Assembly (NCBI GenBank): GCA_903847465.1
Contig: CAINDQ010000096.1
Span: 1 to 32,788 of the forward strand
Source of the DNA: an uncultured Candidatus Peregrinibacteria bacterium
Lineage (GTDB): Bacteria > Patescibacteriota > Gracilibacteria > UBA1369 > LOWO2-01-FULL-3
DNA: 32,788 bases
Reading direction: 5' to 3'
Shown: positions 1 to 32,788 of the stretch, piece by piece
Layout: every line of letters begins with the position of its first letter
How positions within the stretch are numbered: position 1 is the first letter of the stretch
The notes under the pieces: model-generated
What the model was told of the DNA's origin: nothing
The model's database searches: none
Seen by the model: the letters and a program-made list of their open reading frames with translations, nothing else
Position numbers and translations under genes: made by a program

Positions 1-122
1 AAAAACAAAAACGAAGCCACCAAACAGACGATCAAAAAATAGCCCGGAATCTTGTCTATAAAAAGAGAGCTTCCGACTACAGGCTTCAAAACCTTCAAAG
101 CCTTGGAAATAGTTTTTTTCAT
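1..122 (-). CDS. partial CDS, N-terminus of a short membrane-associated protein running off the window edge
   Basis: Reverse complement from ATG at 122 reads MKKTISKALKVLKPVVGSSLFIDKIPGYFLIVCLVASFLF with no stop before the edge; hydrophobic segment. Confidence 0.45.
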   Translation of the reverse strand, partial: MKKTISKALKVLKPVVGSSLFIDKIPGYFLIVCLVASFLF

Positions 123-315
123 AGGAAAAATTTAATGAGATTGCTCCTCAATTTATATCATTTTATGAGTACGCCTTACAATAGAAGTTCTATCACTAGT
201 GAGCGATCACGATCGCGAAACTTTTAGCCATGCACCCAAATATCAAACAACCGTTTTTTTGCTACGGGTCTTGTGGGCCCCGAGCAAAAAAACATCCTTC
301 TCCTTTTCGAAAGCA

Positions 316-344
316 ATGAAAACCTTTTTCCAAAAGGTTTTCAT
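316..344 (-). terminator. perfect 13-bp inverted repeat just downstream of the T4SS-like ATPase stop
   Basis: ATGAAAACCTTTT-TCC-AAAAGGTTTTCAT; lies 2 nt past the minus-strand gene end with a T-rich 3' arm. Confidence 0.55.
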
Positions 345-345
345 A

Positions 346-2565
346 TTAAATTAACGGTTCCTCAAAGTCCGGATCCTCCTGTGGTCCTGCATTCTCAAAC
401 TCCCCTGCCTCATCCCATTTGGCCAAAGTCTTTTCTACAGCCGCACGGTTATTGCAGTAAGTTTTTCGAGAGTTTTCGATAATCTCATGCACATAAGTTT
501 CAGGACATTTTGGAACAGTCAAAGTTCTGCCAGAGAACGCTTCTCTGATTTCACCATCAACCGACATCTTGCAATAAAACTCACGCACACCAAGATTGAT
601 AATATCTCTCTCCTTAAAGATAGGATTGTATTCACCCGCTAAATGATTCGCATCGTCCGCACCTACACGGAAGCTCACAATCGAACCAACGTTACCAAAA
701 ACCGTCTTCTTCACTAAATCAGAAACCTGTCCCATATACTGATGAGCAATCGTTAAATTCAATTTATATTTTCTGGCTTCCGACAAAATTTCCGCAAAAG
801 TTTCCGTCGCAAAGTTCTGGAACTCATCCACATAGAAGTAGAAATCTTTACGGAATTCTTCCTTCTCGTCCGCTCTACTCATCGCCGCCTGATATAGCTT
901 CGTGATGATCATGGAACCAAGCAATGAACTGTTTTCTTCACCTAGCAAACCTTTGGAAACCTTCATAAACAAAATCTTTTCATTATCCATAATTTCACGG
1001 ATATTGATCTTGTTTTCAGGCTGACCAATGATATTTCTAATCATGTTCGTTGCCACGAACTGACCTACCTTATTCAAAAGTGGGGTGATCGCCTCCGCAT
1101 CAAATTTCTCACTCCATCCCGCAAATTCCGAAACCCAGAAATTCTTTACGACACTATCCTTGATACGAGAAACGATATTCTGACGATAGTTTTTATCCGT
1201 CAGCATCTTTAGAATGGAAAGTACCGTTGTGTTTGGACTATCAAGCAAAGCGAGCACCGTATAACGCAGTACGTGCTCCAACCTATCACTCCAGTTAGTT
1301 CCAAACAATTTCTTGAAAATCTGGATAAAGCCAAGAGTCACCTGCATCTTGTAAGCTTCATCCACATTCTCAAGAGGATTGAAAGAAATCGGGAATTCAA
1401 TGTCCGCCGGATCAAAATAAACTACATCTTTGATTCTATGCTTAGGCACAAATTCCATACAATTATCAACCAAATCTCCATGGGGATCTAGCACTCCCAC
1501 ACCTTTTCCAGCGTCAAGATCTTCCTTAATCAAAAGCTCCAAAAGTTTTGATTTTCCAGAACCGGACTTACCTACACAGTACAAATGTCTTTTTCTATCC
1601 GCTCTCTTGATTCCAAAAATTTCAAAATTGTTGTGGTAGTTAGTCACTCCAAAAAGACTCACATCCTTATCACCCTTCTTTGGCAGATCTTGAGGTGGTT
1701 CAGCTTTACGCGCAAGTACATGCACTACGTGCGAACAATCATCCGGATTTGGAATGTGATAAAGAGTCGCCACTTCTTTCGGACTCATTCTATATGGATT
1801 CACCAATGCTCTCTCTTTATATTCCTTCAAAAACTTTGCCTTAGGCACTTCAGCAACTTTCATTTCCTGAATATCAGTCTTATTAAATTGGAAGAAAGTA
1901 TTGATCACAGCCTCCAGTTTTCTCCTAGCTTCAGTGTCATCTTTGGAGATATAACCCATTCTCGCGGTGAACGCAAAAGGCTCCGTTTTGCTTTTCTCAA
2001 TTGCCAATTGTTCTCTTATTTTAATAACACCATGTTCTCCTTTTACTCTCACTCTATCTCTAATACTGAAAATCTTTTTGAAATTATTCCACCAAAGCGC
2101 CAGTCTTATTCTCAAATGATAACCAGCTGTTTCCTCCTTAGCCTCAATCACCATTTGCACCCACACCTGTTCTCCAGAAGAAATCTTGGAAATAACCGAG
2201 AAAAGCCTGTTCTGAGAATCATCCTCAAACTCATCAAACGTCTTGAAAGGATACACATCTCCAAAATGAAGCTTTAGCCTTACCCCAGCAAATCCTTTCT
2301 TTGTAGGATCGAAACTATCCACATAATCCGAAGTCTCCTTAATTTCACAATCCGGATAGGTTGAATAAATCAAACCTTCTACAGTTTCGAACAATTTCTC
2401 CGGTACCGCAAAAAACATATAAGTGTATTGCTCAAATCCAAGCACTTCCAGCGAAATTGGCTCATCCTTTACAGTATTATGGAAATTCACCAACAACTCA
2501 TCGAAGGTTGCTTCTTTTTTCTTTACCCCATCTCCCTGTGGAACTATCACTTGGAAATAACGCAT
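346..2565 (-). CDS. T4SS-like / VirD4-TraD-HerA-like DNA-transfer ATPase
   Basis: 739 aa; Walker A (CVGKSGSGKSKL), GVLDPHGDLVD, Walker B-like FYVDEFQNFATETFAEILSEARKY, typical of type IV secretory DNA-transfer ATPases. Confidence 0.85.
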   Translation of the reverse strand: MRYFQVIVPQGDGVKKKEATFDELLVNFHNTVKDEPISLEVLGFEQYTYMFFAVPEKLFETVEGLIYSTYPDCEIKETSDYVDSFDPTKKGFAGVRLKLHFGDVYPFKTFDEFEDDSQNRLFSVISKISSGEQVWVQMVIEAKEETAGYHLRIRLALWWNNFKKIFSIRDRVRVKGEHGVIKIREQLAIEKSKTEPFAFTARMGYISKDDTEARRKLEAVINTFFQFNKTDIQEMKVAEVPKAKFLKEYKERALVNPYRMSPKEVATLYHIPNPDDCSHVVHVLARKAEPPQDLPKKGDKDVSLFGVTNYHNNFEIFGIKRADRKRHLYCVGKSGSGKSKLLELLIKEDLDAGKGVGVLDPHGDLVDNCMEFVPKHRIKDVVYFDPADIEFPISFNPLENVDEAYKMQVTLGFIQIFKKLFGTNWSDRLEHVLRYTVLALLDSPNTTVLSILKMLTDKNYRQNIVSRIKDSVVKNFWVSEFAGWSEKFDAEAITPLLNKVGQFVATNMIRNIIGQPENKINIREIMDNEKILFMKVSKGLLGEENSSLLGSMIITKLYQAAMSRADEKEEFRKDFYFYVDEFQNFATETFAEILSEARKYKLNLTIAHQYMGQVSDLVKKTVFGNVGSIVSFRVGADDANHLAGEYNPIFKERDIINLGVREFYCKMSVDGEIREAFSGRTLTVPKCPETYVHEIIENSRKTYCNNRAAVEKTLAKWDEAGEFENAGPQEDPDFEEPLI

Positions 2566-2716
2566 ATGCCTAAATCTTTTAATCTATCACTGTATTATAT
2601 CACAAAAACGCCGAAATTATAATACTAAATACTAGTCTGACAACAACATCGTTTACTTAAAAGGCCTTGCCCAAATTGGTAAATATTGAGCAAAGCCTTA
2701 AAAAATCTCTAAAAAA

Positions 2717-3082
2717 CTACTTTTTTGTAGGTACTACTGGAGCTTTTACATTAGGAATCCCCTGTAAGTCATTAAAAAGAGGAGTTCCATTTAGATTGCC
2801 TTTCAAAACGGTTGAAGGTTTATTTGCTGAACTCTTCACCGCAGGCTTTGCTTCATAATACATTCCAGTAACAGTCAAAAACATTCCCACTATTCCTACG
2901 ATCAAAAACAACTTCGTCATTTTTTTCAACTGATCCTTTTCCATTGATTTATACGCCCAGATAAAAAGCAACACTAGTCCGGCAAAAATTGCTAACGCGA
3001 AAAGAGCGTTGCATCCAGCCAAAACAAGCATCCAGAAACTTTTTCCTGTGAGAGACCCGATCATTCCACCAAATCCTATCAT
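2717..3082 (-). CDS. small membrane protein, hypothetical
   Basis: The ORF track extends to 3202, but an internal Met (MIGFGGMIGSLTGKSFW...) gives a more plausible start; two hydrophobic helices. Confidence 0.55.
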   Translation of the reverse strand: MIGFGGMIGSLTGKSFWMLVLAGCNALFALAIFAGLVLLFIWAYKSMEKDQLKKMTKLFLIVGIVGMFLTVTGMYYEAKPAVKSSANKPSTVLKGNLNGTPLFNDLQGIPNVKAPVVPTKK

Positions 3083-3227
3083 ATAGATTGGATTAAATAA
3101 TAAAGATGATTGAATTATAGTTTCATTTTTTAAAAACACAACCTTGAATATTGCATTCCCCCCTACCAACCTGTAACATGGGTCATAGGTACAGAAAACC
3201 ACAAAGAATATTTAACAAATTTCGATC

Positions 3228-3497
3228 ATGAAACCAGAACTAAAACAACAATCACTACTTCATTTAAAAAAAGCCGAAGGAATGCTGAAAAAAGTGATCC
3301 AGATGCTGGAAAAAGGAGAATACTGCATGGACATCGTTCAGCAAAATCAAGCCGTCCAAGGATGTCTAAAATCAGCTGAAAAAGTAATTCTCGAAAATCA
3401 CCTAAATACTTGTTTCAAGTCCGGCATGGAAAGTAAAAACACTTCCAGTCAGAAAAAACTGATTGCCGAAATGCTGGCCGTTCTCAATCGAAAATAA
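3228..3497 (+). CDS. CsoR/FrmR/RcnR-family (DUF156) metal-sensing repressor
   Basis: 89 aa all-helical; Cys in EYCMDIVQQ and His/Cys in ENHLNTCF match the family ligand positions. Confidence 0.85.
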   Translation: MKPELKQQSLLHLKKAEGMLKKVIQMLEKGEYCMDIVQQNQAVQGCLKSAEKVILENHLNTCFKSGMESKNTSSQKKLIAEMLAVLNRK

Positions 3498-3525
3498 CCA
3501 TTATTATTTACTCTAAACTTTTCAT

Positions 3526-4167
3526 ATGAAGACCAAAGATTTGTTGAGACACTTAAACTGGCGCTACGCCACCAAGACCTTCGATCCAACCAAAAAAGTT
3601 CCTGAAAAAGAATTCGAAGCTTTACTCGAAGTTTTGCGCCTCACTCCTTCTTCTTTCGGCATCCAGCCATGGAAATTCATTGTAGTTAAAAACCCTGAAA
3701 TCAGAACAAAAATGCGCCCTTTTTCTTGGGATCAATCTCAAATTACAGACGCTTCCCACCTTATAGTATTATGCCGAATTTCCGAATCAAAAATTGAAGA
3801 ACACATCGAAAAATATGTCCTAGATAAAGTAAAAATTGGTGACCTCGAACCGGCCAAAATTCAAGCCTACCGAGAACGCATGCTCCAAACTGTCAGATCA
3901 AAAGACGAACAAGAATTAAAAACTTGGCTCAGAAACCAAGTCTACATCGCCTTAGGAAATATACTAACTTCTTGCGCAGTGCTTGATATAGATAGCTGTC
4001 CTATAGAAGGATTCGACAAAGAAAAAGTGGACGAACTTCTAGAACTTCCAAAAGTTGGTTTATATTCAGTCGCAATCTGCGCCATTGGCTATCGCTCTTT
4101 AGACGACAAACACGCCACCATGAAAAAGCATCGCTTCCCTTTAAGTGAAGTCATCATGGAGGCATAA
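3526..4167 (+). CDS. nitroreductase-family NAD(P)H-dependent oxidoreductase
   Basis: WRYATKTFDPTKKVPEKEFEALLEVLRLTPSSFGIQPWKFIVV is an NfsB-like N-terminus. Confidence 0.85.
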   Translation: MKTKDLLRHLNWRYATKTFDPTKKVPEKEFEALLEVLRLTPSSFGIQPWKFIVVKNPEIRTKMRPFSWDQSQITDASHLIVLCRISESKIEEHIEKYVLDKVKIGDLEPAKIQAYRERMLQTVRSKDEQELKTWLRNQVYIALGNILTSCAVLDIDSCPIEGFDKEKVDELLELPKVGLYSVAICAIGYRSLDDKHATMKKHRFPLSEVIMEA

Positions 4168-4308
4168 AAACATCAGTAAGACACAACGACGTTTCGATTT
4201 GTCAACAAGGCTCAACAAAAAGCCTTGAACTAACGTCCTTCGATTGCTATATTTACTGGCGACTTTTTTAGCAACTTTGTTTATTTTAATCCTTAATCTT
4301 ATATCCGT

Positions 4309-6354
4309 ATGTTCTACTCGATTTTCATCATCAGTCTTATCGGACTGTTGGGTGCGTATCTTCTCGCACACTGGGTACTGAAACAGGACCAAGGAAACAA
4401 GAAAATGCAAGAGATCGCTGCGGCTATCAAAGAAGGCGCTATGGCCTTTTTGAAACGCCAATACACAACGATTGCCATTTTTGCAGTCATCTTGGCCGTA
4501 ATCATTTTCGGTGCTTATTACCTAAGTGGAGACCCAAGTTACGCTTGGCATACAACTGTTGCCTTCGTTTTAGGCGCAGCCTGTTCCGCTTTGGCTGGAT
4601 ACATTGGAATGTTCGTTTCCGTAAAAGCAAACTTGAGAACTGCTTCTGCAGCTCAAACAAGCTTAAACAAAGCTTTGCAAATTGCTCTTCGTGGAGGCGC
4701 CGTTTCTGGAATCCTCGTTGTTACATTATCACTATTAGGAGTTGGTGGACTTTTCCTTGCATACGGTGGAATGGATAATCCAACCGAAGTTCCAGCTCTT
4801 CTAGTTGGTTTTGGTTTTGGAGCATCATTCGTTGCTTTATTCGCTCAATTAGGAGGTGGAATATATACAAAAGCTGCCGATGTGGGAGCTGACCTAGTTG
4901 GAAAAGTGGAAGCTGGCATTCCAGAAGATGATCCTCGAAATCCAGCCGTTATCGCAGATCTAGTTGGAGACAACGTTGGAGACTGCGCTGGTCGTGGAGC
5001 TGATCTTTTTGAATCAACAGCTGCTGAGAATATTGGAGCGATGATTTTGGGTATCACTCTATTCCCTATCTTCGGATTGAAAGGAATTATTTTCCCATTA
5101 GTTGCTCGTGCATTTGGACTACTAGCCTCAATGGTTGGAGTTATGTTCGTAAGCATTAAGGAATCTCAAGATCCAATGAAAGGTCTAAACAAAGGCTACG
5201 CTGTCACAACACTTCTTGCGACTATCGGCTTTGGATTAGCAACATATCTATTGCTTACAGATTATTGGATGTGGTTCTTTGCTTGTGGAGTTGTTGGTAT
5301 TTTCACAAGTCTTTGTTTCGTTTGGATTACTCAATATTATACAGAATACAAATATCGCCCTGTTCAAGAAATTGCGAAAGCTTCTGAAACAGGAGGCGCT
5401 ACAAACATCATCATGGGCTTCTCAGTTGGAATGGAATCTACAGGAATGCCAGTTCTAGTTATCTGCGGTGCATTACTTGGTTCTTTCTTCATTGGAAAAG
5501 CAACAGGACTAGAAGGTGGTGGACTTTATGGAACAGCCGTTGCGACTATGGGTATGTTGGCTACAGCCGCATACATCCTAGCAATGGACAACTTTGGCCC
5601 TATCACTGACAACGCTGGTGGTATCGTTGAAATGTCTCAAGCTACAGCTGACGTCAGAAAGAGAACAGATCGTTTGGATTCAGTTGGAAATACTACAAAA
5701 GCCTTAACAAAAGGTTATGCTGTAGGTTCAGCAGCCTTGGCCGCTTTCCTACTTTTCTCTGCATACATGGAAGAAGTACAACTAACTTCAATCGACTTGG
5801 CTAAGCCAGTTGTATTCGTAGGAGGTTTACTTGGCGCAATGCTTGTCTTCATTTTCTCATCATATGCTATTCGCGCAGTTTCCCGCGCAGCTTATTACAT
5901 CATCAATGATGTTCGTGCTCAATTCAAAGCAGATCCTGGAATTATGAAGGGAACTTCAAAACCAAATTACGCACAATGTGTAGATATCTGCACACGTGGT
6001 GCTTTGAAAGAAATGGTCCTTCCAGGTCTTATCGCTATCATCGGCCCAACAGCCGTTGGATTCTTGCTAGGCCCTGAAGCAGTTGGTGCAACTCTGATGG
6101 TTGGCACAATCGCTGGTATCATTTTGGCTCTAGTTTTGAATAACAGTGGTGGCGCATGGGACAATGCTAAGAAATATATCGAGACTGGCGCACATGGAGG
6201 AAAAGGTTCTTTTGCTCACAAAGCAGCCGTTGTTGGAGATACAGTTGGTGATCCATTCAAGGACACAGCCGGTCCATCTCTACACGTTTTGATCAAGTTG
6301 TTATCAACTTTGACTCTTGTACTCGCTCCATTATTCTTGTTGATGAATAAGTAA
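4309..6354 (+). CDS. hppA: membrane-bound proton-translocating pyrophosphatase
   Basis: 681 aa; EAGIPEDDPRNPAVIADLVGDNVGDCAGRGADLFES, GNTTKA and C-terminal DTVGDPFKDTAGPSLHVLIKL motifs. Confidence 0.97.
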   Translation: MFYSIFIISLIGLLGAYLLAHWVLKQDQGNKKMQEIAAAIKEGAMAFLKRQYTTIAIFAVILAVIIFGAYYLSGDPSYAWHTTVAFVLGAACSALAGYIGMFVSVKANLRTASAAQTSLNKALQIALRGGAVSGILVVTLSLLGVGGLFLAYGGMDNPTEVPALLVGFGFGASFVALFAQLGGGIYTKAADVGADLVGKVEAGIPEDDPRNPAVIADLVGDNVGDCAGRGADLFESTAAENIGAMILGITLFPIFGLKGIIFPLVARAFGLLASMVGVMFVSIKESQDPMKGLNKGYAVTTLLATIGFGLATYLLLTDYWMWFFACGVVGIFTSLCFVWITQYYTEYKYRPVQEIAKASETGGATNIIMGFSVGMESTGMPVLVICGALLGSFFIGKATGLEGGGLYGTAVATMGMLATAAYILAMDNFGPITDNAGGIVEMSQATADVRKRTDRLDSVGNTTKALTKGYAVGSAALAAFLLFSAYMEEVQLTSIDLAKPVVFVGGLLGAMLVFIFSSYAIRAVSRAAYYIINDVRAQFKADPGIMKGTSKPNYAQCVDICTRGALKEMVLPGLIAIIGPTAVGFLLGPEAVGATLMVGTIAGIILALVLNNSGGAWDNAKKYIETGAHGGKGSFAHKAAVVGDTVGDPFKDTAGPSLHVLIKLLSTLTLVLAPLFLLMNK

Positions 6355-6375
6355 GCGATTAGTAAAAAGTTTAAG

Positions 6376-6407
6376 AAAAAGACCTGCCATCTGGTGGGTC
6401 TTTTTTT
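6376..6407 (+). terminator. intrinsic terminator after hppA
   Basis: AAAAAGACC..CCA..TGG..GGTCTTTTTTT hairpin with 7-nt T tract, about 20 nt after the stop. Confidence 0.85.
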
Positions 6408-6469
6408 GTCTTGCGCACATTCGTCTGAATGGACGATAATAGGCCATATCAACTTCCTAAAAAAAACAT

Positions 6470-8236
6470 ATGAAAAACAATTGGCTAAAGAAAGGAATTG
6501 CCGCTTCCCTATCGCTATTTATTCTAGCGGGCTGCAATATCGCTAATCCTTTCGCCCAAACTCCAACTACTCCGGTGATTCCTGACACAACAAAACCTGC
6601 CGCATTCGATTCTACAAAAGCACTGACGGGAATTGCTCCTTATTACAGCGCAAATAGCGACATCGAATACTACCCAACAGCAAAACCACTTCTTACAGAC
6701 ACTTTAATCACAGGAACACTGAGAGAGAATATTCTCACCTCATACACCTCTGGATGGAGCCCAACCGAAACTCCAAAATGGACCGACGTAAGTGGCGTTA
6801 TGCATTTCTATGAAGTAGGAACCATCAAGGCTCAAACTTACAAAAACAGAAAACTAGTAATCCTAAACGTTGATTGTGAAGGACCTTGTTTTGAACCTTA
6901 CCTATATAGATTCGCCTATGATCCTACAAAAAATGAATTGGTAATGTTAACAAAATATTCATCTGAAGCAAACAATTCAACAATGCCTTTCACTTACACA
7001 GCCGACAACACTGTTTTCTACAAAGGCATCGCTCCTCCACAAACAATCAAGATCCCAAATAGCGATAAAACATTGTCCCTGCAAGTTGAAGACAACGCCT
7101 TCAATCCAACAAACGAAAACTTTATGTTTGCAGATCAAGAAGTCGGCAATCTTTATGGCGGAACAGGCACAAGCTGCCTTTCACTTCATTCTCCAGACGG
7201 CTCAACTTCCCTATACGGATACAATCCTAATTTCTTCAAAAGTGAAACTGTCATGATCACTTGGTCAGACAATTCTCCACAAACAAATCTCTCTGACAAT
7301 TATGATTACGTAGCGGGAGCATGTGGAATTATTGCCAATTGCTACACAGCATCAGCCACCGAAATGAAAGATAGTGATTTCCAAAAGGCTGGCGTAACCT
7401 CCACAGGAATGGATATTTACACTCTAAAAAATCCTTTGGAAGAAGCTTCTGGCGTAGTAGAGGGAGACGGCACGACAATGGCTCAAGCAATATTTGCCTC
7501 CTCATATCAAGGTTACAAAGCCACCTATGAATGGAACGAACTTGCCAAGAAAAAACCAATGATGACTTTCAAAGAATTCGCCGCATCAAAACCAATTCTA
7601 TATTGGAAAGATCCATTCAACAGATGGGCAAGCGTAATTCGCCTAGATGTAAAACCAGCTGCAGAATGCGGAAAACCAGTCATCTATCTTTATCCAGAAA
7701 AAACAACTGACGTAAATGTTCAGGTTCTAATCGATAAATTTACCAAAACAATTCCAGCTTACGAATCAAATGGCTGGACAGTAAAAGCTGATCCAGATGG
7801 CACTTTGTTAAATTATGCAGATGGCAAAACTTATCCTTACCTATTCTGGGAAGGTCAGAAAAAAGGCGGATCAACTGTCACAAAAGGATTCACCGTGGCA
7901 AGAGCTGACGTAGAAACATTCTTAGACGAAAGCTTGAATAAACTCGGTTTAACTACATCCGAAGCAAAAGACTTCAAAGACTTCTGGTTATCAAGAATGT
8001 TAGAAAATACCGAGCCATATTTCTTCATCAGTTTCTTGGGAACAAGCGAATTCAACAAAATCGCTCCTCTCAAGATTTCTCCAGCTCCACAATCATTGCT
8101 TCGTGTATTTATGTATTACAACCCAACATTTAGCGCCTCAAAAATGGCACCGCAAGAATTAACCAGCGTTGCCCGTAAAGGATTCACGGTAGTTGAATGG
8201 GGCGGAACATCTTCAAAACCATGGCAAGCAGAGTAA
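6470..8236 (+). CDS. predicted lipoprotein, hypothetical
   Basis: 588 aa; signal peptide with lipobox LFILAGC; contains CGKPVIYLYPEKTTDVNVQV. Confidence 0.75.
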   Translation: MKNNWLKKGIAASLSLFILAGCNIANPFAQTPTTPVIPDTTKPAAFDSTKALTGIAPYYSANSDIEYYPTAKPLLTDTLITGTLRENILTSYTSGWSPTETPKWTDVSGVMHFYEVGTIKAQTYKNRKLVILNVDCEGPCFEPYLYRFAYDPTKNELVMLTKYSSEANNSTMPFTYTADNTVFYKGIAPPQTIKIPNSDKTLSLQVEDNAFNPTNENFMFADQEVGNLYGGTGTSCLSLHSPDGSTSLYGYNPNFFKSETVMITWSDNSPQTNLSDNYDYVAGACGIIANCYTASATEMKDSDFQKAGVTSTGMDIYTLKNPLEEASGVVEGDGTTMAQAIFASSYQGYKATYEWNELAKKKPMMTFKEFAASKPILYWKDPFNRWASVIRLDVKPAAECGKPVIYLYPEKTTDVNVQVLIDKFTKTIPAYESNGWTVKADPDGTLLNYADGKTYPYLFWEGQKKGGSTVTKGFTVARADVETFLDESLNKLGLTTSEAKDFKDFWLSRMLENTEPYFFISFLGTSEFNKIAPLKISPAPQSLLRVFMYYNPTFSASKMAPQELTSVARKGFTVVEWGGTSSKPWQAE

Positions 8237-9093
8237 AACCAATTACAAGAATCGTAGCCAGTGTGCTGATCTTCGGCACACTGGCTTTCTTATGGGGACA
8301 AGCAAGTTATAAACAAAGACTGCCAAATGAAATCAAAGGTATCGTCGTTCCCCACCATCTTCTTGTTGAAAAATACATCGACGATCTATACAAACTCACC
8401 GCCGAAAAAGACCCAACCATCAACCGCATCATCCTTCTCAGCCCAAATCACTTCGGCTATGGTTTTTCTTATCTACAAAGCACAAATCAAGCCTTCACCC
8501 CAGAAAACTCTCCAAAACTAGACAAGAATCTCCTCATCGCTCTTTCAAAAAAAACTTCTCTCAAAATCGACACAGCCTATTTCGAAAAAGAACACGGCGT
8601 CATGAACGAATTACCATACATAAATAAATATTTTCCATACGCCAAAGTAGTTCCAATCAGAATCAAACCATCAACTCCCATAAGCCAACTCGAGGCCCTG
8701 ATCAAAGAGATTTCCACCATGGACCTTTCTCACACCCTCGTCATCGCCAGCATTGATTTTACTCATTACGAATCGGAAGAAACTGCTTTAAAAAACGACA
8801 ACCAAATCTTAGACTGGCTCAAGAACTGGGCAACCAAAAACCCAAAAGCCGACTTCCAAGAAATCAAAAAATTAGCGGTAAGCATTTCCAAAACAGTCCA
8901 AGATTCAGTCGCCATGGACTCCCCTGAAAGCTTTTACATCCTACTGAAGCTCATGGAAAAAGAATCCGCAAACACCTTCTCTCTCATCAAGCGCACTTCA
9001 TCCGCAAGTCTTCTCAACATCAAAGATCCTCTCCAAAACACCTCCCACATTTTCGGTACATTTTCCATTGACATCAACCAATCCAAGGAATAA
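8221..9093 (+). CDS. MEMO1 / AmmeMemoRadiSam system protein B family
   Basis: VVPHH, IILLSPNHFG, EHGVMNELPYI, VIASIDFTHYE motifs; ATG at 8221 overlaps the upstream stop. Confidence 0.8.
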   Translation: MASRVKPITRIVASVLIFGTLAFLWGQASYKQRLPNEIKGIVVPHHLLVEKYIDDLYKLTAEKDPTINRIILLSPNHFGYGFSYLQSTNQAFTPENSPKLDKNLLIALSKKTSLKIDTAYFEKEHGVMNELPYINKYFPYAKVVPIRIKPSTPISQLEALIKEISTMDLSHTLVIASIDFTHYESEETALKNDNQILDWLKNWATKNPKADFQEIKKLAVSISKTVQDSVAMDSPESFYILLKLMEKESANTFSLIKRTSSASLLNIKDPLQNTSHIFGTFSIDINQSKE

Positions 9094-9100
9094 TATAGAC

Positions 9101-9120
9101 ATATAGACACTTATCTATAT
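9101..9120. promoter_or_regulatory. dyad-symmetric putative operator upstream of the ArsR/SdpR-like gene
   Basis: ATATAGA-CACTTA-TCTATAT, 8 nt before the ATG at 9128. Confidence 0.5.
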
Positions 9121-9127
9121 CTAGCTT

Positions 9128-9385
9128 ATGGACTCACTATTCAAAGCCTTGGCCGACAAACAACGCCGTCAAATCCTGACACTTCTAAAGAAGAAAGACA
9201 TGTCAGTAACGGAGCTTTTGCAGAACTTTTCCATCACTCAAGCTTCCCTTTCTCATCATCTCGACATTTTGAAACGCGCAAACCTAATCATTCCTGAACG
9301 TCGCGGACAATTCATTTACTATTCTCTGAATACTTCCGTCTTTGAAGATATAACGAATACATTATTTAACCTCTTTAAATCATGA
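9128..9385 (+). CDS. ArsR-family (SdpR-like) autorepressor
   Basis: 85 aa wHTH: LFKALADKQRRQILTLLKKKDMSVTELLQNFSITQASLSHHLDILKRANLI. Confidence 0.85.
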   Translation: MDSLFKALADKQRRQILTLLKKKDMSVTELLQNFSITQASLSHHLDILKRANLIIPERRGQFIYYSLNTSVFEDITNTLFNLFKS

Positions 9386-10026
9386 AAATTCAAACCATTA
9401 TCCGCGTAGTTCTAGTCATCGGCATGTTCATAACAGGCGCAATCCTCTATAAATATATGCCGGAAACAGTTCCTACTCATTGGAATTACGAAGGAGTTGT
9501 CGACGGTTATTCCGGAAAAACTTTTGGCACATTTATGACCCCAGGAATAGCCCTATTAATGCTGATATTTTTCCCATTGCTCTCCAAAATTGATCCAAAA
9601 AAAGAAAATTACGAAAGTTTTAAATCCACTTGGGCTGCAATTCAAACCTCTCTCATTTGTGTATTTGCTTATATCTACGCTCTTCAACTTTACTTCACTT
9701 TTACACCTGAAAATTCTTATATGATGGGGCGAATGATGGTCTTTGGAATGGGAATACTTTTCGTATTCATGGGAAATTTACTAGGGAAAGTTAGGCAAAA
9801 TTATTTTATCGGAATAAAAACTCCATGGACTCTAAATGATCCTGAAGTCTGGCAAAAATCCCAACGCTTCGGAGGTTATATGATGGTACTTGGCGGAATT
9901 GCTTTTCTTATCGAAGCTTTGATCTGGCAATATCTATTGGCCTTCTTAATCATCTTTATAACGCTTGTAGCAATAGTTCCGATCGTTTACTCATACGTTA
10001 TTTCACGAAAAAAACAGGCCAAATAA
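9382..10026 (+). CDS. SdpI-family membrane protein
   Basis: KYMPETVPTHWNYEGVVDGY and VRQNYFIGIKTPWTLNDPEVW; ATGA overlap with the upstream regulator. Confidence 0.87.
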   Translation: MKIQTIIRVVLVIGMFITGAILYKYMPETVPTHWNYEGVVDGYSGKTFGTFMTPGIALLMLIFFPLLSKIDPKKENYESFKSTWAAIQTSLICVFAYIYALQLYFTFTPENSYMMGRMMVFGMGILFVFMGNLLGKVRQNYFIGIKTPWTLNDPEVWQKSQRFGGYMMVLGGIAFLIEALIWQYLLAFLIIFITLVAIVPIVYSYVISRKKQAK

Positions 10027-10044
10027 GTATTGTCCAATCACTTT

Positions 10045-10389
10045 CTACTTCTTCCCGATCTTAGTTTCCAAAATTTCTTTGGTCACCTTTTCTTCTTTAA
10101 AAAGTTTCTTGGCAATGATAAAAACCACAAACGCCAAGATCACAAAGTTTATTAAATCAGCGGTAAAAGCGCCCCACTTGATCGCAAAAGGACCAAGCTG
10201 TAAAACAGAAGTTTTCCAGTCAGGCACAAACGGAGTCACCAACGGCATAATCAAATTATCCACGAGAGATTTCACAATCGTCGTACTCGCACTTCCCATC
10301 ACAAAAGCCATCGCCAACCCAACGATTTTATATTCCCTCAAAAACTCTAAGAATTCTTTGATCATACTTTTAACCATTACATTTATCAT
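10045..10389 (-). CDS. mscL: large-conductance mechanosensitive channel
   Basis: IKEFLEFLREYKIVGLAMAFVMGSASTTIVKSLVDNLIMPLV, with IKWGAFTADLINFVILAFVVF. Confidence 0.85.
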   Translation of the reverse strand: MINVMVKSMIKEFLEFLREYKIVGLAMAFVMGSASTTIVKSLVDNLIMPLVTPFVPDWKTSVLQLGPFAIKWGAFTADLINFVILAFVVFIIAKKLFKEEKVTKEILETKIGKK

Positions 10390-11282
10390 CCTAAAATATA
10401 GTTAAATAAATATCCAGTAAACATTATCCCAACCCCGACAACGCCTGCAAATATCAGAATAAGCCTAGTCTTCATAATCCTCTTTAAAATCATAAATTCT
10501 GGCAAAGATAAAGCCGTCACGGCCATCATGAAAGCCAAAGCCGTTCCAGTACTCACGCCCTTTTCCACCAAAGCGGAAACCAGAGGAATCACCCCAGCCG
10601 CATTTGAATAAAGAGGAATTCCAATAATAGTTGCCAAAGGCACAGCATACCATTTATCAGCAGAAGCATACTGAGCAAGGAAATCCGCAGGCACATACCC
10701 GTGAATCCAAGCACCAACCCCTACCCCAATCACCACATATATCCAAACCTTCGCAATAATCCCAAAAGTATAATTCGCCGCATAATTAAACCTTTCTTTC
10801 CAAGGCATACTCAATCCCAATTTTGTCGGCCTCATTTCTTGATGTCCCAAGTCTTTTACTAATTTTTCGACTTTCAGCTTCCCAATAAATATTCCTGAGA
10901 CAATTGCTATAATCAAACCACTCCCGATATACATCAACGCCACCTTCCAACCAAACATCCCCAGCAACAAAACCAAAGCAACTTCATTGATCATTGGCGA
11001 AGCCACTAAGAAAGAAAACGTCACCCCAAGCGGCACTCCCGCCTCAATAAATCCCAAAAACAAAGGCACCGCACTACAGCTACAAAACGGCGTAATGATG
11101 CCCAAAAGCGAAGCCAAAACATTCCCGACATACTCATTGTTTCGAGCCAAAATCTGCTTAATCCTCTGTGGCGGCAAAAACGATCTAATGATTGACACAA
11201 CAAAAATAATGACCACCAAGAGAAGCAAAATCTTCACTGTGTCATATATAAAAAATTCTATAATCCCATTCAATTTTTCCAT
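10386..11282 (-). CDS. permease, UPF0718/DUF318 (ArsP-like)
   Basis: ITPFCSCSAVPLFLGFIEAGVPLGVTFSFLVASPMINEVALVLLL; multi-pass; 4-bp overlap with mscL. Confidence 0.85.
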   Translation of the reverse strand: MEKLNGIIEFFIYDTVKILLLLVVIIFVVSIIRSFLPPQRIKQILARNNEYVGNVLASLLGIITPFCSCSAVPLFLGFIEAGVPLGVTFSFLVASPMINEVALVLLLGMFGWKVALMYIGSGLIIAIVSGIFIGKLKVEKLVKDLGHQEMRPTKLGLSMPWKERFNYAANYTFGIIAKVWIYVVIGVGVGAWIHGYVPADFLAQYASADKWYAVPLATIIGIPLYSNAAGVIPLVSALVEKGVSTGTALAFMMAVTALSLPEFMILKRIMKTRLILIFAGVVGVGIMFTGYLFNYILG

Positions 11283-11290
11283 GCTATAAT
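11282..11290 (+). promoter_or_regulatory. extended -10 element
   Basis: TGCTATAAT (TGnTATAAT) upstream of the EamA gene. Confidence 0.4.
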
Positions 11291-11319
11291 CATACCGTGA
11301 AAAGTTAACAAAGCAACCT

Positions 11320-12237
11320 TTGAAAAAACTTTCCGAAGAACGTTTAGGTGAACTGTTGGTGTTTGGAGAAATGATATTTTACGCTTTATTCCCAATCATT
11401 ATTTCCTACACCACAAAACTGATGCCTCCTATTCTTTTCGCAGGCACAAGCACTTTGGTGACAGGAATAGTTCTTTTTATTTACCTCGCCATCACCAAGC
11501 AATTAGGCAAATTGAGGAACAAAAAAGCGATCATTTATTCTCTCTGGGTTGCTCTCCTCATCATCATTATTCCTTCAATTTTGATCTTTATAGGAACTTC
11601 CAAAACCTCCGGAATCAACACCAGCCTCCTCCTCCAAAGCGAAATTGTTTTCACCTTCATTCTCTATTCTTTACTCAAATATGAAAAAATCACTACGCGC
11701 AGAATTTCAGGCGCAATCATTGTGATTTTGGGTACAGCAGCCATCGTTTACAATGGCAGTGCCAGCATAAATCTCGGCGACTTGCTGATAATCTGCGGTA
11801 CTTTCTTTTATCCAATTGGAAATATCTTTGCCAGAAAAGCTCTTGGCGTGACTACAACTCCCATCCTTTTATTTGTCAGAAACATCATCGGCGCCCCAAT
11901 TCTCATCGGAATAAGCCTTATGTTCGAAACATACAACCAACCGATGACGTATTTTATCGCAAACTTTTATCCATACATGTTATTCAGCGGCATCTTTATT
12001 TACTGCATTTCAAAAATGCTCTGGTACGAAGGAATGCGCAGACTGGAAACCAACAAAGCTATCCTGATTAGCGTCGGCGGATACCCAGCAATAAGCCTTT
12101 TCTTCACCTATCTATTCCTCCACGAAGTCCCAACTCCTTACCAATGGGTTGGATTTTCTTTAATCTTAGTAGGCTTAATTATCACCATTACTAAAGCCAA
12201 AAAATTAGTAACATCAACCACTCCTCTCCATGACTAA
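11320..12237 (+). CDS. EamA/DMT-family transporter
   Basis: 305 aa, about 10 TM, two EamA-like halves (..RRISGAIIVILGTAAIVY.. / ..PTPYQWVGFSLILVGLIIT); TTG start. Confidence 0.85.
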   Translation: MKKLSEERLGELLVFGEMIFYALFPIIISYTTKLMPPILFAGTSTLVTGIVLFIYLAITKQLGKLRNKKAIIYSLWVALLIIIIPSILIFIGTSKTSGINTSLLLQSEIVFTFILYSLLKYEKITTRRISGAIIVILGTAAIVYNGSASINLGDLLIICGTFFYPIGNIFARKALGVTTTPILLFVRNIIGAPILIGISLMFETYNQPMTYFIANFYPYMLFSGIFIYCISKMLWYEGMRRLETNKAILISVGGYPAISLFFTYLFLHEVPTPYQWVGFSLILVGLIITITKAKKLVTSTTPLHD

Positions 12238-12973
12238 AAAGAAAAAAATATTTCTAGGGATTGTTTCTGCAACGCTTGTTGGCATCTTGATAATTGGTTT
12301 GTATCTCATTCGTCCGGTTTTGAAAGCCAAGGTTTTGGAAGGTGATGGAGAATGCGTAGTTCTGATTCATGGATTTTTAGCGACACCTTTTTTTATGGAT
12401 AGAATGGCTGATTTTTTGAATACAAACGGCTACCAAACTGTAAACGTTGACTATCCTTCGACAAAATACGATATCGAAGATATCTCTGATAAATACCTCG
12501 AACCTGCCATTAGATATTGTGAAGACAAGAAAGTAAACTTCGTCACCCATTCCATGGGAGGACTTATTTTGCGTTACTATCTCAAAGACAACCAACCGGA
12601 TAATCTAGGACGAATCGTTATGCTCGCCCCTCCAAACAAAGGTAGCGAAATTGCTAACGTCTTGAACAGAGAAGGCCTTGCAAAAACAGCCTTAGGCCCA
12701 GCTATTTCCGAACTGGAAACAGGCTATCAAGATTCCTTGCCAACAATCGATATAAAATATCTCGAGATCGGGATTATCGCTGGTAATACGTCTTTGGAGC
12801 CTATCAAACCTTTCATCATCCCAGGAGAAGATGACGGCTTAGTCTCGGTAGAAAGCACTAAACTCGCCAACATGAAAGACTTCCTCGTCTTGCCAGTTGG
12901 CCACACCCTCATGCCTGACAATCCTGAGGTAAAAAAACGCACTTTGAACTTCATGAAGGACGGGAAATTCTAA
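12230..12973 (+). CDS. membrane-anchored alpha/beta hydrolase (lipase-like)
   Basis: VVLIHGFLATPFFMDRMADFL, nucleophile elbow THSMGGL. Confidence 0.83.
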   Translation: MTKKKKIFLGIVSATLVGILIIGLYLIRPVLKAKVLEGDGECVVLIHGFLATPFFMDRMADFLNTNGYQTVNVDYPSTKYDIEDISDKYLEPAIRYCEDKKVNFVTHSMGGLILRYYLKDNQPDNLGRIVMLAPPNKGSEIANVLNREGLAKTALGPAISELETGYQDSLPTIDIKYLEIGIIAGNTSLEPIKPFIIPGEDDGLVSVESTKLANMKDFLVLPVGHTLMPDNPEVKKRTLNFMKDGKF

Positions 12974-12980
12974 AATAATT

Positions 12981-13008
12981 TTGACAACAGAAATCTTTGG
13001 TGTATTTT
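12981..13008 (+). promoter_or_regulatory. candidate promoter for the lysine operon
   Basis: TTGACA, 16-nt spacer, TATTTT; predicted start about 13015. Confidence 0.5.
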
Positions 13009-13027
13009 CTTAGCGTAATCAATTTCC

Positions 13028-13075
13028 ATGCATTTTCAAATCGTAGACAAGAAGTCAAAGAAACTTATCTCCTAG
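13028..13075 (+). CDS. candidate lysine-rich leader peptide MHFQIVDKKSKKLIS
   Basis: ATG CAT TTT CAA ATC GTA GAC AAG AAG TCA AAG AAA CTT ATC TCC TAG; 4 Lys codons in 5, between promoter and terminator-like hairpin, upstream of lysC. Confidence 0.5.
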   Translation: MHFQIVDKKSKKLIS

Positions 13076-13112
13076 CGGAGTAGTTTTCTTGAGACCTCAA
13101 ATCAATAAACTC

Positions 13113-13140
13113 AATCCGCTAAGAAAAGCGGATTTTTCTT
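13113..13140 (+). terminator. intrinsic terminator-like hairpin in the lysC leader (possible attenuator)
   Basis: AATCCGCT-AAGAAA-AGCGGATT followed by TTTCTT (TTTTTCTTT run overlapping the stem end). Confidence 0.75.
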
Positions 13141-13157
13141 TATATAACCCACCAAAA

Positions 13158-14480
13158 ATGACTCTCACAATCACAAAATTCGGAGGAACCTCTATGGGAA
13201 ATGCCTCTGCTATCTCTCAAACAGCTGCCATCATAAAGTCCACCAAAGGAAACAAAGCGGCAGTAGTTTCAGCAACCTCCGGCACAACGGATCAACTCCT
13301 AAATCTCGGAAATTTGGCCTTGAACAAGAAAGATTGGACCAAAGATTTTCAAGAATTAGTGTCAAAGCACGACAAGATAATTAAGGATTTAAAGATAAAA
13401 CTAGATTTGAAATTTTACTGGGAAACTGCCAGAAACATTTTGGAAGGAGTTACTCTGATTGGAGAACTTTCCATCAGCGCAAAGGATCGCCTAAGCACCA
13501 TCGGCGAAAGAACCAGTAGTCAAATATTGGCATCCTTACTGAATAAACAAGGCGTCAAAGCTCTTGCCATGGATGCTTATGAATTCGTTTACACCGACAA
13601 TAATTTTGGAGAAGGAAATGTTGATTTCCGAAAAACGGACAAAGCTATTTTGGAAAAAATTGGTAAAGTCATCAAAGCCAAAACCATTCCAATCATCACC
13701 GGCTTCATCGGCCAATCCGAAGATGGCAGATATATTACTTTGGGACGTGGAGGCAGTGACTATACCGGCGCCATTATTGGCGCAGCCTTGAACGCCACCG
13801 AAGTCCAAATCTGGACAGATGTAGATGGTGTTTTCAATACCGATCCCCGCCTCTGCAAAGAAGCAAAAGTCTTAGACGAATTATCCTTCAACGAAGCTGG
13901 GGAATTGGCTTATTTCGGAGCAAAAGTCATCCATCCAAAAACGATTAAACCAGCCATTCAGAAAAACATTCCGGTAAAGATTCTGAACACTTTTAATCCC
14001 TCTGCAAAAGGTACAGTCATCACCAACAAAGAAACCGATTCTCTAAAATCCGTCACCGCAAAAAAGAACATCAGCATCGTGAATATTTGCTCGGTAGGAA
14101 TGTTCAATGCCCATGGATTCTTATTCAAAATATTCGAAATTTTTGCCAGATACAAAATGGTTGTAGACGTAGTTTCCACTTCCGAAGTCAGTGTCTCCGT
14201 AACCGTCGATAAAGAATTAAACGAAGAATTAATTAAAGAATTAAAGAAATTCTCAACAGTCACCATCTACAAAAACATGGCAATAGTCTGTCTTGTTGGC
14301 AGTGGAATTCGCTCAAACACAAGCGTAATCGGCGAACTCTTCTCTTCCATCAAGAACTATGACGTAAGCATGATTTCCTTAGGCGCTTCCAAAAGAAACA
14401 TCACTTTTTTAGTAAAAGAAGAAGTCGCCACAGAAGTCGTGACCAAAGTTTTCCACACATTTTTTAATCACAAAAAATAA
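13158..14480 (+). CDS. lysC: aspartate kinase
   Basis: MTLTITKFGGTSMGNASA; GRGGSDYTGA; C-terminal ACT-like region. The ORF track's TTG start at 13089 would add a non-conserved N-terminus. Confidence 0.93.
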   Translation: MTLTITKFGGTSMGNASAISQTAAIIKSTKGNKAAVVSATSGTTDQLLNLGNLALNKKDWTKDFQELVSKHDKIIKDLKIKLDLKFYWETARNILEGVTLIGELSISAKDRLSTIGERTSSQILASLLNKQGVKALAMDAYEFVYTDNNFGEGNVDFRKTDKAILEKIGKVIKAKTIPIITGFIGQSEDGRYITLGRGGSDYTGAIIGAALNATEVQIWTDVDGVFNTDPRLCKEAKVLDELSFNEAGELAYFGAKVIHPKTIKPAIQKNIPVKILNTFNPSAKGTVITNKETDSLKSVTAKKNISIVNICSVGMFNAHGFLFKIFEIFARYKMVVDVVSTSEVSVSVTVDKELNEELIKELKKFSTVTIYKNMAIVCLVGSGIRSNTSVIGELFSSIKNYDVSMISLGASKRNITFLVKEEVATEVVTKVFHTFFNHKK

Positions 14481-14493
14481 CCATCCAAATAAT

Positions 14494-15495
14494 ATGAAAT
14501 CCAAAAATATTGTCATCGTAGGAGCAACAGGGGCAGTCGGCAGAGAAATGATTCTTTGTCTCAAAAAATGCCATTTTCCAGTAAAGAATTTGAGGCTCGT
14601 TGCTTCAGAAAAATCAGCAGGCCAAAAACTTGAAACACCATTTGGAAAAATCAAAATCGAGACCATTTCTGAAAAAGTTTTCGCCGAAAGCGACATTGCT
14701 TTATTCTCAGCAGGAAGCGGAATTAGCAAAGAATGGCGAGACTGCGTCGTGAAAAACAATTGTCTCATGATCGACAATTCTTCCGCCTTCAGATACGAAA
14801 AAGATACGCCGTTAGTCGTTCCTCAAATTAACCCAAAAGCCGCCCTCAAACACAAAGGCGTCATCAGTAATCCAAACTGCACCACGGCCATCGCCGCCAT
14901 GGCCCTTTGGCCACTTCACAAAGCTTTCGGACTCAAAAAAGTAATCGTCTCAACTTACCAAGCCACCTCTGGCGCAGGCGCCAAAGGCATGGACGAATTA
15001 CTTCAACAAACCAAGGAACATTTAGCCAACAAAAGACTCACCAAAAACATTTTCGCCCACCAGATCGCTTTCAACATCATCCCCCACATCGACACTTTCG
15101 AAAAAAATGGATATACAAGAGAGGAAATGAAGGTATCATGGGAGACGAAGAAGATCTTTGGAGATGAAAAAATATTGGTTTCTTGTACAGCAGTCAGAAT
15201 CCCGACCTTCAGAGCTCACAGCGAATCCATCGTCATTGAAACCGCAAAACCAATCACTCCTGAGAAAGCTAGAAAAGTACTCGAGAAAGCATCCGGTGTT
15301 GAAATAGTAGACGACACCCTAAGAAACAAGTACCCTATGCCACTAAACGCCTCAAACAAATTCGATGTAGAAGTAGGAAGAATCAGACAGAATCTCGTAT
15401 TTGGAAAAAATGGCTTGGAGTTTTTTGTGAGTGGAGATCAGTTATTGAGAGGCGCCGCTTTGAACGCCGTTGAAATCGCTAAACTATTCATTTAA
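14494..15495 (+). CDS. asd: aspartate-semialdehyde dehydrogenase
   Basis: IVGATGAVGREM, DNSSAFRYE, SNPNCTTAI active-site Cys. Confidence 0.94.
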   Translation: MKSKNIVIVGATGAVGREMILCLKKCHFPVKNLRLVASEKSAGQKLETPFGKIKIETISEKVFAESDIALFSAGSGISKEWRDCVVKNNCLMIDNSSAFRYEKDTPLVVPQINPKAALKHKGVISNPNCTTAIAAMALWPLHKAFGLKKVIVSTYQATSGAGAKGMDELLQQTKEHLANKRLTKNIFAHQIAFNIIPHIDTFEKNGYTREEMKVSWETKKIFGDEKILVSCTAVRIPTFRAHSESIVIETAKPITPEKARKVLEKASGVEIVDDTLRNKYPMPLNASNKFDVEVGRIRQNLVFGKNGLEFFVSGDQLLRGAALNAVEIAKLFI

Positions 15496-15506
15496 TCATT
15501 ATAAAC

Positions 15507-16250
15507 ATGAAAATAGCTTTGATCGGATTTGGTGGAATGGGCAAGACCCTGCACCGAATTGCCCAAGAACGCGGCCATGAAATTTCAATCATCATCGACC
15601 CAAAAGACCCCTCAGCAACTCATAAAACCTTGGTAGAAGCTGATTTGAAAACAGTCGATACAGTCATTGATTTTTCAAGCGCAGAAGCCATTTTAGACAA
15701 TATCAAAACTTGCCACGATTCAGGCACAAATCTAGTTGTCGGCACCACTGGTTGGTACGATAAAGTACCAACAATAAAAGATTCTTTGCAAGATAACGGA
15801 ATCGGATTTCTCTGGTCTTCCAATTTTTCTATCGGCGTAAATTTATACTTTGCCATCGTGGAAAAAGCCGCAAAATTGATCAATTCTTTCGACGAATATG
15901 ACGTTTGGGGCCACGAAATTCACCACTACAACAAAGCTGATTCCCCTTCCGGCACTGCAAAAACTCTCGAGAAAATTCTGCTTGATAATATTGGCAGAAA
16001 AACAGCCGTTGTGGAAGATCGCCTAAACCGCAGAAGAGAAGACAATGAAATTCATTTTTCGTCCGTTAGAGGTGGTTTGGTAAATTTCGGACACACCATC
16101 GGATTTGATTCTCCAGCTGATACAATCACCATTTCTCACAGTGCCAGAAACCGCGATGGATACGCTCTGGGAGCCATAAAAGCCGCTGAGTGGCTACAAG
16201 GTAAAAAAGGCTATTTTGAAATGAAAGATTTCCTAAATTTTAACTCCTAA
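15507..16250 (+). CDS. dapB: 4-hydroxy-tetrahydrodipicolinate reductase
   Basis: IGFGGMGKTLHRIA, VVGTTGW, EIHHYNKADSPSGTAKTL. Confidence 0.94.
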   Translation: MKIALIGFGGMGKTLHRIAQERGHEISIIIDPKDPSATHKTLVEADLKTVDTVIDFSSAEAILDNIKTCHDSGTNLVVGTTGWYDKVPTIKDSLQDNGIGFLWSSNFSIGVNLYFAIVEKAAKLINSFDEYDVWGHEIHHYNKADSPSGTAKTLEKILLDNIGRKTAVVEDRLNRRREDNEIHFSSVRGGLVNFGHTIGFDSPADTITISHSARNRDGYALGAIKAAEWLQGKKGYFEMKDFLNFNS

Positions 16251-16254
16251 AACT

Positions 16255-17139
16255 ATGAAAAGAAAATATGCAGGGACATGGACAGCCTTAATCACTCCCT
16301 TCAAAATTGATGGCAGTGTTGACTACGAAGCCCTCCGAAATTTAGTCAAAAAACAGATCGAAGGAGGTATTACCGGAATAGTTCCTATCGGCACAACAGG
16401 CGAATCTCCAACCATCGAACAAGAAGAAGCAAAGAAAATTTTTGAAACCATAGTAGAAGAAGCCAAAGGCAAAATCATGGTGATGGCTGGCACAGGAAGT
16501 AATTCCACAAAACACGCAGTCGAACATACAAAAATAGCAAAAGAAGCAGGAGTAGACGCTTGCCTCGTTGTTTGCCCTTATTACAACAAACCTACTCAGA
16601 ACGGCTTACGTCTGCATTTCCTGGAAATCGCCAAAGTAGGCCTCCCTGTAATCGTTTATAACATCAAAGGCCGCACCGGAATCAACATGACTACCGATAC
16701 GCTTATGATTCTCGCCGAAAATGAAATGATCGTCGGAGTCAAAGAAGCCAGTGGAGACATCAATCAAATGAAAGAAGTGATTGATCGCAGACCAGAAAAT
16801 TTCACCGTTTTGTCTGGAGATGATGGCTTAACTCTCGAACTAATAAAACTAGGCGGCGATGGCGTTGTGTCAGTCGCTTCAAATGTTATGCCAAAAGAAG
16901 TTTCGGCAATGGTTGAAAACGCTCTAGCCGGAAACACAGATCAGGCTGCCGAAATCAACGAGAACCTAAAATTACTCTTCAAAGATTTATTTATCGAAAC
17001 CAATCCAATTCCAGTAAAATATTGTGCTCACAAAATGGGACTTTGCGAACTTATTTATCGTTTACCAATGTGTCCTCCGTCAAATGAAGCAGGCAATATT
17101 CTCGATGAAACTTTAAAAACTTATAACCTTGTGAACTAA
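16255..17139 (+). CDS. dapA: 4-hydroxy-tetrahydrodipicolinate synthase
   Basis: GIVPIGTTGESPTI, VVCPYYNKPTQNGL, GVKEASGDINQM. Confidence 0.95.
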   Translation: MKRKYAGTWTALITPFKIDGSVDYEALRNLVKKQIEGGITGIVPIGTTGESPTIEQEEAKKIFETIVEEAKGKIMVMAGTGSNSTKHAVEHTKIAKEAGVDACLVVCPYYNKPTQNGLRLHFLEIAKVGLPVIVYNIKGRTGINMTTDTLMILAENEMIVGVKEASGDINQMKEVIDRRPENFTVLSGDDGLTLELIKLGGDGVVSVASNVMPKEVSAMVENALAGNTDQAAEINENLKLLFKDLFIETNPIPVKYCAHKMGLCELIYRLPMCPPSNEAGNILDETLKTYNLVN

Positions 17140-18380
17140 TGAACGAAGAAGTTTTGTATTTTCCAAAAGAAGACATCGTCAAAGCAACTGATCGATTTCA
17201 GACACCTTTCTTTTTGTATGAAGAAAAAAAACTACGCTCAAATTGTCAGATTTTCAGAGATTCCTTCAAGAAATACTTTCCTGATTTTTGGCCGCTGTAT
17301 GCCATAAAAGCAAACAACAACCCAGAAATACTTAAAATAATTTCATCCGAAGGATTCGGCGGAGATTGTTCCAGTGAATCAGAAGCTTGGATCTGTGAAA
17401 AATTAGGAATCGAAACAATGTATACCGGAAACTACACCACCAAAGAAGAGTTTGAATTCGTAAAAAACAAATGTCTGATTTTGAATCTCGATGACTTAAG
17501 CATGCTAGGTGCAGTCGCAGAACTCGGCATGCCGGAGACCTTATCTTTCAGAATAAATCCAGGTGTCGGAAAAGGTTTCAACAAAGATAACGTCTTTGCT
17601 GGACCAGACGCAAAATACGGAATTCCATTCGAAAAGGCTTATGAAGCCTATCAAAAAGCCAGAGATTTAGGAGTGAAACATTTCGGAATTCACATGATGA
17701 CAGGCACCAATGTGCCATTGGAAGAAAGTAATTATTTCGCCAACATCGTCGAAAAACTATTCGACATTATCGCAGATATAAAAGAAAAATCCGGCATCGA
17801 AATTGAATTTATGAATATCGGCGGAGGCTTTGGCGTTCCCTATCGCCCGGAAGAAAAAAGCCTCGACATGGACTTTGTGGCAAAAAGTATTCGCGAAGTT
17901 TTCGATAAAAAATGTAAAGAATTGAACTTGAAAGAACCAAGACTGCTTGCAGAACCTGGCAGATGGATCTCTGCAAACGCCGGATGGTTAATCGGGAAAG
18001 TTCACATCATCAAAGATTCTTACAAAAAATTCGTAGGCGTAGATTTCAGTAGTAACGACATGCCACGCCCCGCTATTTACGGAGCATATCATCACGTTTC
18101 AGTAATCAAAACCAAAGAAACAATTGAAAAAGAAACCGTCTCCATCGTTGGCAGAATCTGCGAAAACAGTGATCAGTTAGCCCGCGACAGAGAACTTCCA
18201 AAATTAGATATCGGCGATATTGTAGTCATTCACAATTGCGGAGGACACGCCTACACCATGGGCCATAATTACAATGGCCGTCTTCGTCGCGCCGAATATT
18301 TGATCGAAGAAAACGGCAATTTCCGAAAAATCCGCCGAGCCGAAACTATCGAAGATTTATACAAAACTTGCGAAATATAA
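17139..18380 (+). CDS. lysA: diaminopimelate decarboxylase
   Basis: YAIKANNNPEIL PLP-Lys motif, NIGGGFGVPY, EPGRW; overlaps the dapA stop. Confidence 0.9.
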   Translation: MNEEVLYFPKEDIVKATDRFQTPFFLYEEKKLRSNCQIFRDSFKKYFPDFWPLYAIKANNNPEILKIISSEGFGGDCSSESEAWICEKLGIETMYTGNYTTKEEFEFVKNKCLILNLDDLSMLGAVAELGMPETLSFRINPGVGKGFNKDNVFAGPDAKYGIPFEKAYEAYQKARDLGVKHFGIHMMTGTNVPLEESNYFANIVEKLFDIIADIKEKSGIEIEFMNIGGGFGVPYRPEEKSLDMDFVAKSIREVFDKKCKELNLKEPRLLAEPGRWISANAGWLIGKVHIIKDSYKKFVGVDFSSNDMPRPAIYGAYHHVSVIKTKETIEKETVSIVGRICENSDQLARDRELPKLDIGDIVVIHNCGGHAYTMGHNYNGRLRRAEYLIEENGNFRKIRRAETIEDLYKTCEI

Positions 18381-18391
18381 TAATAAAATTT

Positions 18392-19588
18392 ATGGATTTC
18401 AAAGCTTCTCAAAAATTAGAAAATTTGGCCCCATACGCCTTCAAAGAAATCAATGACCGTGTCACCGCCTTGAAAGAAAAAGGCATCACTCCAATCGATT
18501 TCGGAGTTGGTGATCCTTCTGATCCCACTCCTAATTTTGTGATAGAAGCCCTAAACAAAGGCGCTATCAAACATGCCAAAAGCGGCTATCCCAGCTATAT
18601 CGGCCTAAAAGAATTCCGCGAAGCCGCCGCCCAATATATGCAAAGAAGATTCAATGTTTCCCTAAATCCAGAAACCGAAATCACCTCAAACATCGGCTCC
18701 AAAGAAGCCATCTTCAATTTCCCACAAGCTTTCCTAGAGCAAGACGACTACGTCATAATCCCCTCTCCGGGGTATCCACCAATGAAAACCGGCACCACTT
18801 TTGCTGGAGGAAAATGTTACTTCACACCTCTTCTTGAAAAAAATAATTTCCTGATCGATTTCGAAAGCATCCCAAAAGAAATAGCAGAGAAAGCCAAAAT
18901 CATCTGGTTGAATTATCCAAATTCTCCAACAGGAGCAGTCGCCACCAAAGAATATTACAAAAAATTAATCGATTGGGCCCACACCCACAACATCATCATC
19001 GCCGCAGACGAAGGCTGTTATATCGACATCTACTTCGACGAAAAACCGCTCTCCATTCTCGAAGTAGCCAAAGAAGGCATCGTCGCCTTTTATTCTCTCA
19101 GCAAAAGAAACAACATGACTGGATATCGAGTTGGATTCGTTTGTGGAGATGAAAAATTAATCAGCATTTTCAAAAGACTGAAAACAAATATCGATTCCGG
19201 CACTCCAAATTTCATCCAAGAAGCCGCCATCGCCGCCCTCGACAACGACACTCACTGCCAAGAAATGTGCGCATCCTACAGCCAAAAAGCAGACATTCTC
19301 CTTGAAGCTCTAAAACAAATCGGCCTCGAAACTCACAAACCAAAAGCCACCTTCTACCTCTGGCAAAAAGTCCCAACAGGGATGTCAGATATCGAATTTG
19401 CCAAAAGACTTCTCTCTCCAGAAATCGGAATCGTTGTTACTCCTGGCAGTCTCATCTCCGATAAATGTGATGACGGAATCAACCCTGGCGAAAATTATGT
19501 AAGATTTGCATTGGTACCATCCATAGAAGAAGTCAAGTTGGCTTCCCAGCTGCTAATTGACAACCAAAAAAAGATAGAGCTACAATAA
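18392..19588 (+). CDS. dapL: class I aminotransferase, LL-diaminopimelate aminotransferase-like
   Basis: FGVGDPSDPTPNFVIEAL, LNYPNSPTGA, SLSKRNNMTGYRVGF PLP motif; last gene of the DAP operon. Substrate inferred from context. Confidence 0.78.
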   Translation: MDFKASQKLENLAPYAFKEINDRVTALKEKGITPIDFGVGDPSDPTPNFVIEALNKGAIKHAKSGYPSYIGLKEFREAAAQYMQRRFNVSLNPETEITSNIGSKEAIFNFPQAFLEQDDYVIIPSPGYPPMKTGTTFAGGKCYFTPLLEKNNFLIDFESIPKEIAEKAKIIWLNYPNSPTGAVATKEYYKKLIDWAHTHNIIIAADEGCYIDIYFDEKPLSILEVAKEGIVAFYSLSKRNNMTGYRVGFVCGDEKLISIFKRLKTNIDSGTPNFIQEAAIAALDNDTHCQEMCASYSQKADILLEALKQIGLETHKPKATFYLWQKVPTGMSDIEFAKRLLSPEIGIVVTPGSLISDKCDDGINPGENYVRFALVPSIEEVKLASQLLIDNQKKIELQ

Positions 19589-19615
19589 CCCCCTAACCTT
19601 TTAACAACTCTACAT

Positions 19616-20053
19616 ATGGCATTTAAAGTACCAAGAGACTTTAAAGAAGAGCATGGGCCAGAAGTCGCAGCCACAGCGACAACAGAAACAACTGAAAGTC
19701 CTGTAGTTGAAAGTAACGCTGTCACAAGAACAATCGGCAAAGTGTCTACCAAAACATGGATAGCAATAGCAGTAGCAGCAGCAGGAGCTTTAGGAGTATA
19801 TGCTTGGAACAATAAAGCACCAACAGGATTTGGAACCCTTAGAAAAGCACAAGCTTGCGCATTAGATCCAAGTCTTTTCAAGGATCTAGAAGCAGAATGT
19901 AAGGACGAACCAGCCTTTGTGAATAAAGTTTTGGCAGCACCAGCATGCAAACTCCCGTCCGGAGATACTGAATTAACCTACGATGGAAAACCTAGTACAG
20001 TGGCTCAACAAGCTGCCATCGGAGTGGCAAGAGCATGCGACGGAGAGAAATAA
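19616..20053 (+). CDS. hypothetical single-TM protein with small Cys-containing C-terminal region
   Basis: 145 aa; TM TWIAIAVAAAGALGVYAW; four downstream Cys. Confidence 0.65.
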   Translation: MAFKVPRDFKEEHGPEVAATATTETTESPVVESNAVTRTIGKVSTKTWIAIAVAAAGALGVYAWNNKAPTGFGTLRKAQACALDPSLFKDLEAECKDEPAFVNKVLAAPACKLPSGDTELTYDGKPSTVAQQAAIGVARACDGEK

Positions 20054-20057
20054 TTCA

Positions 20058-21713
20058 CTACTGCACGCCATCTAGATAACAATTCTCACAATAAATTACT
20101 TCCAATCTTTTTGGAGAATAACTGGTTTTTATATTTTCCCCACACTTTGCACATTTCCTATCCCATAGGAAACCGGGATTTCGCAAACCAATCCTTTCCG
20201 CATATCTACAATCCGGACATTTTCTAGGCACAGAAATATTCATCTTCTTATAAAACTTGAGCTCGTTCGGTTGAATTTTGTAATTTTTTCCACATTCGCC
20301 ACAGGCCAAAGTCTCCATACAAAATTTCTCTTCAATCGTATTTGTATCATCTGGAATTTCGCATGTGGCAGGCATATATTCCTTGTTCTCTTTTTGTTTC
20401 CAACGGAATCCTTTTGAAATAGCTTCTTGTTCCGTCATCGGAAAATGATCCTTTGCCGCAGTTTCATTGTAAGCAAATTGTGAATTTTCTTTTGGAAAAA
20501 ATTTCCCCCATTCTGTACTCAGCCCGCCGGAGGAGGGCACCTTTTTCATATGAGCAACTATCTTTGCCCGAAGAACTTTATATTCCTCCTCTGAATATTT
20601 CTTATTAAAAATACTGAAATTCGCATTTTTTAATCCCACGCATCCGAACAAATCTCTCGAATTAAAACAAAGATCATTATAGAAACTATCATGACTGTGC
20701 GACACAAAAGTATTGAACGCACAATTGTTCAATCGCTCTACTCCAAGCCCTTCGTAGACCCATTCGCTATACCCCATTCCATACACATCACAACAATCAT
20801 GACTATTAAAAATCCAAGTACAATAAGAACAATCCTGCACTTCATATGAATCGAAACACTGATGGCAATTCTTTCCATTGATCAAATAATCTCCCGTACA
20901 ATTTTCCGTATTGAAATTTCGACTCGCACGATGCGGCAAATCTTTTGTCCATTGCAAAAAGTAATCTCGCGCATTCACAAATTTGCTATACTTGTTAAAT
21001 TCCAAAACAGCCTTCTTTGCCTCATATTCCTCTTTCGTACTTTGTTTGTTCATAATCCAGTATTGCTTATTCCTGAGCCCAAAACAGCCAATACAATCAT
21101 GGCAACCGATACAGTCATAACAGAACATTAAGTCGTTAGAATTCTGACAACTCTGACAACCAATACAGTTATAAAGTTTCGTGCTATCGATACAATCGTA
21201 GCAAAGTTCACAATGTTGCAAATAACTGCCATCATAAGAACTGCGCACCCTATTTGAATGAGTCAGATACATCGAATCCTCGCACTCCTCAATCACCACA
21301 CTTAGATAACAATTCTTACTGTCATAAGCTTGTTGGCAATATTCACTATTCGTTGGATTTACATTAAACAATCCGATTCTTGGCACTCTTTTCTGCAACT
21401 CCGCAAACTGTTCAAAGAACCCACGACTGAAATCAAAATCCATTCCATACTCAAAACCGTCATGTTTATCACTCCACCATTCTTCCGCTGAATAAACAGG
21501 AAAAACCGCATCTTCCGAATAAATCGAAACTATTTGTTTTCCAGATAAACTACTTTTCCTTTTATAAAAAGTCCTTTCGTTACGAAAACAAAGTTTGTTT
21601 TGCAGCCTACAATCAGGACAAATTTCAGGATTTGGCGCATCAAACTTTTTATAATAAGCCTCATCCTCTTTTCTGATTTCAAATTGTTTCTCGCAATTTT
21701 TACAATTAACCAT
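20058..21713 (-). CDS. Cys-rich protein, paralog of 23257..24912 (CPR 'caib/baif'-type annotation)
   Basis: 551 aa, about 39 Cys by hand count; Zn-ribbon-like CKNC..CPDC and CGEC..CPDC pairs, CxxC runs, repeated LRNKxYxxxNKQxSxEEYE motif. Confidence 0.8.
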   Translation of the reverse strand: MVNCKNCEKQFEIRKEDEAYYKKFDAPNPEICPDCRLQNKLCFRNERTFYKRKSSLSGKQIVSIYSEDAVFPVYSAEEWWSDKHDGFEYGMDFDFSRGFFEQFAELQKRVPRIGLFNVNPTNSEYCQQAYDSKNCYLSVVIEECEDSMYLTHSNRVRSSYDGSYLQHCELCYDCIDSTKLYNCIGCQSCQNSNDLMFCYDCIGCHDCIGCFGLRNKQYWIMNKQSTKEEYEAKKAVLEFNKYSKFVNARDYFLQWTKDLPHRASRNFNTENCTGDYLINGKNCHQCFDSYEVQDCSYCTWIFNSHDCCDVYGMGYSEWVYEGLGVERLNNCAFNTFVSHSHDSFYNDLCFNSRDLFGCVGLKNANFSIFNKKYSEEEYKVLRAKIVAHMKKVPSSGGLSTEWGKFFPKENSQFAYNETAAKDHFPMTEQEAISKGFRWKQKENKEYMPATCEIPDDTNTIEEKFCMETLACGECGKNYKIQPNELKFYKKMNISVPRKCPDCRYAERIGLRNPGFLWDRKCAKCGENIKTSYSPKRLEVIYCENCYLDGVQ

Positions 21714-21829
21714 ACCCGTCTATTTTATCCATAACCAAGAAAAAATAAAAGGTGGTCTTTTCCCACGGCTTTTAGTAAAATTGTAGGCAATCGATCTCTA
21801 ATTTTAATTCTCATTAACTCTCAAAAACT

Positions 21830-23254
21830 ATGACCATCCAAGAATTAACCCAAACTCTAAATTCTCATCAACTCGCTTATGTGAATTTGGAGCTGAAAAA
21901 TCCACAGAATGGCGAATATATGTTGTGTGCTTTTCATTTAATTCCAGGCGGAACTCTTAATATTCTCCAAGCAGCATGTGAAGTTTCCGCAGAATCATCT
22001 ACTGGTACAAATTTCTTGGTAAACACCGAAACTCCTTTTTCAAAAGAGATGAACGCTTTAGTTTACCAAGTTGATTTGGAAAAAAGCATCGTTTATATCG
22101 CCTACCCAACTAGACTTTTTGATCGTAATGGAAATATTCAGAATATTCTTACCTACATTGTCGGTAACGTTTTGGGCATGAAAGAAATCAACGCTTTGAA
22201 ATTACTCGATGTTTGGTTTCCACCAGCAATGCTAGAACAATATGACGGCCCTTCTTATACCATCGACGACATGAGAAAATATCTAAATGTTTATGGCAGA
22301 CCTATTTTGGGCACTATCATCAAACCAAAGATGGGACTTACTTCTGCTGAATATGCTGAAGTGTGTTATGACTTCTGGACCGGTGGTGGAGATTTCGTAA
22401 AGAATGATGAACCACAAGCAGATCAGGATTTCTGCCCATACGACAAAATGGTTTTACACGTAAAAGAAGCCATGGATAAATCCGTAAAGGAAACTGGCAA
22501 AAAGAAAGTTCACTCTTTCAATGTCTCCGCAGCAGATTACGAGACGATGATTAAAAGATGTGAAATGATTAAAAATGCCGGATTCGAACCAGGCAGTTAC
22601 GCTTTCCTGATTGACGGAACAACCGCTGGTTGGATGGCCGTCCAAACTCTTCGCCGAAAATATCCAGACGTATTCATCCATTTTCATAGAGCAGGTCACG
22701 GAGCTTTCACCAGAAAAGAAAATCCAATTGGTTTCACCGTATTAATTCTTTCCAAATTCGCCAGACTTGCTGGTGCTTCCGGTATCCACACAGGAACTGC
22801 AGGCGTTGGAAAAATGGCTGGCAGTCCAGAAGATGATATCACCGCAGCTCATGGCATTTTGTATTTCGCCTCTCAAGGACATATCTTTCACCAATCTTGG
22901 GCAACTATTCCTGAAAAAGATGAAAACGCCGAAGGTCTCACCAAAGAATCTGCCGCAAATCATGAAATTTTGCATGACGACAGTTGGAGAGGAATCAAAA
23001 AATGCTGCCCAATTATTTCAGGCGGCTTAAATCCTACCTTGCTAAAACCATTTATAGACGTGATGGGAAACACCGACTTCATCACCACTATGGGAGCTGG
23101 TTGCCATGCTCATCCAAAGGGAACAAAAGCAGGAGCAACAGCCTTAGTTCAATCTTGCGAAGCTTATTTGAAAGGAATGGATATCCACGAATACGCCAAA
23201 GATCACGTTGAACTAGCCGAAGCAATCGAATTCTTCGAGAAAAAGAAGAAGTAG
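21830..23254 (+). CDS. rbcL: ribulose-bisphosphate carboxylase, form II/III-like
   Basis: IIKPKMGL, GGDFVKNDEPQ (carbamylated Lys motif), HFHRAGHGAFTR, HTGTAGVGKMAG (loop 6 Lys), ISGGLNP. Confidence 0.95.
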   Translation: MTIQELTQTLNSHQLAYVNLELKNPQNGEYMLCAFHLIPGGTLNILQAACEVSAESSTGTNFLVNTETPFSKEMNALVYQVDLEKSIVYIAYPTRLFDRNGNIQNILTYIVGNVLGMKEINALKLLDVWFPPAMLEQYDGPSYTIDDMRKYLNVYGRPILGTIIKPKMGLTSAEYAEVCYDFWTGGGDFVKNDEPQADQDFCPYDKMVLHVKEAMDKSVKETGKKKVHSFNVSAADYETMIKRCEMIKNAGFEPGSYAFLIDGTTAGWMAVQTLRRKYPDVFIHFHRAGHGAFTRKENPIGFTVLILSKFARLAGASGIHTGTAGVGKMAGSPEDDITAAHGILYFASQGHIFHQSWATIPEKDENAEGLTKESAANHEILHDDSWRGIKKCCPIISGGLNPTLLKPFIDVMGNTDFITTMGAGCHAHPKGTKAGATALVQSCEAYLKGMDIHEYAKDHVELAEAIEFFEKKKK

Positions 23255-23256
23255 GA

Positions 23257-24912
23257 TTACTTTATAAATTTCAGATATTCCTCTTCAGACAAAATCCTTC
23301 CGTCGTACTCTTTTGGCCAATTTGTCTGAATTTTCTCGCCTGATTTTGCACAAACTGCATCACGAAGTTCACCATTAAAAGGCATCTGCGCAAAATTATC
23401 CTGCAGACGATGAACATAGTAATCATGAGGCAATGGCCCTTTTATTTTCTTAGCAAACTCAATATCACTTTTGGTAACCTGAAAAGATCTCTTATATTTT
23501 TCATCCCAAAAAATCTGCTCGGTTAGCCATTTTTCTTTTTCAGGACTTAAGTCATTATAAGTATCTGGAATCATCTCGATTTCAGCAGTTTTAACATTTT
23601 TTCTTTCCACCGGTCCTCCCTCTCTAAAGCCAAAATCCTCCGGCTTATCAATCGGAAAATGAAATCCGGAAAAACTTTCCTCATAAGGATTCGGAGCAAA
23701 GTAACCAGGGAAAAACTTCCCCCATTCGCCAGCATTCTTCATCTGTAAAACTATTTTTTCACGCAAAATTTCATATTCTTTCTCAGAGTATTGTTTATTG
23801 AAAATACAATATTTTTTATTCACCAAACCACAACAACCAAAACAATAATGGCAATTTTGGAGATAAGCTGAGTATTCCACAAATCTACAGTGGGCAACGC
23901 TAAAAGAGAAAATCGCATAATAAGAAAAAACCGGCAGAGAAGTCATAAAAGTCAGCTCACCACCAACCGTTCCCAGAGAATCTAAAGTTGCCTTAGCGTC
24001 AGGTCCGGAAAAACAATCGTTAGCACAATTTTCATGTTTTGAAAGCAGATAGCAATTCTCACAGTTCTTGCATTGTCTAATAAAATTACCAGAAGAATCT
24101 TCACACTGCTCAATCTGCAAAGCCCTATGCCATGCCGTATCTAACATCATTTTACTAAAAAATTCTTTTGCCTTCTCGTAAGCTTTTCTGGATGTAAAAT
24201 CCCACATCGCCTTCTGTTCCTCAAATTCTTCTTTTGAAAGCTGTTTGTTCCCAAAGCAATAACTCTTATTGCGAAGATTAAAACAAAAAAGACAATTACT
24301 ACAATCACGACAATCATACATAAAGGCGGAATCACTCACCATTTTGCAATTCAATAAAAATAAACTATTAAAACAGTTCGCAGAATTTATCAGATCAAAA
24401 CATAATTCTGAATAATAAGCGGAAACACCATAGTGAGCATTCTTACAATGATCGCATTCATAACAATAGGTACAATCCTCACAATATTGACCTGAATGGC
24501 AAAGGTAACAATTTTTACTGTAATACCAATCATCGGTATATTCGCAATTATGATTATGACTCTCAAAAACATGTGGTATTGGACATTTTTGAAACAATTC
24601 CCAAGCTTGCTCAAAAAAACCTCTAGAAGGATCGAAATCTCTCGATGGCGGATTACTATTTTCGAACCATTCTTTCCTTTTCCAGACAGGATAAACACAA
24701 TCCGGACGGAAAACAGAAATGATCTGCTCGCCAGTTTTGTCACATTTTCTCTTATGCAAATTCCACTGCGGCCAAAAAGCCCCTAACTCTCGGAATCTAT
24801 ATTTCGGCGTAACATTCGGCAAACTATCACCAAACCCAAACTTCTCTCGAAGCTTCATTTCAAGCTCAGAAACCTCAAATTTTTGACCCGAAATACTACA
24901 AATACTTTGCAT
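23257..24912 (-). CDS. Cys-rich protein, paralog of 20058..21713
   Basis: 551 aa; shares SRGFFEQ, NLRNKSYCFGNKQLSKEEFEEQK and CGLVNKKYCIFNKQYSEKEYEILREKI with its paralog. Confidence 0.8.
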   Translation of the reverse strand: MQSICSISGQKFEVSELEMKLREKFGFGDSLPNVTPKYRFRELGAFWPQWNLHKRKCDKTGEQIISVFRPDCVYPVWKRKEWFENSNPPSRDFDPSRGFFEQAWELFQKCPIPHVFESHNHNCEYTDDWYYSKNCYLCHSGQYCEDCTYCYECDHCKNAHYGVSAYYSELCFDLINSANCFNSLFLLNCKMVSDSAFMYDCRDCSNCLFCFNLRNKSYCFGNKQLSKEEFEEQKAMWDFTSRKAYEKAKEFFSKMMLDTAWHRALQIEQCEDSSGNFIRQCKNCENCYLLSKHENCANDCFSGPDAKATLDSLGTVGGELTFMTSLPVFSYYAIFSFSVAHCRFVEYSAYLQNCHYCFGCCGLVNKKYCIFNKQYSEKEYEILREKIVLQMKNAGEWGKFFPGYFAPNPYEESFSGFHFPIDKPEDFGFREGGPVERKNVKTAEIEMIPDTYNDLSPEKEKWLTEQIFWDEKYKRSFQVTKSDIEFAKKIKGPLPHDYYVHRLQDNFAQMPFNGELRDAVCAKSGEKIQTNWPKEYDGRILSEEEYLKFIK

Positions 24913-24958
24913 GCCCTGATTATATGCTTTTTCAGCGCATGGTTAAGCCCTAAACTCC

Positions 24959-24987
24959 TTGACAAACAACCATTTTTAATGCAAAAT
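24959..24987 (+). promoter_or_regulatory. promoter of giant sigma-like gene 1 (duplicated element)
   Basis: TTGACA, 17-nt spacer, CAAAAT; closely matched upstream of gene 2. Confidence 0.65.
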
Positions 24988-25015
24988 ACCACGCTAGTTT
25001 TTAAAAGATGACTTG

Positions 25016-28000
25016 ATGGGAGAATTTGGCCCCGATTCGTATTCTCAATTTGAGGATACTGATCCAACAAACAGGGAGGAAACTTTTGATGCAAAGGATA
25101 TTTCTGCAAATTTCAGGCAGCTTCCATCTGCGCCATCAACGCAAGATTCAGATGAAAATCCAGCCGCAGATCCTGATTTAGATTCAGATTCAAACACGAC
25201 TTTTTGCCAAGACCAGCCTGTTTCGACCACAGATTCCTTCTCCCCTTCAAGCGCTCCAGACGAATCTCCGCAATTCCAAGCCCTAAAATGGATAAACAAA
25301 ATCATTGCCCCTGGCAGCAAAAGATCAAGATTTCTCCTCTTTCTTGCAACTAAATTAGATCATCCATTTACCGCAGAAGAAGTTTGCGCTGGAACCGGCC
25401 TAACACATCGGGAGATCTCTAACATTGCTATTCAATTAGAACAAATATTGGCTAAAAATTACCAACCATTTGTCATCAATCCAATAGCTCCTTATTGTTT
25501 AAAAGTAAATCCTTTTGGGCCTACCGAAACCCCTCCAGATCCAAATCCAGATATTGAATATTCTGACCAAGAAAAAGCATTAGCAGTAGCCTGGACAAAT
25601 ACTCATGCAAAAGAAAAAAAAGAAGGATTCACTAAATCAATAATGCTTCTGTTGGCTCAAAATTTAGGGAAAGCCCTAAGTATTACAGAAATTGCCAAAA
25701 CCATAGGTCAGTCTGAACAAAAAACAGGAATGAAGCTAGGCTCATTATCGCAAAAAGCATATATAAATTCTCCTTATTCCTTAGAAACTTTTAGAAAATC
25801 AGGAAAATGGCGTCTGACCATAAATCAAAATAAAACTGTTGAAGATTTTACAGATATTGAATATTCAGCCAAAGACAAAAAAGAAGCTAACGATTGGTTT
25901 GAAGAAAATCTTACACAACAACACCAGCAAAAAAAACTTGCCCAGATTTTAACAAAAAATATGGGCAAATTCACAAAGCTAAGTGATCTCTGCAAAAAAA
26001 TATCAGATCTAAATCCAATTTACATCTCAAATTTAGCGAGAGTATTGGAATTAAATCTTAAAAGAATGAAGGCCCCATATCGTGTCGAAAAATTATATGC
26101 CCAATATAGAATAATTAGAACAGATTCAAAACCGGAAACAGACGAAGAAACAGCCACAAAAACCCCGGAAGCAATCCCTCAAACTCCAGCGACAGAATGG
26201 ATCACAAAACTTTTTAATCCAACCAGTAAAAGAGCTAAATTATTATTCTTTCTTGCGTCCAGATTAGATACTCCAACCACAGCGGAAGAAATTTGTGCAG
26301 GAACAGGGCTAAGTAAAACTTCAGTTTACAACTGCGCACGAGATATTCAAAAAATACTTGAAGGATACTCACATCCTTTTGTCTTTATAAACCAAGCCCC
26401 TTATTTGCTAAAAGCTAACCCGGAATACGATGAAGAATTCGCCCTAAATCCGGACATAAAATATACCGATGCACAAAAGTTAACAGCCATTGCTTGGTCT
26501 AAAACTCACTGGGAAACAGGATATTCGAAAAAAATAGCAATCTTCTTAGCCCAAAATCTTGGAACGACCGTAACAATTGATCAAGTTGCAAAAGCTGTAA
26601 ACAAAAGTCATAAACAAGTTGGGCTTGTTTTGGGAAACTTAGCTTGCGGAAAATATAAAGATTCCCCTTATGAATTAACTTCTTACAACCGAACTGGAAA
26701 ATGGCGTTTAACCATTAGGGAAAATCAACCTGTCCCAGAATTTTCCGATATACCATACAACGACCTCGATAAAAAAGAAGCTGCTGAATGGAGCACTTCA
26801 AATCTCTCGAGAGCAAGACTGCAAGAACTATCGGCAATTTTCATTGAGCATATGGGTAGTTTTATTACTCCAGACGACGTCGAAAAAGTTATGACAAGTC
26901 TAAAAAGAACATCAATAACCAGCCTTGTCTCAGATTTGGCCTCCACTTTTGAACAAATGAAAGCTCCCTATCAAATCGAAAAACTTCACGGTAAATATCG
27001 ACTGATTAAAACAGTCCCAACTCTCAATGAGACTTCAGAATATAACACTTGGTTTACAGCCCTTACTCATCCGGCAACAATCACCTACGCAATATTAGAA
27101 TTGATTGGTGAAAACAAACCAAGAACAACTTTTCAAATAGCTGACATAGTTACCACTTTAAATGAAAGAACCACCAAAGATGACCCGATAAAAGAAAACA
27201 TCAATGAAAAAAGAGTCACAAAAGCTCTGGAAAGACTCGCCAAAAGCCTACCAGAAAATAGTCCATACCAAGTAACTGGAAGTCAGGAAAAAGGCTATCA
27301 AATCATAAGAACACCTCTCTCTGAAAAACCATCAAATAAAGAAGTTTCCCTTATCCCTGTAGAAGAAGAAGTTGCTCCCCCAAAGTTAGCACCTCGCCCT
27401 CGATATGTTTCCCGCGCAGGTGGCCAAATATACGATGCCTTAAATCGTGAAATAAACCAGCTTCCCCGACTAAGTCATGAAGAAAATGTTAGACTCAGAA
27501 TGCTTGCCGGACCAATCGGCGATGACGTAGAAGAAACCGATTTAACAAATCTGGCAGCCTTTGAAGAATTGGTGATGGGAAATTTTAGACTCATTCGAGT
27601 AATCGCAAATATATTTGTAAAAGGATTTACACGAATGTCTTATGAGGATTTTGTGACTATAGGATATTTGGGACTAAGAAGAGGTTGCCTAAGATTTGAT
27701 CCTGAAAAAGGCAAACTCGTTACCATAGCTTGTCATCATATCAGACAAAAAATGGGTAGAGCAAATAACAGAACAAAAAGTGATGTCGTAATTGAACTCA
27801 AAGCATTAACTGGCATTAATATAATTGACAGAGCCGAAACTCAATTAAAAGAATCCGGACAAGCAGTCACTCGCGAAAATATTGCAGCAATCACAGGAAA
27901 AACTGCTGCTCAAGTTGAACAACTACAATTGTTGGCTTTGCCGGCTTTTAGCTTTGACAACAGTGACCGAAAACGTGAAAATGGCACAAAAGTTCTATCT

Positions 28001-29026
28001 CCAGACCGAAAAATTGCGAATCAAACAGATACTATAGAAGAATTGACCAGATCCACCCATGAAAATTATTTATTAAAAGAATTATATCGAGCCTTCTGCC
28101 AAATTCTCGGGATTAAAACATCAAGACAAATCCCCCTCTCAAAGGTAAGAAGCGAAGCGATGGCAGAAATTTTTAACATTCACGGAAAAACCAAGAAAGA
28201 AATTCTATTAAGAAGAGATTTATATATTTACATGCGAAACGCTGGATTAGAAATTCTATACGCAGGTGCTGATGGAACCTCTTGGGGCTCAACTTCAGGT
28301 GAAGATATAGGCGAAGATGTCGGATTGAGTCGTGAAAGAGTCAGTCAAATTGTGGCCAAAATTTTCGAAGGAATTCGTGAAGCATTAGAAGCAAATAAGA
28401 TTGCCATTCCTACTATTGAAGCCCTGGAAGCAATCGGAGAAAAACCCGGAACACTCAATGGAAGAAAACAGATCAAGGCAGCGGTAAATGCAGCCTTGGA
28501 AGAAGATACAGAGGCTCAAGATGATACCGACGATGCCGAAGACACCACCGACACCGCTGACATAGTGATTACCGACGAAACAGAAACTCCATTAACAAAA
28601 TTAGCCCCAATCAGAAAAAAAGATCTACGTCCATCTCTCAAAGCATCTCCGACTTTTGAAGCCTGGAAAAAAGAGATTCTAGGCAAAACCAACCATCCAA
28701 TTATTGCAAAAACTATCTTAAACAACCTTGGAGGACTTCCTGCAGGTGAAAAAAGCACTCCCGACAGGATCGTTCAAGTCTTAAGAATGAAAGAAAAATA
28801 TGAAAATCTGGTTCTAAATAAAACAGACCAAGAACTCCTCACCGACATCTTAACAACATTATCTGGAATTGAAGGCTTACAGTCAGATTCGTTTGAATTA
28901 ACATTCGAACGCGACAGCTCGGAATTCTGGGTCATAGACAATTCAACAATCACGGTATCCGACGATTCCCCTGAAACCATTCAGGAAACAATTTCAAATG
29001 AACTGATTCAAGCAGTGGGCGTTTAA
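25016..29026 (+). CDS. giant sigma-70-like protein with serial winged-helix-like modules (copy 1)
   Basis: About 1336 aa from ATG 25016; region 2-like EELVMGNFRLIRVIANIF...DFVTIGYLGLRRGCLRFDPEKGKLVTI, region 4-like EDIGEDVGLSRERVSQIVAKIFEGIREAL; two N-terminal approx. 300-aa repeats. Confidence 0.8.
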   Translation: MGEFGPDSYSQFEDTDPTNREETFDAKDISANFRQLPSAPSTQDSDENPAADPDLDSDSNTTFCQDQPVSTTDSFSPSSAPDESPQFQALKWINKIIAPGSKRSRFLLFLATKLDHPFTAEEVCAGTGLTHREISNIAIQLEQILAKNYQPFVINPIAPYCLKVNPFGPTETPPDPNPDIEYSDQEKALAVAWTNTHAKEKKEGFTKSIMLLLAQNLGKALSITEIAKTIGQSEQKTGMKLGSLSQKAYINSPYSLETFRKSGKWRLTINQNKTVEDFTDIEYSAKDKKEANDWFEENLTQQHQQKKLAQILTKNMGKFTKLSDLCKKISDLNPIYISNLARVLELNLKRMKAPYRVEKLYAQYRIIRTDSKPETDEETATKTPEAIPQTPATEWITKLFNPTSKRAKLLFFLASRLDTPTTAEEICAGTGLSKTSVYNCARDIQKILEGYSHPFVFINQAPYLLKANPEYDEEFALNPDIKYTDAQKLTAIAWSKTHWETGYSKKIAIFLAQNLGTTVTIDQVAKAVNKSHKQVGLVLGNLACGKYKDSPYELTSYNRTGKWRLTIRENQPVPEFSDIPYNDLDKKEAAEWSTSNLSRARLQELSAIFIEHMGSFITPDDVEKVMTSLKRTSITSLVSDLASTFEQMKAPYQIEKLHGKYRLIKTVPTLNETSEYNTWFTALTHPATITYAILELIGENKPRTTFQIADIVTTLNERTTKDDPIKENINEKRVTKALERLAKSLPENSPYQVTGSQEKGYQIIRTPLSEKPSNKEVSLIPVEEEVAPPKLAPRPRYVSRAGGQIYDALNREINQLPRLSHEENVRLRMLAGPIGDDVEETDLTNLAAFEELVMGNFRLIRVIANIFVKGFTRMSYEDFVTIGYLGLRRGCLRFDPEKGKLVTIACHHIRQKMGRANNRTKSDVVIELKALTGINIIDRAETQLKESGQAVTRENIAAITGKTAAQVEQLQLLALPAFSFDNSDRKRENGTKVLSPDRKIANQTDTIEELTRSTHENYLLKELYRAFCQILGIKTSRQIPLSKVRSEAMAEIFNIHGKTKKEILLRRDLYIYMRNAGLEILYAGADGTSWGSTSGEDIGEDVGLSRERVSQIVAKIFEGIREALEANKIAIPTIEALEAIGEKPGTLNGRKQIKAAVNAALEEDTEAQDDTDDAEDTTDTADIVITDETETPLTKLAPIRKKDLRPSLKASPTFEAWKKEILGKTNHPIIAKTILNNLGGLPAGEKSTPDRIVQVLRMKEKYENLVLNKTDQELLTDILTTLSGIEGLQSDSFELTFERDSSEFWVIDNSTITVSDDSPETIQETISNELIQAVGV
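25280..26130 (+). repeat. internal protein-coding repeat A1 of sigma-like gene 1
   Basis: KWINKIIAPGSKRSRFLLFLATKLDHPFTAEEVCAGTGL...APYRVEKLYAQYRIIRT aligns with A2. Confidence 0.8.
26189..27015 (+). repeat. internal protein-coding repeat A2 of sigma-like gene 1
   Basis: EWITKLFNPTSKRAKLLFFLASRLDTPTTAEEICAGTGL...APYQIEKLHGKYRLIKT; more similar to the gene 2 repeat than A1 is. Confidence 0.8.
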
Positions 29027-29048
29027 GCTTATTTAAGCTCAAAGACGC

Positions 29049-29077
29049 TTGACAAACGGCCGTTTTTGATGCAAAAT
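29049..29077 (+). promoter_or_regulatory. promoter of giant sigma-like gene 2 (duplicated element)
   Basis: TTGACA, 17-nt spacer, CAAAAT; spacer contains the palindrome AAACGGCCGTTT. Confidence 0.65.
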
Positions 29078-29105
29078 ACTACGCTAGTTTTTAAAGGATG
29101 ACTCA

Positions 29106-32100
29106 ATGGCAGAATTTGGCCCAGATTTGTATCCTGAAATAGAGGATGCTGATCTACCAATTAGCGCAGAATCATGTGATACAGAAGACATTTCTGCAAA
29201 TTGCAGACAGTTTCCGTCTGCCCCAGCAACGCAAGCTCCAGATATAAATCCAGCCGCAGATCATGATTTAGATGCATATTCAAACACGACTTTTTTCCAA
29301 GATCAGCCTATTTCAGTAAGCGCTTCCACCTCTCCCCTAGCTTCAACCGCAGATTCCTCTGCCCCACCAGACTCTCCGGAAGAATCCCTACAAGAAAAAG
29401 CCGTAAAATGGATTACCAATATTTTCAATCCAACCAGACACAAAGCCAAATTATTACTATTCCTTTCTGCCAGATTAAATACCCCAACCACCATAGAGGA
29501 AATTTGCGCAACAATGAAAATGAATAAAAAAGCTGTCCACAAATGCGGTTATGAAATTCATTTAACCCTTAAAGACCAAACCCATCCATTCATTTTCATA
29601 AGCAACCCTACTTATCTTCTCAAACCCAATCCAGCTTGCACAAAAGAAGACACCAAAAATCCAGATATAAAATATACTGAAGCACAAAAATCAAGCGCAA
29701 TTGCTTGGGCAGAAACTCATTTCACCAAGAGCTGCCTTTCAAAAGAAATAGCAATTTTCCTAGCAAATAATCTTGGATCTACTATAACCGTTGCTCAAGT
29801 AGCGAAGGCTCTCCATAGAACTTATGAAGAAATAAAGCCAATGCTAAAAGAGATAGCTTACACAAAATACAAGAATTCCCCATATCAATTACTAGCCTAC
29901 AATAAAATGGGGAATTGGCGTTTAATCATCAGAGAAAATCAACCTATTCAGGAATTTTCCGATATCCCCTACGAGAACCAAGACAAAACCAAAGCCGCCG
30001 AATGGGTTACTTCCTGTATCACAAGTCCAAGGCTACAAGAACTTTTGGCAATATTGATAGAAAATATGGGAAGTTTTATCACCACAGATATTATTGGGGA
30101 AAAAATCACAAACTTATCAAAAAAATCCCTTGCTAACCTTGTTTTAGCCTTGACTGAAAAACTTAAACAAATAAATGCCCCCTATCAAATAGAAAAACTA
30201 ATTGCTCAATATCGATTGGTGAAAATTTTAGGATTGGAACCTCTGCCAAGTATGCCAGAATCGGAACATTTCACTTCAGAAGCCATAGATTTTACCTATC
30301 CGGATCTAGAAACCCTCCCAAGCATCGCAGAACCGGCACATATTACTTCAGAAGCCATGGATTCTACCTATCCGGATCTAGAACCTTTGCCAAATATCAT
30401 CCAGCCGGACTATCCACCACTTGAACATTCAGACTATCTTTTTGCAGAAGAAATCCCTCTGAATGGAATACCGGAATACTTCGAATGGCATACACGCCTC
30501 ACTCCTCCATTTACACTCACCTACAAAATTCTGGAATATATGGGAGAGAAAAAAGCGTATTCAACTTTTAAAGCAGCAGATCTCTCAGCAGTTTTGGCCG
30601 AAAAAAACACCGAAACCAACGTTGCCCAAATCACTCCAACAAATGTCGAGAGAGCTTTAATCAGACTCGCGACTTGTCTCACGCACACAAGTCCCTACCA
30701 AATAACCGGAACCCCTGAGGCAGGATTTCAAATAGAGAAAAATTACCTTTCAGATAGACCAGTGCCTATAGAAATTGAGGAAGATTTGCTAGTTCCATTG
30801 GGAGATGAGCCTCTCGCAAAACCAAGCCTCCCTGCTCAATTCATTCCCCATGCCGGAGGGAGTATTGAAAAAGCTCTAGATTATGAAATAAATCAAATTC
30901 CGGAGATGAGCCACGAAGACAATATCAGACTTAGAATTCTTGCCGGACCAATAGGACCGAACTTAAAAGAAAGCGATCTCACAAATCCCACCGCCTTTGA
31001 AGAATTAGTGATGGGAAATTTTAGACTAATTCGATATTTCTCAAAAGCGCTAGCAAAAAAAGCTCCTCATATATCAGAAGGAGATCTTGTATCTGCAGGA
31101 TGGGAAGGCCTAAGGATAGGTTGTCTAAGATTTGACCCCTCAAGAGGCAGTCTTTCTACAATAACCAGTTGGTGGATCCAACAAAAAATGCATAGAGCCA
31201 TCAACAAAACGAAAACTGATGTCAGACGCGGATTACATGTGTGGTCCGATATAAGGAGAATGCAAAAAGCCATAGCCCACCTACAACACAATGGCATTCC
31301 TACAACACGTGAAAATATAGGAAAAGTTATTGGCAAATCCGTCGAACAGGTAGAAAGATTGCAGATAGCCGAAAAATCACCTGCAAGCCTAGATGGCAGT
31401 AACCATAAGAAAGCAGATGGTGACGACATTTCGCCACTTGGACAAAGACTCTCAGACGGTTCTGATGAGTTTGGAGATTTGGACAGATCAAAACATGAGA
31501 CTTATTTATTAAAAGAATTATATCGAGCATTCTGTACTATCCTTGGCATTTCAACCTCAAAAAGAATTCCTCTCGCCGAAGCAAGAGCTAGAGTATTGGC
31601 AGAAATTTTCGACATTCAAGAGAAAAATAAAAGCGAAATTAGATTAAGAAGAGATCTGTACATATATCTTCGTCGAACCGGAATCGACATGCTCACGGCA
31701 GACGCCGACCAAACCGGGACACTAGAAGACGTAGGAAGAGAAGTTGGTCTCACTCGAGAAAGTCCACGCCAAATCGAGTTAAAAATTTACCCACTAATTC
31801 GCAGGGCTTTGCATACCAATAAAGTAGTAATTCCTAGCTTAGAAGAATTACGCACCGCAGAAACAGATCCTGAAAAAATAGCATCAGATACAAACAAATT
31901 GGTTGGAGCAACCGCTACTATTCTTCTCCTTTCCGATTTGGAAGCTGAAACCGATCCCGAGGAATCTCCAGAACCAGAAGTTGCAGAAACAGAAATAACC
32001 AAGTTAAGAAAAACGGACCTCAGACCACCTCTTAACGCCGCTAAAATTGAATTTGCAGCTTGGAAAAAAGAGATTGTCGCCAGCGCAACTCACCCCGTCA

Positions 32101-32468
32101 TTGCCAACACTATCTTGATAAATCTCGGAGGTCTACCAGCCGGAGAAAAAGGAACAACCGACAAAATTCTCCAATTATTGAGATTCAAAGAACAGTATGA
32201 AAAGTCCCCGCTCAACAAAACAAATCAACAACTTTTAACGGAGATTGAAGCAACTTTAATTGAAATCGAAAATCACAAATCAAATTCCTTTGCCTTAACC
32301 TTTGATCGTGACAGAGCGGAATTCCAAATTGCCAACCTCAACCCAATCAACACAGAATCAACCTCCGTGATAGCCCCAATCTCCCTATCCACAATATTAG
32401 TCACTACAGAAGAAGCCGTTCAAAAAGCAACCACCCGCCAAGAACGAACCTCTGAACAAGTCGCCTAA
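29106..32468 (+). CDS. giant sigma-70-like protein with winged-helix-like modules (copy 2)
   Basis: 1120 aa; EELVMGNFRLIRYFSKALAKK..GDLVSAGWEGLRIGCLRFDPSRGSLSTITSWWIQQKM; EDVGREVGLTRESPRQIELKIYPLIRRAL. Confidence 0.82.
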   Translation: MAEFGPDLYPEIEDADLPISAESCDTEDISANCRQFPSAPATQAPDINPAADHDLDAYSNTTFFQDQPISVSASTSPLASTADSSAPPDSPEESLQEKAVKWITNIFNPTRHKAKLLLFLSARLNTPTTIEEICATMKMNKKAVHKCGYEIHLTLKDQTHPFIFISNPTYLLKPNPACTKEDTKNPDIKYTEAQKSSAIAWAETHFTKSCLSKEIAIFLANNLGSTITVAQVAKALHRTYEEIKPMLKEIAYTKYKNSPYQLLAYNKMGNWRLIIRENQPIQEFSDIPYENQDKTKAAEWVTSCITSPRLQELLAILIENMGSFITTDIIGEKITNLSKKSLANLVLALTEKLKQINAPYQIEKLIAQYRLVKILGLEPLPSMPESEHFTSEAIDFTYPDLETLPSIAEPAHITSEAMDSTYPDLEPLPNIIQPDYPPLEHSDYLFAEEIPLNGIPEYFEWHTRLTPPFTLTYKILEYMGEKKAYSTFKAADLSAVLAEKNTETNVAQITPTNVERALIRLATCLTHTSPYQITGTPEAGFQIEKNYLSDRPVPIEIEEDLLVPLGDEPLAKPSLPAQFIPHAGGSIEKALDYEINQIPEMSHEDNIRLRILAGPIGPNLKESDLTNPTAFEELVMGNFRLIRYFSKALAKKAPHISEGDLVSAGWEGLRIGCLRFDPSRGSLSTITSWWIQQKMHRAINKTKTDVRRGLHVWSDIRRMQKAIAHLQHNGIPTTRENIGKVIGKSVEQVERLQIAEKSPASLDGSNHKKADGDDISPLGQRLSDGSDEFGDLDRSKHETYLLKELYRAFCTILGISTSKRIPLAEARARVLAEIFDIQEKNKSEIRLRRDLYIYLRRTGIDMLTADADQTGTLEDVGREVGLTRESPRQIELKIYPLIRRALHTNKVVIPSLEELRTAETDPEKIASDTNKLVGATATILLLSDLEAETDPEESPEPEVAETEITKLRKTDLRPPLNAAKIEFAAWKKEIVASATHPVIANTILINLGGLPAGEKGTTDKILQLLRFKEQYEKSPLNKTNQQLLTEIEATLIEIENHKSNSFALTFDRDRAEFQIANLNPINTESTSVIAPISLSTILVTTEEAVQKATTRQERTSEQVA
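30237..30400 (+). repeat. 72-bp in-frame tandem repeat, about 2.3 copies, in sigma-like gene 2
   Basis: Units start at 30237, 30309 and 30381: E(P/T)LPS(M/I)..(E/A)H(F/I)TSEA(I/M)D(F/S)TYPDL. Confidence 0.85.
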
Positions 32469-32491
32469 TTAAAAACCTTCTCATTTCCCCA

Positions 32492-32788
32492 TCATATCTT
32501 CTTCGGGAAAATCACTGAAAGCACCAAAGACGCGCCAAGCGCACTCATGATAACTATCAAAGACACGATCGAAGAAATGTGAATCCCGACAATTCCAGAG
32601 AGCATTTTTAAACCAATAAATATAAGGATAAATGCCAAGCCTTTTTGCAAATGATGGAACTTGTGCAAGATATTTTCCACAAGGAAAAACAAAGCCCTAA
32701 GCCCCATAATGGCAAATATATTTGAAGTATAAACAACAAATGGATCCTGAGAAATCGCAAAAACAGCCGGAATAGAATCCACCGCAAA
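32492..32788 (-). CDS. TerC-family membrane protein, 5' truncated by the window edge
   Basis: [41 protein letters not shown] is a TerC/Alx signature; frame continues to base 32788. Confidence 0.85.

What the first reader, a model, noticed from the sequence alone, without database searches (positions are those of the whole stretch)
12981..13158. Possible lysine leader-peptide attenuator controlling a six-gene DAP/lysine operon
Seen: promoter-like TTGACA/TATTTT, then ORF MHFQIVDKKSKKLIS* (13028-13075), then an intrinsic-terminator-like hairpin (13113-13140) before lysC ATG 13158. TAGCGGA at 13073-13079, which includes the leader stop codon, is the exact complement of TCCGCTA at 13115-13121 in the terminator 5' arm. 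Also the Lys codons AAGAAA (13058-13063) can pair with TTTCTT (13085-13090), which overlaps TTTTCTT (13084-13090), the complement of AAGAAAA (13121-13127). A ribosome stalled on Lys codons would leave the antiterminator strand free; a ribosome at the stop would mask it, which is trp/his-type logic. Established: bacterial lysine genes are commonly regulated by the L-box riboswitch; I know of no well-characterised lysine leader-peptide attenuator. Caveat: short Lys-rich ORFs occur by chance in AT-rich DNA and no SD is visible.
Basis: partly seen in the sequence, partly recalled or inferred. Interest (0 to 1): 0.82.

Follow-up and report, generated by a model that had tools for sequence, protein, structure and literature searches.

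The report
Lysine leader-peptide attenuator in Patescibacteria
A tiny lysine-rich reading frame in front of a bacterium's lysine-making genes very probably works as a switch: when lysine runs short the ribosome stalls on it and the genes are read, and the same switch recurs in related bacteria that have no known lysine riboswitch.

Summary
The window is a Patescibacteria (Peregrinibacteria/Peribacteria-type) contig. Its lysC-asd-dapB-dapA-lysA-aminotransferase operon is preceded by a promoter, a 15-codon ORF with a KKxKK run, and a trp-like set of three competing hairpins.

Leaders of the same design lie upstream of lysC in at least 13 further genomes (MFHSVDKKKAKKLYLLAE, MARKELKKTKKMLPAG and others), while peptide, stop position and hairpin sequence all change. 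The antiterminator strand (B) stays complementary to the terminator 5' arm (C): combined shuffle p about 1e-14, and arm swaps among nine divergent leaders never reach the own-pair total in 20,000 tries. B begins 11-16 nt after the last Lys codon in 29 of 30 leaders, just where a ribosome stalled there would end.

No lysine riboswitch was found in 359 genomes of the class. Further Lys leaders in other Patescibacteria precede class I lysyl-tRNA synthetase operons, a dapA-like gene and aspartokinase-like genes. Trp and Thr leaders of the same design occur too, a Trp one in this genome.

The mechanism is classical. Lysine specificity, and amino-acid leader attenuation in this phylum, appear undescribed in the papers held. 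Nothing has been tested at the bench.

The parts
12981..13008 (+). promoter: TTGACA, 16 nt, TATTTT
   Evidence: TTGACA/TTGACT-type promoters at the equivalent place in relatives
13028..13075 (+). leader peptide ORF MHFQIVDKKSKKLIS* (no SD)
   Evidence: equivalents upstream of lysC in relatives; SD rare in this genome
13049..13063 (+). regulatory Lys codons AAG AAG TCA AAG AAA; part of segment 1
   Evidence: leader codons 53 AAG: 7 AAA against 20% AAG in window genes
13051..13098 (+). 1:2 hairpin (protector): Lys codons pair with TTTTCTT, CTCC with GGAG
   Evidence: -14.6 kcal/mol; covariation of helices 1 and 2
13073..13079 (+). segment B, antiterminator 5' strand TAGCGGA, containing the leader stop codon
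   Evidence: complementary to C; starts 12 nt after the last Lys codon
13073..13121 (+). 2:3 antiterminator hairpin, B paired with C, with a middle helix
   Evidence: consensus fold with Lys codons blocked; -14.8 kcal/mol
13113..13142 (+). 3:4 intrinsic terminator: AATCCGCT-loop-AGCGGATT and T-rich tail
   Evidence: -10.8 kcal/mol; covariation of helices 3 and 4
13158..14480 (+). lysC, aspartate kinase
   Evidence: TIGR00657 above cut-off; best model lysine-sensitive aspartokinase 3, just below its cut-off
14494..15495 (+). asd, aspartate-semialdehyde dehydrogenase
   Evidence: TIGR01296
15507..16250 (+). dapB
   Evidence: TIGR00036
16255..17139 (+). dapA
   Evidence: TIGR00674
17139..18380 (+). 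lysA, diaminopimelate decarboxylase
   Evidence: TIGR01048
18368..19588 (+). dapL/dapC-like aminotransferase (TTG start as listed; start uncertain)
   Evidence: best models LL-diaminopimelate aminotransferase, below their cut-offs

Best explanation
A ribosome-mediated (trp/his/thr-type) transcription attenuator that senses lysine supply through charged tRNA-Lys. RNA polymerase starts near 13015 and a ribosome translates MHFQIVDKKSKKLIS. [quoted passage not shown] the C strand then pairs with the terminator 3' arm and transcription stops at about 13142. When lysine is short the ribosome stalls on AAG AAG xxx AAG AAA; its 3' edge then lies just before B, so B and the following TTTTCTT are free to pair with C and its flank before the terminator 3' arm is made, and polymerase reads into lysC-asd-dapB-dapA-lysA-aminotransferase. 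Without translation the Lys codons pair with TTTTCTT, B is held in that hairpin, and the terminator forms. Shown by sequence: all the elements, their conservation and covariation, and the spacing. Inferred: translation of the ORF, stalling under lysine shortage, and the readthrough change.
For: Conserved Lys leader ORF with terminator upstream of lysC in relatives, including one in another family of the class. Operon content is lysine synthesis throughout. B:C complementarity: Fisher p about 9e-15 over 14 leaders; arm permutation among nine divergent leaders 0 of 20,000. B starts 11-16 nt after the last Lys codon in 29 of 30 leaders, against 16% expected, while the distance from last Lys to stop varies from 12 to 39 nt among the clear lysC-type leaders. 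B lies within the span of a ribosome at the stop (-18 to +12) in 15 of 16 lysC-type leaders. Covariation of 1:2 and 3:4 helices: 91% of cells paired, 12 of 19 pairs with a change on both sides, 0 of 500 shuffles (that alignment was fitted to the structure). Three mutually exclusive hairpins of similar energy. Trp leader upstream of trpB in the same genome and Thr leaders upstream of thrA-type genes in the class. No L-box. Lys leaders elsewhere in the phylum head class I LysRS operons (TIGR00467) and a dapA-like gene.
Against: No expression, termination or ribosome data exist for these genomes. L014 is Lys-poor and off-spacing, L013 leaves B only partly covered by a ribosome at the stop, and in several LysRS-type leaders the stop lies 33-42 nt beyond the last Lys codon, so masking at the stop would be partial or absent there. 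Many lysC genes in the class have no leader. The relative L008 seems to have lost the leader. The assemblies are metagenomic. The rows are related, so p-values overstate independence.
Confidence: 0.9

Rival explanations
1. The stall is caused by the nascent basic peptide (KKxKK in the exit tunnel) or by free lysine acting on an arrest peptide, not by uncharged tRNA-Lys at the Lys codons.
For: The KKxKK pattern is conserved as peptide, and basic stretches can slow ribosomes (general knowledge).
Against: Lys codons are 53 AAG: 7 AAA in leaders where window genes use 20% AAG, a bias at codon or RNA level that a peptide would not need. Positions outside the Lys run are not conserved. B sits at the 3' edge of a ribosome with a Lys codon in the A site. 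Arrest by excess lysine would give the wrong sign for biosynthetic genes. Thr and Trp leaders share the design.
Confidence: 0.05
2. A lysine riboswitch, T-box or other direct ligand-binding RNA, with the ORF incidental.
For: Lysine genes of many bacteria are under the L-box (PMC1262725).
Against: No Rfam family reached threshold in the window; RF00168 in 0 of 359 genomes of the class with controls positive; the leader is only about 130 nt, and its sequence is not conserved outside the Lys codons and helices.
Confidence: 0.01
3. Chance: a constitutive terminator after a promoter and a meaningless AT-rich ORF.
For: Short Lys-rich ORFs do occur in AT-rich DNA; most weak model hits were ordinary terminators behind Lys-rich C-termini.
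Against: Recurrence at the head of lysine operons in many genera, covariation and fixed spacing.
Confidence: 0.01

Closest known systems
Ribosome-mediated attenuators of trp, his, thr, ilv, leu and phe operons (Rfam Trp_leader RF00513, His_leader RF00514, Thr_leader RF00506)
   Same: Leader peptide rich in the pathway's amino acid, stop codon in or near segment 2, 1:2/2:3/3:4 competing hairpins, intrinsic terminator, biosynthetic operon downstream.
   Different: Lysine instead of Trp/His/Thr etc.; Patescibacteria; no Shine-Dalgarno; no match to those Rfam models.
Lysine riboswitch (L-box, RF00168)
   Same: Controls lysC and lysine genes by premature termination.
   Different: No aptamer here; RF00168 absent from 359 genomes of the class.
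SEP5 of Sinorhizobium meliloti (PMC10117765)
   Same: Short translated ORF with 6 Thr and 3 Lys codons in the 5'-UTR of what the paper calls an aspartate dehydrogenase gene, suggested as a possible leader peptide.
   Different: Mixed Thr/Lys run, conserved only in Sinorhizobium; a suggestion in that paper, and a different phylum.
His leader peptides and T-boxes upstream of hisS genes in Firmicutes (PMC2965389)
   Same: Aminoacyl-tRNA synthetase genes under attenuation.
   Different: Here a Lys leader heads operons with class I LysRS.

Membership tests
trp-type ribosome-mediated transcription attenuator | Short leader ORF with a run of codons for the end-product amino acid | tested here: met
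   MHFQIVDKKSKKLIS; KKxKK-type runs in nearly all relatives with a leader
trp-type ribosome-mediated transcription attenuator | Intrinsic terminator between leader ORF and first gene | tested here: met
trp-type ribosome-mediated transcription attenuator | Antiterminator strand competing with the terminator 3' arm, conserved by covariation | tested here: met
trp-type ribosome-mediated transcription attenuator | 1:2 protector hairpin including the regulatory codons | tested here: met
   weak in L013, L014 and L067
trp-type ribosome-mediated transcription attenuator | Geometry: stall on regulatory codons frees strand 2, ribosome at the stop masks it | tested here: met
   taking a ribosome edge at P-site +15 (general knowledge); partial masking in some LysRS-type leaders
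trp-type ribosome-mediated transcription attenuator | Leader translated; termination responds to charging of the cognate tRNA | not testable with these tools
   needs an experiment
Lysine riboswitch RF00168 | Match to the covariance model | tested here: not met
T-box RF00230 | Match to the covariance model, specifier loop and T-box sequence | tested here: not met
   no Rfam hit in the window
Nascent-chain arrest leader (TnaC/SecM type) | Stalling depends on the peptide sequence, not on the codons | tested here: inconclusive
   AAG bias and spacing favour codon stalling, but only mutants can decide

The most novel reading that the evidence does not exclude
Patescibacteria use ribosome-mediated attenuation as a general amino-acid control system (Lys, Trp and Thr leaders seen here), replacing riboswitches. 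Lysine-specific leader peptides, otherwise undescribed, control both lysine synthesis and class I lysyl-tRNA synthetase across several classes. The regulatory codon is mostly AAG, the minority Lys codon, in a genome with both tRNA-Lys(CUU) and tRNA-Lys(UUU), which may tune sensitivity by selective charging.
Probability: 0.7. Interest if true: 0.78.

Novelty: new variant of a known kind. Interest (0 to 1): 0.72.

Why it matters
Lysine operons are the textbook case for the L-box riboswitch. A conserved lysine leader-peptide attenuator fills a gap among amino-acid attenuators and shows that coupled transcription-translation control very probably operates in the Candidate Phyla Radiation, bacteria with small genomes whose regulation is almost unknown. 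It also gives a direct test of transcription-translation coupling in a lineage whose genes mostly lack Shine-Dalgarno sequences, and a set of natural leaders to test the rule that the antiterminator begins where a stalled ribosome ends.

Tried and rejected
The strict DNA pattern found only 4 near relatives; it was too strict, so covariance models were used. MAFFT misaligned the terminators of L005-L009; this was solved by building R1 from six well-aligned leaders and realigning. Weak model hits L106-L112, L114, L115, L166 and L167 were read one by one and rejected as ordinary terminators behind Lys-rich C-termini or unrelated sequence. L016 has a possible but weak Lys ORF (KKPGKVR) and was not counted; L014 is Lys-poor and was left out of the spacing test. 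L010 and L012 are cut off by contig ends. Automatic terminator picking failed for L102, L113 and L203, whose arms were set by hand. Most LysRS loci of family f104 have no detected leader within 1.5 kb. One family search failed on bad coordinates, so the genes behind L113, L172, L173 and L174 were named by eye or left unnamed.

Full report
Observation. Every element named in the finding is present at the stated coordinates. The leader RNA folds into a Lys-codon:TTTTCTT hairpin (13051-13098) plus the terminator (13113-13134), -27.3 kcal/mol, better than 198 of 200 dinucleotide shuffles.

Context. The operon is lysC-asd-dapB-dapA-lysA-DAP-type aminotransferase. Nearest relatives by lysC are Candidatus Peribacteria/Peregrinibacteria assemblies. 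No Rfam family matches the window, and RF00168 matches none of 359 genomes of the class while the control genomes ring. Genes in the window mostly lack an SD (2 of 25), so its absence from the leader says nothing.

Orthologous leaders. Upstream of lysC in relatives: MFHSVDKKKAKKLYLLAE, MMMQASVTKKGKKTKLSAE, MHMDFSRTTKKIKKPCSWRS, MARKELKKTKKMLPAG, MERKELKKTKKMLPAE, MIRKEFKKTKKMLPAG, MINIVSENKKLKKIQF, MNFIVNTKKAKKFISKVE, MQIFLSLSKKSSKKTTLRLERANSR, MNIILAVIFGAKKKIAPTRQ, MHVVSQIKKAKKSTS, MNLPSQLKKNKKAKKTLKKGRFDA, MFVLSQLKKTKKSAS. Each ends near a strand complementary to the 5' arm of a following terminator. Most have a TTGACA/TTGACT-type promoter ending about 20-30 nt before the ATG. Most head lysC-asd-dapB(-dapA-lysA-aminotransferase); L011 has lysC-lysA, and L013 and L067 have lysC-dapB-dapA. 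L014 (MKSTIKLANKIKNNSILLRG) is a weak case.

Three structures. With the Lys codons blocked and the terminator 3' arm not yet made, the consensus fold is GCGGA..GTTCTT....AAGAAC..TCCGC, the antiterminator. Predicted energies are -4 to -21 (1:2), -9 to -20 (2:3) and -7 to -21 (3:4) kcal/mol. B and C change together: TAGCGGA/TCCGCTA, AGGTGG/CCGCCT, CGAGGCAA/TTGCCTCG, GCTTAGAGAG/CTCTCTAAGC, GGGAAGGTT/AACCTTCCT. Combined shuffle p is about 9e-15 over 14 leaders; swapping arms among nine divergent leaders reaches the own total 0 times in 20,000. The 1:2 and 3:4 helices covary (12 of 19 pairs with changes on both sides), though that alignment was made with the structure.

Geometry. B starts 11-16 nt after the first base of the last Lys codon in 29 of 30 leaders (16% expected from shuffles). 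The exception, L002, has a stem that extends further upstream; its core TAGCGGA starts 13 nt after. Two of four Thr leaders give 12 and 13; the others, picked automatically, give 8 and 19. A ribosome with that codon in the A site ends at about +12 or +13 (general knowledge), so B is the first RNA outside it. The distance to the stop codon varies much more, yet a ribosome at the stop would span B in 15 of 16 lysC-type leaders. This is the pattern expected if the ribosome's position is the switch. Relatedness of rows makes the p-values too small.

Codons. Lys codons in the leaders are 53 AAG: 7 AAA, whereas window genes use 168 AAG: 655 AAA. The genome has tRNA-Lys(UUU) and tRNA-Lys(CUU). Pairing in 1:2, avoidance of slippery A runs, and selective charging could each explain this; it was not resolved.

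Reach. A model of 14 leaders (R2), searched in 384 genomes of the phylum and 211 of another class, found Lys leaders elsewhere: MTYVFSAKKSNKKNL directly before class I LysRS (TIGR00467); about nine more in the same family, some 0.3-1.2 kb upstream of LysRS; MSLTNQKTKKEKKGLLRGRG before a dapA-like gene (below the family cut-off); MRHFATKTKQMKKTPLMGR and MSWNLSNITKKTTKTAFQRREFS before aspartokinase-like genes (the second named by eye). These model hits are individually weak (E about 1e-5 to 0.2); what supports them is the start and stop of the ORF, the spacing, the B:C match and the downstream gene, which the model does not score. In the window's own genome a Trp leader (MSLKRITNLATWWRSFISWRF) with terminator lies between a TrpR-like gene and trpB, and Thr leaders precede thrA-type genes in the class.

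Literature. Searches of the held library found no lysine leader-peptide attenuator and no paper joining Patescibacteria with attenuator leader peptides (one paper holds both terms, not read). An Actinobacteria survey names L-box for lysine and attenuators for His, Thr and Phe (PMC1262725). PMC2965389 (2010) stated that leader-peptide systems had been shown only in Proteobacteria and Actinobacteria before its own hisS case in Firmicutes. The nearest candidate is SEP5 of S. meliloti (PMC10117765). Subscription papers, such as the 2004 proteobacterial attenuator survey, could not be read, so priority is not proven.

Verdict. A lysine-sensing ribosome-mediated attenuator, confidence 0.9 for the mechanism class. 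The logic is old; the specificity and the lineage are new as far as could be checked.

Noticed in passing
L116 (G000:C25:4139-6500), about 476-590: Trp leader MSLKRITNLATWWRSFISWRF with terminator between a TrpR-like gene and trpB, in the window's own genome.
   Followed up: partly
L117 (G022:C97), about 480-590: WW-containing short ORF and terminator between a TrpR-like gene and a radical-SAM-type gene: possibly a Trp attenuator on an unexpected gene.
   Followed up: no
L015, L083, L089, L091: Thr/Ile leader peptides (MFMSRLVTITTTTITTITS, MNQKSPLKVTIIISTTTSI, MSTIQSTTTIITTTTTGSLMR, MKFVTMITTMTKITK) with terminators upstream of aspartokinase genes, most in long (AK-homoserine dehydrogenase type) frames.
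   Followed up: partly
L008 (G027:C19): lysC promoter kept but leader ORF and terminator stem apparently deleted; natural loss of control or an assembly error.
   Followed up: no
L113 (G303:C63), about 1480-1600: Lys leader MQLFTSKKEMKKTTLTGR with promoter and terminator before a small gene of unknown function.
   Followed up: partly
L173, L174: Lys leaders MSTHCFITKKSKKKPQAGRCVRGK and MHSTTPFIEKESKKNSFGGGVCRR before unnamed genes; possible new lysine-related genes.
   Followed up: no
L183, L191, L200, L204: LysRS-type leaders share a C-terminal RGFV(L/F) tail after the Lys run; its sequence carries the 1:2 partner (GTCTTGG), but the tail might have a role of its own.
   Followed up: no
window 1-32788: Only 2 of 25 genes have an SD-like tetramer; many starts follow a TAAC/TAACC-like stretch instead.
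   Followed up: partly
window 21830-23254: RuBisCO large chain gene.
   Followed up: no
window 20058-21713 and 23257-24912: Two minus-strand ORFs of identical length (551 aa) flank the RuBisCO gene; the first is cysteine-rich with a weak treble-clef zinc finger match, the second was not compared.
   Followed up: no

Follow-up and report, generated by a model that had tools for sequence, protein, structure and literature searches.

Tandem giant sigma-70-related proteins with serial winged-helix modules in a Peregrinibacteria genome

Introduction

What kind of regulator results when a sigma-like core stands behind a row of winged-helix modules? A sigma factor and a DNA-bound activator are usually two different players, and this question is raised by two genes, P1 and P2, in the genome of an uncultured Candidatus Peregrinibacteria bacterium (GCA_903847465.1; CAINDQ010000096.1:1-32788, the whole 32,788-nucleotide stretch analyzed here and called the window). 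A preliminary description, made from the sequence, read the pair as giant sigma-70-like paralogs with arrays of winged-helix-like modules, distinct from ordinary RpoD and loosely reminiscent of HARE-HTH/delta fusions. Here, we describe the reality of the genes, the nature of the modules, the state of the sigma core, and the occurrence of related proteins elsewhere, and we weigh what P1 and P2 may do.

Results

P1 and P2 are real, constrained genes

P1 and P2 are arranged in tandem at one end of the 32.8-kb contig (genome size, 1.39 Mb in 159 contigs). Both reading frames are open over the lengths originally given (1336 and 1120 aa), and the products are adjacent paralogs with 50% identity. The ATG codons at 25016 and 29106 align in the contexts MGEFGPD (P1) and MAEFGPD (P2), which supports both starts. 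Divergence between the copies amounts to a dN of about 0.4 and a dS of about 1.0 to 1.25, and codon position 3 is the most divergent. Therefore, P1 and P2 are real genes under purifying selection.

Both proteins follow one domain order: an acidic N-terminus, two blocks of modules in P1 or one in P2, a further winged-helix module (U4), the sigma-like core, an acidic linker, and a C-terminal extension (Table 1). This is the repeat layout that had been read from the sequence, and the extension, also described then as common to both copies, is the best-conserved part of the pair (∼107 aa; 61% identity). Searches for relatives of the extension found no genuine ones; a match at L092 among the genome contigs was rejected because the 614-aa protein there is unrelated and shares an FEAWKKEI motif by chance.

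Table 1. Coordinates of P1, P2, and related loci (window positions unless a locus is named)
Feature	Position	Strand	Basis or remark
P1 RpoD-type promoter (predicted): TTGACA, 17-nt spacer, CAAAAT	24959..24987	+	Consensus match
P1, giant sigma-like protein, 1336 aa	25016..29026	+	ORF; dN/dS
P1 acidic N-terminus	25016..25267	+	Probably disordered; net charge -17; 57% identical to P2
P1 block 1	25274..26128	+	U1a 25274-25519, U2a 25544-25831, U3a 25847-26128
P1 block 2	26183..27019	+	U1b 26183-26428, U2b 26447-26725 (modelled, pLDDT 92.3), U3b 26741-27019
P1 U4 module	27029..27319	+	Directly 5' of sigma core; common to simpler winged-helix/sigma fusions
P1 sigma-like core	27404..28420	+	Pfam, NCBIfam, and PDB matches; alignment to own RpoD
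P1 regions 1.2-2	27404-27790	+	
P1 region 3	27791-28015	+	
P1 insert	28016-28285	+	
P1 region 4.2 HTH	28286-28420	+	
P1 C-terminal extension	28610..28930	+	NLGGLPAGEK
P2 RpoD-type promoter (predicted)	29049..29077	+	Consensus match; near copy of P1 promoter
P2, giant sigma-like protein, 1120 aa	29106..32468	+	ORF
P2 single block	29394..30233	+	U1 29394-29639, U2 29658-29939, U3 29955-30233
P2 U4 module	30465..30749	+	
P2 sigma-like core	30846..31850	+	Pfam, NCBIfam; alignment to own RpoD
P2 C-terminal extension	32004..32330	+	
Winged-helix/sigma-70 pair and sigma-less array protein, secDF-priA	L114 2559-8525 (G069); L113 3045-8992 (G068)		
702-aa fusion and 179-aa protein	L148 2466-5119		Own genome, contig C106

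Each gene is preceded by a predicted RpoD-type promoter that matches 10 of 12 consensus positions, although chance alone can also produce such matches. Starting at the -10 element, a 27-nt stretch is found in the genome only at P1 and at P2, and the 62 bp 5' of each start are 81% identical, compared to 37% for the preceding 60 bp. However, the first 84 codons also show low synonymous divergence (7 of 21 4-fold sites differ versus 110 of 185; P = 0.03), so that the conserved promoter is weaker proof of selection acting on the promoter itself; some of its identity may stem from gene conversion at the 5' end.

The pair is distinct from the housekeeping RpoD

The same genome encodes an ordinary 393-aa RpoD adjoining dnaG on another contig (C55), as do the relatives; P1 and P2 are thus not the RpoD of the lineage, in agreement with the initial view that their architecture differs from that of ordinary RpoD. 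Phylogenetic analysis of the sigma cores placed the RpoD proteins in a tight clade (100/99) with P1 and P2 outside it. The two copies formed a group of their own (100/99), but its long branch leaves the exact sister among the fusions uncertain. Other large sigma proteins do occur in the order and the assembly is in 159 pieces, which would fit an ordinary RpoD architecture, an assembly chimera, or a pseudogene; nevertheless, we consider any of these extremely improbable, given the RpoD beside dnaG here and in relatives, two full-length copies with coding constraint, and flanking genes that match the same family.

The serial modules have a winged-helix fold

Each block of ∼285 aa comprises three modules in the order U1-U2-U3, and the two blocks of P1 are 43% identical; together with U4, this gives seven modules in P1 and four in P2. 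The modules are homologous by profile comparison (U3-U2, E = 2.5e-8; U2-U1, E = 1.1e-4), with a weak pairwise match of U4 to the others (E = 0.03), and a single tryptophan is invariant across 13 of 13 aligned modules. An AlphaFold (AF2) model built from an alignment of the 11 window copies (pLDDT 92.3; pTM 0.84) consisted of four helices followed by a two-strand wing. When compared to the PDB with Foldseek, the model matched the DNA-binding domain of SaeR best (OmpR/PhoB type; 4ixa; TM 0.62, probability 1.00), followed by ScpB in second place and then MarR-type and Z-alpha domains, all of them winged helix; E values were modest (0.009 at best), as is usual for so small a fold. The predicted structure thus identifies the modules as winged-helix domains, the fold first suggested for them. 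A single-sequence AlphaFold run of full-length P2 was unusable (pLDDT 36) and was discarded.

In contrast, the proposed likeness to HARE-HTH and the N-domain of RNA polymerase delta (RpoE) was abandoned. These domains share with the modules a winged-helix fold and a tie to RNA polymerase, but the delta N-domain (2krc) ranked only 23rd in Foldseek (TM 0.34, probability 0.54), and HARE-HTH was not matched in a Pfam search of P1, P2, and the modules. The OmpR/PhoB-type domain is the best fold match; however, P1 and P2 carry it in serial copies per chain, with no receiver domain and with an extra N-terminal helix that bears the invariant tryptophan. No window module gave a significant sequence match to the corresponding Pfam family (PF00486, Trans_reg_C). 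A related module from genome G028 reached E = 1.2e-4 and 20.3 bits, under the cut-off of 26.2, and weak profile matches of the modules included several response regulators.

In the recognition helix and wing, basic residues equaled or outnumbered acidic ones in all 11 window modules and outnumbered them in 10. The modules carry a modest net positive charge, except for U4 of P2, which is neutral. Winged-helix domains can also mediate protein contacts, as in ScpB.

The sigma core is retained but its DNA-opening part is altered

Both cores matched the NCBIfam rpoS_proteo profile (E = 1.6e-15 for P1 and 1.9e-22 for P2), with sigma profiles aligning over regions 2 to 3, and RpoS chains in the PDB matched P1 at E = 1.5e-9. 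Pfam region 3 (PF04539) was recognized in P1 (E = 9.9e-8; 32.4 bits versus a cut-off of 25.3) and fell under the cut-off in P2, PF04545 (region 4) was present under the cut-off, and the region 4.2 helix-turn-helix (HTH) of both copies aligned with that of the genome's own RpoD. Pfam region 2 (PF04542) gave no match to P1 at an E value of 5 and a match of 17.0 bits to P2, under the cut-off of 24; for this reason, "sigma-like" is the right term. By these profile comparisons, descent of the core from the sigma-70 family is well supported, and the earlier reading of a sigma-like core stands for descent and for regions 3 and 4.2; for region 2, the NCBIfam sigma profiles align (E down to 1e-15 in P1 and 1e-22 in P2), whereas the Pfam cut-off is not reached. 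Compared to primary and RpoS-like sigma factors (TIGR02393, TIGR02394, PF04542/PF04539/PF04545), P1 and P2 share the region order 1.2-2-3-4.2, the GxxGL...FDPxxG and RE..Q motifs, and the core profile matches. They differ in being 2 to 3 times longer, with the winged-helix array in front, the C-terminal extension behind, most region 2.3 aromatics lost, and an insert of ∼90 residues before region 4.2. Within the core, conservation between the copies is lowest in region 3 (29% identity).

Strand opening in Escherichia coli relies on Y425, Y430, W433, and W434, and the -12 base pair is read by Q437 (PMC4496690); R584 and E585 read the -35 element (PMC2613000). Aligned to the genome's own RpoD, both copies have a one-residue deletion at Y425, leucine at F427, and isoleucine at Y430. 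The tryptophan pair at W433/W434 is retained in P2 and replaced by His-His in P1, leaving none of the melting aromatics in P1 and this pair only in P2. The positions of Q437 and R441, and in region 4.2 those of R584 and E585, are retained in both copies. Q406 and E407 of E. coli region 2.2, which we take to be core-binding positions, are changed in both P1 and P2, making RNA polymerase binding by either protein uncertain. Nevertheless, P1 and P2 share 57% identity in region 2 (dN of 0.35 against dS of 0.85); therefore, the altered form is maintained rather than decaying. As judged from the alignment, the melting residues of region 2 are largely lost in both copies, which adds to what had been described before.

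Two other accounts of the pair, the main alternatives to the reading preferred below, turn on these residues. P1 and P2 could be conventional alternative sigma factors, forming holoenzymes that recognize a divergent -10 element and initiate on their own, the array serving as an additional, activator-like anchor. Regions 2 to 4 are profile-detectable in both, P2 keeps the tryptophan pair and the Q437 position, the region 4.2 HTH is retained, and alternative sigma factors often lack some of the aromatics. However, P1 has none of the region 2.3 aromatics and no Pfam region 2 match, the presumed region 2.2 core contacts are changed in both copies, and region 3 is poorly conserved, so that we regard this account as unlikely. 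Also unlikely, if slightly less so, is that the proteins are non-initiating repressors, competitors, or anti-sigma-like scaffolds that sit on -35-like DNA or on the polymerase flap and open nothing. Most melting residues are gone from both copies and those losses that are shared predate the duplication, yet purifying selection persists, and the -35-reading positions R584 and E585 are kept; on the other hand, P2 still has its tryptophan pair, and a pure competitor would have no need of regions 2 and 3.

Simpler winged-helix/sigma fusions occur in relatives

A profile of the full block (A2), run against 90 genomes of the order and 360 of the class, found the genome itself and one fragment (G028). 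The same profile found no credible protein in 389 genomes of the phylum, where matches in G407, G527, and G663 were rejected as false (a ClpB-like ORF, a large secreted-type ORF, and one broken frame). The viral, phage, and plasmid collections searched contained nothing matching, and such proteins are unreported in the part of the open literature that our search covered. The wider set of relatives came from a single-module profile. Thus, of the architecture that the preliminary description proposed to seek in CPR genomes, the full form occurred, among the genomes searched, only in the genome of origin, and relatives carried simpler winged-helix/sigma fusions.

In genomes G068 and G069, two tandem sigma genes (604 to 606 and 615 to 618 aa) lie between secDF and priA (gene names around the relatives' loci are read from translations), each encoding a U4-like module in front of the sigma core. 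The cores of the G069 pair pass the Pfam cut-offs for regions 1.2, 2, and 4. Both pairs are followed by a 610- to 631-aa protein with about three winged-helix modules and no sigma core, and this is likely an uncharacterized conserved regulatory cluster. A similar array protein of at least 754 aa also follows secDF in G028. The genome of P1 and P2 itself holds a third winged-helix/sigma fusion that is not RpoD (contig C106; 702 aa), with a U4-type module and a normal core passing the same three cut-offs, followed by a 179-aa homolog of the array-protein N-domain (E = 3.5e-8; best reversed decoy, 0.34). When 272 genomes of the class were searched with a U4 profile built from all fusions, matches were confined to G000, G068, and G069. 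Because simpler fusions occur elsewhere, P1 and P2 are an extreme and rare variant of a patchy, lineage-specific family; they are a rare sigma-70 family variant with an unusual sequence signature, unreported in the literature searched. The earlier account likewise did not include the simpler fusions or the array proteins encoded apart from them, in relatives and in the own genome.

In G068, further module-bearing proteins are encoded in a row that is flanked by hrcA/grpE-like genes and dnaK; at L116 3950-7523, four neighboring proteins, of which three or more have modules singly or in series, lie between grpE-like and dnaK-like genes on the opposite strand. Other unusual sigma genes were seen along the way. 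G036 shows that giant sigma proteins of another, independent kind exist in this order: its sigma-70 protein of 1515 aa begins with ∼1200 aa of unrelated sequence and is encoded upstream of a groL-like gene (L035 717-5264). G051 has adjacent sigma-like genes of 321, 578, 1021, and 336 aa (L149 5815-14028), the C-terminus of the 1021-aa protein carrying another, partial sigma region 2, and elsewhere a 946-aa sigma with a weak winged-helix match (L150 2806-5643). Four tandem sigma-like genes of ∼305 aa occur in G069 (L153 4630-8326) and likewise in G068 (C6 89214-92335).

The genomic setting of the pair

The window includes a run of lysine/diaminopimelate genes (13089-19588: aspartate kinase, asd, dapB, dapA, a lysA-like decarboxylase, and an aminotransferase), with a RuBisCO large-chain gene nearby (21830-23254). 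Two Cys-rich proteins (20058-21713 and 23257-24912) belong to a family with at least 20 copies in the genome and many in relatives, and they gave no strong Pfam match. RuBisCO and Cys-rich repeat proteins, in a class that includes families reading through TGA, point to a Peregrinibacteria-like lineage within the candidate phyla radiation. On the minus strand at 346-2565 lies a gene resembling type IV secretion system (T4SS) coupling proteins and HerA-type ATPases (T4SS-DNA_transf, E = 2e-8). On the strand opposite P2 and 3' of it, a gene that reads like TerC from its translation is cut by the contig end. Genome G005 has a Cys-rich neighbor with 88% identity; its gene order differs, and it therefore offers no clean empty site.

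These surroundings bear on whether P1 and P2 could be regulators of a mobile element or defense system, such as the MzaA-like sigma proteins of the MZA anti-phage system. The patchy distribution, the coupling-protein-like gene on the same contig, and matches to the phage sigma family phrog_351 agree with such a role, as does MzaA itself, a large sigma-70 relative with a long N-terminal part that the P1 and P2 cores match weakly. However, that match covers the generic sigma core alone and is far under the cut-off (43.7 and 57.6 bits versus 800 for NF041931), and no MZA partner genes were seen in the window. The phage, plasmid, and viral collections gave no match, the neighbors are lysine biosynthesis, RuBisCO, and Cys-rich protein genes, and the simpler pairs of relatives sit in a chromosomal setting between secDF and priA. 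We therefore hold a mobile or defense role to be quite improbable.

Discussion

The reading we prefer, at a probability of roughly 0.45, is that P1 and P2 are DNA-anchored, sigma-derived regulators, with the array and region 4.2 on DNA and the sigma remnants on RNA polymerase. We favor it because the modules have a winged-helix fold whose recognition helix and wing lean basic, because R584 and E585 are retained while melting residues are lost and the altered region 2 is maintained, and because simpler fusions with normal cores, as well as separate array proteins, exist. Points against it are that ScpB is the second-best structural match, that the net positive charge of the modules is modest, and that the presumed region 2.2 core contacts are changed in both copies.

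We infer a mechanism in which P1 and P2 would each have a promoter of their own that the housekeeping RpoD uses. Array and region 4.2 HTH would together hold the proteins at particular promoters or on particular upstream DNA, and the remaining sigma regions would contact core RNA polymerase, such that target choice would shift from -10 reading to the array. The two copies may divide the labor: P2 possibly still initiates, and P1 would mainly recruit or compete, probably with no initiation by itself.

As to origin, the ancestor may have been a U4/sigma-70 fusion such as the 702-aa protein still found in the own genome or the fusions of two relatives. The sigma protein would then have acquired winged-helix blocks resembling those that relatives carry on array proteins of their own, and these blocks would have been duplicated. 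In this simplest history, the direction of which we infer, the U4-sigma protein is the basic fusion and arrays usually reside on a partner protein, the two being joined in the window. A bolder and more doubtful version holds that melting was abandoned altogether, and that four or seven modules bind a long stretch of DNA in pseudo-sigma recruiters or blockers of RNA polymerase that would belong neither to the sigma factors nor to the ordinary transcription factors and that arose by the joining of a sigma gene and an array gene.

ECF41 sigma factors are small and carry their fused domain at the C-terminus. In P1 and P2, in contrast, all sigma regions are present and the winged-helix array is N-terminal; what they share with ECF41 and other ECF sigmas is a sigma joined to a regulatory domain (PMC3426412).

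P1 and P2 would place the roles of sigma factor and DNA-bound activator on one chain, in an extreme form and in a genome of only ∼1.4 Mb, with the DNA-opening part eroded and the rest retained. If the array reads DNA, promoter choice has passed from the core to a reader attached to it; should the proteins not melt DNA, they would be a pseudo-sigma that has been maintained. Relatives, with their simpler fusions and their array proteins on separate chains, may offer intermediate forms in the origin of the pair. The full arrangement, found nowhere else in the genomes and collections searched, looks like a new way to aim or block RNA polymerase.

Follow-up and report, generated by a model that had tools for sequence, protein, structure and literature searches.

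Tandem σ70-family paralogs with putative winged-helix arrays in a Peregrinibacteria genome differ at the region 2.3 tryptophan dyad

The 32,788-nucleotide stretch of DNA analyzed here (the window) contains two adjacent genes whose products resemble σ70-family factors, and the first of them carries two histidines where the second keeps the tryptophan dyad of σ region 2.3. Considering that the dyad acts in promoter melting, the locus raises the question of what these two proteins are, and whether they have divided the work of opening DNA between them, as had been proposed in an earlier, sequence-only reading of the window. Copy 1 (25016..29026, + strand) encodes a protein of 1336 aa and copy 2 (29106..32468, + strand) one of 1120 aa, and both reading frames are unbroken over their 1336 and 1120 codons, respectively. 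We took the ATG at 25016 as the start of copy 1, which aligns with the ATG at 29106 of copy 2, and counted the residues of copy 1 from it; the listed ORF starts at a TTG at 25013. In each protein an array of putative winged helices (seven units in copy 1 and four in copy 2) is followed by σ70 regions 2 to 4 and a C-terminal domain.

We analyzed the dyad position in both copies. The CATCAT at 27734–27739 is in frame in the 25016–29026 ORF and encodes His907-His908 of copy 1, and the TGGTGG at 31170–31175 encodes Trp689-Trp690 of copy 2 in the 29106–32468 ORF. The two copies align without gaps in region 2.3. phmmer, used independently to align copy 1 with solved RpoS structures, places the histidines on the two RpoS tryptophans, and in an alignment with the RpoD of E. 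coli MG1655 they occupy the W433/W434 column. The codons, the paralog alignment and the comparisons with RpoS and RpoD thus bear out the earlier placement of the histidines at the dyad. All six adjacent bases of the two codons differ between the copies, indicating that His-His is not a single-base or sequencing slip. The accompanying statement that copy 2 matches the canonical FSTYATWWIRQAI was incorrect: copy 2 reads SLSTITSWWIQQKM, which keeps the two tryptophans but is missing Y425, F427, Y430 and R436.

The dyad is the established melting wedge, as the earlier reading had stated; it is invariant in primary σ factors, where W256 and W257 were found in 100% of 1002 sequences, and is not conserved in alternative σ factors (PMC4593229). 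Because of this invariance, copy 1 is not a primary σ factor. At positions 433/434, where primary (group 1) σ factors have the dyad, copy 1 has His-His, and copy 2 has Trp-Trp but has lost other conserved residues. In σ32 the dyad reads HW, and H107, at the W433 position, is the melting wedge; dyad swaps ranked in activity as WW > HW > QR (PMC10216364). Since histidine is a working wedge in σ32, His-His predicts that melting by copy 1 is weaker rather than absent. The interpretation given in the earlier reading finds only partial support. In our alignment table, E. coli FliA has QR and RpoE has WL at the dyad columns, and additional σ factors from the same order as the window carry HW (G030), WH (G041), and HK and SV (G048). 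We know of no characterized His-His dyad. His-His is unusual as a pair, yet it is of a known type of dyad variation in alternative σ factors. A pattern search of 273 genomes for His-His in region 2.3 context returned a single match, in a non-σ reading frame with stops; the pattern required an aromatic or similar residue at position 430, so that it would overlook copy 1 itself too.

The σ core as a whole was then compared with known σ factors. Both copies pass as members of the σ70 family, with regions 2, 3 and 4 homologous and in order. NCBIfam RpoS/RpoD models match both, and phmmer searches against solved σ factors gave E values of 1.9e-11 and 1.1e-15 for copies 1 and 2, respectively. Region 3 of copy 1 (27815..27988, + strand) scored above the cut-off of the Pfam Sigma70_r3 model (32.4 bits); most other single regions, including region 3 of copy 2 (31266..31418, + strand), scored below their Pfam cut-offs, but they are collinear and supported by phmmer. 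Region 2 (27557..27766 in copy 1 and 30990..31211 in copy 2, + strand) is among the better conserved parts, with 57% amino acid identity between the copies, and region 2.1, AFEELVMGNFRLIR in both, is identical at 14 of 14 positions. Residues N383, R385, D403, G408, F419, T429, Q437 and R441 are kept in both copies. Also common to both are the deletion of Y425, the substitutions F427L and Y430I, and the region 2.2 losses Q406T/S, E407I/A, N409Y/W and M413R. The extended region 4.1 and region 4.2 span 28040..28399 in copy 1 and 31488..31820 in copy 2 (+ strand). Copy 1 reads LSRERVSQIV there, with serine in place of R588 and RERVSQ in region 4.2; copy 2 reads LTRESPRQIE, where RESPRQ brings a proline into the recognition helix. 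Beyond region 4, both copies have a conserved C-terminal domain (28595..28951 in copy 1 and 31998..32351 in copy 2, + strand). The AlphaFold model of the σ core, with a pLDDT of 39.5, was too poor for use.

These losses bear on binding to RNA polymerase as well as on melting. From mutant studies, binding to the core is known to depend on residues of region 2.2, among them Q406 and E407. In σ32, the contacts to the β′ clamp helices are made by D77, E81, I84 and M87 (PMC10216364), which in our alignment correspond to σ70 D403, E407, I410 and M413. Of these four, D403 alone is unchanged in both copies; the equivalents of E81 and M87 are replaced by I/A and R in both, and that of I84 is lost in copy 2 too. 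Since most of the clamp-helix contacts are lost in both copies, it may be that neither binds core RNA polymerase. Copy 2 shares the melting-pocket and core-binding losses and thus, judged by its sequence, is not a normal melter either. The proposal that copy 2 melts promoters and copy 1 does not was consequently not upheld, as the losses at Y430, F427, Y425 and the core-binding positions of region 2.2 are common to both.

Among characterized proteins, the primary and group 1–2 σ70 factors (RpoD/RpoS) gave the best family-model and solved-structure matches, and the copies resemble them in the order of regions 2, 3 and 4 and, for copy 2, in the WW dyad. Unlike RpoD and RpoS, copy 1 is without WW, both copies have lost Y430, F427, Q406 and E407, and both carry an extended region 4.1, a winged-helix array and the C-terminal domain in proteins of 1120–1336 aa. 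σ32 (RpoH) shares with copy 1 the histidine wedge at the W433 position (H107; PMC10216364) and a leucine at 427, but it keeps W108 at 434, where copy 1 has histidine, retains the E81 and M87 contacts that both copies have lost, and has no winged-helix array. An RpoH identity was rejected for copy 1, which scored 28.6 bits against a cut-off of 323.1 and has His, not Trp, as the second dyad residue. MzaA, the σ-like protein of the MZA anti-phage system, is also a long protein with a match to σ regions 2–3 (NCBIfam, 57.6 bits for copy 2). This candidate was likewise rejected: the cut-off of the model is 800 bits, PADLOC gave 20.8 and 45.4 bits over the σ core only, and no MZA partner genes were detected among the window genes scanned.

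We next consider the part of each protein that lies ahead of the σ core. Copy 1 contains two units of three winged helices each (25262..26122 and 26153..27010, + strand) and copy 2 contains one (29361..30224, + strand), and each protein has one further, σ-proximal winged helix (27023..27325 in copy 1 and 30459..30764 in copy 2, + strand), which gives the count of seven versus four. The first unit of copy 1 was modelled with a mean pLDDT of 81.9 and has an HHH-EE pattern repeated three times. With the array model, Foldseek matched single units to the winged helices of ScpB and SaeR at 2–2.7 Å and returned no match at E ≤ 0.001; we therefore claim no array homolog of known structure. From its sequence pattern we infer that the σ-proximal unit, which is of the THxxTLTY type, is a winged helix as well.

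Of the 353 genomes of the class, exactly three carry the σ-proximal winged helix, namely the window's own genome, G071 and G072. In the window's own genome it is also present in a 704-aa σ factor on another contig (G000:C106), and G071 and G072 each contain a tandem pair of σ factors (630 and 609 aa in G071; 633 and 607 aa in G072). Homology of this unit across the family was supported by hhalign (probability 90.9, P 1.1e-6). The extended region 4.1 ahead of region 4.2 is likewise found in G000:C106, G071 and G072 as well as in both window copies, which thus have the two features of the family, a THxxTLTY-type winged helix ahead of the σ core and an extended region 4.1. They differ from these relatives in two respects. 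The five nearest homologs (G000:C106 and two each from G071 and G072) all keep WW, Y430 and Q406, and in G071 and G072 the winged-helix-repeat array is a separate gene adjoining the σ pair (63% identical between the two genomes), whereas in the window it is fused. The separate array gene is related to the window array by hhalign (88.3, P 2.9e-6). Array searches of the order (89 genomes, with one sequence), the class (353 genomes, with a profile) and a sample of the phylum (380 genomes) matched only an array fragment at the end of a contig, G033:C65 (hhalign 97.1 to the window array), and, at chance level, a Clp-type ATPase of G640. Searches of the 353 class genomes, the 380-genome phylum sample, and genome and viral contig collections turned up no ortholog of either fusion, and our literature search found nothing on winged-helix σ fusions in these bacteria. 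At the sequence level, these comparisons show that the pair are tandem paralogs of a lineage-restricted σ70-family protein in which putative winged-helix arrays are fused ahead of a strongly diverged core. In G071 and G072, the conserved trio of two winged-helix σ factors and a σ-less winged-helix array lies between secDF and priA (loci L109, 6048–12001, and L110, 4550–10522).

To place the dyad change in the history of the pair, we compared the copies with each other and with their homologs. Protein identity between the paralogs is 50%, and 43% of four-fold degenerate sites (89/206) are identical; the retention of protein identity against diverged four-fold sites indicates that both copies have been under selection since the duplication. 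In the tree the copies pair as sisters with support of 100/100. The stem that they share measures 4.36 changes per column, and the branches beyond it measure 1.01 (copy 1) and 0.69 (copy 2). Branches of this length make the placement of the copies among other σ factors unsure. The long shared stem implies that most of the divergence precedes the dyad change and is common to both copies. Because the five close homologs all have WW, this dyad is most simply ancestral, and His-His would most simply have arisen on the copy 1 branch, after the duplication.

Each gene has a putative σ70-type promoter, TTGACA-17-CAAAAT, with conserved sequence downstream (24959..24998 for copy 1 and 29049..29088 for copy 2, + strand). 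These two blocks are the only ones in the genome, no third copy being found within three mismatches. The 5′ regions 24958–25018 and 29048–29108 are identical at 53 of 61 positions up to the start codon, compared with 16 of 50 just upstream, so that the similarity has a sharp edge at the −35 box. Overall, the promoter scan found no more sites than expected by chance (17 versus 16.7), and the promoter assignment therefore rests on conservation and not on the scan. Within the first 66 codons, 34 of 40 identical residues are encoded by identical codons, compared with 246 of 457 in the rest of the genes (Fisher P 9e-5). This likeness of the 5′ ends suggests gene conversion or a constraint on the 5′ end or leader. 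The near-identical promoters suggest that both copies are probably made together, and possibly that they regulate themselves.

The assembly that contains the window (G000) comprises 159 contigs, with a completeness of 95.85%; gene content and small genomes point to a Patescibacteria-type lineage. We did not find in it the RpoD typical of its relatives, which is 80–86% identical among most of the same-family genomes compared. Its only group 1-like σ factor, the 704-aa winged-helix protein on C106, shares about 38% identity with the RpoD of the relatives. The lack of a standard RpoD in G000 could reflect either a missing contig or a replacement. Mis-binning of the window's contig was considered but appears unlikely: its H+-PPase shares 79–83% identity with the enzymes of six same-family genomes, and its tetranucleotide use fits the other contigs, so that the contig probably belongs to the genome, although the H+-PPase of a same-genus genome, G001, is only 50% identical to it. 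Elsewhere in the window, two paralogous 551-aa Cys-rich, zinc-ribbon-like proteins (20058–21713 and 23257–24912, − strand) flank a RuBisCO large-chain gene (21830–23254), and a homolog of them lies near the winged-helix array fragment in G033. Positions 13089–19588 hold a compact lysine/diaminopimelate run (aspartate kinase, asd, dapB, dapA, lysA and a DapL-like aminotransferase), notable in a small genome.

How might such proteins act? The reading that we prefer, and to which we give about an even chance, is that the copies are array-steered alternative σ factors or σ-derived regulators, copy 1 having a His wedge. The winged-helix array would find promoters, whereas the σ2 domain, with its altered clamp-helix contact and weakened −10 base-flipping pocket, would be a poor DNA opener alone. 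In copy 1, the histidine at the W433 position would form a weaker wedge, like His107 of σ32, so that DNA melting by copy 1 would call for a better promoter or for its own array. The position of His-His on the WW dyad, the σ matches, the modelled array, the family features, the tree, the signs of selection, the His wedge of σ32 and the non-WW dyads of the order are consistent with this reading; the lost clamp contacts, the region 4.2 proline of copy 2 and the replacement of W434 as well in copy 1 count against it. More tentatively, though still as a serious competitor, the proteins may be σ-derived regulators that do not initiate transcription, the core forming no productive holoenzyme in either copy, the arrays doing the work, and copy 1 having drifted further. 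The loss from both copies of Q406, E407, N409, M413, Y430 and F427, which are mostly kept in the other σ factors compared, points in this direction, as do the very long shared stem, the proline of copy 2 and the presence of many more winged helices than σ domains. By contrast, the conservation of region 2 between the copies (57%, with region 2.1 unchanged) and the retention of N383, R385, D403, G408, F419, T429, Q437 and R441 suggest that the σ2 fold still works on the core or on the −10 strand.

The division of labor put forward in the sequence-only reading, in which copy 2 is a normal melter and copy 1 is non-melting or differently specific, appears unlikely, as does the competition at shared promoters that could follow from it. 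In its favor are the WW versus HH difference at six of six bases and the near-identical promoters, from which the copies are probably co-produced. Against it, the remaining losses in the melting pocket and at core-binding positions are found in copy 2 as well, and histidine is a working wedge in σ32. With so many other key sites changed in both copies, the dyad difference alone is no proof of split jobs. We also consider it quite unlikely that the pair, with its matching promoters, forms a self-contained switch, in which the array would pick the site, the WW copy would help to open it, and the HH copy would occupy it unopened as a dominant-negative partner. It is highly improbable that copy 1 is decaying as a duplicate or that His-His is an assembly error: the copy 1 branch is indeed ~1.5 times as long as that of copy 2, but the frame is open over 1336 codons, protein identity has been retained against strongly diverged silent sites, the promoter is conserved, and six adjacent base differences are no sequencing slip.

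On the preferred reading of array-steered σ factors or regulators, a σ core fused to up to seven winged helices would, in these small-genome bacteria, leave promoter choice to a separate DNA-reading array instead of the −10/−35 readers. The separate array gene and WW σ pair of G071 and G072 make a particular order of events testable, namely that the array was fused, the σ2 contacts were then lost, and the dyad was finally lost in one copy. By itself, the changed dyad adds modestly to the known dyad variation of alternative σ factors; specialists should find more of interest in the fused winged helices and in the lost core-binding residues.

Two loci in other genomes of the order were also observed. 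G048:C66 (L111, 5815–14028) contains five σ-like genes on one strand, encoding about 321, 578, 240, 1021 and 326–336 aa, with the dyads WW, WW, SV, WW (plus a second partial σ domain with FR) and HK, in that order. G041:C11 (L039, 696–5261) encodes a 1522-aa protein with a C-terminal σ70 core, a WH dyad and ~1200 aa without a Pfam match, and a chaperonin gene lies downstream of it.
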